Origin: Halosolutus gelatinilyticus
GTDB taxonomy: Archaea; Halobacteriota; Halobacteria; Halobacteriales; Natrialbaceae
Assembly: GCF_023028105.1 (NCBI RefSeq)
Contig: NZ_CP095491.1
Span: forward strand, 2,976,001-3,040,000
Reading direction: 5' to 3'
Length of the DNA stretch: 64,000 nucleotides
Below the pieces are notes generated by a model, which worked only from the letters and a program-made list of their open reading frames with translations, was not told the DNA's origin and made no database searches. This document shows positions 1 to 64,000 of this stretch, piece after piece (the stretch's first letter is position 1; every line of letters begins with the position of its first letter). Position numbers and translations under genes: made by a program.

Positions 1-489
1 GGCCTCGTCGGGTCGAGCTACCACGCCGAAACCACTGACCGCGAGGCGATCCGCGCGATCGTCAACAACGACGGCGTCGTCGGCGACCGCACGCTCTCGT
101 TCACCACCCACGGCTTCGAAGCCCTCGAACGGGCCGCGACCGACATCGCGGATCGGTACGACCACCCGATCGAGACGGTGCCCGAACTCGGCCCCCACAG
201 CGACCACTGGCCGTTCGTCCGGTGGGGCGTCCCCGGCTACCACGTCTCCTCGACCTCGGACGAGGTCGGCCGCGGCTGGGGCCACACTCACGCCGACACC
301 CTCGACAAACTCGAGTCGCGCACGCTGCGCGAGCAGGCGATCCTCCTGACCGACCTCGTCGTCGAACTCGCCGATTCGGAGACGGCGATCGAGCACCGCG
401 ATCCGGAGGCGATAGTCGAAGACCTCGAAGAGCAGGATCTCGCCGAAGGCATGCGGATCACCGGCGACTGGCCCTACGACGAGTTGTAA
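1..489 (+). CDS. M28-family metallopeptidase, C-terminal part
   Basis: The window opens inside this gene; 162 codons up to a TAA stop are visible. The frame contains HSDHWPF followed by GWGHTHADTLDKL, which resembles the C-terminal part of zinc-dependent M28 aminopeptidases, where a His near the end of the catalytic domain is a metal ligand. The tail is acidic, as in haloarchaeal proteins. The N-terminal metal ligands lie outside the window, so the exact subgroup (aminopeptidase Y/S type or carboxypeptidase-like) cannot be decided. A dispersed repeat starts about 50 nt after the stop. Confidence 0.8.
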   Translation, partial: GLVGSSYHAETTDREAIRAIVNNDGVVGDRTLSFTTHGFEALERAATDIADRYDHPIETVPELGPHSDHWPFVRWGVPGYHVSSTSDEVGRGWGHTHADTLDKLESRTLREQAILLTDLVVELADSETAIEHRDPEAIVEDLEEQDLAEGMRITGDWPYDEL

Positions 490-540
490 CGGCCTCACTT
501 CGTTCGGTCAGTGCTTGCTGCGCCCGTCTTTATGAGACTG

Positions 541-772
541 GCATCCCCTTTCATTCCCGCCCCAGTAGCAGACCGATCAGCCGGCACGGGTGGGAATGAA
601 AGGGGCTGGCGCGCTCGATCCGGTGAGACGACGCAAGCACCGCAGGACGGAGTTCGAGGAGCGTGGTTCGAGACGCCTTCGGCGTCTCGTCATCACGAGA
701 GAGCTTCGCTCTCTCGAACGACAGCGAGTCACAACTGGTCGAGCACGCCAGGGGCTTTCGCGGTGTTACCAA
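541..772. repeat. Dispersed repeat, copy A (hairpin-rich)
   Basis: This copy begins with an arm CCCCTTTCATTCCCGCCCC that is nearly complementary to GGGTGGGAATGAAAGGGG some 45 nt later. It shares several blocks with a second copy at 14459-14628: the GGGAATGAAAGGGGCTG block, then GACGACGCAAGCACCGCAGG, and a closing block CAGGGGCTTTC..GGTGTT. Between the blocks this copy alone carries two perfect 21-nt hairpins (669-689 and 696-716). It lies in the gap between the peptidase and the NAD-kinase-like gene and has no coding signature. It could be a non-autonomous mobile repeat or a structured RNA. Confidence 0.65.
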
Positions 773-858
773 CGATCCAAGTCGATGGAACGCGCTATGC
801 GAATGCGGCAACGACGAATAACCGCACCCTTTTGAACGATCGGTGTGAACTGGGGGAC

Positions 859-1671
859 ATGGATTCCGCCGCGTGGCTGGCGGGCGACGATCCGATCGTC
901 GGAATCGTCGACGCCGAAACGGATGCGACGGGCCCGCAGTCCGGCGGCGAGGGCGTCGAGGCGGTCGAGGCGATCGCGGCCGCGCTCGACGATCGCGAGG
1001 CTGAGTTGGTGACCGGGGCCGCCGAAGACGTCCTCTCAGCGAGGCCGTCGCTGCTGGTCACGATCGGCGAGCGGGCGCTGACGACCATCGCCCGGACGGA
1101 GCCCGACGTTCCGGTCCTTCCGGCGGGCACCGTACCGGGAATCGAGGCGGTCGATCGAACCGATCTCGACGCGGCGATCGCGGCGGCGCTCGACGGCGAG
1201 GCGATCGAACGACCCAGACCGGTACTCGGCGTCGAACTGGCGTCCCGATCGGCGACCGCTCGCGATCGAGCGCTGTTCGACGTCACGCTCGTCACCGCCG
1301 AACCGGCCCGCATCTCCGAATACGCGATCACCAGTCGCGACGATCCGATCGCCCGGTTTCGGGCCGACGGCGTCGTCGTCGCGACGGCGGCCGGCAGCCA
1401 CGGCTACGCCCGGGCCGTTGACGCGCCACAGCTCTCGCCGGCGGTCGACGCCGTCGCGGTCTCGCCGATCGCCCCGTTCGTGACCGATACGCGGCGGTGG
1501 GTGCTCCCCGACGACGACGTCGTGCTCACCGTCGAACGCGACGAGGGAGACGTTCGGCTGCTTGCCGACGATCGGGCCGTGGGGACGGTCGCCGCCGACG
1601 CGAGCGTCTCGGTGGGCGTCGACGGGACGCTCTCGACGCTCGTCGTTTCCGGGAACGAACGCGACTCGTAG
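859..1671 (+). CDS. NAD(+) kinase-like protein, catalytic motif degenerate
   Basis: A 270-aa protein with the two-part NAD kinase layout. The C-terminal half has VVVATAAGSHGYARA in the place of the family's TGSTAY segment, then SPIAPFVTDTRRWVLP, matching the tPi.PhsL..Rp.vlp strand of the family. In the N-terminal half the usual GGDGT loop appears as VTIGERALTTI, so the catalytic Asp is missing. The ATG at 859 is chosen because the open frame further upstream runs through the dispersed repeat. It probably binds a nucleotide but may not phosphorylate NAD; this is inference. Confidence 0.7.
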   Translation: MDSAAWLAGDDPIVGIVDAETDATGPQSGGEGVEAVEAIAAALDDREAELVTGAAEDVLSARPSLLVTIGERALTTIARTEPDVPVLPAGTVPGIEAVDRTDLDAAIAAALDGEAIERPRPVLGVELASRSATARDRALFDVTLVTAEPARISEYAITSRDDPIARFRADGVVVATAAGSHGYARAVDAPQLSPAVDAVAVSPIAPFVTDTRRWVLPDDDVVLTVERDEGDVRLLADDRAVGTVAADASVSVGVDGTLSTLVVSGNERDS

Positions 1672-1794
1672 GCGACTTATAGTCCGCCGTCCGGACTCGG
1701 CGGTGCTCGGGGCGATCGGGGCGAAAAAACGTACGAGCGCCGGCGGTCGTCAGGTCGTCGATCGCGGGTCGCGATCGCGATAGATTCTGGCGCG

Positions 1795-2046
1795 TTAACT
1801 GTTGTACGGTTCCTCGTCCCGATGGTGGTCCGGGTTCGCGTTCTCGAGAGCGTCGTCCTCCCGATCGACCGACTTGTGTTCGATGTCCTGTCGGCGCTGC
1901 TCCTCGTCTTGCCGTTCGCGGGCTTCTTTCTCCTCCTCAGTGAGCTCCTCGTCCTCCTCGGCGTCGGGATCCTCGTGGGCCAGTTCGACGTCCCGACCGT
2001 GCTCCTCTTTCCCGGTCTCGCGGCGCTCGTCGCTGTTATTGGACAT
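1795..2046 (-). CDS. Small highly charged hypothetical protein
   Basis: An 83-aa protein beginning MSNNSDERRETGKEEHG and made almost entirely of Glu, Asp, Arg, Lys and Gln, with a central run of E/D/K residues predicted to be helical or disordered. No catalytic motif or membrane segment is visible. It lies about 110 nt downstream of the endonuclease III gene on the same strand and could share its transcript. The start is the first ATG after which composition becomes halophilic-acidic; the open frame upstream of it has an unlikely Ser/Arg-rich composition. Function unknown. Confidence 0.6.
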   Translation of the reverse strand: MSNNSDERRETGKEEHGRDVELAHEDPDAEEDEELTEEEKEARERQDEEQRRQDIEHKSVDREDDALENANPDHHRDEEPYNS

Positions 2047-2155
2047 TGTGATCCCATCCGATGGTACCAGCGATCTCCGAAAAGGCGTTGGGCTTGCACA
2101 GGTCGGCGTCGCAATGTACGAGCCGAACCCGCGGTCTTCCGACGATTTCGATCGA

Positions 2156-2839
2156 CTACCAGGGCTCGCCCGAGGCGAGGTCGATCTCGCTGTCACCCTT
2201 CTCGGAGGGGCAGATGTCCGCGAGCACGCAGTCCGCACAGTCCGGGTTCCGGGCCGTACAGGTCGCCCGTCCGTGGTCGATACAAAGGTGGGTGAACTGC
2301 TGCCAGTAGCCCTCGGGGACGATCTCCATCAGGTCTCGCTCGATCGTCTCCGGGCGCGCCTCCTCGGTGAGCCCGAGTCGGCGCGAGAGTCGCTGGACGT
2401 GCGTATCGACGACGATCCCCTCGACGACGTCGTGCCCGTGCTGGAGGACGACGTTTGCCGTCTTGCGACCGACGCCCGACAGGTCGGTCAACTCGTCCAT
2501 CGTGTCCGGAACCTCGCCGTCGTGCTCCTCGACGATCGTCTCGCAGGCGCTGCGGATGTACTTCGCCTTGTTGTTGTAGTAGGTGATCGAACTCAAATCC
2601 TCCGCGAGTTCCTCCTGGGGCGCGTTCGCGTAGTCTTCGGGTCCGTTGTACTTCTCGAAGAGGTGGTTCGTCTCCGTGTTGACGCGCTCGTCCGTACACT
2701 GGGCGGAGAGGATCACCGCGATCAGCAACTCGAGTCGGTTCGAGTACCGCAGCGAGATCGTCGAATCGGGGTACGCCTCCTCGAGCCGATCGACGATTTC
2801 CTCGGCCTGCTCGCGCCGCGTCTCCAGTGGGGTTCCCAT
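2156..2839 (-). CDS. nth: Endonuclease III (DNA glycosylase/AP lyase)
   Basis: A 227-aa base-excision repair enzyme that removes oxidised pyrimidines and nicks at the abasic site. The helix-hairpin-helix LSGVGRKTANVVL carries the catalytic Lys, VDTHVQRL carries the catalytic Asp, and the C-terminus has a C-x6-C-x2-C-x5-C ligand set for a [4Fe-4S] cluster (CTARNPDCADCVLADIC). The early stretch LLIAVILSAQCTDERVN is also typical. Length fits the family. The gene is transcribed away from the coiled-coil gene at 3095. Confidence 0.97.
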   Translation of the reverse strand: MGTPLETRREQAEEIVDRLEEAYPDSTISLRYSNRLELLIAVILSAQCTDERVNTETNHLFEKYNGPEDYANAPQEELAEDLSSITYYNNKAKYIRSACETIVEEHDGEVPDTMDELTDLSGVGRKTANVVLQHGHDVVEGIVVDTHVQRLSRRLGLTEEARPETIERDLMEIVPEGYWQQFTHLCIDHGRATCTARNPDCADCVLADICPSEKGDSEIDLASGEPW

Positions 2840-3094
2840 AGACGACTGCTAGGATTCTCGTCGTTTGAGCGTTCGGATTCCGCGTCGACGCGGCCGGCGG
2901 CCGCCGACAGGTATCATAGGCCCAGGCGGTGTAAAATGTCGATTCAATGCCATTTGTATCAGATCGTGGAACACTATTATTATTCCGACCTCCGTATCGG
3001 TCAAAACGACCCGCGCGACGAGTTCCGGCCGATCGGCCGGCGCGAGATCGGAGCTCGAACGGGATCCGAGGAGCGGCGGAAGGGTGACCAAGGC

Positions 3095-4231
3095 ATGACC
3101 ACGCACGACGACACGCTCGAAGCGAAATGGCAATCGGGACAGCACGGTTCGCTCGTCGACGCACTGCTGGCCGAACTCAAGAACGATCAGGCGGGGGCCA
3201 GGCGGGCAGCGCTCAGACTGGCGCTCAACATCGACGCCGGCGTACAACGGACGACCGAGGCGGACCACGCGCCGGTCGACACGGGGGACGCGTCGGCCGA
3301 GGCGGGAGACGCGCCGATCGTCGAGGGAACGCGAACCCACAACGACGTCCGCATCGAACGGTTGCAATCGACCGTCGAATCGCTCGCGGCCTACACCGAC
3401 GCGCTCGAGGCGTTTCTCGACGAAAACGGGACGGCAGAGACCGTCCTCGCGGACGTCCAGGACGGACTCGACCGGGCGCGGGACGACGTCGAGACGCTGG
3501 AGGCGGAGCTCGCGACCCTCGAGCGGACAGGGGACGACCGGGACGACCGCCTCGCGGATCTCGCGGCGGACGTCGAATCGATCGACGACGCGATCGTCCG
3601 ACTCGACGATCGAACGGCGGATCTCGAGACGGCGACCGCGGAACTCGAAGCTGACGTGCGCGAGCGGCGCGACGCGATCGACGCGTCGATCGAGGACCTC
3701 GAGACCGAACTCGATTCGGTCGCCGACGAGGTGGCCTCGCGAGCCGACGCGATCGAAACGCGGACCGAGACGCTCGAGGGCCGAACCGAGACGCTCGCGG
3801 ATCGGGTCGACGAGGTCGAATCGACCCTCGAGTCGCGAACGGAGGCGCTCGAATCGACGGTCACCGACCTCGAGTCGACGATCGACGATCGGCTGCTGGA
3901 ACTGCGGACCGCCCTCGAAAGCGACGTTCGGAACCTCGAAGCCGACCTGATCGACGTCGACGAGGAGCTGCGTTCGGAGCTCGATCGGGTCGAGAAGCGC
4001 CTCGAAGAGCGTCTGGACGCGTTCAAAACGGAGGTCGACGACGAACTCGCCGCGGTCGAGGACGCGCTCGACCAGGGGACGGCCGCGGAGATGCTCGACG
4101 AGGCGACGACCGAACTCGAAACCGAGTTCGACGAATCGATCGACGACCTCGAGGGCGAACTCGCGTCGATCGCGACCGACCTCGAAGCCCTCGAGGAGTG
4201 GCGCCGGTCCCTCGAAACGGCGCTCAGCTGA
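3095..4231 (+). CDS. Long coiled-coil protein
   Basis: A 378-aa acidic protein. Residues 1-75 form a small N-terminal part (KWQSGQHGSLVDALLAEL), followed from about residue 85 to the end by nearly continuous heptads (repeated LE..LE, TETLEGRTETLADRVDEVE). This predicts a rod of over 250 residues, perhaps 40 nm long. There is no transmembrane segment or enzymatic motif. The ATG at 3095 follows a purine-rich AAGGGTG stretch, and an AT-rich element (CTATTATTATTCC, about 2975) could be its promoter. SMC-hinge and ATPase motifs are absent, so it is not an SMC. A structural or scaffolding role is only inference. Confidence 0.75.
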   Translation: MTTHDDTLEAKWQSGQHGSLVDALLAELKNDQAGARRAALRLALNIDAGVQRTTEADHAPVDTGDASAEAGDAPIVEGTRTHNDVRIERLQSTVESLAAYTDALEAFLDENGTAETVLADVQDGLDRARDDVETLEAELATLERTGDDRDDRLADLAADVESIDDAIVRLDDRTADLETATAELEADVRERRDAIDASIEDLETELDSVADEVASRADAIETRTETLEGRTETLADRVDEVESTLESRTEALESTVTDLESTIDDRLLELRTALESDVRNLEADLIDVDEELRSELDRVEKRLEERLDAFKTEVDDELAAVEDALDQGTAAEMLDEATTELETEFDESIDDLEGELASIATDLEALEEWRRSLETALS

Positions 4232-4286
4232 GCGCGTCGGGCACCGATCGGATCGATCGCCGGACGAGAGCGTCGGATGCCGTGAC

Positions 4287-4294
4287 CTTTAAGC
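4287..4294 (+). promoter_or_regulatory. TATA box of mvaD
   Basis: CTTTAAGC lies about 27-30 nt before the ATG at 4318, the spacing expected for a haloarchaeal leaderless transcript. Confidence 0.55.
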
Positions 4295-4317
4295 GGTCGT
4301 CATGCGCGTATGCGGAT

Positions 4318-5301
4318 ATGAAAGCCACGGCCATGGCCCACCCGATTCAGGGGCTGGTCAAGTATCACGGGATGCGCGACGAGATCGAACGGCTCCCGTA
4401 CCACGACAGCATCAGCCTCTGTACGGCGCCGAGTCACACGCGAACCACCGTCGAGTTCTCGATGGACTACGACGAGGACACCTTCGTCGTCGACGGCGAG
4501 GAACTCGACGGTCGGGCCTACGAGCGCGTCGCGGCCGTCGTCGAGAAGGCCCGCGGGATGTCCGACGCCGCCCACACGGTCTACCCCATTCGACTGGAAA
4601 GCGAGAACAGCTTCCCCTCGAACGTCGGCCTCGGGTCTTCCTCGTCCGGATTCGCCGCCGCGGCCGTGGCGCTCGCCGACGCCGCGGAACTCGACGTCTC
4701 CACGGGCGACGTCTCGACGATCGCCCGCGTCGGCTCGGCCTCCGCCGCTCGGGCGGTCACCGGCGCTTTCTCGCAGTTGCACACGGGGCTCAACGACGAG
4801 GACTGTCGCTCCCGGCGCATCCCGACTGACCTCCACGAGGAGCTGAAGATCGTCGTCGGGCTCGTCCCCTACCACAAGGAGACCGAGGACGCCCACGAGG
4901 AGGCCGCCGACAGCCACATGTTCCAGGCCCGCAACGCCCACATCCACGGCCAGATCGCCGAGATGCGTGACGCCCTCCGGAACAACGACTTCGATCGGGC
5001 GTTCGGACTCGCCGAGCAGGACTCGCTCTCGCTCGCGGCTACGACGATGACCGGCCCCTCGGGGTGGATCTACTGGCAGCCCGCGACGCTGGCGATCTTC
5101 AACCGCGTCCGCGAACTCCGCGAGGAGGAGGGCATCCCGGCGTACTTCTCGACCGACACCGGCGCCAGCGTCTACGTCAACACCACCGAGGAACACGCCG
5201 ATCGCGTCGAGGAGGAGATCTCCGACTGCGGCGTCTCGACGACCGTCTGGAACGTCGGCGGTCCCGCGCGCCTGCTCGACGACGACGAGCATCTGTTTTA
5301 A
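4318..5301 (+). CDS. mvaD: Phosphomevalonate decarboxylase (GHMP family)
   Basis: A 327-aa GHMP-fold decarboxylase. It has KYHGMRDE near the N-terminus, an ATP loop PSNVGLGSSSSGFAAAAVAL, a Ser/Ala-rich segment GSASAARAVTGAF, and a C-terminal FSTDTGASVYV strand. In Haloferax volcanii the homologue is known to act on mevalonate 5-phosphate, giving isopentenyl phosphate in the archaeal alternate mevalonate route; I infer the same here. The product feeds isoprenoid lipid synthesis together with the UbiA prenyltransferase at 51180. The ATG at 4318 fits the TATA spacing. Confidence 0.92.
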   Translation: MKATAMAHPIQGLVKYHGMRDEIERLPYHDSISLCTAPSHTRTTVEFSMDYDEDTFVVDGEELDGRAYERVAAVVEKARGMSDAAHTVYPIRLESENSFPSNVGLGSSSSGFAAAAVALADAAELDVSTGDVSTIARVGSASAARAVTGAFSQLHTGLNDEDCRSRRIPTDLHEELKIVVGLVPYHKETEDAHEEAADSHMFQARNAHIHGQIAEMRDALRNNDFDRAFGLAEQDSLSLAATTMTGPSGWIYWQPATLAIFNRVRELREEEGIPAYFSTDTGASVYVNTTEEHADRVEEEISDCGVSTTVWNVGGPARLLDDDEHLF

Positions 5302-5332
5302 CGGCTCGAGCGGCGCGATCTCGTCCCAGCTA

Positions 5333-5780
5333 TTACGCTCGCAGGGTGTAGACGTTGCCGTCCGTTCCGACGTACAGCGTCTCTCCCGCGATCGGCACCA
5401 CTGCGGACGACCGGTTTCGGCGTTCAGTGCGACGGGTTCCTCGTCCGTTCGGACGACCGTCGTCTCCTCGGCGGCGACCACCGATCGAATCACGTTCGCA
5501 GTAGTCTCGTACGTTCAGGCGATCGAATGGGCGTCCTTGGGCGGCGTCGGGTACGGATTGTGGCTCGTCCGCGCCCGACCGTAGTCGGCCATCGGCCACT
5601 GTGCGGGCTGTGGATGCCAGTCGGCCGGAACCCGGCGGTCCGGCGATCCGGTGGTCCGAGACGTCGTTCCCGAAGCCGCGTTCGAACCGCGGTACAGCCG
5701 GCGAGCGCCCCGGTCAACGGCGTGGACACGGCGAGCACCTCGCGGCGTGAGCGACTAGCGGACACTGTCGATCCGTTCAA
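5333..5780 (-). pseudogene. Decayed PQQ-like beta-propeller lipoprotein gene
   Basis: Pieces of a WD/PQQ-repeat protein appear in all three reverse frames. The N-terminal piece has a signal-like stretch ending in the lipobox GALAGC. The next piece, in another frame, reads WPMADYGRARTSHNPY, typical of the first blade. A third reads VVAAEETTVVRTDEEPVALNAETG. The last, after another frame change, ends GETLYVGTDGNVYTLRA and a stop. The total is far shorter than the usual 350-450 aa. The gene is therefore both deleted and frameshifted. Confidence 0.7.
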
Positions 5781-5845
5781 ACTGCTATTATTTAGTTCTT
5801 GTAACCTACCGTATCGGGACCGCGCTTCCGGTTTCCGAGGACACT

Positions 5846-7048
5846 ATGCGACTCGAGCCCCTACTCCTCCCCATGCACGTCGTCGCGCTCGGCGCGGGCT
5901 ACGCAGGCCTGACCTTGACGCGATTGCTCGAGGACGACCTCCCCAAGGGGGTCGACCTCACGCTGGTCAATGAGTCGCCGGATCACCTCGTCCAGCACGA
6001 ACTGCACCGCGTCGTTCGGCGGCCGGAGCTCGCGACGGCGATCACCGTCTCGCTGCCGCAGGTGCTCGAGCGGGCGGCCGTCCGCGTCGCTCGCGTCGAA
6101 GACGTCGACCGCGAGGAGCGCGTCGTCTCGCTCTCGAGCGGCGCCCTCGAGTACGACGTCGCGGCGATCTGTCTCGGCGCGCAGACCGCCTACTACGATC
6201 TCGAGGGCGTGCGCGAGCACGCGACGCCGCTCAAGCGGCTCTCGCACGCGATCCGGATTCGATCGCGGGCGCTCGAGGTGATCCGATCGGCCGCCGCCGG
6301 CCGCATCGTCGTCGGCGGCGCCGGCCTCTCCGGCGTCCAGGTCGCCGGCGAGTTAGCCGCGCTCGTCGACGAGGAGTACGGCGACGCGACGATCACCGTC
6401 CTCGAGCAACTCGACAGCGTCGCGCCGGGCTTCCCGTCGAACTTCCAGCGGGCGGTTCGGTCGGCGCTCGAGGAACAGGGGGTCGAGGTGCGAACCGAGG
6501 CGCCCGTCCTGCGGGCCGACGAGACGCACGTCCACCTCGAGTCGGGCGAGCGAGTCCCGTACGATCAGTTCGTCTGGACCGGCGGCATCCGCGGCTCGGA
6601 CGCGCTGGCGCGCGAGCGGCCGGCTGTCGAGAGCGACCTGCGCCTCGACGAGCGGACGTTCGCGCTCGGCGACGCGGTTCGCGTGACCGACGCCGACGGG
6701 GAGCCGGTCCCCGCGAGCGCGCAGGCGGCGGTGCGCGAGGCGCGGACGGTCGCCGAGAACATCTCCCGCGTGGTGACCGCGGAACGCGACGAGGCGGCCG
6801 GAACCGCGACCGTGGACGACTCGGTCCTCGAGTTCGAGCCGTTCGCGTTCGACTCGCCGGGCTGGCTGGTCAGCGTCGGCGACGACGCCGTCGCGCAGGT
6901 CGGCCCCGCCGTCGTCACGGGGAAACCCGCGAAGGCCCTCAAGGAAACCGTCGGCTTCGGGTACCTCTCGTCGGTCGGCGCCGTCGGTAACGCGACCGGA
7001 CGAGCCTATCGCGAGTTCGTCTCGCGGCGGTTCGGTCGGGAGGACTAG
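5846..7048 (+). CDS. Type II NADH dehydrogenase-like FAD oxidoreductase
   Basis: A 400-aa pyridine nucleotide-disulfide family protein. An N-terminal FAD-binding Rossmann motif (VVALGAGYAGLTLTRLLE) is followed by a second dinucleotide fold (IVVGGAGLSGVQVAGELAAL), then a late FAD segment with RLDERTFALGDAVRV and a C-terminal membrane-association region. The order matches Ndh-2 and related sulfide:quinone-type enzymes, but no redox-active Cys pair is visible, which favours NADH:quinone activity. The ATG at 5846 has a GAGG box 5 nt upstream; ATG 5873 is the alternative. Confidence 0.85.
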   Translation: MRLEPLLLPMHVVALGAGYAGLTLTRLLEDDLPKGVDLTLVNESPDHLVQHELHRVVRRPELATAITVSLPQVLERAAVRVARVEDVDREERVVSLSSGALEYDVAAICLGAQTAYYDLEGVREHATPLKRLSHAIRIRSRALEVIRSAAAGRIVVGGAGLSGVQVAGELAALVDEEYGDATITVLEQLDSVAPGFPSNFQRAVRSALEEQGVEVRTEAPVLRADETHVHLESGERVPYDQFVWTGGIRGSDALARERPAVESDLRLDERTFALGDAVRVTDADGEPVPASAQAAVREARTVAENISRVVTAERDEAAGTATVDDSVLEFEPFAFDSPGWLVSVGDDAVAQVGPAVVTGKPAKALKETVGFGYLSSVGAVGNATGRAYREFVSRRFGRED

Positions 7049-7058
7049 GCGTCCGCCG

Positions 7059-8081
7059 CTACTCGAGCGAGATGACGACCTTCCCCTGGTGTTCGCCGGC
7101 GTCGACGTACCGGTAGGCCTCGCGGACCTCGTCCTCCGCGACGCCGAAGGTGCGGTCGATCACCGGCTCGAGTTCGGCAGCAGCGATCGCCTCGGTCATC
7201 CGGTCGAACATCGCGCGGCTGCCGACGCCCATCGATCCCCTGACGGTGAGCGCCTTCTGGAGGATCGGGCCGGGATGGACCTGTCCCTCTGGGCCGGAGA
7301 GGACGCCGATCAGGTGGACGGTGCCGTCGAACGCGGCCGCCTCGATCGACTGCTGGAGCGTGCCCGGCCCGCCGACCTCGACGACGTGATCGACGCCGCC
7401 GGTCTCCTCGTGGACGGCCTCGCCCCATTCGGGCGTCTCCTCGTAATTCAGCGTCCACGTCGCGCCGAGGTCGCGGGCGCGCTCGAGTTTGTCGTCGCTC
7501 GAGGAGGTGACGAAGACGTCGGCCCCTCGCATCGTCGCGAACTGGAGTGCGAACGTCGAGACGCCGCCGGTACCGAGCGCGAGGACGCGCTCGTCGGCGC
7601 CGAGATCCCCTTCCTCGACGAGTTCGCGCCACGCGGTCAGGCCGGCGCAGGTGAGCGTCGCGCCCTGCTCGTACGAGAGGTGTTCGGGGAGCACGGCGAG
7701 GCTCTCCGCCGGGAAGGTGGCGTACTCGGCCAGCGTCCCGTCGACGTTGCCGCCAGTGGTCCGCGCGACTTTCTCGAGCGCGACGGGACCGTCGATCCAG
7801 TCGGGGGCGAACGGCGTCGCGACGCGGTCGCCGTCCGAGAGCCGCTCGACGTCGTCGCCGACCGCGACCACCTCGCCGGCGCCGTCGCAGAGCGGGACGA
7901 CCGGCAGTTCCGCGCCCGGATACGCGAGGTCCTCGCGGGCGATGGCCAGATCGCGGTAGTTCAGCGACGCCGCGCGCAGCTCGACGAGCGCCTCGTCGGC
8001 GTCCGGCTCCGGCCGGTCGCGTTCGGTCTGGACGACGCCCGAGTAGTCGCTCGTGGGTTCTTGCACTTCGTAGGCCTTCAT
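7059..8081 (-). CDS. Zinc-type alcohol dehydrogenase-like (MDR) oxidoreductase
   Basis: A 340-aa medium-chain dehydrogenase/reductase. The catalytic GroES-like domain (SLNYRDLAIAREDLAYPG) lacks the Cys/His set of zinc alcohol dehydrogenases, and the nucleotide fold LALGTGGVSTFALQFATMRG follows at about residue 165. This pattern resembles the quinone oxidoreductase/YhdH branch, which uses NADPH on unsaturated carbonyls. The substrate cannot be told from the sequence. It is convergent with the flavoprotein gene ahead of it, with about 10 nt between the stops. Confidence 0.88.
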   Translation of the reverse strand: MKAYEVQEPTSDYSGVVQTERDRPEPDADEALVELRAASLNYRDLAIAREDLAYPGAELPVVPLCDGAGEVVAVGDDVERLSDGDRVATPFAPDWIDGPVALEKVARTTGGNVDGTLAEYATFPAESLAVLPEHLSYEQGATLTCAGLTAWRELVEEGDLGADERVLALGTGGVSTFALQFATMRGADVFVTSSSDDKLERARDLGATWTLNYEETPEWGEAVHEETGGVDHVVEVGGPGTLQQSIEAAAFDGTVHLIGVLSGPEGQVHPGPILQKALTVRGSMGVGSRAMFDRMTEAIAAAELEPVIDRTFGVAEDEVREAYRYVDAGEHQGKVVISLE

Positions 8082-8186
8082 CGGACGGGAGAAGGAGCGC
8101 GCGAAACTTCGGTCCTCGGTCCGCCGATCGTTTTGCTGGTTCGCTCGGTCCTCAGGTATCGATCTCGCGGGACGCGACCGACTCCG

Positions 8187-9164
8187 TCACGTCCAGCGGT
8201 CCAGTCCGGTCTGCGCGACGCTCTCCTCGATCCGCTCGAAGCCGCGGGCGACCTCGTCCGCGTGGACCTCCCACTCGTCGACGACGTACTCGCGCGCCGC
8301 GGTGAGATCGGGATCGAGTGTCGCGTCGAACTCGTACTCGTCGGTCACGTTCGGCTCCCGGAACAACTGGCGCACGCGATCGCCGTACTCGACGCTGTCG
8401 CCGCGAGCTTCGAGGACGCTCCAGAGGTCGCCGTGCTCGGTGATCTCGGCGATCGCCGTCTTCGGGCCGATTCCGTCGACGCCCTCGTTGAAGTCGGTGC
8501 CGATGAGGATGGCCGCGTCGATCAACTGCTCGAGGGTGAGGTCGTGGTGTGCGAGCGTCGCGTCGAGATCCATCAGTTCCGGGTCGCCCTTGCTGGTCAA
8601 CTGGCGAAGCGTGAGGGGGGCGCCGAAAAGCAGCGCGTCGTAGTCCTCCGAGCCGACGTAGTCGGCGTCCCCGCGGCGGACCATGTGCGCGGCCTGCGCC
8701 TCGCCCTCGGCGGGCGCCTCGACGATCGGAACGTCGAGCAGGGAGAAGAGTTCGCGGCTGGTCTCCTGAATCGTCGGCGTCAGTCGCTGGGTTCGCGACT
8801 CGAGCTGGGCGATCGCGATCTCGTCGCCCTCCTCACGGGCGACCTCGAGTTGCTCCTCGTAGGAGCGGCGCTGCTCGCGTCGGGACTCGATCTCGTCGGT
8901 CTTCAGTTCGGAGGGGCCGCCGTCGAAGACCATCACCGGGGTGATGCCGTTCTCGAAGAACTTCGGGAGCCCCTGGACGATGCCCACGAGGTTCGCCACC
9001 TCGGCGCCGTCGGCGGTCGTGTACGCGTCGCCGTTGGTCCACTTCACCGTCGTCGTCAGATACCGATAGAGCCAGTTGTGCGCGTCGACGGCCACGACGC
9101 CCTCGACCTCGGAGAACGGAATCTCCTCGATGACCGCGATGTCGCGAAGTGCTGCGTTTCCCAT
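8187..9164 (-). CDS. fen: Flap endonuclease-1
   Basis: A 325-aa structure-specific 5' nuclease acting in Okazaki fragment maturation and repair. The metal-binding acidic residues are visible in order: [43 protein letters not shown] and [18 protein letters not shown] with the helix-two-turn-helix. The C-terminus QTGLDRWT resembles a PCNA-interacting box. The N-terminus starts MGNAALRDI, as usual for haloarchaeal FEN1. It is transcribed alone, 106 nt upstream of the dehydrogenase gene on the same strand. Confidence 0.97.
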
Positions 9165-9211
9165 TGGAGAGCTATTGGATCGACTCGGATTTGAAACGTT
9201 GGCTTCCGTTC

Positions 9212-9787
9212 CTATCGATCGACCCGTTCGGGCGCGTCGCTGCCGCGCCGCGATTCGAGGAAGCCGTCCTCCTCCGCCGAGAGGTTGCGATCGCGGAACT
9301 CGTCGAGACCCGCCTGGTACCGCTCGCGATTGCGGCGGCGATTCGCGCCGTCGTCAGATCCCGCGCCGCGATCGGCCTCCCGCTCGTACTCGAGGATCAG
9401 TTCCGCGATGCCCGTCGTCTCGCCCGTGTAGGCGAACCCCGTCCGGTAGCACGCCTCGTAGGCGAACGGGTTGTTGACGGCGATCCGCAGCCGATCGTAA
9501 CCGCGTTCGACGGCGCGATCGCGGACGAACGCGAGCAGTCGCGGGCCGATCCCCTCGCCGCGGCGATCGCGGGCGACCGTGACGTACCGCAACCACAGCG
9601 TTTCGGGGTCGGTGCGGTCCTCGTTGAACGCGACCGCGGCGACGATCGGCGCTCTCTCCCGCGCGTCGTCGCGCGCGACGGCCTTGCCGGTGTTCGTCAT
9701 CACGAACTTCCCGGCGTAGCTGAACCGCTCGTGATCGAGCCGCAGTTTCGGCCCGTCCGGCGGCCACCCCAGCAGTTTGCACTCCAC
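9212..9787 (-). CDS. GNAT-family N-acetyltransferase
   Basis: A 191-aa protein with the acetyl-CoA binding motif A ([20 protein letters not shown]) and the following beta4/alpha4 segment ending in [14 protein letters not shown]. The N-terminus [13 protein letters not shown] (from GTG) precedes a strand pair typical of a haloarchaeal GNAT subgroup. The C-terminal 40 residues are a charged extension. I prefer the GTG at 9787 because the conserved part begins there; an in-frame GTG at 9811 would add eight residues. The substrate is unknown. Confidence 0.82.
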
Positions 9788-9918
9788 ACGTCCCGTTCGG
9801 GCGCCAGCCACTACAAGTCATCCATTCCGGCGCGACGTCGCGGGAGGCGCCGGCGATCGAACTGCTTGCCAGCGCTGGGGGAGCCCTTTTTCCGAGGATG
9901 CGACTAGCCGCGGATACC

Positions 9919-10470
9919 ATGAGTGCAGAGCCCGACACGACCTCCGCGTTCGACGTCCGTCGTCCGATGGGCTGGTCGATCGGCGGCGCGCTCGGTGGCG
10001 CCGTCGGTGCCGCCGCCTTCGGACTCTTCATGTGGCTCGTGGATCCCGAGATCCTCGACGCGGCCATTCCAGCGCTCTACGGGCTCAAACCCACTGGCGT
10101 CGCCGGGTGGACAATCCACATCGCCCACGGCATCGTCCTGGGACTCGTTTTCGGGTTCCTCGTGACGCGCAAGCCCGTACTCGGGGTCTTGCAGGCGGAC
10201 GCCGACACCGACGCGCTCTCGGGGGCCGGGCAGTGGCTCCGGGTGACCGCCACCGGCTTCGTCTTCGGGCTCGCGATCTGGGCGATTCTGCCGGTGCTCG
10301 TCCTCCCCGTCTGGATGGAAGCGATCGCGGCCGGGTCCGCCGCCGAATTCCCGACCGTCGCCATCGATAGCCTCCTCGGGCACCTCCTGTTCGGAACCGT
10401 GCTGGGGCTCGTCTTCGCCACCGTCGTCGACCTGGACGGTCGGACCGTCGAGTCGGTATCCGAAGACTGA
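9919..10470 (+). CDS. Four-helix membrane protein, unknown function
   Basis: A 183-aa protein with about four hydrophobic helices: residues 17-40 (GGALGGAVGAAAFGLFMWLV), 65-85 (HIAHGIVLGLVFGFLV), 112-135 (FVFGLAIWAILPVLVLPVW) and 152-175 (GHLLFGTVLGLVFATVV). Gly-zipper-like patterns within the helices suggest tight packing. No transporter or enzyme motif is visible. ATG 9919 is preferred over the upstream ATG at 9898 because homologous-looking sequence begins with MSAEPDTTS. It is divergent from the acetyltransferase gene. Confidence 0.7.
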   Translation: MSAEPDTTSAFDVRRPMGWSIGGALGGAVGAAAFGLFMWLVDPEILDAAIPALYGLKPTGVAGWTIHIAHGIVLGLVFGFLVTRKPVLGVLQADADTDALSGAGQWLRVTATGFVFGLAIWAILPVLVLPVWMEAIAAGSAAEFPTVAIDSLLGHLLFGTVLGLVFATVVDLDGRTVESVSED

Positions 10471-10584
10471 GGTGAATGCCGTCGCGCCCGCGAAAACGGG
10501 TTAATCGCCGGTCCCGTTCCCTCGATGGATGCCACGCGTCTGCGCTGCCTAGCTTTTTGTAACTCTCCCTGATACGATCGCACG

Positions 10585-10878
10585 ATGACGGAAGAACAAC
10601 TCCTCGAGACCGAACTCGAACAGACGCCCGCGGAAGCCGCCGATCGGCTCCGCGAGATCGCCGACGCGATCGAAACCACGGAGGAATTGACCGTCTCGGA
10701 CGGCACGATCACGGTGACGGTCCCGACGCCGACCGACTCCGTCGAGTACGAACTCGAACTCGAGCGCGAGATCGGCGACGACGCCGACGAGTTCGAACTG
10801 GAGATCGAACTCGAGTGGTCGACCCGTCGCGAGGGCGCGCCGGTTGAATCGGAGGACGAGGAGGAAACCGAGGAGTAA
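10585..10878 (+). CDS. Amphi-Trp domain protein
   Basis: A 97-aa very acidic protein. After MTEEQLLETELEQTPAEAADRL there is a short helix and a beta segment with alternating charged and hydrophobic residues (YELELEREIGDDADEFELEIELEW), which is the amphi-Trp domain pattern found in archaeal and bacterial small proteins. It ends in an E/D tail. The function of the domain is not established. Start ATG 10585 begins the conserved part directly. Confidence 0.8.
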   Translation: MTEEQLLETELEQTPAEAADRLREIADAIETTEELTVSDGTITVTVPTPTDSVEYELELEREIGDDADEFELEIELEWSTRREGAPVESEDEEETEE

Positions 10879-10909
10879 CGCCGCCCGATCGCGCCGGCCG
10901 CTCACTCGG

Positions 10910-11125
10910 TCAATCGTTCCGCTCGTGCTGTTCGATCAACCGTTGAATCCCCGCGCGGATCGCCTCGCTCCGGGTGTGGTAGACGTCGGCGTCGACGAGC
11001 GATTCGAGCGCCGCCAGCTGTTCGTCGGTCGCTCGGAACGTCACGCGATCGAGCGTCTGTCGGGGCTCCAGCCGAGAGTGTTTCGCCCTCGGCGGCGCGT
11101 CATCCGACGCCGAGCTACGCGTCAC
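10910..11125 (-). CDS. Small ribbon-helix-helix regulator
   Basis: A 71-aa protein whose C-terminal half reads LDRVTFRATDEQLAALESLV followed by YHTRSEAIRAGIQRLIEQH: one beta strand and two helices of the MetJ/CopG fold, so a likely DNA-binding dimer. I chose the GTG at 11125 because GGAGGT stands 5 nt before it. The stop of a 35-codon leader ORF overlaps this start, which suggests translational coupling. Targets are unknown. An in-frame GTG at 11170 would give 86 aa. Confidence 0.72.
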   Translation of the reverse strand: MTRSSASDDAPPRAKHSRLEPRQTLDRVTFRATDEQLAALESLVDADVYHTRSEAIRAGIQRLIEQHERND

Positions 11126-11222
11126 GATCGACCTCCCCGTCTCGACCGGGATCCGGACAGGAGTGGACACTCGGTTCGACTCCCCCTGCGCGGAGCGTCG
11201 TGCTGGTACTCCCGGAGACCAT
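11115..11222 (-). CDS. Possible 35-aa leader peptide
   Basis: An ATG at 11222 opens a short frame (MVSGSTSTTLRAGG) that ends in TAG at 11115-11117, eleven nt inside the start region of the ribbon-helix-helix gene. A T-rich TATA-like element (CTTTTTACC, minus strand, about 11250) sits at a suitable distance upstream. The peptide itself shows no domain. It may be a coupling leader or only chance. Confidence 0.3.
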   Translation of the reverse strand: MVSGSTSTTLRAGGVEPSVHSCPDPGRDGEVDRDA

Positions 11223-11504
11223 GTGCGTAGGTGGTATCGACCGGTAAAAAGCCCTCGCGTAGCACGGTGAAAGTGAAACAGAACGGCGTTCGTTTCCACT
11301 CGGTCACGTCGAAACGATCGGTTCGAAACGCCGCCGCTCCTGATCGGAATGGGGCCTCCGAACGAGTCCCCACGGGGCGGAGCCGCTCATCGCCGGAGCG
11401 GAAGCGTCGGCCCGGAATTCGAGCCCCGAAGGCGCGGCGAGTCGGGAGACAGCCTTACCCTCGTCCGGCCCGTGATACTGGTGCGGGCAACCGCAGAACA
11501 CACC

Positions 11505-12065
11505 ATGCCCGAAGATAGCAATTCATCCTCGCACCCCGAGACGAGCGAGCACGACAGATTCGAGCGACTCGAACGCGCCGAGTACGACCGCGTCAACGAC
11601 TTCCTGCGCGATCGCGTCACCTTCACGGCCCGCGAGTGGGCGATCGCCCGCCTCTGTGCCGACTTCCGCACCAAGACGGGCGTCGAGATGACGACCGTCG
11701 GAGAGAACCTTCCCGACCTCGTCCCCTTCATGGACGACGAGTACACGCGCCAGTCCGTCTACCGGGCGCGGCGATCGTTCGCGGACAAAGTTCGCAAAGC
11801 GGGCGCGACGTTCCTCTACGGCGCCTACTCGGACTTCTTCACCGCCGACGAGGTGGACGACATCGTCTACGAGGCGACGGAAACCGCACGGTTCCTGATC
11901 GAAGTCGAAGGCGCGTCCCTCTCGCACGACGCCGAAGTCCACGCGGAAGACCGGATCAGAGCCGCGATGGAGGACGTCCACCGATCGAGCCTCGAACTCC
12001 GGTACGATCGCTGCCCGAACTGCGGCGAGCGGTTGGGGGAGGAGGCGATCGAATCGGAAGGATAG
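11505..12065 (+). CDS. DUF5806 family protein
   Basis: A 186-aa haloarchaeal protein. The middle (FTAREWAIARLCADFRTKTG) looks helical and possibly DNA-binding, followed by MDDEYTRQSVYRARRSFADK and, at the C-terminus, CPNCGERL, a single CxxC knuckle. I recognise the overall pattern as DUF5806; no biochemical role is known. A regulator role is plausible from the HTH-like helices but not shown. The ATG at 11505 begins the acidic Ser-rich N-terminus. Confidence 0.75.
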   Translation: MPEDSNSSSHPETSEHDRFERLERAEYDRVNDFLRDRVTFTAREWAIARLCADFRTKTGVEMTTVGENLPDLVPFMDDEYTRQSVYRARRSFADKVRKAGATFLYGAYSDFFTADEVDDIVYEATETARFLIEVEGASLSHDAEVHAEDRIRAAMEDVHRSSLELRYDRCPNCGERLGEEAIESEG

Positions 12066-12143
12066 CAACGGTAGCGGTAGAGCAGCGCCTCTCAGGATTT
12101 CTTTTTCGAATCCGGTGGCCCACAGTGTAACCCGTCGAAAAGT

Positions 12144-12163
12144 GCGCGGACGGGATTTGAACC
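12144..12163 (-). repeat. tRNA-Gly 3'-end fragment (att-like copy 1)
   Basis: GCGCGGACGGGATTTGAACC repeats the 3' acceptor and T-arm of the tRNA-Gly at 13539-13609, in the same orientation, with one base missing. It is the distal edge of the likely integrated element remnant. Confidence 0.6.
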
Positions 12164-12165
12164 GC

Positions 12166-12544
12166 CCGAAGACGGTCTCGCTTAGGTCCTTGTGGCTCGC
12201 ATGCGTACCGTCAAACTGCAGACGGACAGCCGTTTCTGGGCGACGTAGTCAACATCTGGATTCAGCGAGAAGGAAAGCACTGACGAGAGTTGTTGTACCC
12301 GCTCGAAACGGGTATCCGTTCTCACTGAGATGGGGTCCGGGTTTCACGCACCTTCCAATGGAACGACTGTCAAGTGCGCCCGCGAACCTAACGCGATTGC
12401 TTCTATCAGCTACCAATGGTGTTAGTAGAGTCGTGCTGAATATATCGCGCATATCGGTCACCGACCTATCGGGGCTAACGAGGGGTCGGAGCGGGAGCGA
12501 CCGGGAGTTTCAGACGCTCGGATGGTGGTTTGTTCTGTCGTCGC
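12166..12544. other. Non-coding remnant between att-like copy and DUF5946 gene
   Basis: About 380 nt with no convincing gene in any frame. The base composition is more mixed than that of neighbouring genes, as expected for a decayed insertion. Nothing else recognisable is seen. Confidence 0.4.
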
Positions 12545-13075
12545 TCAGGACTCGAGTGCCCGCGCGATCCACTGGTCGAGTGTCGGATGATGGGGTTTCC
12601 ACGCGTCCCAGACTGCTCTCGCCCAGTCACGCACGAGCGCAGTATGTTCGTCGAGATCGTCCGCCTCAGCAACATCAACGACAGTAATATCACCCCTCGT
12701 CTCCGGCGGTTCGAGCCACGTGAACTCGTCTTTGTGCCTTGTTATTAGCCCGTCGAGTTTCTCTCTGACCGTCTCGGGGTTCATCCCCTTGTGCAAGTAC
12801 AGGTCAAGGCCGACGAGATTGACGATTACCGACTGCGTCGTCTGTGGCGTCTTCTCGCCCGGATGCTGTGCCCAGTACGTATCGACGGTCAGCTGGTGGA
12901 TCGGCGGATAATTCCACTCGCTGTACTCCCGCACCAGAACCTCCTCACAGAACATCTTCCAACACCCGGGTGACGTCGCACCAGGATTCTTATCCGGTCG
13001 AAACCCCGGGTACTCTCCATCGGGAACGAGTCCCTCGCACCCGTTACATTCGATCACGTCGTCCGAGGACGTCAT
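12545..13075 (-). CDS. DUF5946 family protein
   Basis: A 176-aa protein with N-terminal CNGC, then ATSPGCWKMFCEEVLVREYS and IHQLTVDTYWAQHPGEKTPQ. This sequence is characteristic of the DUF5946 family, in which the Cys and His residues could bind a metal. The C-terminal part (HTALVRDWARAVWDAWKPHH) is helical. The function is unknown. It is the only full gene inside the segment bounded by tRNA-Gly fragments, so it is probably cargo of the former integrated element. Confidence 0.75.
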   Translation of the reverse strand: MTSSDDVIECNGCEGLVPDGEYPGFRPDKNPGATSPGCWKMFCEEVLVREYSEWNYPPIHQLTVDTYWAQHPGEKTPQTTQSVIVNLVGLDLYLHKGMNPETVREKLDGLITRHKDEFTWLEPPETRGDITVVDVAEADDLDEHTALVRDWARAVWDAWKPHHPTLDQWIARALES

Positions 13076-13228
13076 TGGCTGATAAAAAGCCCCTCTCGGA
13101 GATAACCGCTTTCATGAGTATGCGTTTGGTACGTACTCCTTCAGCGCGATACACGCTCTCACGCACGGCCAACACGGAATCCATGGGAAAGGCGGGAACA
13201 GTCACAATCATTCTCTGTCGTGGTGGTA

Positions 13229-13363
13229 TCAGCGCGACGGGCCATACCCCATATCCGCCCGCGCCCTGTCCGCCACCGTCTCCGACTCGATCGGCTCCCC
13301 ATCTTGGGTGATTCGTACCTGATCGCGGCGTTCAGCACAGTTGTACTCCGGATTAACATTCAT
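13229..13363 (-). CDS. Small hypothetical protein (44 aa)
   Basis: An ATG at 13363 opens a frame MNVNPEYNCAERRDQVRITQ and continues through an acidic segment to a TGA at 13229. Codon choice (GC-rich third positions, acidic residues) looks genuine, unlike the overlapping frames. It lies within the tRNA-bounded remnant, upstream of the DUF5946 gene on the same strand. No domain was recognised. Confidence 0.4.
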   Translation of the reverse strand: MNVNPEYNCAERRDQVRITQDGEPIESETVADRARADMGYGPSR

Positions 13364-13421
13364 ATCCTCTAGTTGTCTATTCCGGGGAAAAACGCCGGGC
13401 TGCGAAGCCGTCTTATGTATG

Positions 13422-13440
13422 GACCGGGATTTGAACCCGA
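13422..13440 (-). repeat. tRNA-Gly 3'-end fragment (att-like copy 2)
   Basis: GGACCGGGATTTGAACCCG is identical to bases of the 3' part of the tRNA-Gly 118 nt further on, in the same orientation. It marks a second, nested junction. Confidence 0.6.
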
Positions 13441-13538
13441 CTGCAAGACGATCATCCTCACTCCGTTCGGACGCTGTGGCTTGCGCGCTTCAAATCCGCG
13501 TAATTTCTGCTGCTTGCGGGGTTGTTCGCGTAAAAATA

Positions 13539-13609
13539 TGCGCGGACCGGGATTTGAACCCGGGCCATGAGCTTGGAAGGCTCAGGTCCTGCCACTAGAC
13601 CATCCGCGC
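13539..13609 (-). tRNA. tRNA-Gly (TCC)
   Basis: A 71-nt tRNA. The acceptor pairs GCGCGGA with TCCGCGC; the D arm, the anticodon stem TGAGC/GCTCA around CTTCCAA (anticodon TCC), and the T arm CGGGTTCAAATCCCG all form. No CCA is encoded. Its 3' end is the apparent integration target for the remnant to the left. Confidence 0.97.
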
Positions 13610-13731
13610 GCACCTCTCGTTTTTCGCTCCACTATTAAGACTCTTGCTTTTCGGAGCGCACTCCGGCTTGCGATTTGTCCGATCGCGTGCCGATCTCAGA
13701 CCGCACGCAGGGCTCGATCGCCGACCCGTAC

Positions 13732-14409
13732 TCATCCGGCCGTCGTCATTTCGGGAGCCGTCACCGTCGCGTAACAGTTCCCGCTCGAAATCTCCCACTC
13801 GACGACAGCGAGATCGCTCGCCTCTAGGTCGCCCTCGAACTCCGCGGGCGAGTAGATGTGGTAGAACCGATCGACCGTCTCGCCGCCGGGGAGCGTCCAC
13901 TCGATCGTCGTGTCGAACCCCTCGGTCTCGTCGAACCGATCGTGGGCGGTCGACCACGCGCTGACGAGCGCCCGGCCGCCGGGCGCGAGGACGCGGGCGA
14001 GTTCGTCGAGGCTCGCTCGGCGCGCGTCGGCGGTCGGCAGGTGGTGGAGCGTCGCCACGTAGACCGCGACGTCGATCGACCCGTCGGCGATCGGAAGTGC
14101 GGCGGCGTCGCCCTGGCAGAGCGCGACGTCGAATTCGCGGTCGGCGGCCCGACCGCGGCCGGTTTCGAGGAGGCCGCGGCTGACGTCGAGGCCGACGACC
14201 CGATCGAGGCCGGCCGCGGCGAGCAACTCCGCGTGCCGGCAGTTACCGCAGCCGAGATCGAGGCCGGTGGCGTCGAGATCGGAATCGTCGGGGGCGTCGA
14301 TCGCCTCCGCGACGAACGCCTCGACCTCGGGCCAGGCGTACTCGCGAGTCGACGCGAAGTGCGTCGCGATCCGATCGTACGTGTCGCGGACGGCGGCCCG
14401 ACGATCCAT
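13732..14409 (-). CDS. Class I SAM-dependent methyltransferase, Trm9-like
   Basis: A 225-aa Rossmann methyltransferase. Motif I is LDLGCGNCRHAELLAAAG, motif II VVGLDVSRGLLETGR, motif III/post-I CQGDAAALPIADGSIDVAVY, then LHHLPTADARRASLDELARVL. The N-terminal VRDTYDRIATHFASTREYAW and the motif I variant match the Trm9/ABH8 tRNA wobble-uridine methyltransferase group, which in archaea and eukaryotes is activated by Trm112; a Trm112 gene is at 27808. Assignment to tRNA is inference. ATG 14409 starts the conserved part. Confidence 0.8.
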   Translation of the reverse strand: MDRRAAVRDTYDRIATHFASTREYAWPEVEAFVAEAIDAPDDSDLDATGLDLGCGNCRHAELLAAAGLDRVVGLDVSRGLLETGRGRAADREFDVALCQGDAAALPIADGSIDVAVYVATLHHLPTADARRASLDELARVLAPGGRALVSAWSTAHDRFDETEGFDTTIEWTLPGGETVDRFYHIYSPAEFEGDLEASDLAVVEWEISSGNCYATVTAPEMTTAG

Positions 14410-14458
14410 CGTGGTCGTATTCGTCGGGGGCGGTGCAAAAAGCGTTCGCAACAACTTA

Positions 14459-14628
14459 GCTTTCATCCCCACTCATACCGGCTGGCTGGTAATGCCACCG
14501 TGGGTGGGAATGAAAGGGGCTGTCGCGCTCGACTCGCCCGGACGACGCAAGCACCGCAGGACGAAGTCCGAGGAGCACAGCGAGTCCCGGAGGGTCGAGC
14601 GCGGCAGGGGCTTTCATGGTGTTCTCAA
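14459..14628. repeat. Dispersed repeat, copy B
   Basis: This copy has the same block order as the repeat at 541-772: CTTTCATCCCC arm, GGGTGGGAATGAAAGGGGCTG, GACGACGCAAGCACCGCAGG, a short variable part, and CAGGGGCTTTCATGGTGTT. It lacks the two internal hairpins of copy A. It sits upstream of the methyltransferase gene and downstream of pilC. Confidence 0.65.
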
Positions 14629-14668
14629 TACCGATCGACGCCGAACGAACGTAGCTGAACCACTCGAC

Positions 14669-16738
14669 TCAAACCAGAACCGCGAACAACAGGTACGAGA
14701 GCGCGACGAGCACGACGGCGTGTTTCGCGCCGCCCCTGATGTCGCCGGTGCTCAACTGGCCGGCGATCAGCCCCGAGAGCAGCCCCTGAATCAGTGTCGC
14801 GTGGTAGAACAGCGTCCCGTACTCGACGGTTTCCGCCGCGGAGAGCCCGCCGAGGCCGTCGATGTCGGCCGCGCCGTCCGCCATCTCGACGCTCTCGGCG
14901 GGGAGGTTCGGAAGGAGGTAGGCCGCCAGCACCGTGATGATAAACAGAAACACCAGAAACGAGACGTAGACGACGATCGTGTACTCGACCATCGACTGGC
15001 GCCGATCGCGTTTGAGACGCCGATCGGCGGCGGCCTGTCGGGCCGCGATCCGGAGTACGGTCGCGAGGTTGCCGCTGGCGTTCATCGCCTCGGCGAGCAG
15101 CGTCACGACGCGCGAGGTCGATCGGGTGCGGACCCGCAACTCGAAGCGGTGGAGCGCGGTCTGCAGGTCGGCGCCCCACCGGACGTCCGACCAGACGCGA
15201 TCGAGTTCGGCGCCGAGCGGTCCCAGGTCGGAGTCGCGGACGTAGTCGACCGCCGACACCATCGGCATCCCCGCCTCGTTGACGCTCGCGAGGCGATCGA
15301 GCAGATCCGGGACGGCGGCCTCGATCGCGTCGATCCGCTGCCGGTGGAGTTCGTAGAAGACGGCGAAAACGGCCAGGACGAACAGGAGGCCCAGCGCGAA
15401 CGCGTCGTCGACGGCCGTCGCGTCGAATCCGCCGCCGGCGAATGCGTCGGGGAGGTGCCAGAGGAGGGCCCCGAGGGCGATCGGGACGGTGACCGCGAGG
15501 GTCAGGGTCGGCCGGTCGAGGACGGTCCGCATCGGATTCCCGATCCGATCGCGGAGCCCGTCCAGCTGCCGGTAGTACTCGACGCGAGCGACGTTCTCAA
15601 CGAAGCGAGTGCGGGCGACTCCGCCGTCGGTTGTCATCGGCGGGGCGTCGCTCGCTGGGGCGTACCGCGACGACTCGTCCTGGACCGCTTCGCCCGGATT
15701 GATCGTGTCGGTGATCGTGCTCAGGTAGATCACGAACGCGAGGTTCCCGAAGGGGACGATCAGGTAGATCAGCACCCGCAACGGGTCGAGCGTGTCGCCG
15801 ACGGCGATTCCGATGATCACCAGGACGGTGATCAGAAAGAGCGGTCCCGCGACGAGGACCGTCACGTACGCCTCCGCGAGGGTGCCGAGCAACTCGAGCA
15901 TCCGTTCCTGCTGGGACTCGGATTCCTCCTGGTAGTCGTGGTACTGTCGCTCGAGAAAGGCCGAGAGGCTATGGCCGCTCTGGAGGACGCTGGCGAGGTT
16001 CTCGGTGAACTCGCGGAACTGCGGGCTCGGACTTCGCCGGCCCATCTCCCGGACGGCGCTGACGACGTCCATCCCGAACGTGTCCATGTTCCGGACGGCG
16101 ATCTCGAACTCCTCGGCGGCGGCGCCGTAGGTTTCGTCCTGGGCCGCGACGATCCGGATCACCTTCGGGAACTCCATCCCGCTGCGCGAGAGGGCGTAGA
16201 TGAACGCCACCGTCGACGGCATCCCCGCCTCGATCCGCCGGGCGCGGCCGTCGGCGGCGTACGTCGGGTACCACCACCGGAGCCAGTAGGTTCCGCCCGC
16301 CGCGATCGCGCCGAGCGTGAGACAGGAGACGAACAGCAGCGCGAACAGTTCGGCGATCGAGAGCGCGGGCACGCCGCCGACGTTCGCGAGAAACGCTACC
16401 GCGGTCGGAAGCGCCTCGCGCATGGTCTCCGGATCGATCGAGAGGACGAGCAGGGCGCCCCAGATCGCGTAGATGCCGAGGATCGAGCCGACGATGCCGA
16501 GGACGCCGGCGTACAGCAGCGTCTTCGAGCCGTACTCGCGGTAGGTGGTCGGCAAGTGCGCTGCCCGTAGCGCCGACACCCTGTCGGGGTGTTCGCTCTC
16601 GAACTCGTCGACGTAGCCGCCGAACACGCGGACGGCCGCCCGAGTGAGAACGCGATCGACGCGATCGATTCGGCGGGCGGCGAGCGGCGAACAGAGCAGG
16701 ACCGCGACCGCGAGCGGAACGAAGTTCGAGACGCCCAT
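14669..16738 (-). CDS. pilC: Type IV pilus assembly membrane protein PilC (T2SSF, two domains)
   Basis: A 689-aa polytopic membrane protein with two T2SS-F-type cytoplasmic helical domains. The first holds MPSTVAFIYALSRSGMEFPK and the second VPDLLDRLASVNEAGMPMVS, separated and flanked by about seven to nine transmembrane helices. Such proteins are the platform on which the secretion ATPase acts to assemble type IV pilins. Its start follows the ATPase stop by only 6 nt, so the two form an operon. The duplicated F domain is typical for haloarchaeal PilC. No pilin gene with a recognisable class III signal peptide follows. Confidence 0.92.
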   Translation of the reverse strand: MGVSNFVPLAVAVLLCSPLAARRIDRVDRVLTRAAVRVFGGYVDEFESEHPDRVSALRAAHLPTTYREYGSKTLLYAGVLGIVGSILGIYAIWGALLVLSIDPETMREALPTAVAFLANVGGVPALSIAELFALLFVSCLTLGAIAAGGTYWLRWWYPTYAADGRARRIEAGMPSTVAFIYALSRSGMEFPKVIRIVAAQDETYGAAAEEFEIAVRNMDTFGMDVVSAVREMGRRSPSPQFREFTENLASVLQSGHSLSAFLERQYHDYQEESESQQERMLELLGTLAEAYVTVLVAGPLFLITVLVIIGIAVGDTLDPLRVLIYLIVPFGNLAFVIYLSTITDTINPGEAVQDESSRYAPASDAPPMTTDGGVARTRFVENVARVEYYRQLDGLRDRIGNPMRTVLDRPTLTLAVTVPIALGALLWHLPDAFAGGGFDATAVDDAFALGLLFVLAVFAVFYELHRQRIDAIEAAVPDLLDRLASVNEAGMPMVSAVDYVRDSDLGPLGAELDRVWSDVRWGADLQTALHRFELRVRTRSTSRVVTLLAEAMNASGNLATVLRIAARQAAADRRLKRDRRQSMVEYTIVVYVSFLVFLFIITVLAAYLLPNLPAESVEMADGAADIDGLGGLSAAETVEYGTLFYHATLIQGLLSGLIAGQLSTGDIRGGAKHAVVLVALSYLLFAVLV

Positions 16739-16744
16739 GGTCGA

Positions 16745-18586
16745 TCAGCCCGTCCCGATCGGTTCGTCGGGTTCGGTGTTCGGTCCGGCTCGATCGCTCG
16801 CGGCTGCGTTCCGGTGCGCTTCCGCCTCCGATTCGAAGTCGGCCTCGCCGATCGTTTCGAGAACGGGCGCTGTGTCCGCGTAGTACTCGTTGACCAGCGC
16901 GGTGAATCGCCGGTAGTCGGCGATGCCGTTCGCCCGGAGGTACTCGAGGAACCGCTCGCGGTTCTCGAGTTCGGTCAGCAGCTCGCGCTGGGTCCAGCCG
17001 CGCTCGTCGCGGATCGCCTCCAAGACGTGGCTGCCGCTTCCCCGGAAGCTGTCCGTCTCGCCGTCCCACGTGTAGGCCGTCGAGTAGTCGAGTTCGCCCG
17101 TGCGCTGGTCGACTCCCTCGATCTCGGCGAGGACCTTGTTGCGCCGCACGCGGCCGTCGTCGAGGCGCGTGAGCGTCTGGACCGAGAGGATGTCGAGGCT
17201 CTGGACCATCGATCGCGGGACGTTGATCGGGTCGTTCTCCAGCCGGTTGATGACCGTCTGGACGGAGTCGGCGTGCATCGTCGAGTAGGTCGTGTGACCG
17301 GTGTTCATCGCCTGAAAGAGCGTCATCGCCTCCTCGCCGCGGACCTCGCCGACGACGATGTACTCCGGGCGGTGGCGCAGGGCCGATCGCAGCAGGTCGT
17401 ACATCGTGACGTCCTTGCCCTCGTGGATGCGCTCGCGCGTGACCGAGGAGAGCCAGTTGTCGTGATAGAGCTGCAGTTCGCGGGTGTCCTCGATCGTCAG
17501 CACCTTCGATCGGGGCGGGATGAACATCGAGATGGCGTTCATGCTCGTCGTCTTCCCGCTCGCGGTGCCGCCCGCGAAGAGCAGGCTCTTGTTGTGTTCG
17601 ATCGCGAGCCAGAGGTAGGCTAGCTGCTCGACGCTGAAGGTGCCGTACTCGAGCAGGTCGATCGGCGTGAACGGCTCGTCGGCGTACTTGCGGACGGTGA
17701 AAGCCGACCCGCGCGGAGTCACCTCCTCGCCGAGCGCGAGTTCGGCGCGCGAGCCGTCGGGCAAGGTCGTCTCGACCATCGGATCGCCGATCGAGATGTG
17801 CCGGCCCGAGTGTTGGGCCAGTCGAACGACGAACCGATCGAGGTCCTCCTTCCCGAAGGAGACGTTCGTCTCGATATCGGTGTACTCGTCGTGGTAGACG
17901 AAGATCGGAAGGTCGTAGCCGTCACAGGAGACGTCCTCGACGCGGGGATCGTGCATGATCGGATCGAGGCGCCCGTAGCCGCGAAAGTCGCGGTGGATGT
18001 AGTAGAACAGCCGGTAGAAGGTCGGCATCTCGATCTCGGCTCCGTAGCGCTCGAGGAACTCGTGGATCGTCTCCCGCAGGAGCGTCTCGACGTCGTCGTC
18101 GCCGCGCTCGCGGTACAGCAACGGATCGCGAACGTCGTCGAACAGCGTCTCCAGGAGCACCCGCTCGTCGGCCCGCAGTCTGGGCTCGACCGCGTGGTAC
18201 AGGTGCCGGTTCTTCCGGGGGTCGTGCTGGATCGAGACGAACGAGAACGGCGCGTCGACCCAGTACCGTTCGACCTCCTCGAACCCCGCTTCGCCGTCGT
18301 ACGCGAGCAACGGGCCGTGGGCGTTCGGATCGTAGCTGGTGACCTCGATCTGCGATCCCTGCAACACTTCGACGACCCGGCGAATCGTCCGCCGGGCCGT
18401 TTCGATCGTCGAGTCGAGTCGGTCCCTCGGTCCGGCGCTCGACAGGACGTCCCGTCCGGCACCTTCGTTCCGCTCGTCCGCCGCGGCCCCGTCCGACGGC
18501 GCCGACTCCGTCGATCCGTTCGCCGGGCCGGCGTCGACTTCGGTCCGACCGCGATCGCCCCCGTTACCCGATATGGAATCTGACAT
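16745..18586 (-). CDS. pilB: Type II/IV secretion system ATPase PilB
   Basis: A 613-aa hexameric ATPase that powers pilus assembly. Residues about 1-60 are disordered and Gly/Asp-rich. Near residue 335 the Walker A LLFAGGTASGKTTSMNA is followed by LTIEDTRELQLYHDNW (Asp box), ALRHRPEYIVVGEVRGEEA (Walker B) and NTGHTTYSTMHADS (His box). The C-terminal 100 residues are an accessory domain. It is first in the operon with pilC. Related haloarchaeal PilB/PilC pairs build adhesion pili, distinct from the archaellum FlaI/FlaJ pair. Confidence 0.94.
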   Translation of the reverse strand: MSDSISGNGGDRGRTEVDAGPANGSTESAPSDGAAADERNEGAGRDVLSSAGPRDRLDSTIETARRTIRRVVEVLQGSQIEVTSYDPNAHGPLLAYDGEAGFEEVERYWVDAPFSFVSIQHDPRKNRHLYHAVEPRLRADERVLLETLFDDVRDPLLYRERGDDDVETLLRETIHEFLERYGAEIEMPTFYRLFYYIHRDFRGYGRLDPIMHDPRVEDVSCDGYDLPIFVYHDEYTDIETNVSFGKEDLDRFVVRLAQHSGRHISIGDPMVETTLPDGSRAELALGEEVTPRGSAFTVRKYADEPFTPIDLLEYGTFSVEQLAYLWLAIEHNKSLLFAGGTASGKTTSMNAISMFIPPRSKVLTIEDTRELQLYHDNWLSSVTRERIHEGKDVTMYDLLRSALRHRPEYIVVGEVRGEEAMTLFQAMNTGHTTYSTMHADSVQTVINRLENDPINVPRSMVQSLDILSVQTLTRLDDGRVRRNKVLAEIEGVDQRTGELDYSTAYTWDGETDSFRGSGSHVLEAIRDERGWTQRELLTELENRERFLEYLRANGIADYRRFTALVNEYYADTAPVLETIGEADFESEAEAHRNAAASDRAGPNTEPDEPIGTG

Positions 18587-18777
18587 CTGTAGCCCCAGTA
18601 CGGCACGATCCGGTCCGCTCTCGTGGTATCTCGAGACTCGACCGACTTAAATCAGATGGCCGATTGATTGTCCCTGAGACGGGCATATCGAATCGCTCGT
18701 CCGACGGGACGTGGTCGGTCGCCCACTTCTGCGTGCGTTACGTTCATACGGTGGGAGTACTAACCGATATGTACGGA

Positions 18778-19248
18778 ATGAGGCGCGAGCACTTCACGTT
18801 AGACGTCAGCGATGTCGACTGGGTCGAAACCGATGGCGAACCCGAAAAGCCCTCGGTAACGATCGATTTCACGGGCCCAGCGACTGACCTTCGCGAGCGC
18901 CTCACTGGTCCCGACGGAGACGTTCTCGACGCCGGCGAGACCGATACCGCCCTCCGCCTCCAGGAACCGCTCGGGGACGATACCGCGGGGGTAGTGAGCG
19001 TGACCAACCGCATCACCGGCGAGTACATCCTCGAACTCAACGAGAGCGCCGAAGACGTCCTTCGATTCATCCGGGCCGCCCGCGGCTACGGCGAAGAGGT
19101 ACCTGAGGACGATGGCCGGTACGAGGTCGAGATTCTGCTCGATGGCGAGCCGTTCGTCGCCTTCGACAAGCAGATGTTCCTCGTCTACGACGACGACGGA
19201 GATCTTCTCCGACAGCACAGTCTCATCCCCAGCGGCGTCGAACTCTAA
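18778..19248 (+). CDS. DUF5793 family protein
   Basis: A 156-aa acidic protein beginning MRREHFTLDVSDVDWVETDG, the signature start of this haloarchaeal family. The sequence is mainly alternating beta strands with no cysteines and no membrane segment. Several ATG codons precede; I chose 18778 because the family sequence begins there, and a TATA-like TTCATACG lies about 30 nt upstream. It is divergent from pilB. Function unknown. Confidence 0.8.
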   Translation: MRREHFTLDVSDVDWVETDGEPEKPSVTIDFTGPATDLRERLTGPDGDVLDAGETDTALRLQEPLGDDTAGVVSVTNRITGEYILELNESAEDVLRFIRAARGYGEEVPEDDGRYEVEILLDGEPFVAFDKQMFLVYDDDGDLLRQHSLIPSGVEL

Positions 19249-19656
19249 CCGCTGATTTTCTCATCCGCACGGGAGCCGCCAGCGGGATGCGTATCGGCTC
19301 GCCTAACCCAGACGTGCACCGGCGATCGCCGGGGTCGCCCGCGCCGAACGGAAACTCGGGAGCCGAACGGGCGTCTCGGGGAGTGACCCCGGCGGGACGG
19401 CCAGTCCGGCCACGCACGATCAGGAGGAGGCTGCCGACTTCCGATCGATCGACCCGGACGAGCGCGTCGCGGTCCGCGTCACGACCAATAATGAACTCGC
19501 GTGGTTCCCCGCGACAGCGCAGGCGGCAGATGCAGACGGGTGCTAACTGAGCGGCCGGTCCGGTCGTGGATCGAGTACAAGGGTGACCGCGCTGGTGGAG
19601 CCCTCGTACGCGATCGGTATCACCCGTGTGCAGGAGCGTAACGATACGCGGTCTCC
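19249..19656. pseudogene. Intergenic with a gene fragment (about 19311-19546, +)
   Basis: About 400 nt between the DUF5793 gene and a DUF7344 gene. One forward frame reads on from an in-frame TAA near 19308 as an acidic, halophilic-looking stretch containing DFRSIDPDERVAVRVTTNNE and ends at a TAA at 19546. There is no plausible start. It looks like the 3' fragment of a lost gene; the family was not recognised. Confidence 0.35.
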
Positions 19657-20037
19657 TCAACGACGGAGGGATGCGACGAGGTCGTCTGCCGAACCGGTGT
19701 TCCGGTGGACGTCCAACAGTTCGAGAAGGGGCCTCAGCTCGTCGAATCGGGGCCCTTCCGTGACGACGGTCTCCGTTCGATCCCACCTGATGAACCCGTA
19801 GTCGACCAGTTTGGGAAGATGAACGTAGTGGAGACGAAGGCGGTCTTCGTTTACACCAGCGATCGTTTGGGAACTGGACAGAAATCTGCGGACGAATTCC
19901 TCGTTGGCCGCGACGATTTTCCGGGAGATGGGGGATAGCTCCGGGACGCGTTGGGGATCGCGGGCGGATAACCTGACCAATAACTGGCGTCGGTCCCTGT
20001 CCGCCAGCGCGTCGAATATCTCGTCGTTGTCGATCAT
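19657..20037 (-). CDS. DUF7344 winged-helix regulator (paralogue 1)
   Basis: A 126-aa protein with an ArsR-like winged helix: IFDALADRDRRQLLVRLSAR, then a recognition region NEDRLRLHYVHLPKLVDYGF and the wing IRWDRTETVVTEGPRF. The C-terminus is a short helix with RPLLELLDVHRN. A second paralogue is at 21533 and a third, more distant one at 48602. A 21-nt motif about 70 nt upstream is shared with the gene at 21533. It likely acts as a transcription regulator; its signal is unknown. Confidence 0.82.
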   Translation of the reverse strand: MIDNDEIFDALADRDRRQLLVRLSARDPQRVPELSPISRKIVAANEEFVRRFLSSSQTIAGVNEDRLRLHYVHLPKLVDYGFIRWDRTETVVTEGPRFDELRPLLELLDVHRNTGSADDLVASLRR

Positions 20038-20106
20038 TCACGGTCCCTCCTGCCTGGATGACGGGTTCGACACCATTAAAAATGGAATATTTTGACGGGG
20101 AACGGT

Positions 20107-20127
20107 TGTTTTGATCAACCGAGTAAC
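20107..20127 (-). promoter_or_regulatory. Shared upstream motif of DUF7344 gene (site 1)
   Basis: On the minus strand this reads GTTACTCGGTTGATCAAAAC plus A. It differs at two positions from the site at 21905-21925, and both start exactly 71 nt before the ATG of a DUF7344 gene. The core TTGATCAA is palindromic. It lies upstream of the TATA-like CCATTTTTAATGG, so it is more likely an activator or autoregulator site than part of the basal promoter. Confidence 0.55.
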
Positions 20128-20328
20128 GTCCGGCGGAACCCCGAGATCGGTCGGTGCTACGCTCGACAGATCGTGTGCTCGCGACGATTGTGCGGTAGCC
20201 GCGATGCTCGACGCGACCGTCACCGGCGAGGGACGTCGCGATTTCCGTTTCCGCCGACGAGTAACAGGTTCGAGCCAACGGACATGTTGCGGATCACGAC
20301 CGACCGAACTCGACCCTATCTCCCGAAG

Positions 20329-21147
20329 TTACGTTGCCGGGTCTTTGGAGGGGACTAATCCCGACGCGATCAATCGGCGGAGGAGGACCACTACGCCGTT
20401 TTCGAGCCCCGTGGCGTAGATCGCGTGTTCTTGGGCACTGTTCTCCTCGGCGTCCGGGTAGTACGACCCGATCAGAAGCGTCTCACGGTCGATGAGGAGG
20501 ATGTGACTGATCGCGACTTCGTGATCGGCCGCCGGGCCGATGAGCCAGTCTAACCCCGTTTCGAACACCCGGACGTTCGGGAGTTCCGCCCCTAATCGAG
20601 TCGTGATCGGTTCCGTTCGACCGCCGAGGATGATCGACAGGTCTCGCTCCACCGCGTCGTGCAATTGTTCGAACAGCGGGTCCCTCAGGAGCGATTCGTC
20701 TACGATGAGGAATGCGATTTCCGAGTCTGCCTTGTCGATGAGATCGAGCATCCGCGAGTCGATCGCGTCCCGACCCGACAGCGACCACACTTCTCGTACG
20801 TGATCGTCGGCCGTCTCGGTGTCGTGATGTTCGACCGCTTCGAGGTGCGTCTTGAGCGTCTCGATTCGCCTGCTGTACTTTTGCTGGAGGGTACGGGTAG
20901 CCTCCTCGATGCTGACGGCGCGATACTGCTGGGGACTCGAGTGCTGGACTTCGACCAGTCCCTGCGATTCCAGCACGCGGATGGCGTCGTAGACCCGCGT
21001 TCGGGGGACCTCCGAAATCTCGTGAATCTCTTTGGCCGTCCCGCTCGGGAGTTGCGTCAGCGCCAGAAAACAGCGCGCTTCGTACTGCTGCAGCCCCAGC
21101 TCTTGCAGCAAGCTTACCGCCTCGTCGGTGATGTCGTCTTGTGTCAT
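20329..21147 (-). CDS. TrmB-family transcriptional regulator
   Basis: A 272-aa protein. The N-terminal winged helix (LLQELGLQQYEARCFLALTQ, GTAKEIHEISEVPRTRVYDAI) is the standard TrmB DNA-binding domain. A coiled-coil linker follows (RTLQQKYSRRIETLKTHLE), and then a C-terminal sensor domain with SEIAFLIVDESLLRD and SHILLIDRETLLIGSYYP, which resembles the PLD-like effector fold of TrmB proteins. The sugar-binding C-terminal extension of classical TrmB is absent, so the ligand is unclear. It lies between the two DUF7344 genes. Confidence 0.88.
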   Translation of the reverse strand: MTQDDITDEAVSLLQELGLQQYEARCFLALTQLPSGTAKEIHEISEVPRTRVYDAIRVLESQGLVEVQHSSPQQYRAVSIEEATRTLQQKYSRRIETLKTHLEAVEHHDTETADDHVREVWSLSGRDAIDSRMLDLIDKADSEIAFLIVDESLLRDPLFEQLHDAVERDLSIILGGRTEPITTRLGAELPNVRVFETGLDWLIGPAADHEVAISHILLIDRETLLIGSYYPDAEENSAQEHAIYATGLENGVVVLLRRLIASGLVPSKDPAT

Positions 21148-21532
21148 GGCCCAACCACTCGTTCGCTGATTCGAACAGGGACAGTTCGGTCCGAAGGCGG
21201 AAAAGGGTTCATGCATGGATCCGCCGAAAACGGGCAGCCCGTTATGGTCAGAGACGAAGAAATGGATTTTCACTCGAATAATCACACAAACTACTTGAGT
21301 AGGGGACTCGGTATGTTCCATTGGTGTGCCTCTCTTGGCCCAACCACGATGGGGCACGCCGCTTACTCTACAGACGATGAGATTAGCCGATTCCGCTCGG
21401 CTGATATCGGGTTCGAGACCAGCAACGCTTCGCCGGTGATCGGAGTTTCCCGGAGGTAGCCGGCTCCTGCTCGTGACGTCACTCCTGCCGTCCGTCACTC
21501 GATATTGTTGAAAATTGGCCGTTCGATCGCCG
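21148..21532. other. Intergenic stretch upstream of the TrmB gene
   Basis: About 385 nt. It must contain the TrmB promoter (minus strand) and the 3' end of the DUF7344 paralogue 2 transcript. Open frames here are short and have no coding bias. Nothing else was recognised. Confidence 0.4.
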
Positions 21533-21835
21533 TCACACCCATCCGGCCGGAAGCGTTTCTTGACGGTCGTTCAATAGCTTGAGCGCGGGCCGGATTTCGT
21601 CGAAGCTGGACCCTTTCGTTATGACGTGTTCTTCTTGATTCCATTCGATAAAGCCGTAATCGTCCAACTTGGGCAGGTGAGCGTGGTAAATGCGGGTCAG
21701 TTCATCGTCCCTGTCACTCCCTTCTCGAGGGACGCCAGGCGGTTCCGCGACCTGTCGTGGATTGTGATCCAACAACTCGACTAGCAACCGGCGGCGGGTG
21801 TCATTTGCTAACGCGTCAAACATTTTATCAATCAT
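21533..21835 (-). CDS. DUF7344 winged-helix regulator (paralogue 2)
   Basis: A 100-aa relative of the gene at 19657: MFDALANDTRRRLLVELLDH, then RIYHAHLPKLDDYGFIEWNQ and the wing EEHVITKGSSF. The helical segment between helix 2 and the recognition helix is about 20 residues shorter than in paralogue 1. The ATG at 21835 is preceded by an AT-rich leader (AAAATTTATACG on the minus strand, a good TATA box) and by the shared motif at 21905. It is probably a transcription regulator. Confidence 0.82.
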   Translation of the reverse strand: MIDKMFDALANDTRRRLLVELLDHNPRQVAEPPGVPREGSDRDDELTRIYHAHLPKLDDYGFIEWNQEEHVITKGSSFDEIRPALKLLNDRQETLPAGWV

Positions 21836-21904
21836 GCAACTATTCCTATGGGTAGAAGTACACTTCCAATCTTATCAAACGTATAAATTTTCACGATATT
21901 TCTA

Positions 21905-21925
21905 TGTTTTGATTAACCGAGTGAC
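21905..21925 (-). promoter_or_regulatory. Shared upstream motif of DUF7344 gene (site 2)
   Basis: On the minus strand this reads GTCACTCGGTTAATCAAAAC plus A, matching 19 of 21 positions of the site at 20107-20127 at the same distance (71 nt) from the start codon. The intervening leaders are not alike, so the motif has been kept selectively. Confidence 0.55.
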
Positions 21926-22040
21926 CGCCGTGTCATAGTTCGTACCGGTAGCGACCGATATTCTCCCACGGTGCCGGCCGAAGAATCGACTCTCAACGGT
22001 TCCGGAACGGTCAGTTTGATGTCCCGGTACCCCCGAGTCC

Positions 22041-22694
22041 GTGTCGATGCCCGATACGGACTGGCAGGGAATCGCGACGCGGTGCGGACTCGCCGCTCCC
22101 GTCGTTGCCCTCGGTTCGCTCCTGCTCGCGACGATCGTCGCCTCGCCGGAGACGTTCACGTGGCGCGGTCACGCCCTCACCGAGATGGAGCGCTATGGCG
22201 CGGAAACGTTCTGGCTGTTCAACGGGGGGCTGATCGTTGGCGGACTGCTCGGCCTCCCGTTCGGGTGGCGACTCTGGCGGGCCGGCCGTCACGTCGTCGA
22301 GCGCGCGGGTGTCGCCCTGGTGCTCGTCGCCGTCGGCGGGATGATCGTCGTCGGGGTGTTCTTCCTCGACCACGCGGCGGTCTACCTCGACACTGAGCTG
22401 CACGTCGCGGCCGCGTTGGCGTTCTTCGGCATCGCACCGTTCGCGCAGTGGGTATAGGGTTCCGGCCAGGTGATCGCGGGCGAGCCGCGACTCGGACTGG
22501 CGTCGATCTGACTCGGTATCGTCCATCCGGTGACCTGAATCGCCTGGTTGCTGTTTCGGACGAGCGCGAGCGATCCCTGGGCGTGGTTCGCCGTCGCCGA
22601 GTTCGTCGTCGCGCTCGCGTTCGGCGCGTGGGTCCTGCTTCTCCTCGGATCGATCTCCCGCGATCGGATGCCAGTCGCGATATCGCGCAGCTGA
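22041..22694 (+). pseudogene. DUF998 membrane protein gene with three nonsense codons
   Basis: The first 138 codons encode a DUF998-type membrane protein (FNGGLIVGGLLGLPFGWRLW, GVFFLDHAAVYLDTELHVAA). After FAQWV the frame meets TAG at 22455, yet the same frame continues in family-like sequence through two TGA codons to a natural end at 22694. Around the TGAs it reads LASI-stop-LGIVHPVT-stop-IAWLL, where relatives have Trp, so TGG to TGA changes are likely. There is no frameshift. The gene is recently inactivated or makes a truncated product with four helices. Confidence 0.75.
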
Positions 22695-22763
22695 GGGTGT
22701 GAAACCGGCTTTGCGATCGATCGGCACACAACGTTTAAACCGAAACCCTCCCTATAGCCGGCC

Positions 22764-23042
22764 ATGCATAAAGACGAACTCCTCGAGCTCCACGAAGAAC
22801 TCGTCATCATCATGGAATATTTCTCCGAGCGCGAGGAGGTCGACGAGACGCTCTTCGACGAGTACCGGGAGCTCGACGTCGATCCGTCTCACGTCCACAA
22901 ATCGAAAAGCGAACACAAACACGCGGTCTTCGTCCTCGGGAACGCCCTGGCGAACGCGATGAGCGACGACGAGTTCTCGAGCGCCGGCAGAATTGGCAAG
23001 CGAATGAAAGAACTCGCCGAGGACGCCGAGTCGAAAATATAG
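22764..23042 (+). CDS. UPF0058 family protein
   Basis: A 92-aa acidic, all-helical protein starting MHKDELLELHEELVIIMEYF, with HKSKSEHKHAVFVLGNALAN in the middle. This is the pattern of the archaeal UPF0058 family, conserved in haloarchaea and of unknown function. No metal or nucleotide motif is visible. It is followed 54 nt later by the large DUF7527-type gene on the same strand. Confidence 0.88.
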   Translation: MHKDELLELHEELVIIMEYFSEREEVDETLFDEYRELDVDPSHVHKSKSEHKHAVFVLGNALANAMSDDEFSSAGRIGKRMKELAEDAESKI

Positions 23043-23096
23043 CCGATCCTGAGTTCTAGGCGAAACGTATTTGGTCCGTATCCCACTTGTTGGATT

Positions 23097-25697
23097 ATGG
23101 ATTCGCGCACGCAGGAGCGCGTCGAACGATGGGATTCTCGCCCGTTCAACGGCGGCTACGACGGGCTCTCCGATCTCGCTGACTCGGGTTTTTCGGGAGC
23201 CGTAACCGCTGCCGGAACGTGGTTGTTCATGCTCAACGGTCGCGTCGTCGGCGTCGTCGACGGCGACATCGAAGACTTCGAGAACGCGTCGGGGACCCGT
23301 TACGAGGCATCGGACCCGTCCCTTCCCTTGCTCTGTTCGATGGAAGAGCGGGGCGGCGAGACGAGGGCGAAGTACTACACGAACGAGACGCCGCTCCGCG
23401 AGGTCGACGACACCCTCCAGAGCGGCTCGTTCACGGGGTACCTGGTGCTGAGCGAAAACGTGCTCAGCGGCGACTACTACGTCGTCTACTACGGCGGTCG
23501 GCGAATGGCCGCGGCCTACATCGGCAACGCCGAACGCCTGCTCACCGGCGACGAGGCGTTCGAACGCGCCGCCGACGAGGTGGGCATCTACGAAGTGATC
23601 GACGTCGACGTCGACGTCACCGACGTCCCGGGAGCCGAAGTCGATCCCGCTTCTGGCAATGCGTCCTCGACGGCGGTCGAACCGACGTCGGAATCGTCGT
23701 CGACCGCGGCCGATTCCGGACGATCGCCCGGCGAATCGGGATCGACCGACGAGTCGGCCGCATCGGCGATCGAATCGATCGACCTCTCCGGCGACGGGGC
23801 CCCGATCGAAGACGCGGCCGACGGCTCGGACGACGACTCGCTCGCGACGGGCGGGATCGATCTCACGGACGATCCTACCGGCATCACGACGACGGCCGAC
23901 GCGGACCCGGAGCCGGCGTCGGCCGGGATCACCGATACGGAGATCGATCTCGGTCCCGCCGCGAACGGTCCCGACGACGGGACCGCGTCCTCGACCGAGT
24001 CGGACTCGACGGCGGGGATCTCGTCCGACCTGCCGATCGAGGACGCGGAGTCCGGACAGTCGACCGCACCGGACGGCTCGGCCGACGACGTCGACGGATC
24101 CGGGACGGACGCTCCCGCGTCGACGGACGAGGGCGTGTCCGTCGACTTCTCCGCCGCGGACGTGGAGTCGGAACCGACGGATGCGAGCGCCGGGGAGGCG
24201 GTCTCCGAGCCAGATCGATCCGAGTCCGCTGACGGCGAATCGGCGACCGAGCCGGCGCCGAATCCGGATCTCGAGGAGATCGAAGCGGCGGCCGAAGAAC
24301 TGGATCGAAACGACATCTCGTGGGTCGACGACGATGACTCGTCGGAGTCGACCGCGACGGAGTCGACCGACGACGGGGGATCATCCGCGGCGACCGAGTC
24401 GTCCTCCGCCGGGAGCGACCTCGACGAGCGGTTCGAGGAGGAAGAGCAGTGGCGGGAGACGCGAAGCATCCCGTCGATCGATCCGGACAACAGCGAGACG
24501 CCGACGTCGTCGCGGACGCGATCGTCGCAGGCGCGATCGACCGCGAGCGCCGATCAGAGCGCTTCGGGGACGGGTTCGTCCGGTTCGACTAACCGCTCGT
24601 CGGCGGACGCGCGGGACTCGGCGGACGGCCGTCGAGAGGGACGCGCCGGTTCTCGATCACCCTCGCGGTCGCAGTCTCGGTCCCGTTCCCGGGCCGATAG
24701 CGGCTCGGACGGCGCGACCCAGGAGCGGGTCCAGAAGCTCACCGACCGGCTCGAGACCCTCGAGGAGCAACGCGACGCACTTCAGGCGAAAGCAGAGGAG
24801 CGCGAAGCCGAACGCGACGAGTTGCACTCGAAGAACCAGCAACTCGCGTCGACCGTCGAGCGGCTCCAGTCGCGGATCGACGACCTCGAAACGGAGCTCG
24901 AGCGGGCTCGCGAGGAGGCCGCCGACGCGGCCGCGTCGGCCGCCGCGGACGAAGCGGGGAGTACCGCCGCGACCGAACTGCCGCCCCAGCGGGCGCTCTC
25001 GCAGACGAACCTCTTCGTCCGGTACGACTCGAAGAGCCAGCCCACCCTGGAGAAGGCCCACGACGGCGCCGCCGATCGAAGCGAGGTCGCGGCGAACCTG
25101 CGACTCGAGCACCACACCCAGTTCGACGCGGCGGACGTCGCCGTCGACGGCCGCCCGTTCGAGGAGTTCCTCGCGTCCACGATGGCCTACCGGTTCGTCA
25201 ACTGGCTCACGGAGCGAGTCCTCTACGAGATCCGCGACACCGGGAACGCGGACGGGCTGGCCGACCTGTACGACGCGATTCCGCGGATCGATCGCGCGGA
25301 GCTCAACGCGTCGGTCTCCCTGGAAGACGACGACACGGCCGAGGTTCCGGATCGGGTCGAGTTCGACGCGATCGCCTACGACAAAATGGGGAACCCGCTG
25401 GTGGTCGCGAACCTGAACGAGTCCCGCACACCGGCGACGAAAGGTATGCTCGAAGAGATGGAAGAGCACGCGTCGGCGGTGAAAGCGAACTATCCGGATC
25501 TCGCGGCGTCGGTCGTCGTGACGTCGAGTTACTTCGAACCGGGCGCACTCGAGATCGCAGAACAGGCGACGAGCGGCGGCTTCCTCAGCCGCGGCTCGAG
25601 GCTCAGCTACGTGAACCTCTCGCGGAAGGCGGGATACCACCTCTGTCTCGTGGAATCCCGTTCCGAAGGGTTCCACATGAACGTACCCGAACTCTGA
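23097..25697 (+). CDS. Large DUF7527-type protein with disordered linker and coiled coil
   Basis: An 866-aa protein in four parts. Residues 1-180 form a folded beta-rich domain (GTWLFMLNGRVVGVVDGDIE, YYVVYYGGRRMAAAYIGNAE). Residues about 185-540 are a Ser/Asp/Glu-rich disordered linker that becomes Arg/Ser-rich near its end. Residues about 540-620 form a coiled coil (LTDRLETLEEQRDALQAKAE). Residues 626-866 form a C-terminal domain with NLFVRYDSKSQPTLEKAHDG. There is no signal peptide, so it is probably cytoplasmic. I believe both ends correspond to haloarchaeal DUF7527; the function is unknown. Confidence 0.75.
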   Translation: MDSRTQERVERWDSRPFNGGYDGLSDLADSGFSGAVTAAGTWLFMLNGRVVGVVDGDIEDFENASGTRYEASDPSLPLLCSMEERGGETRAKYYTNETPLREVDDTLQSGSFTGYLVLSENVLSGDYYVVYYGGRRMAAAYIGNAERLLTGDEAFERAADEVGIYEVIDVDVDVTDVPGAEVDPASGNASSTAVEPTSESSSTAADSGRSPGESGSTDESAASAIESIDLSGDGAPIEDAADGSDDDSLATGGIDLTDDPTGITTTADADPEPASAGITDTEIDLGPAANGPDDGTASSTESDSTAGISSDLPIEDAESGQSTAPDGSADDVDGSGTDAPASTDEGVSVDFSAADVESEPTDASAGEAVSEPDRSESADGESATEPAPNPDLEEIEAAAEELDRNDISWVDDDDSSESTATESTDDGGSSAATESSSAGSDLDERFEEEEQWRETRSIPSIDPDNSETPTSSRTRSSQARSTASADQSASGTGSSGSTNRSSADARDSADGRREGRAGSRSPSRSQSRSRSRADSGSDGATQERVQKLTDRLETLEEQRDALQAKAEEREAERDELHSKNQQLASTVERLQSRIDDLETELERAREEAADAAASAAADEAGSTAATELPPQRALSQTNLFVRYDSKSQPTLEKAHDGAADRSEVAANLRLEHHTQFDAADVAVDGRPFEEFLASTMAYRFVNWLTERVLYEIRDTGNADGLADLYDAIPRIDRAELNASVSLEDDDTAEVPDRVEFDAIAYDKMGNPLVVANLNESRTPATKGMLEEMEEHASAVKANYPDLAASVVVTSSYFEPGALEIAEQATSGGFLSRGSRLSYVNLSRKAGYHLCLVESRSEGFHMNVPEL

Positions 25698-25718
25698 GAT
25701 CGGCTCCGTCTCAGTCGA

Positions 25719-26024
25719 TTAGCCTTCGATCTCCGCGACGTCTTCGATCTTCATTCCTTCGAGCTTGTCGATGATGTCGTCGATCTTGCCGTCGAGTTCG
25801 TCGACGAACTCCGCGGTGCGCTCGGTCTTGATCGCACCCTGGCTGGAGGGCTCGATGAGGTTCTCTTCCTCGAGAACGCGAAGAGAGTAGCGAACCTTGT
25901 GGTGTGGGTACCCCGTCTCGTTCGACATCTTGACGATCCCGATCGGCTCGTTCTCGATGACCATCTTCAGGACCTGCAGATGTCGTTCCAACATATCAAC
26001 TTCCTTCTCAAGTCGGTCTATCAT
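25719..26024 (-). CDS. Winged-helix transcriptional regulator (101 aa)
   Basis: A 101-aa protein. The N-terminal helix MIDRLEKEVDMLERHLQVLK is coiled-coil-like, followed by a winged helix (GIVKMSNETGYPHHKVRYSL, RVLEEENLIEPSSQGAIKT) and a C-terminal helix. It is widely kept near purA in haloarchaea, though I cannot check conservation here. The gene is divergent from purA. A strong TATA box lies 26-35 nt ahead of the ATG at 26024, so the transcript has little or no leader. Confidence 0.82.
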   Translation of the reverse strand: MIDRLEKEVDMLERHLQVLKMVIENEPIGIVKMSNETGYPHHKVRYSLRVLEEENLIEPSSQGAIKTERTAEFVDELDGKIDDIIDKLEGMKIEDVAEIEG

Positions 26025-26049
26025 GGCATTTGTTAACTTGTCTTTGGAC

Positions 26050-26059
26050 CTTTTAAAAG
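26050..26059 (-). promoter_or_regulatory. TATA box of the winged-helix gene
   Basis: CTTTTAAAAG, a self-complementary TATA element, is centred 30 nt upstream of the ATG at 26024, the ideal spacing for a leaderless haloarchaeal mRNA. Confidence 0.6.
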
Positions 26060-26345
26060 TTACTCTCGGCGACTGAACCGACCGCGCTCGCTTTGCCGAT
26101 AGTGCGTGGCATCCGTTAACGTTTCGCCTTCCGGCTACGATCGCCGCCGCTCTCCGCTCGCCGTTCGTGTGTCCCGCAGTCACGTATAGCTCGCGTGGAT
26201 AAATACGTTCCTTGTCGTCGGTCCGACTCGGCGACGGCGAGACGCCGCGACGCGGCGCGATCGGGGAGCGGCGTCCCGACGTTCAGCCCGTCTCGACGGG
26301 AGTTTCGTCGCGAATCGCGGTACGGTCCCGGCCATACCGTAATCT

Positions 26346-26353
26346 GTTTATCG
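26346..26353 (+). promoter_or_regulatory. TATA box of purA
   Basis: GTTTATCG is centred about 28 nt before the purA ATG, which implies a leaderless transcript. Confidence 0.55.
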
Positions 26354-26377
26354 GCCCGGCAAGAATCCGCCGCTGTT

Positions 26378-27739
26378 ATGACCGTCACAATCGTCGGGTC
26401 GCAACTCGGCGACGAAGGCAAGGGTGGCGTCGTCGATATCTACGGCGACGCCGCCGACGTCGTCGCCCGGTATCAGGGTGGCGACAACGCAGGACACACC
26501 GTCGTTCACGACGGCGATAAGTACAAGCTCTCCCTCGTCCCGTCCGGCGCGGTCCGGGGCAAGACCGGCGTGCTCGGCAACGGCTGCGTCGTCAACCCCG
26601 AGACACTGTTCGACGAGATCGACGCGCTTCGCGAGCGCGGTCTCGACCCCGACGTCCGCGTGGCCGAACGCGCACACGTTATCCTCCCCTACCACCGGCT
26701 GCTCGACGGCATCGAGGAATCCGAGAAGGAAGACCTCGCGGCCGGGACGACCAAGCGCGGCATCGGCCCGACCTACGAGGATAAGGCGGGGCGGCGCGGC
26801 GTCCGCGTCGGCGACCTCCTCGACCCGGACGTGCTCCGCGAACGCCTCGAGTACGTCGTTCCGCAGAAGAAGGCGCTCGCCGAGGAGGTTTTCGGGAAGG
26901 AAACCGGCGCCGAATTCGACGTCGACCACCTCTACGACCACTGTCGCGAGTACGGCGAGCGACTCGCCGAGGAGGGGATGACCGTCGACTGCGGCACCTT
27001 CTTACAGGGGCGGATCGACGCCGGCGACAACGTCATGCTCGAGGGCGCACAGGGGACGTCCCTCGACATCGACCACGGAGTCTACCCGTACGTTACCTCC
27101 TCGAACCCGACCGCGGGCGGCGCGACCGTCGGCACGGGACTCGGTCCAACCGTCGTCGGACGGGGCGAAGTGATCGGGATCGTCAAAGCGTACCTCTCCC
27201 GGGTCGGCACCGGTCCGCTGCCGACCGAGCTCGGCGGCGTCGAGGGGCAGACCCCGGACTACGACCCCGAGGCCGGCGCCGGCGACGAAGAGGAGCTCGC
27301 GACCTACATCCGCGACGAAGGTGGGGAGTACGGGACCGTCACGGGTCGACCCCGCCGCGTCGGGTGGCTCGACATGCCGATGCTGCGCCACGCCGCCCGC
27401 GCGAACGGGTTCACCGGTCTCGCCGTCAACCACGTCGACGTGCTCGCCGGCCTCGACGAGGTGAAGGTCGGTCACAGCTACGAGTTCGACGGCGACGAAA
27501 TCGTCACCATGCCGCCGACGACCGAACAGTGGGGCCGCTGTAAGGCCACGTTCGAGACGTTCGACGGCTGGCCCGAGGTCGATTGGGCCGACGTCGCCGC
27601 GGACGGATACGACGCGATCCCGGAGAACGCGCGCACGTACCTCGAGTACATCGCCGACGAACTTGACACACCGATCTACTGCGTCGGCGTCGGCCCCGGC
27701 CGCGAAGAGACGGTCGTCGTCGAGAACCCGTACGAGTAG
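26378..27739 (+). CDS. purA: Adenylosuccinate synthase
   Basis: A 453-aa enzyme that joins IMP and aspartate using GTP, the first committed step to AMP. It starts with the GTP-binding loop GSQLGDEGKGGVVDIYGDAA and GGDNAGHT (catalytic Asp and His). The IMP-binding GTTKRGIGPTYEDKAGRRG, the segment EGAQGTSLDIDHGVYPYVTS and GRPRRVGWLDMPMLR are in order. Several acidic insertions relative to bacterial PurA reflect halophily. It is monocistronic or followed by trm112 about 70 nt later. Confidence 0.97.
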   Translation: MTVTIVGSQLGDEGKGGVVDIYGDAADVVARYQGGDNAGHTVVHDGDKYKLSLVPSGAVRGKTGVLGNGCVVNPETLFDEIDALRERGLDPDVRVAERAHVILPYHRLLDGIEESEKEDLAAGTTKRGIGPTYEDKAGRRGVRVGDLLDPDVLRERLEYVVPQKKALAEEVFGKETGAEFDVDHLYDHCREYGERLAEEGMTVDCGTFLQGRIDAGDNVMLEGAQGTSLDIDHGVYPYVTSSNPTAGGATVGTGLGPTVVGRGEVIGIVKAYLSRVGTGPLPTELGGVEGQTPDYDPEAGAGDEEELATYIRDEGGEYGTVTGRPRRVGWLDMPMLRHAARANGFTGLAVNHVDVLAGLDEVKVGHSYEFDGDEIVTMPPTTEQWGRCKATFETFDGWPEVDWADVAADGYDAIPENARTYLEYIADELDTPIYCVGVGPGREETVVVENPYE

Positions 27740-27807
27740 ACGGCGGGCCCGTCCAGCGCTCCGGACGATCCCGAAGCCTTTTGCTGGATGCACCCAGTCA
27801 TGCTATC

Positions 27808-28002
27808 ATGAAGGAGTCGTTACTGGAGATTCTCTGCTGTCCACTCGACAAACACGATCTCGAACTCGAGGACGCCGAGTACGACGACGAGGAGGTCGTC
27901 GGCGGGACGCTGGTCTGCACCGAGTGCGGCGAGCGGTACCCGATCGACGACGGCATCCCGAACCTGCTACCGCCGGACATGCGCGAGGAGACACCGGCCT
28001 GA
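27808..28002 (+). CDS. trm112: Trm112-family methyltransferase activator
   Basis: A 64-aa zinc-finger protein. MKESLLEILCCPLDKHDLEL carries the first Cys group and LVCTECGERYPIDDGIPNLL the second, the hallmark of Trm112. In archaea this protein stabilises and activates several methyltransferases acting on tRNA, rRNA or release factor. A Trm9-like candidate partner is at 13732. The start is the ATG at 27808. Its stop is 6 nt before the next gene. Confidence 0.88.
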   Translation: MKESLLEILCCPLDKHDLELEDAEYDDEEVVGGTLVCTECGERYPIDDGIPNLLPPDMREETPA

Positions 28003-28008
28003 TCCACC

Positions 28009-28602
28009 GTGTCTCCCCTCGAGGTCACCGTCGACGTCAATCGCGAGCCCGACGACGCCCTCGAAACTGACGTCGGGAGCGTCGAGACCTGCGAACCGGT
28101 CGACCTCGTGTTGCGCGGCCACCGGGCGCCCGCGCACGTCCACTGTCGGCTGGACGACGACCTCGATCGCGTCGCGACGATCGACCGGTCGAACTACTAC
28201 GTCGAACCGGACGACGTCACGCACGTCCCGATCTCCGTCCACGCCGATCGTCTCGACGAGCCGGCCGGCGGGACGCTCGAAGTGATCGCCGGCTACGGCG
28301 CGGAGTCGATCTCGATCGACGTCACCGTCACGCCCGGACCGCCGCAGGTCGACGTCGACGAGTCGCTCTCGAAACCGACGCGAACGAGTCCCGAGCCGTC
28401 GCCCGCGGAGCAAGTGGTGACTCGCCTTTCGGCGGGATTCGGACTCGATTCGGGGACACTCGCGGTCGTCAGTCTCGGACTCGTCGCGGTGGCGATCGCG
28501 ACGGCGACGGCGACGACGATCGGCGGCCCCGTTGTGTTCGGCGGGCTGGCGATCGTCGTTCTGGGCGTCGCCGTCGGACTCGGAATCCTGTTGTACGACT
28601 AG
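28009..28602 (+). CDS. DUF7524-like membrane-anchored protein
   Basis: A 197-aa protein starting at GTG. Residues 1-110 are a soluble beta-sandwich-like domain (LEVTVDVNREPDDALETDVG, THVPISVHADRLDEPAGGTL), then a Pro/Ser linker, then two C-terminal hydrophobic helices (GTLAVVSLGLVAVAIATATA and GGPVVFGGLAIVVLGVAVGL). Without a signal peptide the soluble domain probably faces the cytoplasm. It follows trm112 closely and may be cotranscribed. I tentatively place it in DUF7524; the function is unknown. Confidence 0.72.
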   Translation: MSPLEVTVDVNREPDDALETDVGSVETCEPVDLVLRGHRAPAHVHCRLDDDLDRVATIDRSNYYVEPDDVTHVPISVHADRLDEPAGGTLEVIAGYGAESISIDVTVTPGPPQVDVDESLSKPTRTSPEPSPAEQVVTRLSAGFGLDSGTLAVVSLGLVAVAIATATATTIGGPVVFGGLAIVVLGVAVGLGILLYD

Positions 28603-28622
28603 GACTGTCCCGCCCGATCGTG

Positions 28623-29810
28623 TCAGTCGTCGACCTCGCGGGCCCGGAGGGAGCCCTCGTCGTCGAACCGCTTCGCCCGCAGGTAGCGCGCCCGATAGCG
28701 GTTGGCGCCGTCGTTGACGTCGGCCTCGCGGATCTCGTCGATCCGGCCGTCGGCGACCGCGTCGATCAGCGCTTCGAGCTGGTTCAGCTCGCTCATCGTC
28801 AACTCGAGTTCGTACGTGCGCTCCGCCTCGGACTCGAGGATCGCCCACTTGCGCGCGGCGGCGACGACGAGCGAACAGGGTTCTCGACAGGGGAAGCGGC
28901 CGTCGCCGCCGTCCGCGTCGAGGTCGTCGTCCTCGTCGTACTGCCACTCCCGGCGGCGGAGACACTGGGAGTCGGCACAGCAGGCCTCGGCCATCCACTC
29001 GACGGCCTCCCGGGGGAGTTCGTCGACCACGTCGTAGATGCCGGTCTGTCGTTCGGCCGTCCCGCGCCAGTGGTCGACGTCCAGCTCGCCGCGCCGTTCG
29101 CGGTGCCAGTTGGCGATCGTCGCCGGGTAGAAGAACTCGATCGCCTCGACGAGCTCCGCCCCGGAGAGGTCGGTGAAAGCCCATCCCGAAACCAGCGTCG
29201 GAGCCGTCTTCAACGGCCGGTACCGCCCGTCCTCGTCGTACGTCGCGATCTCGCGGGCCGTCCGAGGGTCGTCGTACGCGTCGAGGTCTGCGAGGTCGGT
29301 ATCGGCGTCGTCGACGTGCCGGAGGTCGTAGACGCGTTCGCCCGGCAGCCGGTCGGCGCCGTCGCTGTCGACGAATCGAGCGGTGATACTCAGTTGCCCC
29401 CACTCGCGATCGATGCCCCCCCGGAGCGCCTCGTACCGATCGGGGACGGCGAGCGTCGCACCGGTTTTCTCGCGGTCGGCGGAGCCGCGTTCGTCGGGGT
29501 CCCCGTCGCCCGATCGGTCGGTAGCTTCGCCGTCGATCGGCGCCCGTTCGCACCACCGGAGGAACGCCTGGCGGGCGGTCCCCTCGCCGCCGATCGATCG
29601 CCTCCAGTAGCGCCAGTTCGTCACGTACGCCGGGATCGCCTCGAGTGCGTCGCGGAGTTCGGCCTCGTCGAGCCCCGCCCAGCCGCTCGCGGGGGTTTCG
29701 AGGCGGTAGCCGTCGTCGTCGACCGCAAGGCGGAGGCCGTCGAATGTCAGGTCGCCGTCCGCCTCCGCGGCCTCGTGGAGGGCGTCGACGGCCGTCGTCG
29801 TCAGGGACAC
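28623..29810 (-). CDS. DR2241 family iron-sulfur protein
   Basis: A 395-aa protein starting at GTG, 2 nt after the CbiX stop. The sequence includes LVSGWAFTDLSGAELVEAIE and, near the C-terminus, two Cys groups: ACCADSQC and CREPC, as in the 4Fe-4S domain of the DR2241 family. Members lie next to CbiX chelatases and probably assist corrin metal insertion or iron-sulfur handling in cobalamin synthesis. The Cys arrangement is visible; the role is inferred from the neighbour. Confidence 0.82.
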   Translation of the reverse strand: MSLTTTAVDALHEAAEADGDLTFDGLRLAVDDDGYRLETPASGWAGLDEAELRDALEAIPAYVTNWRYWRRSIGGEGTARQAFLRWCERAPIDGEATDRSGDGDPDERGSADREKTGATLAVPDRYEALRGGIDREWGQLSITARFVDSDGADRLPGERVYDLRHVDDADTDLADLDAYDDPRTAREIATYDEDGRYRPLKTAPTLVSGWAFTDLSGAELVEAIEFFYPATIANWHRERRGELDVDHWRGTAERQTGIYDVVDELPREAVEWMAEACCADSQCLRRREWQYDEDDDLDADGGDGRFPCREPCSLVVAAARKWAILESEAERTYELELTMSELNQLEALIDAVADGRIDEIREADVNDGANRYRARYLRAKRFDDEGSLRAREVDD

Positions 29811-29812
29811 GA

Positions 29813-30727
29813 TCAGTCACCCGCGCCGGCGTTCGTGTCTGCACGGCCGCTGCCGCCGTCGCCGTCGGTCGCTGATCGAACGCGGGCGCGGATCTCGTCC
29901 ACTGCGTCGCCGATATCGGCGCCCGCGTCGGCCGTCCGTTCGAGGACGACGTCGGCCGTCAATTCCTCGGTGCCGACGGCGCCGGCGTACCAGATCCGGT
30001 GGCCGTCGACCTCGGCCGGGACGTCCCACCCCGTTGTGTAGTCCTCGGTCAGCCCCACGTCCTCGGGGATGTCCTCTTGTGTGTGGTACCCGTCGGCGAT
30101 GAACAGCGGCACGACGACGACGTCTTCGCTCTCGAAGTAGTCGGTGACGTCGTCGACCTCGGGTTCCTCGTCCATGAACAGCGCGCGCACCTCGTCGAAC
30201 CGACCACGCTCGCGGATGCGCTCGGTGTGGTACTCGATCGCCTTCGCGGAGTTCTCGTTGCGGTCCGTGCCGTGGCCGACGACCGCGAGGCCGACCCCTT
30301 CGCCGACGCCGGGATCGCCCGTGACGGATTCGGCTCGCTGAACGATCACGTCCGTCATCGCGTCGTGCGTGCCGATCGGCCCGCAGTAGTGGATCGTCTT
30401 GTCGACGTCGCTCGCCTCGAGCGTCGCGTCGGAGGCCTCGGTACCGTCGGACTCCCACAGGTCAGGGTCCCACTTCTCGAGGCGGAGTTCGCGCGGGATC
30501 ACCCGTTCGGTGAAGTATCCCTCGCTGATGAAGAGGGGAACGACGAACACCTCGTCGGATTCGAGGGTGCGGATGACCTCGCGGAAGTGGGGTTCTTCCT
30601 TCCAGAACGCCTCGCGAACCTCGTCGAACGCGCCCGTTTCGCGAACGCGGTCCGCGTGTGCGTAGGTCGGATCGGAGGCGTCCGGATTCAGGTGCGATCC
30701 GTGAGCCGCGATGACCAGCGCTTGCAT
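29813..30727 (-). CDS. cbiX: Sirohydrochlorin cobaltochelatase CbiX (two-domain)
   Basis: A 304-aa class II chelatase made of two CbiX repeats, which inserts Co2+ into sirohydrochlorin in the anaerobic cobalamin route. Repeat one starts MQALVIAAHGSHLNPDASDP with the catalytic His and has EVFVVPLFISEGYFTERVIP. Repeat two starts GVGLAVVGHGTDRNENSAKA and has DVVVVPLFIADGYHTQEDIP. Both keep the His pairs. It is the promoter-proximal gene of the cbiX/DR2241 pair. No other cob genes are nearby. Confidence 0.92.
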   Translation of the reverse strand: MQALVIAAHGSHLNPDASDPTYAHADRVRETGAFDEVREAFWKEEPHFREVIRTLESDEVFVVPLFISEGYFTERVIPRELRLEKWDPDLWESDGTEASDATLEASDVDKTIHYCGPIGTHDAMTDVIVQRAESVTGDPGVGEGVGLAVVGHGTDRNENSAKAIEYHTERIRERGRFDEVRALFMDEEPEVDDVTDYFESEDVVVVPLFIADGYHTQEDIPEDVGLTEDYTTGWDVPAEVDGHRIWYAGAVGTEELTADVVLERTADAGADIGDAVDEIRARVRSATDGDGGSGRADTNAGAGD

Positions 30728-30796
30728 AGCCGGCAGTTGGTGCGGGGACGGTTTAGGACTTCCTAACGTGGAGAACGCGCGATCCGGGGCCCGCGT

Positions 30797-31144
30797 TCAC
30801 ACCGTAAACTCGGTCCGGGCTTCGTACGTCGCGTTTCGGGACTGGAGCGCTCCCAGGGCGGTGTACTCGCCGGATTCTGGATCGCTCCACTCGCCCTCGT
30901 AGGTCGCCCGCGCGCCGGGATCGATCGTCTCCGATCCGAGCACCTGCGCGAACATCCGGCCGTCGGTAAAGCGCCAGACCTCGCGGCCCTCGCTCTCGAC
31001 GACGAACTCGGCCCGGCAGGCGTCCGAGAACTGCAGTTCGAGCGGGTCGTCCCCAGCGTTGGTCACCGTGAGCGCGAACGTCACCGTCTCCGATTCCGAT
31101 TCGTCCGTCGATACCGTCGCCTCGAGCGAACCCTCGAGTTCCAT
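30797..31144 (-). CDS. BsuPI-related putative proteinase inhibitor domain protein
   Basis: A 115-aa beta-sandwich protein: ESETVTFALTVTNAGDDPLE, then LQFSDACRAEFVVESEGREV, VWRFTDGRMFAQVLGSETID and PGARATYEGEWSDPESGEYT. This order of strands is that of the BsuPI/intracellular proteinase inhibitor domain. It lacks a signal peptide from the ATG chosen (31144), so it is probably cytoplasmic. It stands alone between cbiX and the phosphatase gene. Confidence 0.8.
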   Translation of the reverse strand: MELEGSLEATVSTDESESETVTFALTVTNAGDDPLELQFSDACRAEFVVESEGREVWRFTDGRMFAQVLGSETIDPGARATYEGEWSDPESGEYTALGALQSRNATYEARTEFTV

Positions 31145-31284
31145 ACGTTCGCTTCGAGGGTGGGGAAAATAGGTCTTCCCTCGATTCGTCGGTTCGACGG
31201 GGGAGGAAGTGACGGGGCGAGGAGCCGTCGAGAGCACGAAACGGCTCGCGAACACTCGCGTCGCCTCGCCAGTACGTATCGATA

Positions 31285-33459
31285 CTACTTCGTTACTACG
31301 ACGTTGTCGAGGTAACTCGTGTCGTCACCCGCCCGATACTCGCCGCGGATGCGGAGGACTTCCAAGTTCGCGAGGACGTCGCGGAACCGTTCTTCCGTCG
31401 CCAGCGGCTCCCCGCTCGTCAGATCGATCCAGATCGCGTCGGCCGTGAGCGGGACCTCGTACGAGGTCCACTCCTCACCCGGATTGCCCTGGTCGCCGCG
31501 GAACTCGTAGACGAGCTTCCGATCGCCGCTCGCGAGCAGCACGTCGCCGCCTTCGACGGGCTCGGCGTCGAACTGCCGATCGGTCCGGGCTTGGCGAAGA
31601 TCGAACGATAACTGCCCGCCGTAGAACGCCTCGCGGTCGCCGAGGAACTTAAACGGCGCCTGATAGTACCAGGCGATGCCGCCCTGATCCTCGTCGTCGC
31701 TGATGTGTCCGCCGGGATTGCCGCCGCTGGCGCGGTAGGTCGGACGGTTGCTCCCGCCGTTCTGCGAGATGAGCCAGCCCTCGGCGTCGTCGTCGAACGT
31801 GCTCTCGACGCGGTCGCGTTGTTCGGTCCCGGGATCGATATCCGACGTGTGGATCGTCTTCGAGAACTGTTCCGTCCCTTCCTCGTCGTAGATGTCGATC
31901 GTCAGCGTCTCGCCCGACTCGTCGACCTCGACGGTGCCGAAGTTGGTGTACTCGCCCTTGGCGAAGAACTCCGTCGGATTTAGCGCCGGGTAGAGATCGT
32001 CCGGCGCGCCGGCGGGGGCTCCGAGCGGACCGGCGGTCGCCTCGAAGAACTCGAACGCGCCGTCGTCGTTCGGATCGAACGCGCCGACGACGGACTTGTG
32101 AACGTCGCCCGCGACGACGACCAGATTCGAGATCTCCGCCGTCTGAACGTGGTTGACGATCTCGAGGAGCTCCGCCTCGTATCCCGTTCGATCCGCCTCG
32201 GTCGCCCACGAGTCGGACGGGTATCCCAGCGGAGCCGGCGAGGCCAGCAGCTTCCACGTCGCGTCGGAGTCGGCGAGCGACTCCTTCAGCCACTCGAGTT
32301 GGTCCGCCCCGAGCAGCGTCTTCGAGCCGAGGCCGACGTTCGGGTCGCGGTACTGGCGCGTGTCGATGACGAACAGTTCGACGTGTTTCCCCCATCGGAA
32401 CGAGTCGTAGAAGCGGTTGGACTCGCCGGGATCGGCGGTCTCGTCGCGGTCGAGCGGCCAGTACTCGCGGAACGCTCGTCGCCCCTCGGGCATCAGCGGC
32501 TCGATCGGCCCCGCGAAGTTGTTGATGACCTCGTGGTCGTCCCAGACGGTGTAGACCGAAGTCGACTTGAGCAGTTCCTGCAGGTAGGTCCGCTCCGCGA
32601 TCTCGGCCGGCGGATCGCGCATCTCCTTGTACTTGGCGCGGTAGATTTCGAGCGCGTCGTCGATCGGCGTGTTCTCGGTGATCTTGCCGGCCGGGGTCCG
32701 CGCGTCGGCGTAGATCGTATCACCGTGATAGAGGAAGAAGTCCGGTTCGCGCTCCGCGATCGTCCGGAGGCCCGGGAACGGCGGTTCGACGGGATCGTCC
32801 CCGTAACCCCACGTATCGCCGCTCCAGGCGAACGTAACGCTCGCCTCGTCGTCGGGCGCCGGCGCCGTGACGAAGGTACCGCTTTCGACCGCGTCCGGAA
32901 CGATTTCGTCACTCGGTTTGCCGTTCCCGCGCCCGGCGGGCTCCGAATCCGATCGCGGTCCGCGCCCCTCGTCGGACTCCGATTCGTTCTCGGCTCTTCC
33001 GTTTCCGCGTCGACCGCCTACCGGTCGGTACCGCAGGTCCGTGGCCGTGGCCCAGACGTGATACCGGTAGCGAGTCCCCGGTGCGAGTTTTTCGAGCCGA
33101 ACGTGACCGGCGTAGTCGGTTTCGGCGTCGACGTTCGTCCGGTCGTAGCCGACGCGATCGAACGATTCGTCGGGGCTGTACGCGACGTGGATCGTCGCGT
33201 CGTCGGCGGTTCGAGTCCATACGACCGCCGTCGTGTCGGTGACGTCGCCCGCGGCGACGCCGTGGGTCAGCGAGACGAAGTCGTCGGGATCGGTCGCCGA
33301 TTCCGACGCGTTCGAATTCGAATCCGCGTCCGAGTTCGATTGGGCGGCTGCGGTCCCCATCAGCCCCGCCGAGGTCGCAGCCAGTCCGATCGTCTGTAGA
33401 AACGTTCGTCGATTGTTCGTCGCCCGTTCGCCCAGTCTATCGCGAGGCGCGTTCGTCAT
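31285..33459 (-). CDS. PhoD-type alkaline phosphatase fused to a laminin-B-like domain
   Basis: A 724-aa exported metallophosphatase. Residues 1-40 are a Tat signal (RRTFLQTIGLAATSAG). A PhoD N-terminal domain (VSLTHGVAAGDVTDTTAVVW) follows, then a disordered insert rich in G/R/E/S. The catalytic domain has FFLYHGDTIYAD, VWDDHEVINNFAG, ELFVIDTRQYRDP and VVVAGDVHKSVVGAF, the metal ligands of PhoD. From about residue 545 a second domain begins (DDDAEGWLISQNGGSNRPTY) and ends TSYLDNVVVTK, which matches the laminin B sugar-binding-like fold. It likely works at the cell surface in phosphate scavenging. Confidence 0.9.
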   Translation of the reverse strand: MTNAPRDRLGERATNNRRTFLQTIGLAATSAGLMGTAAAQSNSDADSNSNASESATDPDDFVSLTHGVAAGDVTDTTAVVWTRTADDATIHVAYSPDESFDRVGYDRTNVDAETDYAGHVRLEKLAPGTRYRYHVWATATDLRYRPVGGRRGNGRAENESESDEGRGPRSDSEPAGRGNGKPSDEIVPDAVESGTFVTAPAPDDEASVTFAWSGDTWGYGDDPVEPPFPGLRTIAEREPDFFLYHGDTIYADARTPAGKITENTPIDDALEIYRAKYKEMRDPPAEIAERTYLQELLKSTSVYTVWDDHEVINNFAGPIEPLMPEGRRAFREYWPLDRDETADPGESNRFYDSFRWGKHVELFVIDTRQYRDPNVGLGSKTLLGADQLEWLKESLADSDATWKLLASPAPLGYPSDSWATEADRTGYEAELLEIVNHVQTAEISNLVVVAGDVHKSVVGAFDPNDDGAFEFFEATAGPLGAPAGAPDDLYPALNPTEFFAKGEYTNFGTVEVDESGETLTIDIYDEEGTEQFSKTIHTSDIDPGTEQRDRVESTFDDDAEGWLISQNGGSNRPTYRASGGNPGGHISDDEDQGGIAWYYQAPFKFLGDREAFYGGQLSFDLRQARTDRQFDAEPVEGGDVLLASGDRKLVYEFRGDQGNPGEEWTSYEVPLTADAIWIDLTSGEPLATEERFRDVLANLEVLRIRGEYRAGDDTSYLDNVVVTK

Positions 33460-33477
33460 GATCGCAGTAAATATCTG

Positions 33478-33540
33478 GTGAGATGAATACAATAATTTAT
33501 ATATTTTTAGTAAATTACATAATATAGGACATAATTTCGT
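33478..33540 (-). promoter_or_regulatory. AT-rich promoter region of the PhoD gene
   Basis: About 60 nt of almost pure A/T in a GC-rich genome, containing TATATAAATT (minus strand) roughly 40-45 nt ahead of the ATG. This implies a short leader and a strong promoter. Sites for phosphate control may lie here, but no Pho-box-like repeat was clearly seen. Confidence 0.5.
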
Positions 33541-33677
33541 CTTTTCGTCGCCGTATCGATACGTAGTAGCGTGTACTCCCACACACGCAGACGAACCGTT
33601 GCCGTGACGTTCAGTGGCGAACCCGTTCGAGCAGCGAGAGCGCTACGCCTATTTACGCCCGGCCCGAACCCGCGGGC

Positions 33678-34430
33678 GTGCAACTGGTGGGCTACGAGCC
33701 GAGCGGTCGCGGGTCGGCGATGCTGGTGAGCGACGGCGGTGCCGTCGACCGCGTGGCGCTCGAGGCCGGGAACGTGCTCTCGTACTCGCTCGGGACCCGC
33801 CACTGCGCCGGGACGATCGACGACGGCCAGCACGTCCCCTGCGATCGGCCGGCGGCACCGTACTGCGAGTACCATACGAGCACCTGGATCTGCGCCCGGT
33901 GCACCGGAACCTGCCTGAAAGACGAGATGGACTGTTACGAGGAGCACGCGGTGTACATCGCGGCGTTCGCGCCCGACACGTTCAAGGTCGGCGTGACCAA
34001 ACACCGCCGCCTCGAAACCCGGCTGCGAGAACAGGGGGCCGATCGCGCGGCCCACGTTCACACCGTCTCGAACGGTCGCATCGCCCGCGAGATCGAGGCC
34101 GAGATCGCCGCCCGGCTGGTCGATCGCGTCCGGACCGACGCGAAGGTCGACGCCCTTGCGAGCGAGGTCGACGAAACCGCCTGGGAGGCGGTGCTCGAAG
34201 CGTTCGACGTCATCGATCGGTACGCGTTCGACCACGGGATCGACGTCGACGTCCGCCCGGTTCGCGAGACGATCGCCTCCGGGACCGTCGTCGGCGTGAA
34301 GGGGCGACTACTCGTGGTCGAACGCGGCGGCACGACGTACGCGGTCGACATGCGCGATCTGGTGGGCTACGAACTCGACGAGGGGACGACGGAAAAGCGA
34401 CTGCAGTCGTCGCTCGGGTCGTTCGGGTGA
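33678..34430 (+). CDS. DUF2797 family protein
   Basis: A 250-aa protein from a GTG start (MQLVGYEPSG). Cysteines occur as C-x8-C-x9-C before TSTWICARCTGTCLKDEMDC, giving several CxxC groups likely to bind zinc. The core HAVYIAAFAPDTFKVGVTKH resembles a GIY-YIG-like start, and IAREIEAEIAARLVDRV follows, as in DUF2797. Members may be nucleic-acid-binding; no activity is established. The C-terminal 50 residues are a small beta domain. Confidence 0.85.
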   Translation: MQLVGYEPSGRGSAMLVSDGGAVDRVALEAGNVLSYSLGTRHCAGTIDDGQHVPCDRPAAPYCEYHTSTWICARCTGTCLKDEMDCYEEHAVYIAAFAPDTFKVGVTKHRRLETRLREQGADRAAHVHTVSNGRIAREIEAEIAARLVDRVRTDAKVDALASEVDETAWEAVLEAFDVIDRYAFDHGIDVDVRPVRETIASGTVVGVKGRLLVVERGGTTYAVDMRDLVGYELDEGTTEKRLQSSLGSFG

Positions 34431-34660
34431 CGAAACGCCCTTCCCGGTCCCGAACTGGTCCGCGCGGTTCGTTCTGCAGGTCGAGTTACATCCGAGCGAT
34501 GTACACCGATCGGTCGGTATCGTGCGCCCGGTCTCCGTTCCAACGGCCTCGGTTCGTCTTCCGAAACCGCTCGGGTTTCGCTCGAATTTCAGCGCTGCCA
34601 ACCGATTCGATCGTCCGAAACATGGCAACCCTTTTCCCCGGCGGTCAAGAATCCGAAGGT

Positions 34661-35035
34661 ATGTCGGACGAAAACGAACCCACGGACGAGCCGGACAACG
34701 GCGGCGGCGACGGCGAAGAGAAATCCTTCCGCGAGCGCGTCGAGGAGATCCGCGAGAAGCGCGCCGAGGAGGGCGAGGGCGAAGGCGAGGCGCCCGAGAG
34801 CCCGTTCGGCGGCGGTGGCGGCCCGGGCGGTCCCGGCATGGGCGGAAACCCGTTCGCACAGATGATGGGCGGCATGATGGGCGGCGGCCCCGGCGGCCCC
34901 GGCGGTCCGGGCGGCCGCGGTGGCGAAGGCGGAAACGAGGAACTCGTCCGCGAGGTTCGACAGCTTCGCGACGAAATGCGCGACCAGACCCGCGCGCTCA
35001 AGCGCATCGCCGACGCCCTCGAAAACGACGACTAA
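34661..35035 (+). CDS. Gly/Met-rich hypothetical protein with a C-terminal helix
   Basis: A 124-aa protein. Residues 1-50 are acidic and helical (SFRERVEEIREKRAEEGEGE), 52-97 are Gly/Pro/Met-rich (PGGPGMGGNPFAQMMGGMMG), and 98-124 form a helix (ELVREVRQLRDEMRDQTRAL). The Gly/Met stretch recalls chaperone tails. ATG 34661 is preferred over 34622 because the first codons upstream are not family-like. It is convergent with the PAP2 gene, 20 nt apart. No known family was identified. Confidence 0.65.
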   Translation: MSDENEPTDEPDNGGGDGEEKSFRERVEEIREKRAEEGEGEGEAPESPFGGGGGPGGPGMGGNPFAQMMGGMMGGGPGGPGGPGGRGGEGGNEELVREVRQLRDEMRDQTRALKRIADALENDD

Positions 35036-35055
35036 TCCTGCATCGTCTGCGCTTC

Positions 35056-35934
35056 TCAGTTCTCCGAATCCGGAAGCGCCGCATCCACCGCCCTGCGCTT
35101 TTCCCGCCACCTCGTGACGCGCGCCGACAGCGACCAGCGACCGACGAGGTGGCCGGCGAGGTCGACGCTGACGTAGCCGAGCCCGATCCCCGCGATCACG
35201 TCGATCGCCCAGTGAATGCCCAGATACATCGTCGAGAGCGAGACGCAGATCGCGAGGACGACCGCGACGGCAGCCCATTTCGGATAGACCCGCCGCGTCT
35301 TCCACGCGAGCAAGGCGACGGTCGACGCGAGCGAGGCGTGCAGGGACGGAAAGACGTTGGTGTTGCGGTTGACCTGCCGGGTGAGGTGCTGGTACTCGGG
35401 GTAGGTGTCGTACAGCAGGGCCACGACTTCGGGCATCATGTTTCGCGGCCCGTAGGCGATGACGAGCACGTACAGCACCAGTCCGATCGCGTAGTTGAGC
35501 GTGTACGCCGTCAGAAGCTCCCGGAGCGGCCGGGTGTTCGAGAGCGCGAAGTACGCCACTACCGGGAAGACGAGCAGGAAGACGTAGCCGTAGATGTAGG
35601 TGAACGAGAAGAAGGCCGTCACTTCCGGGGTCGCGTACGACTGCAGCCAGAGGACGAACTCGCCTTCGAGCTCGTAGATGGGCTCGGTCAGGTTCCAGCC
35701 GAACATCCACGAGAGGTCGGGGACGATCTGCCTGGCGACGCTGTTGAACAGCAACACGCTCGCGAGGACGACGGTGATCGGGACGACCTCTCGAACGCGT
35801 GTCTTCCACTCCCGTCGGGTATCTCGGAGCCGATACCGTCCGACGAACGCGGCGATCCCGACGAGGAGCATGACGGTGACGACCGCGACCAGCCGAGCGA
35901 GCACTTCCTCAAGCATCACCGACTCTTCGAGCAT
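35056..35934 (-). CDS. PAP2/AUR1-like membrane lipid phosphatase (module 1)
   Basis: A 292-aa membrane protein with six or more helices. The PAP2_3 (AUR1-like) motifs are IAYGPRNMMPEV, NVFPSLHASLASTVAL (motif C2, with catalytic His) and TMYLGIHWAIDVIAGIGLGY (C3, His and Asp). Family members remove or transfer phosphate on lipid head groups at the outer membrane face. The ATG overlaps the stop of the lipoprotein gene upstream (TAATG), so translation is coupled. The paralogue is at 37822, and both pair with the same kind of lipoprotein. Confidence 0.88.
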   Translation of the reverse strand: MLEESVMLEEVLARLVAVVTVMLLVGIAAFVGRYRLRDTRREWKTRVREVVPITVVLASVLLFNSVARQIVPDLSWMFGWNLTEPIYELEGEFVLWLQSYATPEVTAFFSFTYIYGYVFLLVFPVVAYFALSNTRPLRELLTAYTLNYAIGLVLYVLVIAYGPRNMMPEVVALLYDTYPEYQHLTRQVNRNTNVFPSLHASLASTVALLAWKTRRVYPKWAAVAVVLAICVSLSTMYLGIHWAIDVIAGIGLGYVSVDLAGHLVGRWSLSARVTRWREKRRAVDAALPDSEN

Positions 35935-37700
35935 TACTGTCTCACCCGGAGCGTCCCGTCGGCGGCGTATCTGAACCCGGCCTCCTCGAACGCCGATCGC
36001 GCCGCCTCGACGTCGAGGGCGCCGGTCCCGTCGGTTCCGAGAAACGGCGTTTCGGGGTCTTCACCGTTCCACTCGAGGCTGCCGGGCGTCCACTCCTCGG
36101 GAACGGGCGTCGCGATCGGTCGGGCGTGGCCGTGGAACACCTCCTCGACGAGCCACGCCTTGTCGAGCAGCCGCGCGACGACGCGCCTGAACCGGGGGTT
36201 GGAGAACGGCGCTTTCCGCGCGTTGAAGCCGAGGTGGTAGAACGTCCACGACGGCGACTCGAGCAGTCGCGTGTCGTCCGTCTCCTCGACGCCGTCGAGG
36301 ACGTACGTTTCCAGCGCGTCGCTGGTGATGTCCGCTTCGTTCGTGTTGACGAGTTCGATCGCGGACGTGCTCCGCGGATCGATCTGGAAGCGGACCGTCT
36401 CCACGGTCGGTTCGGGAAGTTCGACGCCCGAGCGGCGCGTGAAGTGGTCGTCGAACCGTTCGAGGGTGACGTGTTCGCGCTCGCTTCGGCTCGAAAACCG
36501 GAAGGGGCCGCTCCCGATCGGCGGCCAGTTGTCCGTGACGACCGCCTCCGTCGTCCCCTGGGCGACGCGGACGCCGGGCAGGTCCGCGGCCGCCGATCGC
36601 GGCTTCCAGACGTGTTCCGGCAGGATCGGGACGGTCAGCGCGCGCTCGGCGACGGGTCGGTTCGCGTCGACGGGCAGTTCGACGCGGCCCTCGTCGTCGT
36701 CGAACTCGATCGCGTCCGCGTCGACGGCCGACGTTCGCCCGCGGTACCGGGGCGATGGCGACGGGCTCACCCCCTCGCCGAGTGTGGTGTCCGCGAGGAA
36801 CCGGTAGGTGAACGCGACGTCCGAGGCGTCGAGGGCGTCGTCGTCGTGAAACCGAAGGTCATCTCGGAGCGTCACCGCGAGCGTGCCGTCGTTCCAGTCC
36901 CACGACTCGGCCGCCCAGGCCGTCAGTTCGCCGTCGATTTCGATCGCGAGCGGGTCGTACAGCAGATCGACGAACGCCTCCAAATCGCGGTATTCGGCCA
37001 TGATCGGGTTGGCGTTCTCCGAGGGTCGGGCGTCCGTGTGGGCCGCTCGGATCCCGTCGACGCCGTCGCTCGGATCGAGGCCGAGATAGCCGGGGCCGGT
37101 CGCGGGGTGGCGATCGCCCCAGCCATCGAACCGATCGGTCCGGACCAGCCGGTGCTCTTCGGGGACGCAGATCGGCACGAACGGCTGTTCGAGGGCGATC
37201 GCCTCGAGCGCGTCGGCCACCGCTTCGTCCCGATCGGCCGGATCGACCCGCCGCTGTTCCTCGAGCAACTCGTCCACGTGCAGGTTCGTGAAGCCGAAGG
37301 GGTTCTGCCAGCCGGATTCGTCGGCGTAGAGCGAGTGCAACGCCTCGTAAAGGAAGTCCGGATCGGTTCCGCCGGGGTGTTGTCCCACGTAGACGTCGAA
37401 GTCGTAGTTGAACAGGATCGCCCGGTTGACCTCCTCGTTCGACCGCATCTCGATCGAGACGTCGGCGCCGACGGCGTCGAAGACGGCGGCGATCTCCCGC
37501 GCGAGCTGGATGCTCTCCCGATCGCCGTCGGCGGGCCGCGTCGTGATCGTGAGCGAGAGCTGCTCGATGTCGTCCCGGTTGACGATACTGCGAACCTGCC
37601 GAACGCAGCCGCTGGTGGCGACCGTCAACCCGCCCGCCGCCGCGAGCATCGCCCGCCGACTGTACCCGGCCTCGGAACCGCCCGTCCGTCTCTCGGCCAT
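35934..37700 (-). CDS. Tat lipoprotein, family-5 solute-binding protein (module 1)
   Basis: A 588-aa exported protein. It has a Tat motif SRRAMLAAAGG and a lipobox TSGC, so it is lipid-anchored outside. The body is SBP_bac_5-like: PDFLYEALHSLYADESGWQN, FHDDDALDASDVAFTYRFLA, VPILPEHVWKP, PPIGSGPFRFSSRSEREHVT and the end NPRFRRVVARLLDKAWLVEE. Family-5 proteins usually bind oligopeptides or nickel complexes for an ABC importer, but no permease or ATPase is near. The TATA with palindrome at 37731-37745 gives a start close to the ATG. The ligand is unknown. Confidence 0.88.
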   Translation of the reverse strand: MAERRTGGSEAGYSRRAMLAAAGGLTVATSGCVRQVRSIVNRDDIEQLSLTITTRPADGDRESIQLAREIAAVFDAVGADVSIEMRSNEEVNRAILFNYDFDVYVGQHPGGTDPDFLYEALHSLYADESGWQNPFGFTNLHVDELLEEQRRVDPADRDEAVADALEAIALEQPFVPICVPEEHRLVRTDRFDGWGDRHPATGPGYLGLDPSDGVDGIRAAHTDARPSENANPIMAEYRDLEAFVDLLYDPLAIEIDGELTAWAAESWDWNDGTLAVTLRDDLRFHDDDALDASDVAFTYRFLADTTLGEGVSPSPSPRYRGRTSAVDADAIEFDDDEGRVELPVDANRPVAERALTVPILPEHVWKPRSAAADLPGVRVAQGTTEAVVTDNWPPIGSGPFRFSSRSEREHVTLERFDDHFTRRSGVELPEPTVETVRFQIDPRSTSAIELVNTNEADITSDALETYVLDGVEETDDTRLLESPSWTFYHLGFNARKAPFSNPRFRRVVARLLDKAWLVEEVFHGHARPIATPVPEEWTPGSLEWNGEDPETPFLGTDGTGALDVEAARSAFEEAGFRYAADGTLRVRQ

Positions 37701-37730
37701 CTGTGTCGTGCCTGCACTTCGATACCGGCG

Positions 37731-37745
37731 ATATAACAGTATTGT
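37731..37745 (-). promoter_or_regulatory. TATA box with overlapping palindrome, lipoprotein gene (module 1)
   Basis: The minus strand reads ACAATACTGTTATAT. The half palindrome ACAGTATTGT (37736-37745) touches the TATA box. A near-identical arrangement occurs at 40493-40507, suggesting one regulator for both modules. Confidence 0.6.
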
Positions 37746-37821
37746 GTTGCGGCGTCCGGGCGGGCCGCCCGAAGTTGACTGAACGCGGCCTCGGATCTGC
37801 GTTCGGCCGGACGTCTCGGCG

Positions 37822-38673
37822 CTACCGATCCAGCTGTCGGTCGACCGTCGTTCGGACGGACGCGACCGCGTCACGGAGGTCCCGCAGCGACCACCGATCG
37901 ACCAGTCGATCCGACGCGGCGACGGAGACGAGCGCGAGCGCGATTCCGGCGGCGACGTCGATCCCCCAGTGGATGCCGAGGTACATCGTCGAGACGACGA
38001 TGCTGAGGGCGAGCCCGACGGCGACGGGAAGCCACGACGGGTACTCGTCGCGGGTCGCGTAGGCGAAGCAGGCGACCGTCATCGACAGCGAGGTGTGCAG
38101 CGAGGGAAAGACGTTCCGGCGGTCGTTGACCTCCTGGGTGAGGTACTGGAACTGTGGGCTGTTGTCGTACAGCATCGTCTCGGACACCAGCTCGGGCATG
38201 TAGTTCCGGGGGCCGTACGCGACGATGAGGACGTAGAGCACGACCCCGATCGCGTAGTTGAGCGAGTAGGCCGTCAGCAGTCGCCGGAACGGTCGCGTGT
38301 TCGATAGCGCGAAGTACGCGATGACGGGAAAGATGAGCAGGAAGGTGTAGCCGTACACGTAGGCGACGGTGAAGTAGGTGTTCATCTCCGAGGATGCGAT
38401 CCGCTGGAAGAGCAGGACGAACTCCCCTTCGATCTCGTAGAAATTCACGTGGATCCCGATATCGCGGGAGATCGACGGGCCGGCCCGTCTCATGATCCGA
38501 TTGCACACGAGGACGATGGACAGGATGACGATGACCGGTGCACTCGTCCGGAGTCGGGCTCTCCACTCCGTGTGAGTCCGCTTGAGGCGCTCGAGGCCGA
38601 CGAAGATCGCGATCGCGAGCGGTAGCGCTACCCCGACGACGGCGACGACTCGCGCCAGTACTTCCGCGAGCAT
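37822..38673 (-). CDS. PAP2/AUR1-like membrane lipid phosphatase (module 2)
   Basis: A 283-aa paralogue of the protein at 35056. It keeps VAYGPRNYMPELV, RRNVFPSLHTSLSMTVACF and STMYLGIHWGIDVAAGIALA, with the same helix order. Between the first motif and C2 it has a slightly different loop (DNSPQFQYLTQEVND). Start ATG 38673 lies 5 nt after the stop of the lipoprotein gene. Similarity to module 1 spans the whole protein, so a duplication of the pair is likely. Confidence 0.88.
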   Translation of the reverse strand: MLAEVLARVVAVVGVALPLAIAIFVGLERLKRTHTEWRARLRTSAPVIVILSIVLVCNRIMRRAGPSISRDIGIHVNFYEIEGEFVLLFQRIASSEMNTYFTVAYVYGYTFLLIFPVIAYFALSNTRPFRRLLTAYSLNYAIGVVLYVLIVAYGPRNYMPELVSETMLYDNSPQFQYLTQEVNDRRNVFPSLHTSLSMTVACFAYATRDEYPSWLPVAVGLALSIVVSTMYLGIHWGIDVAAGIALALVSVAASDRLVDRWSLRDLRDAVASVRTTVDRQLDR

Positions 38674-38678
38674 TGGTA

Positions 38679-40463
38679 TCAGTGCCGGCTCAGGAGCCGG
38701 CCCCGGTCGTCGTACCTGAAGCCTGCCCCCTCGAACGTTCGTCTCGCTCGTTCGACGTCGAGTTCGCCGTCGGTGCCGAAAAACGGCGTCACGGGGTCCT
38801 GCCCGTTCCACGCGAGCTCCTCGGGCGTCCACTCGTCGGAGACGGGCGTCGCCAGGGGCCGCGCGTGGTCGTCGAAGACGTTCTCGACGAGCGACGCCTT
38901 GTCGAGCAGTTGCGCGACCGCCCGGCGGAAGTGCGAGTTGCTGAACGGCGACGTTCGCGTATTGAACCCGAGGAGGTAGAACGTCTGCGACGGCGACTCC
39001 AGCCGCGTCAAGTCGGACCCGTCCGGGATCTCCACGATCGCGTGGGCGCCGAGGCGAGAGGCGGTGACGTCGGCATCGCCGCTATCGATGCGCTTGATCG
39101 AGGACTTGCTGCCCGGGTCCACGGTGAACCGGAGTTCCTCGACGGGCGCTTCCGGCTGGTCGACGTTCTCCCGGCGCGTAAAGTGATCCTCGAAGCGCAC
39201 GAGCGTCAGGTGTTCGCGCTCGGCGTGGTCCGCGTACCGGTACGGGCCGCTGCCGGTCGGGGGAAGGTTGTCCATCGTGACGAGCCCCCACTCGCCTTGG
39301 GGTGCCGAGAAGTCCCCGCCGTCGGACCGATCGAGGACCTGCGCTTCCCACCGGTGTTTCGGGAGGATCGGCACCGCCAACGCGCGGGTCCCGGCCTCGG
39401 TTCCGGTCGAGACGCCGATCGTGAGTCGGTGGTCGCCCTCGATCTTGACCCGCTCGATGGCCGCCGCGTGACTGCGGTACCGCGGCGCGGGCGACGGGGC
39501 GTTGGCTCGGCCGAGAGCCGTGTCTCCGAGGAATCGGTAGGTGAAGGCGACGTCCCGCGCGGTGACGGGCTCGCCGTCGTGGAAGACACAGCCCTCGCGG
39601 AGCGCGATCGTCGCCGTCGCCAGTTCGTTCTCGGTCGCGTTCTCGTCCGGCTCGCGCCACTCCCAGGACTCGGCGAGCCAGGGCTCGTAGGATCCGTCGC
39701 GGACGGTCACGAGCGAGTCGTACAGCAGGCCGATCGTCGGTCCCTGATCGCGATAGGGCGCCGAGAGGGGGTTCACGTTCCGCGACGGCCGGGAGTCGGT
39801 GAGCAGCGCGTGGAGCCGATCGACGTTGGCCGTCGGCTTCAGGCCAAGGTAGCCGTGGCGCGTCCCGAGGTGGCCGCCGTCCCAGCCCTCGAATCGATCC
39901 GTTCTGGCGATCCGGTACGCGTCCGGAACGCAGATCGGATCGAAGGGCTTCTCCTGGGCCAGCGCGTTCAGGACTTCGCCGACGTTTCGTCGGCGCGCCT
40001 CGCCGTCGGTTCGCCGCTGTTCTTCGAGCAGTGCGTCGAAGGCGATGCTGGTGAACCCGAAGGGGTTCTGCCAGCCGGCTTCGCTCGCGTACGTCGAGTG
40101 GAGGGCCTCGTAGAGGAAGTCCGGATCATCACTGGTGGGATGCGTGCCGACGTAGCAGTCGAAGTCGTGCTCGATCAATACCGTCTCCAGCACTTCGGAC
40201 CGCGATCGCATGTCGATGGAGACGTCTACGCCCACCGCCTCGAGGTTCTCCTCGAGATGGCGGGCGAGCTGGACGTTCTCCCTGTCTCCGTCCGCGGGGA
40301 CCGTCAGGATGGAGATCGAAAGTTGCTCGGTTCCCTCGTCGTCGACGACGCTCTGGACGCGATCGATACAGCCACTGGTCGAGAGGGTGAGTCCGGCCGC
40401 GCCTGCGGCGAGGACCGACCGTCTGCTGACGCCGTCAACGGGAGTGGTCGAATCTCGATTCAT
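38679..40463 (-). CDS. Tat lipoprotein, family-5 solute-binding protein (module 2)
   Basis: A 594-aa paralogue of the protein at 35934. Tat motif SRRSVLAAGAAGL and lipobox STSGC, then LSISILTVPADGDRENVQLA, DPDFLYEALHSTYASEAGWQ, FHDGEPVTARDVAFTYRFLG, PPTGSGPYRYADHAEREHLT and SNSHFRRAVAQLLDKASLVE. It ends GFRYDDRGRLLSRH. No transporter partners are visible. Its promoter carries the perfect palindrome ACAATATTGT next to TATATA, and transcription probably begins within a few nt of the ATG. Confidence 0.88.
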   Translation of the reverse strand: MNRDSTTPVDGVSRRSVLAAGAAGLTLSTSGCIDRVQSVVDDEGTEQLSISILTVPADGDRENVQLARHLEENLEAVGVDVSIDMRSRSEVLETVLIEHDFDCYVGTHPTSDDPDFLYEALHSTYASEAGWQNPFGFTSIAFDALLEEQRRTDGEARRRNVGEVLNALAQEKPFDPICVPDAYRIARTDRFEGWDGGHLGTRHGYLGLKPTANVDRLHALLTDSRPSRNVNPLSAPYRDQGPTIGLLYDSLVTVRDGSYEPWLAESWEWREPDENATENELATATIALREGCVFHDGEPVTARDVAFTYRFLGDTALGRANAPSPAPRYRSHAAAIERVKIEGDHRLTIGVSTGTEAGTRALAVPILPKHRWEAQVLDRSDGGDFSAPQGEWGLVTMDNLPPTGSGPYRYADHAEREHLTLVRFEDHFTRRENVDQPEAPVEELRFTVDPGSKSSIKRIDSGDADVTASRLGAHAIVEIPDGSDLTRLESPSQTFYLLGFNTRTSPFSNSHFRRAVAQLLDKASLVENVFDDHARPLATPVSDEWTPEELAWNGQDPVTPFFGTDGELDVERARRTFEGAGFRYDDRGRLLSRH

Positions 40464-40492
40464 TCAAGTCTCTTTCAGAGTTCTCCGTGGGT

Positions 40493-40507
40493 ATATAACA
40501 ATATTGT
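40493..40507 (-). promoter_or_regulatory. TATA box with perfect palindrome, lipoprotein gene (module 2)
   Basis: The minus strand reads ACAATATTGTTATATA. The 10-bp palindrome ACAATATTGT (40498-40507) directly abuts the TATA box, 30-37 nt upstream of the ATG at 40463. The module 1 promoter has the same order with one change in the palindrome. Confidence 0.65.
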
Positions 40508-40592
40508 GTACTCCGTTTGGTTATATGGAGGGTACTAAATAGAAGTGCCCCCCTGATCGACGAGCGGCCGCGAAATCGGCCGTGAGGCGGCC

Positions 40593-41678
40593 TTAGTCGG
40601 CGGGATCGGTTCGCGCGACCCGCTGGTAGCAGTCGAGGAGTCGCCGTCCGACGGTCCCGAGGTCGTGTTCGGCGGCGGTTTCCCGCGCACGCTTCCCGAG
40701 TCGCCGACGGAGGGCCGGATCGGCGGCGAGTCGATCGATGGCCTCGCGGAACTCCCGTTCGGTCGCGCACTTGAGACAGTCCACGCCGTCGGTGTAGAAC
40801 TCGTCGAAGACGGGGATGTCCCGGAGCACGACCGGTTTCCCGCAGGCCATCGCCTCGAGGACCGCGATCCCCTGGTTCTCCTCGTGCGTGGGGAAACAGA
40901 AGACGTCGCCCGCGCCGAATGCGATCCGCTTGTCCTCGACCCAGCCCGTAAACGTCACGTTGTCGGGCGGATCGGCCGTCCACCGTCTGACGGTTCGGCT
41001 CGCCAGCGGACCGCGATCGTACGGGCCGAACCAAACGAACTCGTACGGCGTCCGGCGCGCGAGCCGGCAGAACGTCGACAGGCCCTTCCGCTCGAAGACG
41101 TTGCCGACGGCGAAGACGACGAGGCCGTCGAGGTCGAACCGATCGCGACCGGGCTCGCGAAACCGTTCGTACCCCGCGAGCGACGCCCGGTCGACCCCGT
41201 TCGTGATCGGGCTAATCGGCGCGTCGACCGGGTACGATTCGAGGCGGGTTTTCGTCCGCTCGCTCGGACAGCAGACCAGATCGGCCTGCGAGTAGAACCG
41301 GCGCAGGTACCGGCCGAGCGGACCCGAGAGCGCGTTCGACCCCCGGAAACTGTCCCGGAAGTCCTCGCGGGTGACGTGGGCGTGCAACACGAGCGGCCGC
41401 CCAGTTCGCCTCGCGTGGCGGGCGATCGCGAGCGACCCGGGACCGATGGCGTGACAGTGTGCGACGTCGTAGTCGACGATCGGCGACTCGCCGCGGGTCA
41501 GTCGCGCCGGGAGCGTTCTCGCGGAGCCGTTCCAGGGATCGGTGACGACCGCGAGGTCGCCCTCGCGATCGGACTCCTCGGCGATCCGCGAGAGGGCGGT
41601 CCGCTGCTGGGCCGCGGCCGTCGAGATGCCGCTTCGCTCGAGAACCGACGGCAGTTCGAGATAGTTGAGCACGCGCAC
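40593..41678 (-). CDS. Family-4 glycosyltransferase (GT-B)
   Basis: A 361-aa enzyme. The N-terminal domain starts MRVLNYLELPSVLERSGIST and includes AHCHAIGPGSLAIARHARRT. The C-terminal domain has VVFAVGNVFERKGLSTFCRL, FTGWVEDKRIAFGAGDVFCF and EENQGIAVLEAMACGKPVVL, the E-x7-E nucleotide-sugar motif of GT4 enzymes. The start GTG at 41678 matches the conserved N-terminus. It is transcribed in the same direction as the two lipoprotein/PAP2 modules, about 130 nt upstream of them. The acceptor is unknown; a lipid is plausible from context. Confidence 0.85.
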   Translation of the reverse strand: MRVLNYLELPSVLERSGISTAAAQQRTALSRIAEESDREGDLAVVTDPWNGSARTLPARLTRGESPIVDYDVAHCHAIGPGSLAIARHARRTGRPLVLHAHVTREDFRDSFRGSNALSGPLGRYLRRFYSQADLVCCPSERTKTRLESYPVDAPISPITNGVDRASLAGYERFREPGRDRFDLDGLVVFAVGNVFERKGLSTFCRLARRTPYEFVWFGPYDRGPLASRTVRRWTADPPDNVTFTGWVEDKRIAFGAGDVFCFPTHEENQGIAVLEAMACGKPVVLRDIPVFDEFYTDGVDCLKCATEREFREAIDRLAADPALRRRLGKRARETAAEHDLGTVGRRLLDCYQRVARTDPAD

Positions 41679-41815
41679 GGGATTCGTCCGAACTGATTTG
41701 GGGGAAGCCGAAAACAGTACCGCTCTGTCTCTCTCACATCCCGCCCGGATCGGCCGGCCGAACGGTCCGCGCGGCGGAGCACAACACAAATAGGGCGACC
41801 GACGAAAGGTCGGAT

Positions 41816-42094
41816 ATGAGCATCGCCGCCGAGCGGATCGATCGCCTCCACGACCTCGCTCGAGCGGCGGCCGCCGAGGGGAAGGACGATCGGGCGCGCT
41901 ACTACGTCCGTCTCGCTCGCCGTGTCGCGGAGCGAAATCGGCTCACGCTACCGCGGGAGTTCAGACGGTTCACCTGCGACGAGTGCGACGCGTACCTCCG
42001 GCCCGGGAAGAACGCCCGCGTCAGGCTGCAGAACGGACACGTGGTGATCACCTGCGACTGCGGCGCCCACGCCCGGTATCCGTATCGGGAGTGA
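41816..42094 (+). CDS. rnp4: Ribonuclease P protein component 4 (Rpp21/Rpr2)
   Basis: A 92-aa zinc-ribbon subunit of archaeal RNase P, which matures the 5' ends of tRNAs. The N-terminal helices (ARYYVRLARRVAERNRLTLP) contact Rpp29, and the zinc site is FTCDECDAYLRPG with VVITCDCGAHARYPYR. The length is that of the family. It is followed 70 nt later by a YhbY-like gene, a common haloarchaeal RNA-processing pair. Confidence 0.93.
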   Translation: MSIAAERIDRLHDLARAAAAEGKDDRARYYVRLARRVAERNRLTLPREFRRFTCDECDAYLRPGKNARVRLQNGHVVITCDCGAHARYPYRE

Positions 42095-42164
42095 CCGTCC
42101 GGCGGGCGAGGCGGGACGCACCGTTTTACGAAGATTCAACTGGATCGCACCGCTAGCCGGGGTT

Positions 42165-42413
42165 ATGAACGACGACGAGATGAAGCGGAGAGCCCACGAT
42201 CTCGACGTGACCGTCTGGGTCGGCAAGAGCGGCATCGATTCGGTCGTCGACGAACTGAACGATCAGCTCGCCGATCGCGACCTCGTGAAGGTGAAGTTCC
42301 TTCGGGCGGCGCGAGCGGGCGGGTCGACCGAGGAGAAGGCGGCCGACCTCGCCGATCGTGTCAACGCCGGCCTCGTCGACACGCGAGGGCACACCGCGGT
42401 GATGTATCGGTGA
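42165..42413 (+). CDS. YhbY/CRM-domain RNA-binding protein
   Basis: An 82-aa protein made of one CRM domain: RRAHDLDVTVWVGKSGIDSV, then LNDQLADRDLVKVKFLRAAR and a final strand DTRGHTAVMYR. The WVGKSG loop corresponds to the GxxG RNA-binding loop. Bacterial YhbY associates with ribosome precursors, so a ribosome assembly role is likely. Its TGA stop overlaps the ATG of a 34-codon ORF. Confidence 0.9.
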   Translation: MNDDEMKRRAHDLDVTVWVGKSGIDSVVDELNDQLADRDLVKVKFLRAARAGGSTEEKAADLADRVNAGLVDTRGHTAVMYR

Positions 42414-42517
42414 TGGCACTCCCGCCCCTGCAGGCCGATCCGGCGCAGGGGTCCGACCTCGGTCCGATCGGCGTCGCATTCGGCGCCGCGATCGGAGCTA
42501 GTTTGAGCGATCGATAG
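42413..42517 (+). CDS. Small ORF coupled to the YhbY gene (34 aa)
   Basis: The frame starts inside the yhbY stop (TGATG) and encodes MALPPLQADPAQGSDLGPIG, then a Gly/Ala-rich segment VAFGAAIGASLSDR before TAG. The tail looks like the start of a glycine-zipper membrane helix. It may be a real micro-protein or the remnant of a longer membrane protein gene. Confidence 0.35.
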   Translation: MALPPLQADPAQGSDLGPIGVAFGAAIGASLSDR

Positions 42518-42675
42518 CCGGATACGGCCGCGTTCCGACCGATCGGCGCGCCCGTAGCGAACGGTAGTTCCGCCGGAACACGCGTCTCGAAAGGATTTTC
42601 AATGGTTCCCCTGCGTCCCGTTTCGCCGGGTCGATCGACTTCCGTACGCCAGTTTCGTCGCCCGCGACCCGGCGG

Positions 42676-43611
42676 TCACGACGCGGCTCGCGTCGTCGAA
42701 ACGAGGTACACCCCGGCGGCCATGATGGCGCCGCCGAGGACGAACCGGGAACCCAGCGATTCACCGAGCAGGGTCGCGCCGAAGAGCGCGCCGACGATCG
42801 GCTGGGCGAAGAAAAACGCCGAGATGACGCTCGCGTCGACGTACTCCATTCCCTTGTACCAGAGATACCACGCCGCGGCCGTCCCGAGCAGGCCGAGGTA
42901 GAGGATCGCGACGAGCAGTTCGGGCGTGGGCTCGATCGATCGCAGCGAGGCGTCGGTCACCGCGACCTCCAGCGGGACCAGGACCGCGAGCATCGGGACG
43001 GCGGCGACGCAGGAGTACGTCGCCGTCTCGAGCGCGGAATAGCGATCGATCAGCGGTTTGCCCCAGACGGTGTACAGCGCCCAGGTCGCGCTCGCGAGCA
43101 GGAGCATGAGGATCCCCGTGGTCGCGGCGCCGGCCAGTTCCGACGGATCGTACTGGCCGGTCAGTACGACGATCGTTCCGCCGGTGGCGAGCAGAACGCC
43201 GACCAGCAGGCGCTTCGAGAGTCGTTCGTCGAGGATCGTCACGCCGAGGACGATCGTGAAGATCGGCGTCAGCACGGTGATGAGCGAGCCCTGGCTCGCC
43301 GTCGTTAGCGCCGTGCCGAGAAACTGGGTGGCCAGGGAGGCGGCGACCGCTCCGCCGAGCGCGACGAATCCAGCCAGATCGCGCCGGGAGAACCGACGTC
43401 TCGGGTACGTCAGGCGAACCACGGTGAGCAACGCGGTCGCGCCGACGACGACGCGCAGAAACGCGAGCGTCAGCGGCGGCACGGTATCGAAGCCCCACTT
43501 GCTCACGACGTAGAGTCCGCCCCACAGGGCGGCCGCGGCCAGCGGCGCCAGCGCGAACAGATAGGTCGACATCGTCGCCAACACGGTCTGCGGAGTCGAA
43601 CCCGACTCCAT
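42676..43611 (-). CDS. EamA-family (DMT) transporter
   Basis: An 311-aa ten-helix transporter with two EamA repeats: AALWGGLYVVSKWGFDTVPP to LVGVLLATGGTIVVLTGQY, then LLASATWALYTVWGKPLIDR to VLGGAIMAAGVYLVSTTRA. The substrate is not predictable from sequence (metabolite or drug export in the family). I chose ATG 43611; an ATG at 43626 and later ones near 43572 are alternatives. It is a single gene. Confidence 0.88.
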   Translation of the reverse strand: MESGSTPQTVLATMSTYLFALAPLAAAALWGGLYVVSKWGFDTVPPLTLAFLRVVVGATALLTVVRLTYPRRRFSRRDLAGFVALGGAVAASLATQFLGTALTTASQGSLITVLTPIFTIVLGVTILDERLSKRLLVGVLLATGGTIVVLTGQYDPSELAGAATTGILMLLLASATWALYTVWGKPLIDRYSALETATYSCVAAVPMLAVLVPLEVAVTDASLRSIEPTPELLVAILYLGLLGTAAAWYLWYKGMEYVDASVISAFFFAQPIVGALFGATLLGESLGSRFVLGGAIMAAGVYLVSTTRAAS

Positions 43612-43718
43612 CGTATCCCAGATCACGTCGAAACGTACGCAGTAGCCGAGGATGGGTGCTCCCGTTAGGATGTTAACCCCGAACTGGCGGCCCCATCAGT
43701 TTCGGGCGAACGGTCCGT

Positions 43719-44447
43719 TCAATCGACGCGAGTGCGATCGTCGCGATCGCTCGACGCGAGCGCGGCCACCGTCGGTCCCAGAAGCTTCCCCTCGGCGCGA
43801 CGGAGCGTCTTCGAGACGGCGGCGTCCGAGATTCCGAACTCGTCGGCGAGGTCGCCGAGCGTCGCCTCGCGGGGCACGTCGTAGTAGCCCGCGCCGACGG
43901 CGCGGCGGATCGTCTCCCGCTCGGTCGCCGTCAGCCGGCGCGCCCCCTCGAGCACCGTCGCGCCGACGCCGCCGGCGCGGACGTCTTCGAGGACCGTGGC
44001 CGGATCGAGCCGCCGCCGCGATCGGATCTCGTACTCGTCGTCGTGCGTCTCGAACGCCTCGAGCGCCCCGTCGACGGCGGCTTCGTCGTCGAAGCCGATC
44101 GCCCACCGTTCGCTCCCGTCGACGTTCTCGAACGGGCCAGTGAGGTAGCCGTCGTGCTCGACGACCGTCCCCATCATCGTCGTCGTCCCCATCGTGACCC
44201 GCGCCCGCGCCGTGGGCCCCTGTTTCGCGAGGAGTTCGAAGGCGTCCGTCTCCTCGTGGGTTCGGATCACGTCCAGACCGCGCTCGACGGCCGTCCGATC
44301 GCTCCCCTCGGCGAGGACGCGGAGTTCGAGCTGGGATCGATCGTGGTGGTAGTGCCAGTGGGGGGTCACGAACGCCACGTCGTGGACGGCGCTCGCCGCG
44401 CTCAACGGGCAATCGCACTGCCGAACCGTCAGCGCGAGTTCGATCAT
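43719..44447 (-). CDS. Bat-type helix-turn-helix regulator (HTH_10)
   Basis: A 242-aa haloarchaeal regulator. The N-terminal sensor part (VTPHWHYHHDRSQLELRVLA, RVTMGTTTMMGTVVEHDGYL) precedes the C-terminal HTH_10 domain, LTATERETIRRAVGAGYYDV followed by TLGDLADEFGISDAAVSKTL. These proteins resemble the DNA-binding end of the bacterio-opsin activator. The His-rich HWHYHH near residue 30 might bind a metal. A second member is at 49021. Confidence 0.88.
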   Translation of the reverse strand: MIELALTVRQCDCPLSAASAVHDVAFVTPHWHYHHDRSQLELRVLAEGSDRTAVERGLDVIRTHEETDAFELLAKQGPTARARVTMGTTTMMGTVVEHDGYLTGPFENVDGSERWAIGFDDEAAVDGALEAFETHDDEYEIRSRRRLDPATVLEDVRAGGVGATVLEGARRLTATERETIRRAVGAGYYDVPREATLGDLADEFGISDAAVSKTLRRAEGKLLGPTVAALASSDRDDRTRVD

Positions 44448-44459
44448 ACGGATGCCTGT

Positions 44460-44855
44460 CGGCGGACGACCAACCGTGTTGCGGTTGGAGCAGTAAATGG
44501 GTGAGCTATCCGACCGGTACGAGTCTCGTGGCCGGGAACGCGTCTCGAACGAAGTGAGAGGCGCGCGACTCGGAGAAAGGCAGGCATATGCCATTACGAT
44601 CGATCGTGAGCGACCGTCGGGAGCGCGGACCGACGACTGATGTGAACGAGCGACTAACGGGAGCGACGTGAACGGAAGGAGGAGTGGTTTCGTGAGCAAA
44701 GCGAACGAAACCTCGGAAGTCGCAGCCCGCACAGCGGAGTGAGCAGGAACGTCTTCCGGTGCTTTTGATCGACCTTTTACCGAGCGTCGACGAGACGTGC
44801 GGCAGCGTAGCTGTCGTCGTCGAAGTAGAGCGCAGCGTAAAAGATCGGTAGGTAT
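44460..44855. other. Non-coding stretch between the bat-type gene and the SRP RNA
   Basis: About 390 nt with no convincing gene. It contains short inverted repeats such as GGTTTCGT..ACGAAACC (about 44688-44714), and a T-rich run (CCTTTTACC) lies about 90 nt beyond the SRP RNA 3' end. No protein or RNA family was recognised. Confidence 0.45.
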
Positions 44856-45161
44856 GAATGCGGAAGCCGCGGTTGCCCGGCGTTCCGGCCGGGGGAATCC
44901 CGGTTGCCTTCTCCACCCCGCGACCCGTCGAGCGACAGGTGTCCGGCGGTCCACTGCTCGCTTCCGCGCCTGATGGGCTGTCGCCGATTAACCGCGATGG
45001 GTCGTCCCTGCGGACGGCCACCGCGGACCGCTGTCCCCGACGGACGAGGCTTCCACGTTGGCTCCCGGGGCCCCGGCCGGTCTGACCGGACGCCCGCGGT
45101 GTTCGGTCCCCGCTGAAGGCCATAGTGCGGGTGGCGAGCAGGGCCTAACTGCCCGACCTAT
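44856..45161 (-). ncRNA. Signal recognition particle 7S RNA
   Basis: About 305 nt on the minus strand. The conserved helix 8 (SRP54/Ffh site) reads ATCAGGCGCGGAAGCGAGCA at about 44953-44974, and the 5' part GGTCGGGCAGTTAGGCCCTG begins the Alu end. GCCACCCGC near the 5' end can pair with GCGGGGTGG near the 3' end as helix 5. The length agrees with haloarchaeal 7S RNAs. A TATA box (45183-45190) sits about 25 nt ahead of the inferred 5' end. The exact ends are estimates. Confidence 0.9.
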
Positions 45162-45182
45162 CCACTATCCTGTAGACGATCG

Positions 45183-45190
45183 GTACTTAA
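45183..45190 (-). promoter_or_regulatory. TATA box of the SRP RNA gene
   Basis: The minus strand reads CTTAAGTACC with the core TTAAGTA, placing the transcription start near 45160, where the 7S RNA begins. Confidence 0.6.
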
Positions 45191-45222
45191 GGGCCTTTCG
45201 TCTCCGATCGCGGGACGGCGAG

Positions 45223-45765
45223 TCAATTGCACTCGGTTAGTTCGGTCTCTTCGACGATCGCCGCCTCGCCGTCGGGGTCAAGCAGCACGGCGCCGGTCGA
45301 CTCGTTACAGTCGACGTAGCGCTCTGCGACGGTGACGACCTCGCGGTGGTCGTCCCACTCGAACGCGATCGCGTAGCGGTCGCGCTCCCTGAGGTTGACG
45401 GCGGCGTAGGTCGATCGGGACAGCCCCACAGTCGCCTCGTACAGCGGTTCGTCGGACGAGTCTGACCGAGCGACGGAGACGGTCGTCTCGATCGCGTCGT
45501 CGGTATCGGCCATCGCGACGACCCAGTGGGAGCCGCCGTCGTCGCCGATCCGGACGGCGATCGCGGCGGTCGCATCGTCGGCGCCGTCGACGCCGAGATC
45601 GCGCGCGAACAGGGACAGCGGCGGGTCGGCCGCGTCCCCTTCGAGTTCGGTTACCGCAGGCGGCGTCGGCGGGTCGTCGGTCTCGGTGGGGGACCGATCG
45701 TCCGCAAAGCACCCCGCGGTGGCGGCGAAGAGGGCAGTGCTAGCGAGGAGGTGACGGCGGCGCAT
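45223..45765 (-). CDS. Putative lipoprotein
   Basis: A 180-aa exported protein with an N-terminal signal MRRRHLLASTALFAATAGC, ending in a lipobox. A Thr/Pro/Asp linker follows, then a beta-rich domain: SHWVVAMADTDDAIETTVSV and RDRYAIAFEWDDHREVVTVA. Two further Cys (residues about 153 and 179) could form a disulfide. The start is the ATG at 45765. The family is unknown; it is likely anchored on the outer face. Confidence 0.75.
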   Translation of the reverse strand: MRRRHLLASTALFAATAGCFADDRSPTETDDPPTPPAVTELEGDAADPPLSLFARDLGVDGADDATAAIAVRIGDDGGSHWVVAMADTDDAIETTVSVARSDSSDEPLYEATVGLSRSTYAAVNLRERDRYAIAFEWDDHREVVTVAERYVDCNESTGAVLLDPDGEAAIVEETELTECN

Positions 45766-45890
45766 ATCATCCCCATTCGGGTTAGAAAATAAATGCTTTC
45801 TCGTCGCGAGGAGGAATCGGGAGGCCGGCGCGAAGTGACGGACGCGGACCGGCGGACGGCCCCGGAACGATGCCGGCGGCTGAACCGCCC

Positions 45891-46397
45891 CTACGCCTCG
45901 CCGCCGGCTTTTTCGAGCACGTCGTCGAAGTCGCCCGTTTCGGCGTCGAACTCGGCCGCCGCGTCGGGCGAAATCTCCTCGAGAGCCGCCTCGAAGTGGG
46001 CGGCGGTGAGTTCGATCGACTCGACATCTCGCTGCTCGCCGGCCGCGCCGGCGCGGACGTGCTCGCGGACCGCGGTCATCGCGGCCTTGCGCCAGACGGC
46101 CTCGATGTCCGCGCCGGTGTAGCCCTCGGTGTCGGTCGCGAGTTCGTCGAGGTCGACGTCGTCCCCTCGATCCGATCGCGGGTGTGGATCGCGAAGATCT
46201 CGCGGCGGGCCTCCTCGTCGGATTCGCCGACCTCGACGTGGCGATCGAGCCGGCCGGGCGATGACTCGACCGTCGCAGCCGTCGATCGCGACGAACTCCC
46301 CGCTTTTGACGCCGAGTTCCTCCATTGCCGCGCGGTCGATCGATGCGAGCCCGCTTTCCCCGTCCTTCCGTTTGAGCGGTTTTACGCGAAGTCGCAT
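45891..46397 (-). pseudogene. cdc48 AAA+ ATPase relic with both ATPase domains deleted
   Basis: The N-terminus MRLRVKPLKRKDGESGLASI through GEFVAIDGCDGRVIARPA is the CDC48 N-domain. It then jumps directly to the end of an AAA module, where DLDELATDTEGYTGADIEAV and TAVREHVRAG are recognisable. The sequence at the join also reads RPGRLDRHVEVGESDEEARR in another frame, so a frameshift follows the deletion. Walker A and B are absent. A normal CDC48 has about 740 aa, so roughly 1.7 kb are gone. Confidence 0.8.
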
Positions 46398-46568
46398 GGT
46401 CGTGGCTGAGGTCGGTGGAGTTCTCGCAGCCGGTCGACGCGCGAGTACGACGAGGTCGGGAACAGAACGACCGATCGACGCGACGGAGGCGCGCACGCGC
46501 CGACTCCGAGCGGGTGTGGTTCGCCGGCGGAAGCCGGGTGCCGTTACGCCGGCGATCGCGCCGAGGAG

Positions 46569-46940
46569 TTACTCGCCCTCGAGCGGGATCTCCGTGCTGC
46601 GGGTGGACGGGTCGGCCGTCGACAGGGAGGTCTCGAGGGCGCCGTTGGTGTACTGGGCGCCGATCTCGTCCTCGGCGACGTCCTCCGGGAACCGGAACCG
46701 ACGGTGGTCGGTCTTCTTGCGTCCGCGCTCGTCGTCGACGTGCTCGGCGGCGACGTTCAGGACGCCGTCGTTCCAGGCCAGCGAAATCTCGTCGGTCTCG
46801 AAGCCCGGCACATCGATCGTGAGGACGAACTCGTCGTCCTCCTCGTACGGTTCGTAGTCCGTGCTGTCGCGATCGCAGAACAGCCGGGAGGGCACGTCGA
46901 GGCCCTGGGTCCAGGTGCTTGGCGTTGGCCGGAGCACCAT
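46569..46940 (-). CDS. Hsp20/alpha-crystallin small heat-shock protein
   Basis: A 123-aa chaperone that holds unfolded proteins in soluble complexes. The alpha-crystallin domain covers residues 35-115: EDDEFVLTIDVPGFETDEIS, LAWNDGVLNVAAEHVDDERG, FRFPEDVAEDEIGAQYTNGA and LETSLSTA. The C-terminal STEIPLEGE holds the IxI/V-like anchoring residues (IPL). The N-terminus is short. It lies about 170 nt upstream of the cdc48 relic on the same strand. Confidence 0.9.
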   Translation of the reverse strand: MVLRPTPSTWTQGLDVPSRLFCDRDSTDYEPYEEDDEFVLTIDVPGFETDEISLAWNDGVLNVAAEHVDDERGRKKTDHRRFRFPEDVAEDEIGAQYTNGALETSLSTADPSTRSTEIPLEGE

Positions 46941-47178
46941 CGCTGATCACTTCGAATTCAGCTGTCGATTGCATGCGGTTCGTAATAAATCCTTTGAATT
47001 ATGTGGTATGTTATCTTATCCAAGGTGGCGGCTCGGAGCGTCTTTCTGCCGTCGACGAAAAACGGCGTCGGAACGGACCGGCGAACGTCGACCGAGAAGA
47101 CGGTACTCACTGCGCCGAGAGCGCCGCGGCCCCGCGGAGAGGAAAAGGCCCATTAGTCAGTCGATATATCTCTCACCC

Positions 47179-47514
47179 ATGGGACTCGGAAGCACCGCGA
47201 AGAAGCTGCAGGGACTCTCCGATCGCGCCGAGGCGATGTACAAGCAGGTACAGGAGCTACAGAAACGGATCACAAACCTAGAGGAGGAGGTCGACGACAC
47301 GCACGATACCGTCAGCCGGATGGATCACCAGCTCGCCGAACAGCGGGCGTTGCTGCTCGCGATCGCCGACGAACACGGCCTCGACGGCGAGCGGATCCTC
47401 GCCGAGGCGGCGATCGACGAGGCGGACGACCTCGCGGCCGAGAGCGAAGGCGCCGACGATACGACGGACGAATCCGACGCCGCGTCCGGCACGGGCGACG
47501 TGACCGCCGAGTAG
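47179..47514 (+). CDS. DUF5798 family protein
   Basis: A 111-aa haloarchaeal protein. It starts MGLGSTAKKLQGLSDRAEAM and is largely coiled coil through residue 75 (QVQELQKRITNLEEEVDDTH, DHQLAEQRALLLAIADEHGL), then has an acidic Asp/Glu/Ala/Ser tail. No enzymatic motif. The family is common in haloarchaea and of unknown function. ATG 47179 follows an AT-rich CGATATATCTC. Confidence 0.82.
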   Translation: MGLGSTAKKLQGLSDRAEAMYKQVQELQKRITNLEEEVDDTHDTVSRMDHQLAEQRALLLAIADEHGLDGERILAEAAIDEADDLAAESEGADDTTDESDAASGTGDVTAE

Positions 47515-47608
47515 CCCGATATCGGCCTCGAAACCGGCCACCGCCACGGTTCCGACCGACCTCCGGTTTTAGTAACAGCTATCAGTCGGGGCAACATTTG
47601 CCAGAACC

Positions 47609-48589
47609 ATGACGGCTTACGAGCGACCGCTGGACTCGGTGCTGGAGACGATCGGTCGGACGCCGCTCGTTCGCGTTCACGACGCGCCCGGCGACGTCAG
47701 GATCTACGCGAAACTCGAATCGTTCAACCCGGGCGCGAGCGTCAAAGACCGCATCGGCCGGTTCATGCTCGAGCGGATGCTGGAACGCGGCGACGTGCCC
47801 GCCGGTGGGACGATCGTCGAACCGACGGCCGGGAACACGGGAATCGGATTCGCGATCGCGGCCGAACAGCTCGGCCTCGACGCGATCTTCGTCGTTCCGG
47901 AACGGTTCAGCGTCGAAAAACAGCAGCTGATGGCCGCGCTGGGCGCCGAGATCATCAACACGCCCACCGAAGACGGAATGGACGGCGCGATCGAGCGCGC
48001 ACACCAACTCGCGGCGGAGCTGGACGGCGCGGTCGTCCCGCAGCAGTTCTCGAACCCGCTGAACACGCAAGCGCACTACGAGACGACCGCCCCCGAGATC
48101 TACGCGGCGCTCGACGACGAAGTGGGCGCCGTCGTCGCCGGCTGCGGCACCGCGGGAACGCTCATGGGGCTCGCCCGCTACGCGCTCGAGCAAGATTCCG
48201 AGACGTACGTCGCCGCGGTCGAACCCGAGGGATCGCTGTACGGCGAGTTCCTCGGCGAGGACCGCGAGGAGGGCGAGTACAAGATCGAGGGGATCGGCAC
48301 GCACAACGTCGAGACGAACGAACTGTTCGACCCGGAGCTGGTCGACGACGTCTACGCGGTTCCCGATCGGATCGCGCACGAAGAGTTGAAACGGCTCGCA
48401 CGCGAGGAGGGCCACCTCGTCGCCTCGAGCGCGGGCGCGGCCTGTGCCGCCGCGAAGCGGGTCGCCAGGCAGATCGACGCCGGGACCGTCGACGCGCCAC
48501 ACGACACGATCGTCACCATCTTCCCCGACTCGAGCGAACGCTACCTCTCGAAGGGAATCTACCGATCGTTCGAGGAGTGGACGTCGTAA
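47609..48589 (+). CDS. Cysteine synthase (PLP-dependent)
   Basis: A 326-aa fold-type II PLP enzyme making cysteine from O-acetylserine (or O-phosphoserine) and sulfide. The PLP lysine is in NPGASVKDRIG, the substrate loop is EPTAGNTGIGFAIA, and the phosphate-binding glycine loop is AGCGTAGTLMGLARY, in order. The end has VTIFPDSSERYLSKGIY, typical for CysK/CysM. No serine acetyltransferase is close, so the sulfur acceptor is uncertain. A TATA-like TTTTAGTA lies about 40 nt before the ATG. Confidence 0.92.
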   Translation: MTAYERPLDSVLETIGRTPLVRVHDAPGDVRIYAKLESFNPGASVKDRIGRFMLERMLERGDVPAGGTIVEPTAGNTGIGFAIAAEQLGLDAIFVVPERFSVEKQQLMAALGAEIINTPTEDGMDGAIERAHQLAAELDGAVVPQQFSNPLNTQAHYETTAPEIYAALDDEVGAVVAGCGTAGTLMGLARYALEQDSETYVAAVEPEGSLYGEFLGEDREEGEYKIEGIGTHNVETNELFDPELVDDVYAVPDRIAHEELKRLAREEGHLVASSAGAACAAAKRVARQIDAGTVDAPHDTIVTIFPDSSERYLSKGIYRSFEEWTS

Positions 48590-48601
48590 GAGGTCCGGGG
48601 A

Positions 48602-48949
48602 CTACGACGGGGACGCCGGTTCCAGTTGCATACACGCCGCGACGATCGCGTCCAGTTCCGGCGTCTCACCCGTTCGTTCGACGCGCCCTCGCTCGTGGTC
48701 GTAGTCGACGACGTTCGCGGCGGCCAGCGCCGGGAGGTGAACGTGGTGGAGGAGTCCGTATATCTCGGTAACGAGGTCGCCCGAGACGTCCGTTATCGGC
48801 CGCTCGCGTTCTCGCGTTGCGAGTTCCTTCGCGAGATCCTGCGCGGTGAGCGTTCGATCGGCGTCGGCAAGAATCGCGAGCACGGCCCGGCGACGCTCGT
48901 TTCGACACAGAGCGAGCGCCGTATCGAGGGGTGACGAGTCCGCTTTCAT
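48602..48949 (-). CDS. DUF7344 winged-helix regulator (third member)
   Basis: A 115-aa protein with ALALCRNERRRAVLAILADA, a turn, then YGLLHHVHLPALAAANVVDY and DHERGRVERTGETPE as wing. It is more distant from the two members at 19657 and 21533, and has no copy of their upstream motif. Its stop lies 13 nt after that of cysteine synthase on the opposite strand. A TATA-like CTTAAAGG sits about 60 nt ahead of the ATG. Confidence 0.8.
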   Translation of the reverse strand: MKADSSPLDTALALCRNERRRAVLAILADADRTLTAQDLAKELATRERERPITDVSGDLVTEIYGLLHHVHLPALAAANVVDYDHERGRVERTGETPELDAIVAACMQLEPASPS

Positions 48950-49020
48950 ACTCGTCGTAGGCGGTGATCGGCGATGAGTACGCACGCTGTTATCACAGTC
49001 CTTTAAGGCGCGCGGGAGGG

Positions 49021-49674
49021 CTACTCCGACGGTGCGGTGACGATCAGGGTCTCGCCGATCAGGGAGTGGTACCCGCGGTGGAGCCGCTGGGAGAGCGACT
49101 GCTGGCTGATGCCGAGTTCCGCGGCGATATCCGTCAGCGTCACGTCCGACGACGTGAAGTAGTCCAGCTCCCAGGCGGTCACGAGCGCCTCGTGTTGTTT
49201 CTCCGTGAGTCCGTACTGACTCCCCGACAGCGGCTGTGCGAGTTCGTGTAACTGGATCAGCTGAAAGGGGATGTCGTTGTCGTCGCAGTAGCCTCGAAAC
49301 TTGTCGAGTCGCTCCCGATCGTCGAACCGCATCCGTAACTCCCACCGGCCGTCTTGTCCGGTCGCCTCCAGAATCGTCGCGCCGATCTGGGTGTACGCGT
49401 AGACGATCGTCCCGACGTTGTCGGTCCAGTCCGCCCGGTAGAGGGTGGCACGATCGAACTCGTCTAACGTCCGGAGGTTGCGGACCGACGGATCGTCCAC
49501 CACGGCCGCTTCGAACGCGTCGGGGTCGTCGCTGGCGACCCAGAAGTACGGCGTCAGGATCTTCTCGGTGGCGACGACTCGCTCGATCTCTATCGTCGTC
49601 CCGGGCGATTCGTGTAGCGTTTGGGAGAGCGCGAAGGCGTCGGAGGGGACGTGGAATTCTCCGAAGAGACTCAT
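49021..49674 (-). CDS. Bat-type helix-turn-helix regulator (HTH_10)
   Basis: A 217-aa protein. The N-terminal half resembles the GAF/sensor-like region of bat homologues (EIERVVATEKILTPYFWVAS, YRADWTDNVGTIVYAYTQIG), and the C-terminal HTH_10 reads LTEKQHEALVTAWELDYFTS with TLTDIAAELGISQQSLSQRL. It is likely a transcription factor of the BoaB/bat-like class. It is upstream of and in line with the DUF7344 gene, but separated from it by about 70 nt. Confidence 0.88.
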   Translation of the reverse strand: MSLFGEFHVPSDAFALSQTLHESPGTTIEIERVVATEKILTPYFWVASDDPDAFEAAVVDDPSVRNLRTLDEFDRATLYRADWTDNVGTIVYAYTQIGATILEATGQDGRWELRMRFDDRERLDKFRGYCDDNDIPFQLIQLHELAQPLSGSQYGLTEKQHEALVTAWELDYFTSSDVTLTDIAAELGISQQSLSQRLHRGYHSLIGETLIVTAPSE

Positions 49675-49831
49675 GCTCCCGGCAGGATCGCAGCGGTGAT
49701 AAGCAGAGCGCCTCTCGAAGTCGACGGCAGTCCCGCGGTCTCGATCGACGGGCGACGAGAGGCGATCGGAAGGACGAGACCACCCGCGAGGATTCCCGGC
49801 ACCACGTCGAACGCGATACTACTCCAGCGGT

Positions 49832-50248
49832 TCACGCCACCAGTCGCCGGTGTTCGACCATCAGACAGCGATCCTGGACGACGTCCCGACCCGCCGCTTC
49901 CGCGCGGGCGGCCGCCTCGTCGTCGCGGATCCCCTGCTGGGTCCAGATGACGTCGACGTCGTCGCGGGCGATCGCCTCGTCGACGACGCCGCCGACCTCC
50001 TCGCTCGGCCGGAACACGCAGACGAGGTCGATTTCCTGCTCGACGTCGGTCAGCGAGTCGTACGCCTCGCGACCGAAGATTTCGTCGGCGAAGGGGTTGA
50101 CCGGGACCACGTGGTATCCGTGCTCGACCATGTACCGCGGCACGTCGTGGGCTGCCTTCCCGGGCATGCTCGAACAGCCGACGACGGCGATCGTCTCGGC
50201 GCGCGATTCGATGATCTCCCGAACGGCTTCGTCGGAGTCGATCGGCAT
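49832..50248 (-). CDS. CoA-binding domain protein
   Basis: A 138-aa Rossmann-like protein: ETIAVVGCSSMPGKAAHDVP, MVEHGYHVVPVNPFADEIFG, EIDLVCVFRPSEEVGGVVDE and DVIWTQQGIRDDEAAARAEA. It matches the YccU/CoA_binding_2 family, which resembles the CoA-binding domain of succinyl-CoA synthetase without a catalytic partner. The cytoplasmic role is not established. It is a single gene. Confidence 0.9.
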   Translation of the reverse strand: MPIDSDEAVREIIESRAETIAVVGCSSMPGKAAHDVPRYMVEHGYHVVPVNPFADEIFGREAYDSLTDVEQEIDLVCVFRPSEEVGGVVDEAIARDDVDVIWTQQGIRDDEAAARAEAAGRDVVQDRCLMVEHRRLVA

Positions 50249-50370
50249 ACGCAGCGGTACGCAGTCAGCCGATAAACGTTCCGGGGTCGAGGCAGTGCAG
50301 TATCGAGGTTTGATCCCCCGCGGCGCACCATTGGTCCAGAACGGCAGCGAACGTAATCCGGAGCGGACGT

Positions 50371-50997
50371 TCAGGTCGAGAGCCCGGCGGTCCGAATCTT
50401 CGGCTCGTCTTCGTCGTCGGACGCTTCGACCTCGATGACCGCGTCGAACAGCTGTTTGAGCGTGTTCATCGTCTGATCGTCATGGGCCGTCGAGTCGATG
50501 ACGTAGACGCCGAGGGCTTCCGCGCTCTGGATTCGCCCGGTAAAGACGTGGAGAAATCGAAACACGGTCTGCAGGTTCGAGTACATGAGCAGGGTCGAAA
50601 CCGAGTACAAGAGGACGCGACTCTCCGTCCGACCACGGCCCTCGTAAAACTCCTGGAGGAATTCGGAGAGTTTGATCCCGATTCCCGTCATATCGACCGG
50701 CGACGAGGCGTATTTGATTCGGGAGTCGTCGTCGACCGCGCCAATCCCGCGCTGTTTCGTCACGCAGTCGACGACGCCGATATCGGCGTCTCCGTCGACC
50801 TGCGCAGTGTACTCGTCCAGGACCTTATCCGCGCTGTCTTTCGTGGTGATGATGATCGACCCGTCACCGCGATCCGCGCCGCTCGCGAGAATATCGAGCG
50901 CGATCTGGCGCTTACCGGTCAGTGGAGGGCCCGCGATGAGCACGTTCGACCCGGGATCGAGTTCAGCGTCCGGGAGGACGTCTGCGAGGTCATACAT
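50371..50997 (-). CDS. RAD55/KaiC-like RecA-fold ATPase
   Basis: A 208-aa protein. Walker A is GPPLTGKRQIALDILASGAD, then DGSIIITTKDSADKVLDEYT, the Walker B strand RVLLYSVSTLLMYSNLQTVF and GVYVIDSTAHDDQTMNTLKQ. It is a single-domain KaiC/RAD55-like ATPase of a haloarchaeal group (DUF7504-like) that often lies near regulators. There is no sign of a recombination-specific region. Its role may be in signalling; this is inference. Confidence 0.82.
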   Translation of the reverse strand: MYDLADVLPDAELDPGSNVLIAGPPLTGKRQIALDILASGADRGDGSIIITTKDSADKVLDEYTAQVDGDADIGVVDCVTKQRGIGAVDDDSRIKYASSPVDMTGIGIKLSEFLQEFYEGRGRTESRVLLYSVSTLLMYSNLQTVFRFLHVFTGRIQSAEALGVYVIDSTAHDDQTMNTLKQLFDAVIEVEASDDEDEPKIRTAGLST

Positions 50998-51179
50998 ACC
51001 AGATACTCACATCCATCACCAGCGTCCGATCGACCGCTGCTGGTACCGTTGTCTACTCCGTCGTGTGGTATGAAAATGCAGCAACCAGCTTATAATACTT
51101 TTCATTACTGTAGTTCCCGGCTCTGGCGGGCGATTTCGATCGCCGAGCGCATCCGCGTCGTCGCGTCCGCCGCCCCCGA

Positions 51180-52037
51180 TTAGTTCGCGACCGGAACGCC
51201 GAGCGCGGCCCGACCGACGACGAACGCGAGCGTCGCGACGAACATTCCGTATTTGAGATACGACTGGCCAGCCGTCGGATCGTCGAAACTCTCGTAGGCC
51301 GCGTACAGCATGATCGCGTCCGCCGGCAGCACGACCGCGAGGTACGCCTCCTCGAAGTAGCCGAGCAGGTACGGCAGCGGACTGGCCAGCACCGCGAGCA
51401 CGAGCAATCCCGCCGCGACGACCAGCGCCCGCCGATCGCCAATCGCGATCGGCAGCGTGTTTAGCCCCTCCTCGCGATCGCCCGCGAGGTCCTCGACGTC
51501 CTTGATGATCTCCCGGGTCAGCGTCGCGACCGCCGCCAGGAGGAACAGCACCGCCGCCGGCACGCCGAGGGCGCCGACCGCGGCCGCCCCGAACAGGAAC
51601 GTACTCCCCACGAGGGACGCGACGAGCGCGTTTCCGACCCCCGGAAGTCCCTTGAACAGTTCGGTGTAGGCGATCAGCGCGACGAGGTTCACGGCCGCGA
51701 TCGCGACCGCCACCTTCGGCAGGGTGAGCGCGACCGCGACGGCCGCCGCGAAGAGGACGCCGCTGAACGCCAGCGCTCCTCGCGGGCTCACCGCCCCGCG
51801 CGGAATCGCCCGCTGCGGCTGGTTAATCCGATCGATCTCGCGATCGAAGTAGTCGTTGATCGCGTTTCCGGCGCCGACGGCCAACCCGGTCGCGGCCACG
51901 GCCGCCGCGACCGCGATCGGCTGGTCCGCCGCGCCGCCGGCGACGAAGGCGCCGACGAACGTCAGCACGCTCGCCGCGATCGCGTTTACCGGCCGTGTCA
52001 GCTCGAGCAACCCGCGGGCCGTCTCCGCCGCTGTCAT
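51180..52037 (-). CDS. Digeranylgeranylglyceryl phosphate synthase (UbiA family)
   Basis: A 285-aa membrane prenyltransferase that adds the second geranylgeranyl chain to GGGP, forming the archaeal diether lipid core. The first Asp-rich motif is NAINDYFDREIDRINQPQRA and the second TREIIKDVEDLAGDREEGLN. Eight or nine hydrophobic helices surround them. The match with archaeal DGGGP synthase is close in order and length. It complements mvaD at 4318 in the lipid pathway. Confidence 0.93.
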   Translation of the reverse strand: MTAAETARGLLELTRPVNAIAASVLTFVGAFVAGGAADQPIAVAAAVAATGLAVGAGNAINDYFDREIDRINQPQRAIPRGAVSPRGALAFSGVLFAAAVAVALTLPKVAVAIAAVNLVALIAYTELFKGLPGVGNALVASLVGSTFLFGAAAVGALGVPAAVLFLLAAVATLTREIIKDVEDLAGDREEGLNTLPIAIGDRRALVVAAGLLVLAVLASPLPYLLGYFEEAYLAVVLPADAIMLYAAYESFDDPTAGQSYLKYGMFVATLAFVVGRAALGVPVAN

Positions 52038-52130
52038 ACCGGAAGGTGCTCAGTCGGAGCGGTTAAACGGTACGATCCGCGGACAATACCTGTACAGACG
52101 GGATCGAACGAGGAGGGGCGATCGGCGGCC

Positions 52131-52313
52131 CTACTGCCAGTCCTCGAGATCGCAAAGCCCCTCGGCTTCGATCGAGAGCCACTGCGTGACCCGATCGTCG
52201 CCGCGGGCGTCGACGGGGACGGCCGTCCACGTGTCCTCGTCGTCGGTGAGTAGCTCGAGCGGCGCTGCTACGGTCCGACTGTCCTCGGGGCGGGAGGCCT
52301 CGTGTACCGTCAT
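52131..52313 (-). CDS. DUF7511 family small protein
   Basis: A 60-aa acidic protein, MTVHEASRPEDSRTVAAPLE, containing TDDEDTWTAVPVDARGDDRV and ending DLEDWQ. The pattern (W-A/V-P-x-D, then T.WLSI) is that of haloarchaeal DUF7511 proteins. It has a single Cys, no membrane segment and no known function. Confidence 0.72.
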   Translation of the reverse strand: MTVHEASRPEDSRTVAAPLELLTDDEDTWTAVPVDARGDDRVTQWLSIEAEGLCDLEDWQ

Positions 52314-52465
52314 GGCACGTGTTCAAGTCGTCTCGCCAGCCCCATGACCCCCGCAGGCGGTTTTCAGCCAGTGAGAAGTGGTGCGGGCCGATCGGTGTGT
52401 CGAAACCTGTCGAAACCGGTTCGAATCGAGTGACTTATACGGGACCGACAGGAAAGAAACGGTGC

Positions 52466-52540
52466 GGGCGCTTAGCTCAGTCTGGACAGAGTGCTTGGCT
52501 TCGGACCAAGTTGTCGCGGGTTCAAATCCTGCAGCGCCCA
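52466..52540 (+). tRNA. tRNA-Arg (TCG)
   Basis: A 75-nt tRNA. Acceptor GGGCGCT/AGCGCCC with discriminator A, D arm GCTC/GAGT, anticodon stem CTTGG/CCAAG around CTTCGGA (anticodon TCG, reading CGA and other CGN codons), and T arm GCGGGTTCAAATCCTGC. No CCA encoded. The region to the right is an AT-richer patch, but no copy of the tRNA 3' end was found there. Confidence 0.96.
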
Positions 52541-52750
52541 TCCCGACACTTCTCGGCGTGAATTGACCGGACAGCGGCCGATTTCGATGCCTGAGCGCCG
52601 GCCAGCACCGTTTGATTTCAACACGTGACGGGTCGGTCGTCGCTCCCGTAAGGCAAAAGGTTCGCTACAACTTCGGCTGCCCACCAACTCCGCAAAGTAA
52701 CTAATTTGGCTTTGTTGAAACTCTTGTTCGGTGATAGTCTATCGAGGTAA

Positions 52751-53113
52751 TGCTGAATACAGAGCACAAATCTTGCACTGGATAGTGGAGGCTTTTAACG
52801 AAACTATCGACAGTAAATGTAGACACTACGGCTACTACGTTGGCGTATCAGGCCTTGGCTCCTGCTACGCCGCCTCCGATTGCCGCGCCGCAGTGACCAC
52901 ACGCAATCAGGTAGAATCGTTTCGACGATGCGAAAAATCCAATAGAAGCGTCCATTTCTATGAACTCAACATCCTCTTTCTCCGAGAGCGTTACTTCACA
53001 ATCAGAGCAGTGTACCATGCACGTTCTATTTTTGATAAGAAATAATAAGTTTTGTCCACAACCCATCCGTTGGAAGTTCACGGGCATGCTGACTATATCC
53101 TCTGTATTCAGCA
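52751..53113. mobile_element. 363-bp unit bounded by 14-bp inverted repeats
   Basis: TGCTGAATACAGAG at 52751-52764 is repeated as its exact complement CTCTGTATTCAGCA at 53100-53113. The unit encloses the small zinc-ribbon gene and nothing else. No transposase is present and no target duplication was obvious at the edges. It is AT-richer than the genome. It could be a non-autonomous insertion-sequence derivative. Confidence 0.45.
52848..53018 (-). CDS. Small zinc-ribbon protein (56 aa)
   Basis: A 56-aa protein, MVHCSDCEVTLSEKEDVEFI, with a second pair in LIACGHCGAAIGGGVAGAKA. The CxxC...CxxC layout with a Gly-rich end is common among haloarchaeal small zinc-finger proteins, which are mostly uncharacterised. 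The ATG at 53018 begins the conserved part; upstream is AT-rich promoter-like sequence (AAAACTTATTATTTC on the minus strand). It lies within the inverted-repeat unit. Confidence 0.6.
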   Translation of the reverse strand: MVHCSDCEVTLSEKEDVEFIEMDASIGFFASSKRFYLIACGHCGAAIGGGVAGAKA

Positions 53114-53802
53114 CGTTGCTCCTAACAGCCACCAGTGAAATCAAACACCGTTTCGTTACCTGCTTACCCTATACAGAACAGATCTCTACTGCATTTTTGC
53201 GCTAGTAAAATGCGATCGGTGACGCGTTGCCCGACAACCGATCGTCGAAAAGGCAGTGAGTTCGCCCGTCACCCCCCTGTGCCTCTGACCACCCCTTATC
53301 GGGTCGTCATCCGACGGTTTCCGATGACTGCCCGGAAAGCGTATACACTGGCGATCTACACAGACACTCAGGCGGCCCTATGAATTTATGAGGGAGGGGA
53401 GAACCAGTACGGCCGCTCATGAGTGGAATCAACGGCTTCTACGCCGATAGCCGCAAAGTGACGCAAGGTGATGGGGCGAAACTGGTCGTCATCCCTGCAC
53501 CGATCGTCGCACTACGATGGTACAGGCGCGATCCACGATTGTGGGATGACGATTGCTCACGAGAACGAGGCTAGTGGGACCGAGTGAACGGACGAGTGAT
53601 GATCGTCATTTGTGTCAAGTACCTGTCTAATCCGCCCAGGATTGAGCCCAAACAATCAAATAGAATACATTATCGAGATGTCGGTTAGTATCGTTGTTGT
53701 TCGGTTTTTCGGCGAGTATTCCGTTTCTGACGAACCATCACAATCATTCGTATCGATTCAACGATAATCCTTATACACGCCGAGTTAATTCGCTGAGACA
53801 GG
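53114..53802. other. AT-richer intergenic stretch with a possible 51-aa ORF
   Basis: About 690 nt. The only candidate is a forward frame from ATG 53419 to TAG 53574 (MSGINGFYADSRKVTQGDGA); its codon use is weakly genomic and no domain is recognised. The rest shows no gene. A TATA box (TTATACAC, about 53771) close to the right end serves the transporter gene. Confidence 0.4.
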
Positions 53803-55230
53803 ATGGCACGAGAGAGTTGGGCAAGCCGCGCCGGATTCATTCTAGCCGCGGTCGGAAGCGCGATCGGATTGGGGAACATTTGGCGGTTTCCATGGATGAC
53901 CGCGGAGAACGGCGGAAGCGCCTTTCTGCTGTTGTATCTGCTCATCGTCCTCGTCGTCGGAGTGCCGGGGCTGCTGGCCGCGTTCGTGATTGGTCGGCGG
54001 TCGAATCGAAACCCGGTCGGGGCGTTCAAATCGCTCGCCGGTTCGCGCGCATGGACAGCGTTAGGCGCGCTCTGTGTCGTCACCTCGATCATGCTGATGT
54101 CGTTCTACAGTGTCGTCGGTGGCTGGATCCTTCGGTACTTTCTCGAGAGCGCAACGGGCGCCTATTTTGCGGCCCCTGAGACCCACTTCGCGGCGATCAG
54201 CTACGGTGCCGAAGCGTTCGGCTACCAGCTCGCTGTCCTCGCGGCCACAGCCCTGATCGTCACCGCGGGGATCAGACGCGGCATCGAGGCGACGACGAAG
54301 GTGATGATGCCCAGCATCGTCGTGTTGCTCATCGCGCTCGCGATCTGGGCGGCCCAACAGCCTGGTGCCGCGCAGGGGTATGAATTCTACCTCGGATTTG
54401 ACGGCGCCTACCTCGCGGAGAACTTTTTGTCGGTGCTGGGATCGGCCGCCGGCCAGGCCTTGTTCACCCTCTCAATTGGTGGTGGAACGATGATCACTTA
54501 CGCCTCCTACGTCGACGATGATCGTTCGCTGCCCCTCGACGCCTCCGCCATCGCTGTGCTCAATCTCGCCGTCGGCATCCTGGCCGGACTCGTGGTGTTC
54601 CCGCTGCTGTTCTCGTTCGCGCCGGGCCCGACTGAGGGCGGTCCCGGCGCTTTGTTCGTCGGTATCGCTGGCGCGTTCACGAACCTGCCCGGTGGACGAC
54701 TCCTCGGCGCGGTCTTCTTCTTCGTCGTTCTCCTCGCAGCCCTGACGAGCCTGATCAGCATGCTCGAGATCCCGGTCTCGCTCTTGGTCGACGAGTTCGA
54801 CCTCGAGCGGTCGACGGCGACCTGGGGGCTGTTCGTGTTGGTCGCGCTCGCCGGTGGCGTGAATGCGTTCAGCCCCGCGGTGTTCACGTTGTTCGCGGAC
54901 CACCTCGTCGATCTATTCTTGGTGCTCGGCCTGACCGGGTTCATGGTGTACACGGCCTGGGTGCTCGGTCCGGCCGCGATCGATGAATTCCTCAACGGCG
55001 CGGGACCGATCTCGCGTCCGTTAGCGATCCCGTGGCGGTACGCGATCGGGACCCTCTTCCCGACGTTCCTGCTCTTTACGTTCTACGCCGACGTCACGGT
55101 CCTTATCGGGTTCTCGGCGGGAACGGGGCTGTTGCTGGTCGTGACGCTGCTAACGCTGGTGCCGTTTGTGTTGGTGGCCCGCCGTTCCGTTTCCAAGAAT
55201 CGACCTCAATCGACCGAGAACATGGACTGA
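53803..55230 (+). CDS. Neurotransmitter:sodium symporter family (NSS) transporter
   Basis: A 475-aa membrane protein with twelve helices. Helix 1 carries the sodium/substrate site GSAIGLGNIWRFPWM followed by ENGGSAFLLLYLLIVLVVGV. Further motifs are GQALFTLSIGGGTMITYASY (helix 6) and ALTSLISMLEIPVSLLVDEF (helix 8), as in SNF/NSS transporters of amino acids. Codon use is less strictly GC-ending than in neighbouring genes, which hints at transfer. A TATA box lies about 30 nt before the ATG, so the mRNA is leaderless. Confidence 0.92.
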   Translation: MARESWASRAGFILAAVGSAIGLGNIWRFPWMTAENGGSAFLLLYLLIVLVVGVPGLLAAFVIGRRSNRNPVGAFKSLAGSRAWTALGALCVVTSIMLMSFYSVVGGWILRYFLESATGAYFAAPETHFAAISYGAEAFGYQLAVLAATALIVTAGIRRGIEATTKVMMPSIVVLLIALAIWAAQQPGAAQGYEFYLGFDGAYLAENFLSVLGSAAGQALFTLSIGGGTMITYASYVDDDRSLPLDASAIAVLNLAVGILAGLVVFPLLFSFAPGPTEGGPGALFVGIAGAFTNLPGGRLLGAVFFFVVLLAALTSLISMLEIPVSLLVDEFDLERSTATWGLFVLVALAGGVNAFSPAVFTLFADHLVDLFLVLGLTGFMVYTAWVLGPAAIDEFLNGAGPISRPLAIPWRYAIGTLFPTFLLFTFYADVTVLIGFSAGTGLLLVVTLLTLVPFVLVARRSVSKNRPQSTENMD

Positions 55231-55233
55231 CGA

Positions 55234-55430
55234 TCAGTCAGCTTGGTGACCTGGACCTTTTGTTCCAAGCCGCCGATTCGGTGGTCGAGAAGTTTGAATC
55301 TCAGCCGACAACGAAAAAGAAGTTACAGACACTACTCAGAATCAACTACGGTCGGCCGGCGCCGTCGACGGCGGCCGCGACCGTCGCACAAGTGAGCCGC
55401 CAAGAGTACGCGATTGCCAGCCTACGTTAG
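55234..55430 (+). pseudogene. Unidentified gene fragment after the transporter
   Basis: A reading frame without its own start runs LTISQLGDLDLLFQAADSVV, then SQPTTKKKLQTLLRINYGRP, and ends at TAG 55430. The composition looks like real protein, so this is probably the 3' remnant of a truncated gene. The family was not recognised. Confidence 0.35.
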
Positions 55431-55439
55431 AACAAATCA

Positions 55440-55905
55440 GTCGATATTCTCAAATTCGCTCGCATCGATCTCTCCTCCGAGATACGCACGGCCTCGATCA
55501 GTTCATCACCCCCACACGTAGGCTACGCTGGATGCGAACGCGATCCGTTCTCTGTTCACGACGGGTTTCATAGCTACACAGACCGTGGGTCCGTCGATAA
55601 GAACGGAAGCCCGATCGCTGGACCCGCATCTCTGCGCGAGGTATTTATGAACTCTAGTTCGGCAAGAGCGGACAGCAGGAGTGCTCGGCTGCTTCCGGTA
55701 CCACGCCGCGCCTTCGAGTCGGTGTGCATCCGTAACCCGTAGCCGGCGTTCTATCGACGTCACATCCGATGATTTCGCCCGTTTCGTTCGATCCCTGGAT
55801 GCCGCCGGCATCCGTATTTAAGGGGTGTGCACACTCGCCGGTCTGGCGGCTGTCCTTCCCTTGCTATCGGCGCCCCGCGCTTCGGAGGGGGCGAGGGCTG
55901 AGCCG
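55440..55905. other. Intergenic, no gene recognised
   Basis: About 465 nt. Open frames on both strands are short, Arg/Ser-rich and overlap each other. A TATA-like GTATTTAAGG at about 55813 may serve the broken membrane gene that follows. Nothing else was seen. Confidence 0.4.
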
Positions 55906-56531
55906 ATGTCATCGAACCGAGCGGACCCGATTCACGTGTTCCCTACGACATGGCGGACGCCGCGGCGACTGAAACTCGCGGGCCTCGCGGGGATCATCGG
56001 CGGGCTCGTCCTAGCTAGCCTCTCGATCAGCCGAGCTGGACCGGTATCGATCCCGGAGCAATTAGCCGGATAACGCCGATCGGCTACGCCCTGCTGGTAG
56101 TCGCGTTAGCGGGAGGCCACGCTCGATACGGACCCAGGTACGGAAACGCCGGACGGGGCGTCGCCGTTGCGCTGGCCGTGTCGGTGATGAGCTATGCGGG
56201 CACGATCGTCGTGCTGGGAATAACTCGTGGACTGTTCGGAATCCCGATCTCGCCGGTGGCGACCCTCGTCAGCGCCGCGTCCTTCGGGATACGGATTTTC
56301 GGCTCGCTTTACGGAATCGTCCTCTGGACGAGGACGAACGCGAGCCGGCTATCGGCCGGGCTGTTCGCCGTGACTCTCCCGGCCGTGTTCGTCCTCAGTC
56401 CACTCGTTCTCGTCGGAGTACCGGCAGTAGGGATCGAAGCGCCGCTCTACCTCGCGTTCATCGCACTCGGCGTTGACCTCCTCACTGCCGACGTGGAACC
56501 GGCGGCAGAAAATACGACGACGAACGGCTGA
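55906..56531 (+). pseudogene. Frameshifted membrane protein gene
   Basis: The 5' part reads MSSNRADPIHVFPTTWRTPR and the helix LAGLAGIIGGLVLASLSISR, then GPVSIPEQLAG and a TAA at 56071. One frame over, the sequence continues without gap as ITPIGYALLVVALAGGHARY and three or four more helices to 56531. Joined, it would be a normal ~208-aa membrane protein, so a single-base indel near 56070 splits it. Function unknown. A sequencing error is the alternative. Confidence 0.6.
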
Positions 56532-56656
56532 GAAGGTCGCTATCCGAAGCCGGATCGAATCGGTGCGAGTGTGCCCCCGAGAAGTCACACAGCCGACGGC
56601 CGGGGATGAACACGTAGGGGAAAGGGTGTTCCCCGTCACGATTGTACGCCCGCACG

Positions 56657-57214
56657 ATGAGCGATCGAGACCTCGATTGGACGTTCGAGACCGAGTTCGC
56701 CGGCGCACTCGAGACGGTCCCGGACGAGCACCGCGATCCCGAGCGATTCGTCCCCGGTCGCGGGCCGCTGTCCGCGGACGTGGTGCTCGTCGGCGAAGCG
56801 CCGGGCAAACAGGAGGTCGCCCAGGGCGAACCCTTCGTCGGCCAGGCCGGCGCGCAGCTGGACCGCGCGCTCGAGACGATCGACCACGATCGGGGGGACC
56901 TGTACATCACGAACCTCGTGAAGGTCCGGCCGCCGGAGAACCGCGATCCGCACGTCGCCGAGATCGAGGGGTGGTGGCCCGTGCTCGAGGCCGAGATCGA
57001 TCGCGTCGATCCCGCGGTGCTCGTCCCGCTCGGGAGTTTCGCGGCGCGGCAGATCCTCGATACCGACGAGACGATCACCGACCTGCACGGCCGGGAGATC
57101 GAACGGGAGGGACGGCTCGTCGTGCCGTCGTTTCACCCGGCTGCGGCGCTGTACGATCGGAGCAAGGTCGAGGTGATCGAGACGGATCTGGCGGCCGCGT
57201 TCGACCGAGCCTGA
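56657..57214 (+). CDS. Family-4/5-like uracil-DNA glycosylase without Fe-S cysteines
   Basis: A 185-aa enzyme that removes uracil from DNA. Motif 1 is VVLVGEAPGKQEVAQGEPFV and GQAG follows; motif 2 is ITNLVKVRPPENRDPHVAEI; motif 3 is VVPSFHPAAAL with the catalytic His. Family-4 enzymes have four Cys ligating a [4Fe-4S] cluster; this protein has no Cys at all, with Val and Trp in two of the positions. Start ATG 56657. It otherwise fits the family in length. Confidence 0.88.
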   Translation: MSDRDLDWTFETEFAGALETVPDEHRDPERFVPGRGPLSADVVLVGEAPGKQEVAQGEPFVGQAGAQLDRALETIDHDRGDLYITNLVKVRPPENRDPHVAEIEGWWPVLEAEIDRVDPAVLVPLGSFAARQILDTDETITDLHGREIEREGRLVVPSFHPAAALYDRSKVEVIETDLAAAFDRA

Positions 57215-57256
57215 GCGGTGAGGCGCGCGCTGCGGCCGATCGGGACGACGGCCGGA

Positions 57257-58177
57257 TCAGCCGGCCGAAAGCGCCTCGTCGATTCGCTGCTCGAGATCGG
57301 CCAGTTCCTCGTGGAGACCCTCGTCCACGTCGGCGTCGGCGAGCCGATCGGCCAGCCCCTGCAGCCGAGAGACCTTCTCGCCCTCGTCGACGCCCGTCTT
57401 CTGGACGTACACCTGTTCGTCGACGTCGTAGACCGCGTCCTCGTCCAGATCCGTCGCCGCCAGAACGACGTCTAACTTCTCTCGATCGACGCCGAGGACC
57501 CACTCGTGCGGGATGCCGTGCTCGTCGAGCGCGTCCAGGACGACCTCGTCGTCTTTGGGGTGCCGCCGCTCGCGGGTGGTTCGCCGGATCGTCCCGAACC
57601 GCCCGTGCAGCCGTTGCTCGGGGCCGAGTCGATCGAGCAGGGGCTCTCTCGCGCCGCGTCTGAGCCGATCGGCGCCGCGCTGGACGTCCGAGAGGAGCAC
57701 GTACAGGTCGGTCAGCGTCTCGGTGTCGAGCGCCGGCAGATCGTCCGCGTCGGCGTCCAGTCGATCGAGCAGGTCGGCGAGCAACACGGCGTCGTCGTGG
57801 ACGCGCTCGGGTCTGGTCCGCGCCTCCTCGGGCGGCACGAGGTGCGGGCTCTCTCCCGCGGTCGCCTCGTCGTCTCGGGAGAGCGTCTCGCCGTCGGAGC
57901 CGAACTCCTCCGAGAGGCTCAACACGGCCGCGTACGGTTCGACGCCCGGCGGGAGCGCGTCGATCGAGAGCGGGCCGTCGTCGAGACGATCGATCAACAC
58001 GTCGAACTGCGCCTGGCGGAGCGATCGGTCCTCGCCGCTGTCCCGAAACCGGACTGCGATCCGGTCCTCGTCGACCGCCTCGATCTCGAACGATCGCTCC
58101 GAGACGGGCGTGACCAGCACCGTCCCCGGATCGAGACTGTCGCAGACGTGCTGAAGACGATGCCAGAGTTCGCTCAT
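57257..58177 (-). CDS. Hypothetical haloarchaeal protein (306 aa)
   Basis: A 306-aa acidic cytoplasmic protein. The start MSELWHRLQHVCDSLDPGTV precedes a beta-rich N-terminal domain, a linker, and a C-terminal half with RRTTRERRHPKDDEVVLDAL, EHGIPHEWVLGVDREKLDVV and a last coiled segment. Positive patches suggest nucleic-acid contact, but no known family was recognised. It is convergent with the uracil glycosylase gene. ATG 58177 is preferred to the earlier ATG at 58204. Confidence 0.65.
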   Translation of the reverse strand: MSELWHRLQHVCDSLDPGTVLVTPVSERSFEIEAVDEDRIAVRFRDSGEDRSLRQAQFDVLIDRLDDGPLSIDALPPGVEPYAAVLSLSEEFGSDGETLSRDDEATAGESPHLVPPEEARTRPERVHDDAVLLADLLDRLDADADDLPALDTETLTDLYVLLSDVQRGADRLRRGAREPLLDRLGPEQRLHGRFGTIRRTTRERRHPKDDEVVLDALDEHGIPHEWVLGVDREKLDVVLAATDLDEDAVYDVDEQVYVQKTGVDEGEKVSRLQGLADRLADADVDEGLHEELADLEQRIDEALSAG

Positions 58178-58441
58178 GGGTGATCGTTTGCTCCGAATCC
58201 GCAAAAGTGACGGCCGCGTACTCGCCGGGTTCGGGTTCGGTCGCCCCCGGCGGCGGGACCGATCGCGATCGATTTCGGCGGCTCTACGGCACTTCGGCGA
58301 GTCACCCTGTACGTCGAACAGCTACCGATCGGCCGTAGCCGTCGCGTGAGTACTCGAGCCGTCGCCAGATTTATGAGATCCCGTCGTCTCTCGATTACCA
58401 TAGTTACAGTCTCCCTCGGCACTCAAACGGGTGTTAGTACT

Positions 58442-58702
58442 CCGATGATGACAGTCGCCCCCGAGCGAATGACGGCCGGCCGGCCGCGGACGCTCTCGAC
58501 GCTCACCGCGCGAGTGATGAACGGGACTCGATATCTCCTGCAGGCCCTGGCCGTTCCCATCGCCCTGATGCTCGCCGTCGTCGCCGCGCGCACGGATTTC
58601 GACCGGAGTCGCTCCACGAGCTGGCTCTTCATCGGCGGCCCGCTCCGGATACTCGGACTCGTCGCGTTCGCGTATCGAAACGAAGCCGGAACCGACGCAT
58701 GA
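58442..58702 (+). CDS. Small membrane protein coupled to the START-like gene
   Basis: An 86-aa protein with helices near residues 28-48 (LLQALAVPIALMLAVVAART) and 60-75 (SWLFIGGPLRILGLVAFAY). The frame is open further upstream (58346), but the Arg/Ser-rich composition there is unlikely to be coding; one of two adjacent ATGs (58442/58445) may be the start. Its TGA overlaps the ATG of the next gene (ATGA), which implies translational coupling. Function unknown. Confidence 0.5.
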   Translation, partial: PMMTVAPERMTAGRPRTLSTLTARVMNGTRYLLQALAVPIALMLAVVAARTDFDRSRSTSWLFIGGPLRILGLVAFAYRNEAGTDA

Positions 58703-59385
58703 CGTTGCGGTCTCTCGCGCGGATTCTCCAGCGGGTGCGACCGGGGCGGTCGAACGCGCCGTCGACGAGCGCGACGGAGTACCACTTCGTCACTCGCTGG
58801 CGCGTGCAGGGGACCGTGGAGGAAGTCGCCGACGTCCTCTCGGACCCCACAGACCTGCCGCGCTGGTGGCCCTCCGTGTACCTCGACGCGCAGTTGACGA
58901 AGCCGGGCGACGAGGACGGTATCGGCAAGGAGGTTTCATTGTATACGACGGGGTGGCTGCCCTACACGCTGCGCTGGGATTTTCGCGTCACGGAATCCGA
59001 CTACCCGCACGGATTCGCCCTTGAGGCGCAGGGCGATTTCGTCGGACGAGGGGAGTGGACGCTGCGCCAGGACGGCGACCAGGTAGCGGTGACCTACGAG
59101 TGGCGGGTGCGCGCCGAGAAGCCGCTACTGCGCCGATTCTCGTTCCTGTTGCGTCCCGTCTTCGAGGCGAATCACCAGTGGGCGATGGCCCGCGGAGAGG
59201 AGAGCCTGCGTCTGGAACTGGCCCGTCGCGCGGCAACCGGGGACGAACGCCACCAGATACCACCGCCGCCCGGCCCGACCTCTCTTCGCACCGTGTTGTC
59301 ACCGAAAACCCTCTTCGGGCTGATATCCACGGCCGTCGGCTCCGTCGCAGGCCGCCGCCGTGACGATAGTACGTCGTCCGACTAG
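58699..59385 (+). CDS. SRPBCC (START-like) domain protein
   Basis: A 228-aa protein with a helix-grip fold: TRWRVQGTVEEVADVLSDPT, DLPRWWPSVYLDAQLTKPGD, DFRVTESDYPHGFALEAQGD and GRGEWTLRQDGDQVAVTYEW. This is the polyketide cyclase/START-like family that encloses hydrophobic ligands. The C-terminal 60 residues are disordered and end in a possible hydrophobic segment (FGLISTAVGSVAG). Coupled to the small membrane protein before it, perhaps acting at the membrane. Confidence 0.85.
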   Translation: MTLRSLARILQRVRPGRSNAPSTSATEYHFVTRWRVQGTVEEVADVLSDPTDLPRWWPSVYLDAQLTKPGDEDGIGKEVSLYTTGWLPYTLRWDFRVTESDYPHGFALEAQGDFVGRGEWTLRQDGDQVAVTYEWRVRAEKPLLRRFSFLLRPVFEANHQWAMARGEESLRLELARRAATGDERHQIPPPPGPTSLRTVLSPKTLFGLISTAVGSVAGRRRDDSTSSD

Positions 59386-59911
59386 CGCGGCCGAGTTCCG
59401 TCGGGCGTTCGCCCGCTTCGCGTGGACCCCTAGGCCGAATCGGCACAGGAAGAACAGGTCGAACCCGGTCCAGTAGTCCGACCGTCCGGTCCCGATAGCC
59501 GTTCGCTACGGTTCGTGGCTGGTCGTGGAATATCGGAATCCACAGGTTCCCCGCCGGATCGCACCGCAGATCGGTAGCTTTCGCACCTGGTGATGAACTA
59601 ACGCGTCGCACACCATCGGCAGGAATATTTATGACTGCGAGTGACTACCGGGTACGATGATGCTGTAACGTCCGTTCGCATTTTCCGTTTTCTCCGCACT
59701 ACGCACGTCCACGTAGAGTGGGGTCAAGCGCCAACCTCACAGAATCGAGGCTCCCACACGGGGAGCGAATGCACCGCTGCGACCTTCACGAAGAAATGCA
59801 ACTATCCATCCAGTTTCCGGTCCTGAAGGGCCGGACGACGCACGAACGACCGATCGGTTCGGAACTCGAGCGGACGCCGGCTGAACCCGATTCCGCGGCG
59901 GAGAACGCACG
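59386..59911. other. Intergenic with a possible IS200/IS605-like end
   Basis: About 525 nt without a convincing gene. A perfect 18-nt hairpin CCGGTCCTGAAGGGCCGG (59817-59834, one G-T pair) lies just after a stretch resembling the 3' end of haloarchaeal TnpB-type elements, but no transposase gene is present. A TATA-like AATATTTATG at about 59626 may have served a lost gene. Confidence 0.35.
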
Positions 59912-60340
59912 ATGAATTCCGACGACGAAATCTATCCGATGCCGATGTTCGATCGCCTCGAGGTTTCCGACGTCACGCAGTCGACCGAGTGGTACCGGGA
60001 CGTCCTCGGTTTCGGGATCATCTTCCAGATGCCGGGTCTCACCCACCTTCGCTATCGGAAGTACGCCGACATCCTGCTCGTCCCGAGCGAGGCCGAGATC
60101 GATCCCGATGGGCAGGGACGCGGCGTAGACATCTACTTCACCGTCGAGAGCGAGACCGTCGCCGACATCGCCGAGCGGGCGAAACAGGCTGACACGATCG
60201 TCGAGGGGCCATCCGAAACCGCGCACAATACGCGCGAGGTCGTGATCGCCGATCCGGACGGATACACGTTGGTGTTCACCGAACCCGTCGATCCGACGCG
60301 AACGTTCGAGGATGTAACGGGAGTGGAGTTCGAGCCCTAA
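59912..60340 (+). CDS. VOC (glyoxalase/dioxygenase-fold) protein
   Basis: A 142-aa two-module VOC protein: MFDRLEVSDVTQSTEWYRDV and VLGFGIIFQMPGLTHLRYRK form the first module, VDIYFTVESETVADIAERAK and REVVIADPDGYTLVFTEPVD the second. Glu and Asp positions typical of metal ligands (for example the final E of FTEP) are present but the set is incomplete, so the reaction is unknown. Its stop is immediately followed by that of the convergent NIS synthetase gene. Confidence 0.88.
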   Translation: MNSDDEIYPMPMFDRLEVSDVTQSTEWYRDVLGFGIIFQMPGLTHLRYRKYADILLVPSEAEIDPDGQGRGVDIYFTVESETVADIAERAKQADTIVEGPSETAHNTREVVIADPDGYTLVFTEPVDPTRTFEDVTGVEFEP

Positions 60341-62440
60341 TTATCGGGATCCCGATCGGCCCGCAAGCGGGTTCGACACCGGACTGGTGGCGTACTCGTG
60401 ACGCTTTCCCTCCAGTCGCATCGTCGTCAGCGCCTTGTGCGTCGCCGGATCGGCGAACAGCGCGGTCTCGTCCCGATCGACCCGCGCCTCCGGGACCGAC
60501 CCGTCGCTGCGGACCGCGTCGAAGGCCGAGCGGCAGCGCTCGCGAACGATCGCCCAGCAGTCGTCGGCTTCGAGCGGCGTCGACTCGATCAGCGCGACGA
60601 ACAGTTCGGTCAGGTGGTTCTGAAACAGCGCGTAGTAGAGCTTCCAGTAGAGGTCCCGCTCGCCGTCGGCCTCGAGGTCGGAGTTCGGGTAGATACCCAT
60701 CGACAGCCCCCGATCGGCCAACCGGCCCTCGTGGACGCGGATGCCGCCGAAGTCGCGGACGAGCGTCGCGACCGGCCGACCGCCCTCGAAGACCACGTAG
60801 CTGTTCTGGAGGTGTGATTCGAGCGCGATGCCGTACGCCGAGAGCAGACGGAGTTGATCGGGAACGACGGCCTCGACGTACGCGGTGACGAAGGATCGCG
60901 CCCCGTCCGCGAGAGCAGTCGTCTCGGTCGCCGCCGCGTACCGATCGACGGCCTCGCGGACCAGGGGGACCCCCGTCGGGGGTGAATTCGCGACGAGCGC
61001 GGCGGCCGGAACGACGCGTCGATCGTCGCCGGCGAAGCGGTGATTTCGGGGATTCGATCGGAGCAACGCGGAGAGGTGCCGGACGTCGTGGTACGCCTCG
61101 CCCTCGACGTGGGGGCCGCCGGGCGGGTAGTAGCAGGTCCCCGCGGGTTCCGCGAGGAAGCCGAGGGTCGAAAACGCCTCCTCGGCGGCGATCGCGTCGA
61201 GCAGTCGCGTCGCGCGCGGACCGTTGTGGACCGCCTGCGGGGAGACCGTCCGCTCGACGTTGGTCAACTGGACGCCGATCGCGAGTTTGCAGTGGGGCGG
61301 CGCCTCACTGGTCTCGCCGTCCTCGGTCTCGTCGCCCCGGAACGGCACGACGGTTCGGAGGTTGAGCAGCGGCGTCGCCGGCCGCGTGTACCCCGGAATC
61401 GGAACGACCGTTTCGTCCCGCCGTCGGTCGTCGTACCGATCGAGGATCTCGTGGTAGAACTGCCACGGGTGAACGGGAATCGCCACGTACTCGTCCGCGT
61501 CGGACGGGACCGTCCGCGAGACCGCCTCGCCGAGCCCGTCGAACGCCGCGTAGAGCCGATCTGTGAGCGACCGATCGTCGATCGACGTCTCCCGCGCCCG
61601 ATCGGCGCGGACGGCGACGAAGTGAACGTCGATCGCGTCCGTACACTCCGGAGCGTACGTCAGCCCGTCCGTCGCCGACATGCCGCAGCGGATCTTCGCG
61701 CTCGGGTGCAGCGGGTGGCCGTCGGTCACGAGTCGCTCGAGCGCGGCGGGAGCGTCGGCGGCGGGGATGCGATCGACGATCGAGTCGGCGCCGCCGCCCA
61801 CCCTCGAAGCGAGGCCAAGGACTGGCTCGCCGGGCTCGAATTCGGCCGCGTGGATCCGGTGAACCGCGCGAGCCAGCGCGAGGTTCGCGGTGCTCTCGGC
61901 CAGTTCGCGTTCGATCCGATCCGCCTGCGCATCGTCGCAGAACGCGCCCGCTCGTCGGAGCGGGGGAACGAGTTCGGTCGGGTGGGCGAGCGTCCGGACT
62001 CCGTCGGCTGTCGCCAGACGGATCGGCTCCGCGAGACGCAGTCGATCGTAGCCGTAGCGCCCGTCGATCGGCGCGGCCACGACGGTTTCGGAGTCCGGCA
62101 TCGGCAGTACTGCGATTCGATCGCACGCGTCCGGAACCCGCGACTCGAGGGGCGGCTCGTCCGCGTCTTCGGACCGGGGGAGCGCGGCGCGGATCGCGGC
62201 CGCCGCGTCGTCGACGGCGCGGATCGTCGATTCGGACAGCGCGTGGGGATCGCCGCGGAGCAGGCCGCGAACCAGCCGTCGGGAAACGATCGATCGCGCG
62301 ATCGGGAGCGCCGCGAGATACGCGCGTTCGGGCGGGGGCTCGAGGCCGTTCGCGTCGGCGTACCGCGTCGCAGCGGCGAACGCGTCCCGCTCGGCGTCGG
62401 TTCTGGGGCGCACCGCGAGCGGATCGGTCCGATCCGTCAT
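60341..62440 (-). CDS. IucA/IucC-family (NIS) siderophore synthetase
   Basis: A 699-aa ATP-dependent synthetase joining a carboxylic acid to an amine in hydroxamate siderophores. The conserved parts are GHPLHPSAKIRCGMSATDGL (motif with the ATP-binding HP..K), IPVHPWQFYHEIL, PVATLVRDFGGIRVHEGRLA and LESHLQNSYVVFEGGRPVA near the C-terminal FhuF-like domain. The length is slightly above the family average (about 600 aa). No partner genes (decarboxylase, acyltransferase, monooxygenase) or iron regulator are within the window. Confidence 0.9.
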   Translation of the reverse strand: MTDRTDPLAVRPRTDAERDAFAAATRYADANGLEPPPERAYLAALPIARSIVSRRLVRGLLRGDPHALSESTIRAVDDAAAAIRAALPRSEDADEPPLESRVPDACDRIAVLPMPDSETVVAAPIDGRYGYDRLRLAEPIRLATADGVRTLAHPTELVPPLRRAGAFCDDAQADRIERELAESTANLALARAVHRIHAAEFEPGEPVLGLASRVGGGADSIVDRIPAADAPAALERLVTDGHPLHPSAKIRCGMSATDGLTYAPECTDAIDVHFVAVRADRARETSIDDRSLTDRLYAAFDGLGEAVSRTVPSDADEYVAIPVHPWQFYHEILDRYDDRRRDETVVPIPGYTRPATPLLNLRTVVPFRGDETEDGETSEAPPHCKLAIGVQLTNVERTVSPQAVHNGPRATRLLDAIAAEEAFSTLGFLAEPAGTCYYPPGGPHVEGEAYHDVRHLSALLRSNPRNHRFAGDDRRVVPAAALVANSPPTGVPLVREAVDRYAAATETTALADGARSFVTAYVEAVVPDQLRLLSAYGIALESHLQNSYVVFEGGRPVATLVRDFGGIRVHEGRLADRGLSMGIYPNSDLEADGERDLYWKLYYALFQNHLTELFVALIESTPLEADDCWAIVRERCRSAFDAVRSDGSVPEARVDRDETALFADPATHKALTTMRLEGKRHEYATSPVSNPLAGRSGSR

Positions 62441-62539
62441 CGTCGTCCCATACGAGCAGTAGCACCAAGAAGTCCGTGCAGGGTTTCCAAAATCGAACGC
62501 CGCGATCGACCTCGTGGACGAACGCGGTCCGGCGGGCGA

Positions 62540-62698
62540 TCACGGATGCCACTGAAGCCCGGCGTGTCGAACCGCATACCCGCGCTCGCCGCAGGCGGGA
62601 CAGACGGTTCCGCCGCGATCCCGATCGAGCGGCCGCTCCGGAATCCGGTGTTCGTGCTCGCAGTTCGCGCAGACGATCGTGACTGGCAGGGTGACCAC
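62540..62698 (-). CDS. Small two-CxxC zinc-finger protein (52 aa)
   Basis: From GTG 62698: MVTLPVTIVCANCEHEHRIP and GGTVCPACGERGYAVRHAG. The two CxxC knuckles would bind one zinc. The proposed start overlaps a GGAGGT sequence, so the true start may differ slightly. It sits about 40 nt downstream of the MaoC gene on the same strand. No function known. Confidence 0.5.
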   Translation of the reverse strand: MVTLPVTIVCANCEHEHRIPERPLDRDRGGTVCPACGERGYAVRHAGLQWHP

Positions 62699-62736
62699 CT
62701 CCGACGTCCGCGGTGGGGTCGGTCGGCTCGCGCCGA

Positions 62737-63393
62737 CTACTCGTCCGCGGCGGGCGAGTCCGTGATCATGACGACCGCCTCGCCGTCGACGACGGTCTCG
62801 TCGTCGCTCGTCACGGTCGTTCGGACCCGGTACTGGTCGTCGCCGAGCATCTCGACGATCTCGCACTCGGCGGTGACCTCGTCGTCGATGTCGACCGGCG
62901 CGAGGAACTCGAGGTCCTGCGAGAGGTAGATCGTGGTTCCTGGGAACCGGGCCAGCGCGGCGCTGATCGTCCCGCCGACGAGCGTTCCGTGGGCGATACG
63001 CCCGCCGAATCGGGTTTCCTCGGCGAACTCGTCCTCGAGGTGGAGGCGGTTCGTATCGCCGCTGACCTGCGCGAACGCAGAGACGTCGGCCTCCGTGATC
63101 GGCTTCCCGAACCGGACGACGTCGCCGACGCCGAGCTCGTCGAGGTCGTCCGTCGATCGCTCCGTCGTCCACTGTTCGTCGCCGTACGCGACCGCAGAAA
63201 CCGGCGTGGGCGTCGACGTTGACGCGTCCCGCGACGGGGACGCTGTCGACGCGGACGGTGTCAGCCCCATCGCCGCCAACACGGCGTTGTTGGCCTCGAC
63301 GTAACTGTTGATCACGTGCTGCGAGATGGTCGCCCAGTGCTCGTTGATCGACGTCGCGTCGGCGTCGTCGGAGTGCGGTGATTGGCTACTCAT
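62737..63393 (-). CDS. MaoC-like enoyl-CoA hydratase with a phasin-like N-terminus
   Basis: A 218-aa hot-dog-fold protein. The MaoC part starts near residue 80 (LGVGDVVRFGKPITEADVSA) and contains FAQVSGDTNRLHLEDEFAEE with the catalytic Asp/His, then GRIAHGTLVGGTISAALARF and a last strand VVDGEAVVMITDS. The first 45 residues (EHWATISQHVINSYVEANNA) are helical and recall PhaE/phasin segments of polyhydroxyalkanoate granules. It may hydrate enoyl-CoA to feed PHA synthesis; no phaC/phaE gene is in the window. Confidence 0.85.
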   Translation of the reverse strand: MSSQSPHSDDADATSINEHWATISQHVINSYVEANNAVLAAMGLTPSASTASPSRDASTSTPTPVSAVAYGDEQWTTERSTDDLDELGVGDVVRFGKPITEADVSAFAQVSGDTNRLHLEDEFAEETRFGGRIAHGTLVGGTISAALARFPGTTIYLSQDLEFLAPVDIDDEVTAECEIVEMLGDDQYRVRTTVTSDDETVVDGEAVVMITDSPAADE

Positions 63394-63586
63394 TGGTTAC
63401 TCGACGCGCGACGGATCGATCGCCGGAAGGACGTTCCGTGGCCGACGGATCCGCGCAGTTCCGAGTGTCACCCCGCCCTAACACGTCGGGAACCTTCTAT
63501 TCGGCTCCAACACACTTTGGGCGAGGCGGAGACCGATCGATTCGATCGGCCCGAAAACGGACGGGTGCGTACCGGTACGCGGGCGA

Positions 63587-64000
63587 TCACGCACCGACGC
63601 GATCGTCGAGGAACGCCGTACTGGCGTCGTTGAACGCTTCCGGACGATCCTGGTTGACGAGGTGGGCCGCCCCGTCGATCGTCAGCCAGGTGCCGTCGGC
63701 GACGGTCGCCGCGACCCGCCGGCCCTGCTTCTTCACGAGCGGGGCCTCGTGGGCGCCGTGGATCACGAGCGTCGGCGTCGCCACGCGATCGAGCGCCGGC
63801 GGCTCGTACCGATAGAGCGCCCCGAACACCTTCCGGAACTCGGATCGCGACACGTCGCCGACGGCGTCCAGCGCGGTTTCGCGAACCTCGGGCGTACACG
63901 CTAGCCACGGCTTGCCCGTCGTCGTCCGGATGGAGCCGAGCATCGTTCGAAAGGTCGTCTTCGGCCCCGTCATCGCGAGCGAGGTCGAGAGCAGCGGCAG
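63587..64000 (-). CDS. Alpha/beta hydrolase, C-terminal part
   Basis: 137 codons before the TGA at 63587 are visible; the 5' end lies beyond the window. The frame has PTLVIHGAHEAPLVKKQGRR followed by VADGTWLTIDGAAHLVNQDR, the Asp- and His-bearing segments of the hydrolase triad. The nucleophile elbow is outside. Activity not predictable. About 190 nt of intergenic sequence separate it from the MaoC gene. Confidence 0.82.
   Translation of the reverse strand: MPLLSTSLAMTGPKTTFRTMLGSIRTTTGKPWLACTPEVRETALDAVGDVSRSEFRKVFGALYRYEPPALDRVATPTLVIHGAHEAPLVKKQGRRVAATVADGTWLTIDGAAHLVNQDRPEAFNDASTAFLDDRVGA

Follow-up and report, generated by a model that had tools for sequence, protein, structure and literature searches.

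Solute-binding protein (SBP)-like lipoproteins that work without a transporter have been described in mycobacteria, where LpqZ is co-immunoprecipitated with AftA and FecB with AftB, two enzymes that take part in building arabinogalactan and lipoarabinomannan (PMC12802301), and where LpqW steers glycolipid synthesis (PMC3229680). The haloarchaeal lipoproteins investigated here would resemble these three as SBP-fold lipoproteins that have no importer and act with enzymes of envelope glycolipids or glycans, and LpqW (2grv) is among the fold matches of one of them, SBP2 (Z 20.2 over 326 residues). The mycobacterial partners are glycosyltransferases, whereas the haloarchaeal SBP shares its operon with the gene of its presumed partner, an Aur1-like PAP2 enzyme. 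The haloarchaeal SBP is also circularly permuted, and LpqZ and FecB are likened to SBP families other than this one (PMC12802301). The comparison is best read as a likeness of working and not of membership.

Three further systems are close in part. The fungal inositol phosphorylceramide (IPC) synthase Aur1 is known from a solved complex in which Kei1 is the second subunit (9ivc). It shares with the enzyme of this locus the PAP2 family, the motif FPSLH...STMYL..H...D and the best fold match (Z 16.7-17.9). Kei1 is, to our knowledge, not an SBP. The family-5 SBPs of the Dpp/Opp type, which are served by DppBCDF, have the same fold and lipoprotein form, and the permuted order is shared by some of those from haloarchaea; the clade of SBPs described here, termed core SBPs, differs in having no importer permease genes nearby and in being paired with a PAP2 gene. 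MglB-2 of Treponema is likewise a circularly permuted, tethered binding protein that has kept ligand binding, but it belongs to another SBP family (glucose, type I) and is assigned to an importer (PMC4990184). A haloarchaeal PAP2/SBP system was not found described in the literature searched, most subscription journals lying outside its scope.

The reading that we favour, by a modest margin over its being wrong, is that the pair forms an envelope module of haloarchaea, where a solute-binding lipoprotein left without an importer has come to serve an Aur1-like membrane enzyme as a dedicated subunit on the outside. The SBP would bind a small ligand or a lipid head group and dock on the PAP2 enzyme, thereby delivering the ligand or switching the enzyme on, and the enzyme would then remove or transfer the phospho-head group of an isoprenoid lipid. 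If true, archaea would offer an example of importer binding proteins put to the service of envelope enzymes, one in which permuted relatives still linked to an importer can be compared.

Two tandem pairs with a permuted binding protein

The window, that is, the whole 64-kb stretch of DNA that was analysed, belongs to a host genome of 4.76 Mb in 4 contigs. Five genes on the minus strand are transcribed in the order GT4, SBP2, PAP2-b, SBP1 and PAP2-a, and two tandem SBP and PAP2 units span 35056-40463. SBP2 (38679..40463, minus strand, 594 aa) is a Tat lipoprotein of circularly permuted solute-binding protein family 5, and is followed after 5 nt by PAP2-b (37822..38673, minus strand, 283 aa), an Aur1-like polytopic PAP2_3 enzyme. 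The other unit consists of their paralogues SBP1 (35934..37700, minus strand, 588 aa), also a Tat lipoprotein of permuted family 5, and PAP2-a (35056..35934, minus strand, 292 aa), the start codon of which overlaps the SBP1 stop as TAATG (35936-35932). An earlier note on this DNA had described two adjacent units of a family-5 Tat lipoprotein and a PAP2 protein, coupled by TAATG in one and 5 nt apart in the other. The spacing is borne out in the sequence, and the family assignments are borne out by Pfam matches to SBP_bac_5 (PF00496; 150.4 bits for SBP1 and 145.8 bits for SBP2, gathering cut-off 32.4) and to PAP2_3 (PF14378; 69.5 bits for PAP2-a and 69.8 bits for PAP2-b, cut-off 27), together with an RR motif and a lipobox in both SBPs (SRRAMLA...TSGC and SRRSVLA...TSGC). 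Both proteins are paralogous between the units, as the note had also held, the SBPs being 52% identical (592 aligned columns) and the PAP2s 56% (249 columns). The two units, which carry one copy each of the same promoter element, would have arisen by tandem duplication in Natrialbaceae. A third and more distant pair is located elsewhere in the host genome (C1:3449025-3451696), which also contains four more PAP2 paralogues with no SBP beside them. A search for relatives of the host genome's several Dpp systems found no ABC permease or ATPase in the 64-kb window, in agreement with the absence reported earlier.

Both SBPs have the family-5 fold in circularly permuted order, the C-terminal part of the fold coming first along the chain in place of the canonical order. 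By an HMM built from three canonical SBPs of the host genome, residues 54-180 of SBP2 were assigned to model positions 381-505 (iE 1.2e-9) and residues 274-585 to positions 88-364 (iE 2.7e-26); the same swap was seen in SBP1 and in the third copy, whereas canonical SBPs were colinear with the model. Single-sequence and profile searches of the PDB gave the same picture: canonical family-5 SBPs were matched in their C-terminal part by residues 40-190 and in their N-terminal half by the chain beyond about residue 230. For AppA (1xoc), profile positions 232-531 corresponded to 38-311 of the chain and 42-187 to 355-497 (i-Evalue 1.7e-6). In the AF2 model of SBP2 (mean pLDDT 85.6) the binding-protein fold is intact, and an aligner that follows sequence order could place only residues ~210-594, on the N-terminal part of known SBPs, which is what a circular permutation predicts. 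A description of circular permutation in family-5 SBPs was not found in the literature searched, and the permutation may serve as a marker for tracing this SBP family.

Conservation of the pair and exchange of its partner

The genome search that the earlier note had called for extends the pairing well beyond this locus, so the refuting condition set by the note, a pairing confined to this DNA, does not hold. Core SBPs were found at 50 loci when named genomes were scanned, every one of them in haloarchaea, and a PAP2 gene came directly after the SBP at 49; in the remaining locus, L063, the contig breaks off within the SBP, and some other named loci, e.g. L060 and L064, are also on short contigs. 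Profiles were then run against 69 sampled genomes of the class (above 480 bits for a core SBP, above 240 bits for a PAP2), the core SBP being reported in two pieces in four genomes. Here 54 of 61 core SBPs had a PAP2 directly downstream on the same strand, and six of the remaining seven were extra SBPs beside a complete pair. SBP and PAP2 occurred together in 41 genomes and were jointly missing from the other 28 (Fisher p = 6e-20, a statistic that ignores kinship), and they varied together in the four genera of mixed state (g14, g18, g19 and g26). A start codon overlapping the SBP stop is available in roughly 34 of 58 PAP2 genes. In a sample of 247 genomes of the phylum, matches at E <= 1e-60 were confined to the same order. 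Looser arrangements, which weigh against the favoured reading, also occur, as a second SBP persists in Natrinema without a PAP2 of its own and the two genes are unlinked in one genome.

That the two are neighbours of unrelated function, brought together by chance or by shared promoter use, agrees with there being neither an interaction nor a common phenotype on record, but is in our view highly improbable given the perfect co-occurrence over the 69 genomes and the frequent overlap of stop and start. The third pair in the host genome and the recurrence across haloarchaea exclude a chance pairing. The lipoprotein and PAP2 genes form a genuine two-gene unit that is conserved widely and has no ABC importer. 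The distances among SBPs and among PAP2s are also correlated (r 0.90), as expected from shared ancestry alone, and this correlation was dropped as evidence of contact between the two proteins.

Twelve SBPs that matched the permuted profile at lower scores (90-210 bits) were compared as an importer-type set. In 11 of these loci, homologues of Dpp permeases stand in line after the SBP, with DppB first in ten and DppC first in L107, and two ATPases are present in 10 of the 11; in the twelfth, L104, no homologue was seen. As Dpp permeases are found after the importer-type SBPs, the permease search works, and it detected none in the stretches around the 50 core loci. Matches to ATPases only were obtained in six of the 50, and these probably belong to other transporters. 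In the tree, core and importer-linked SBPs form separate groups with 100% SH-aLRT support, the importer-linked branches being long and the root assumed, and either ancestral partner of the permuted SBP, permease or PAP2, would be assigned by inference. The gene after the permuted SBP is a permease in the importer-type group and a PAP2 in the core group. Related importer SBPs head Dpp operons while no permease is found near the core SBPs, and PAP2 therefore sits in the permease's place.

An SBP gene beside a lipid enzyme in place of an importer, with the two genes inherited together, suggests that a nutrient-binding protein has been drawn into the building or remodelling of the cell envelope. 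The earlier note had proposed that the lipoprotein presents a ligand to the phosphatase, or senses lipid-linked sugars, and does not feed an importer. The importer-free pair stands; that the SBP serves the PAP2 enzyme and not an importer we infer from the permease occupying the position of PAP2 in related SBPs and from the mycobacterial precedent (PMC12802301). Against this, the four unlinked PAP2 paralogues of the host genome imply that some enzymes of the subfamily do without a neighbouring SBP.

A distant permease can also be served by an SBP, which likewise counts against the favoured reading. The SBP could accordingly still feed a distant DppBCDF importer, with PAP2 only preparing the ligand outside the cell before import, e.g. 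by dephosphorylating a phosphorylated solute or lipid head group. The fold of the SBP is intact in the model, the host genome contains 18 SBP_bac_5 genes, several of them beside permease or ATPase genes, and family-5 SBPs can share one permease, as DppA1-A5 do in Pseudomonas (PMC4206461). We nevertheless consider such an arrangement unlikely, since the operon has PAP2 where a permease would stand, whereas related SBPs retain their own importer, and since the enzyme is a membrane-embedded Aur1-like protein and not a secreted phosphatase.

The membrane enzyme and membrane protein X

The model of PAP2-b (mean pLDDT 89.0) found its best fold matches in Aur1/IPC synthase, with Z 17.9 (211 residues) and Z 16.7 (217 residues), but the phosphatase LpxE came next with Z 16.0 over 164 residues, within about 2 Z units of Aur1, and the sequence E-values are weak (0.01). 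The active-site stretch FPSLH...STMYLGIHWxxD of the PAP2s corresponds to AFPSLH...STMYLTHHYFVD in Aur1. Residues H193, H235, D239 and R156 of PAP2-b are invariant in the aligned PAP2s, in SBP-linked and unlinked copies alike, and the His-His-Asp site is intact as read from the sequence. Four positions (L55, R62, Y109 and S224) separate the SBP-linked PAP2s from the four unlinked paralogues, the unlinked copies being too few for this difference to carry weight. A PHROGs search with the PAP2s gave no matches. In PAP2-b, loop 26-43 contains six K/R against two D/E and loop 150-191 three against five, and by the positive-inside rule on these loop charges in the model the active site should face outward, into the compartment of the lipoprotein. 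As Aur1/IPC synthase is the closest fold, a head-group transferase is as plausible as a phosphatase. The earlier designation as an AUR1/PAP2-like lipid phosphatase thus holds for a PAP2 enzyme with an Aur1-like fold, and is too narrow in naming a phosphatase alone.

An enzyme of this kind might instead be the phosphatase that recycles the dolichyl phosphate/diphosphate lipid carrier, with the SBP as a sensor matching PAP2 activity to glycan assembly or salt stress. The good fold match to LpxE and weak sequence matches to models of PgpB and undecaprenyl-diphosphatase point this way. However, at the place of S-R in PgpB and YodM the PAP2s have the STMYL of Aur1, and the absence of the subfamily from 28 of the 69 haloarchaea is patchy for an essential step, and we give this role a somewhat lower probability still than the supply of a distant importer.

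When the neighbours of the 50 loci were compared, one family common to distant clades was found, a membrane protein of ~430 aa here called X. It lies directly upstream of the SBP in the Halorubrum/Halobellus and Natronomonas loci and is mostly encoded away from the pair in Natrialbaceae. X matched no family in Pfam or NCBIfam, and its best PDB matches had E 0.7 or worse. In the sample of 69 genomes, homologous sequence was detected in 40 of the 41 that have SBP and PAP2, whereas the other 28 contained none; some of these matches are partial or weak (e.g. G011 and G027), and the count is of homologous sequence and not of intact genes. The sole exception among the 41 is the host genome, in which neither a profile nor a single sequence found X; this speaks against the favoured reading, although an empty search is weak evidence of absence. 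X probably belongs to the SBP-PAP2 system in most species. A three-part machine, in which the permuted SBP gates an Aur1-like enzyme that works at the outer face and passes phospho-head groups from one archaeal lipid or glycolipid to another, with X taking part, is a tentative extension that we regard as possible but doubtful. X and the circular permutation are both features absent from the earlier note.

According to a review, the routes by which haloarchaea make their polar lipids have yet to be worked out in full (PMC8305020), and the SBP-PAP2 pair and X are concrete candidates for work on them by deletion and lipid profiling.

The upstream glycosyltransferase and the promoter elements

The gene directly upstream of SBP2 encodes a GT4 glycosyltransferase (40593..41678, minus strand; Glycos_transf_1), which scored 264.6 bits against the IagA/BgsA family, below the cut-off of 460. 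The earlier note had placed it in the system. Its position is as described, but a homologue was found beside the pair in only two of the 50 loci, and GT4 was ruled out as part of the system; it is a neighbour probably outside the unit.

The sequence ACAATAYTGTTATAT stands before both SBP genes, 29-30 nt from the ATG. The element upstream of SBP2 is ACAATATTGTTATAT (40493..40507, minus strand, 29 nt from the ATG) and that upstream of SBP1 is ACAATACTGTTATAT (37731..37745, minus strand, 30 nt from the ATG). The TTATAT within them may be a TATA box belonging to a leaderless transcript, and each SBP-PAP2 unit seems, from these motifs, to have its own promoter, which would also separate the units from the GT4 gene. 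The 14-base core RCAATAYTGTTATA occurs only upstream of SBP2 and SBP1 in the whole 4.76 Mb genome, and related promoter elements were found at the same distance in most Natrialbaceae loci.

Membrane protein X

An unnamed membrane protein, here referred to as X, is encoded at L039:5645-6904, L043:5653-6933 and L019:14423-15745 (minus strand) of the loci compared. X is about 430 amino acids long, contains the motifs WPYT and DWFxLRHxV and matched no family in Pfam or NCBIfam. In the sample of 69 haloarchaeal genomes, X was found in 40 of the 41 containing the permuted lipoprotein (SBP) and the Aur1-like membrane enzyme (PAP2), compared with none of the remaining 28.

Variation among the SBPs and their loci

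In Natrinema (loci L016, L020, L021 and L025), a complete SBP2-PAP2 pair is followed by a retained SBP1, and the second PAP2 gene is missing. The permuted order of SBP1 and SBP2 is shared by further family-5 SBPs of haloarchaea, which head Dpp importer operons (L098-L109, including L107, H. gelatinilyticus C2:326000-336000). In the SBP at C1:2625711-2626892 of the same genome (L004/L116), the profile match stops at position 433 of 542 and the N-terminus resembles, by eye, the end of the canonical SBPs; on such inspection this SBP looks permuted, but at another site.

Other features of the window

The GT4 glycosyltransferase gene (40593-41678) scored 264.6 bits against the IagA/BgsA glycolipid-anchor glycosyltransferase model, below the cut-off of 460, and its product is possibly an archaeal glycolipid enzyme. 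An ORF at 31285-33582, with a Tat-like start, encodes a putative PhoD-type phosphatase, the likeness being judged visually. Three stretches, 12001-14000, 20001-22000 and 52001-54000, have a G+C content of 0.59, 0.57 and 0.55, respectively, against about 0.66 in the surrounding genome region, and may be recent insertions.
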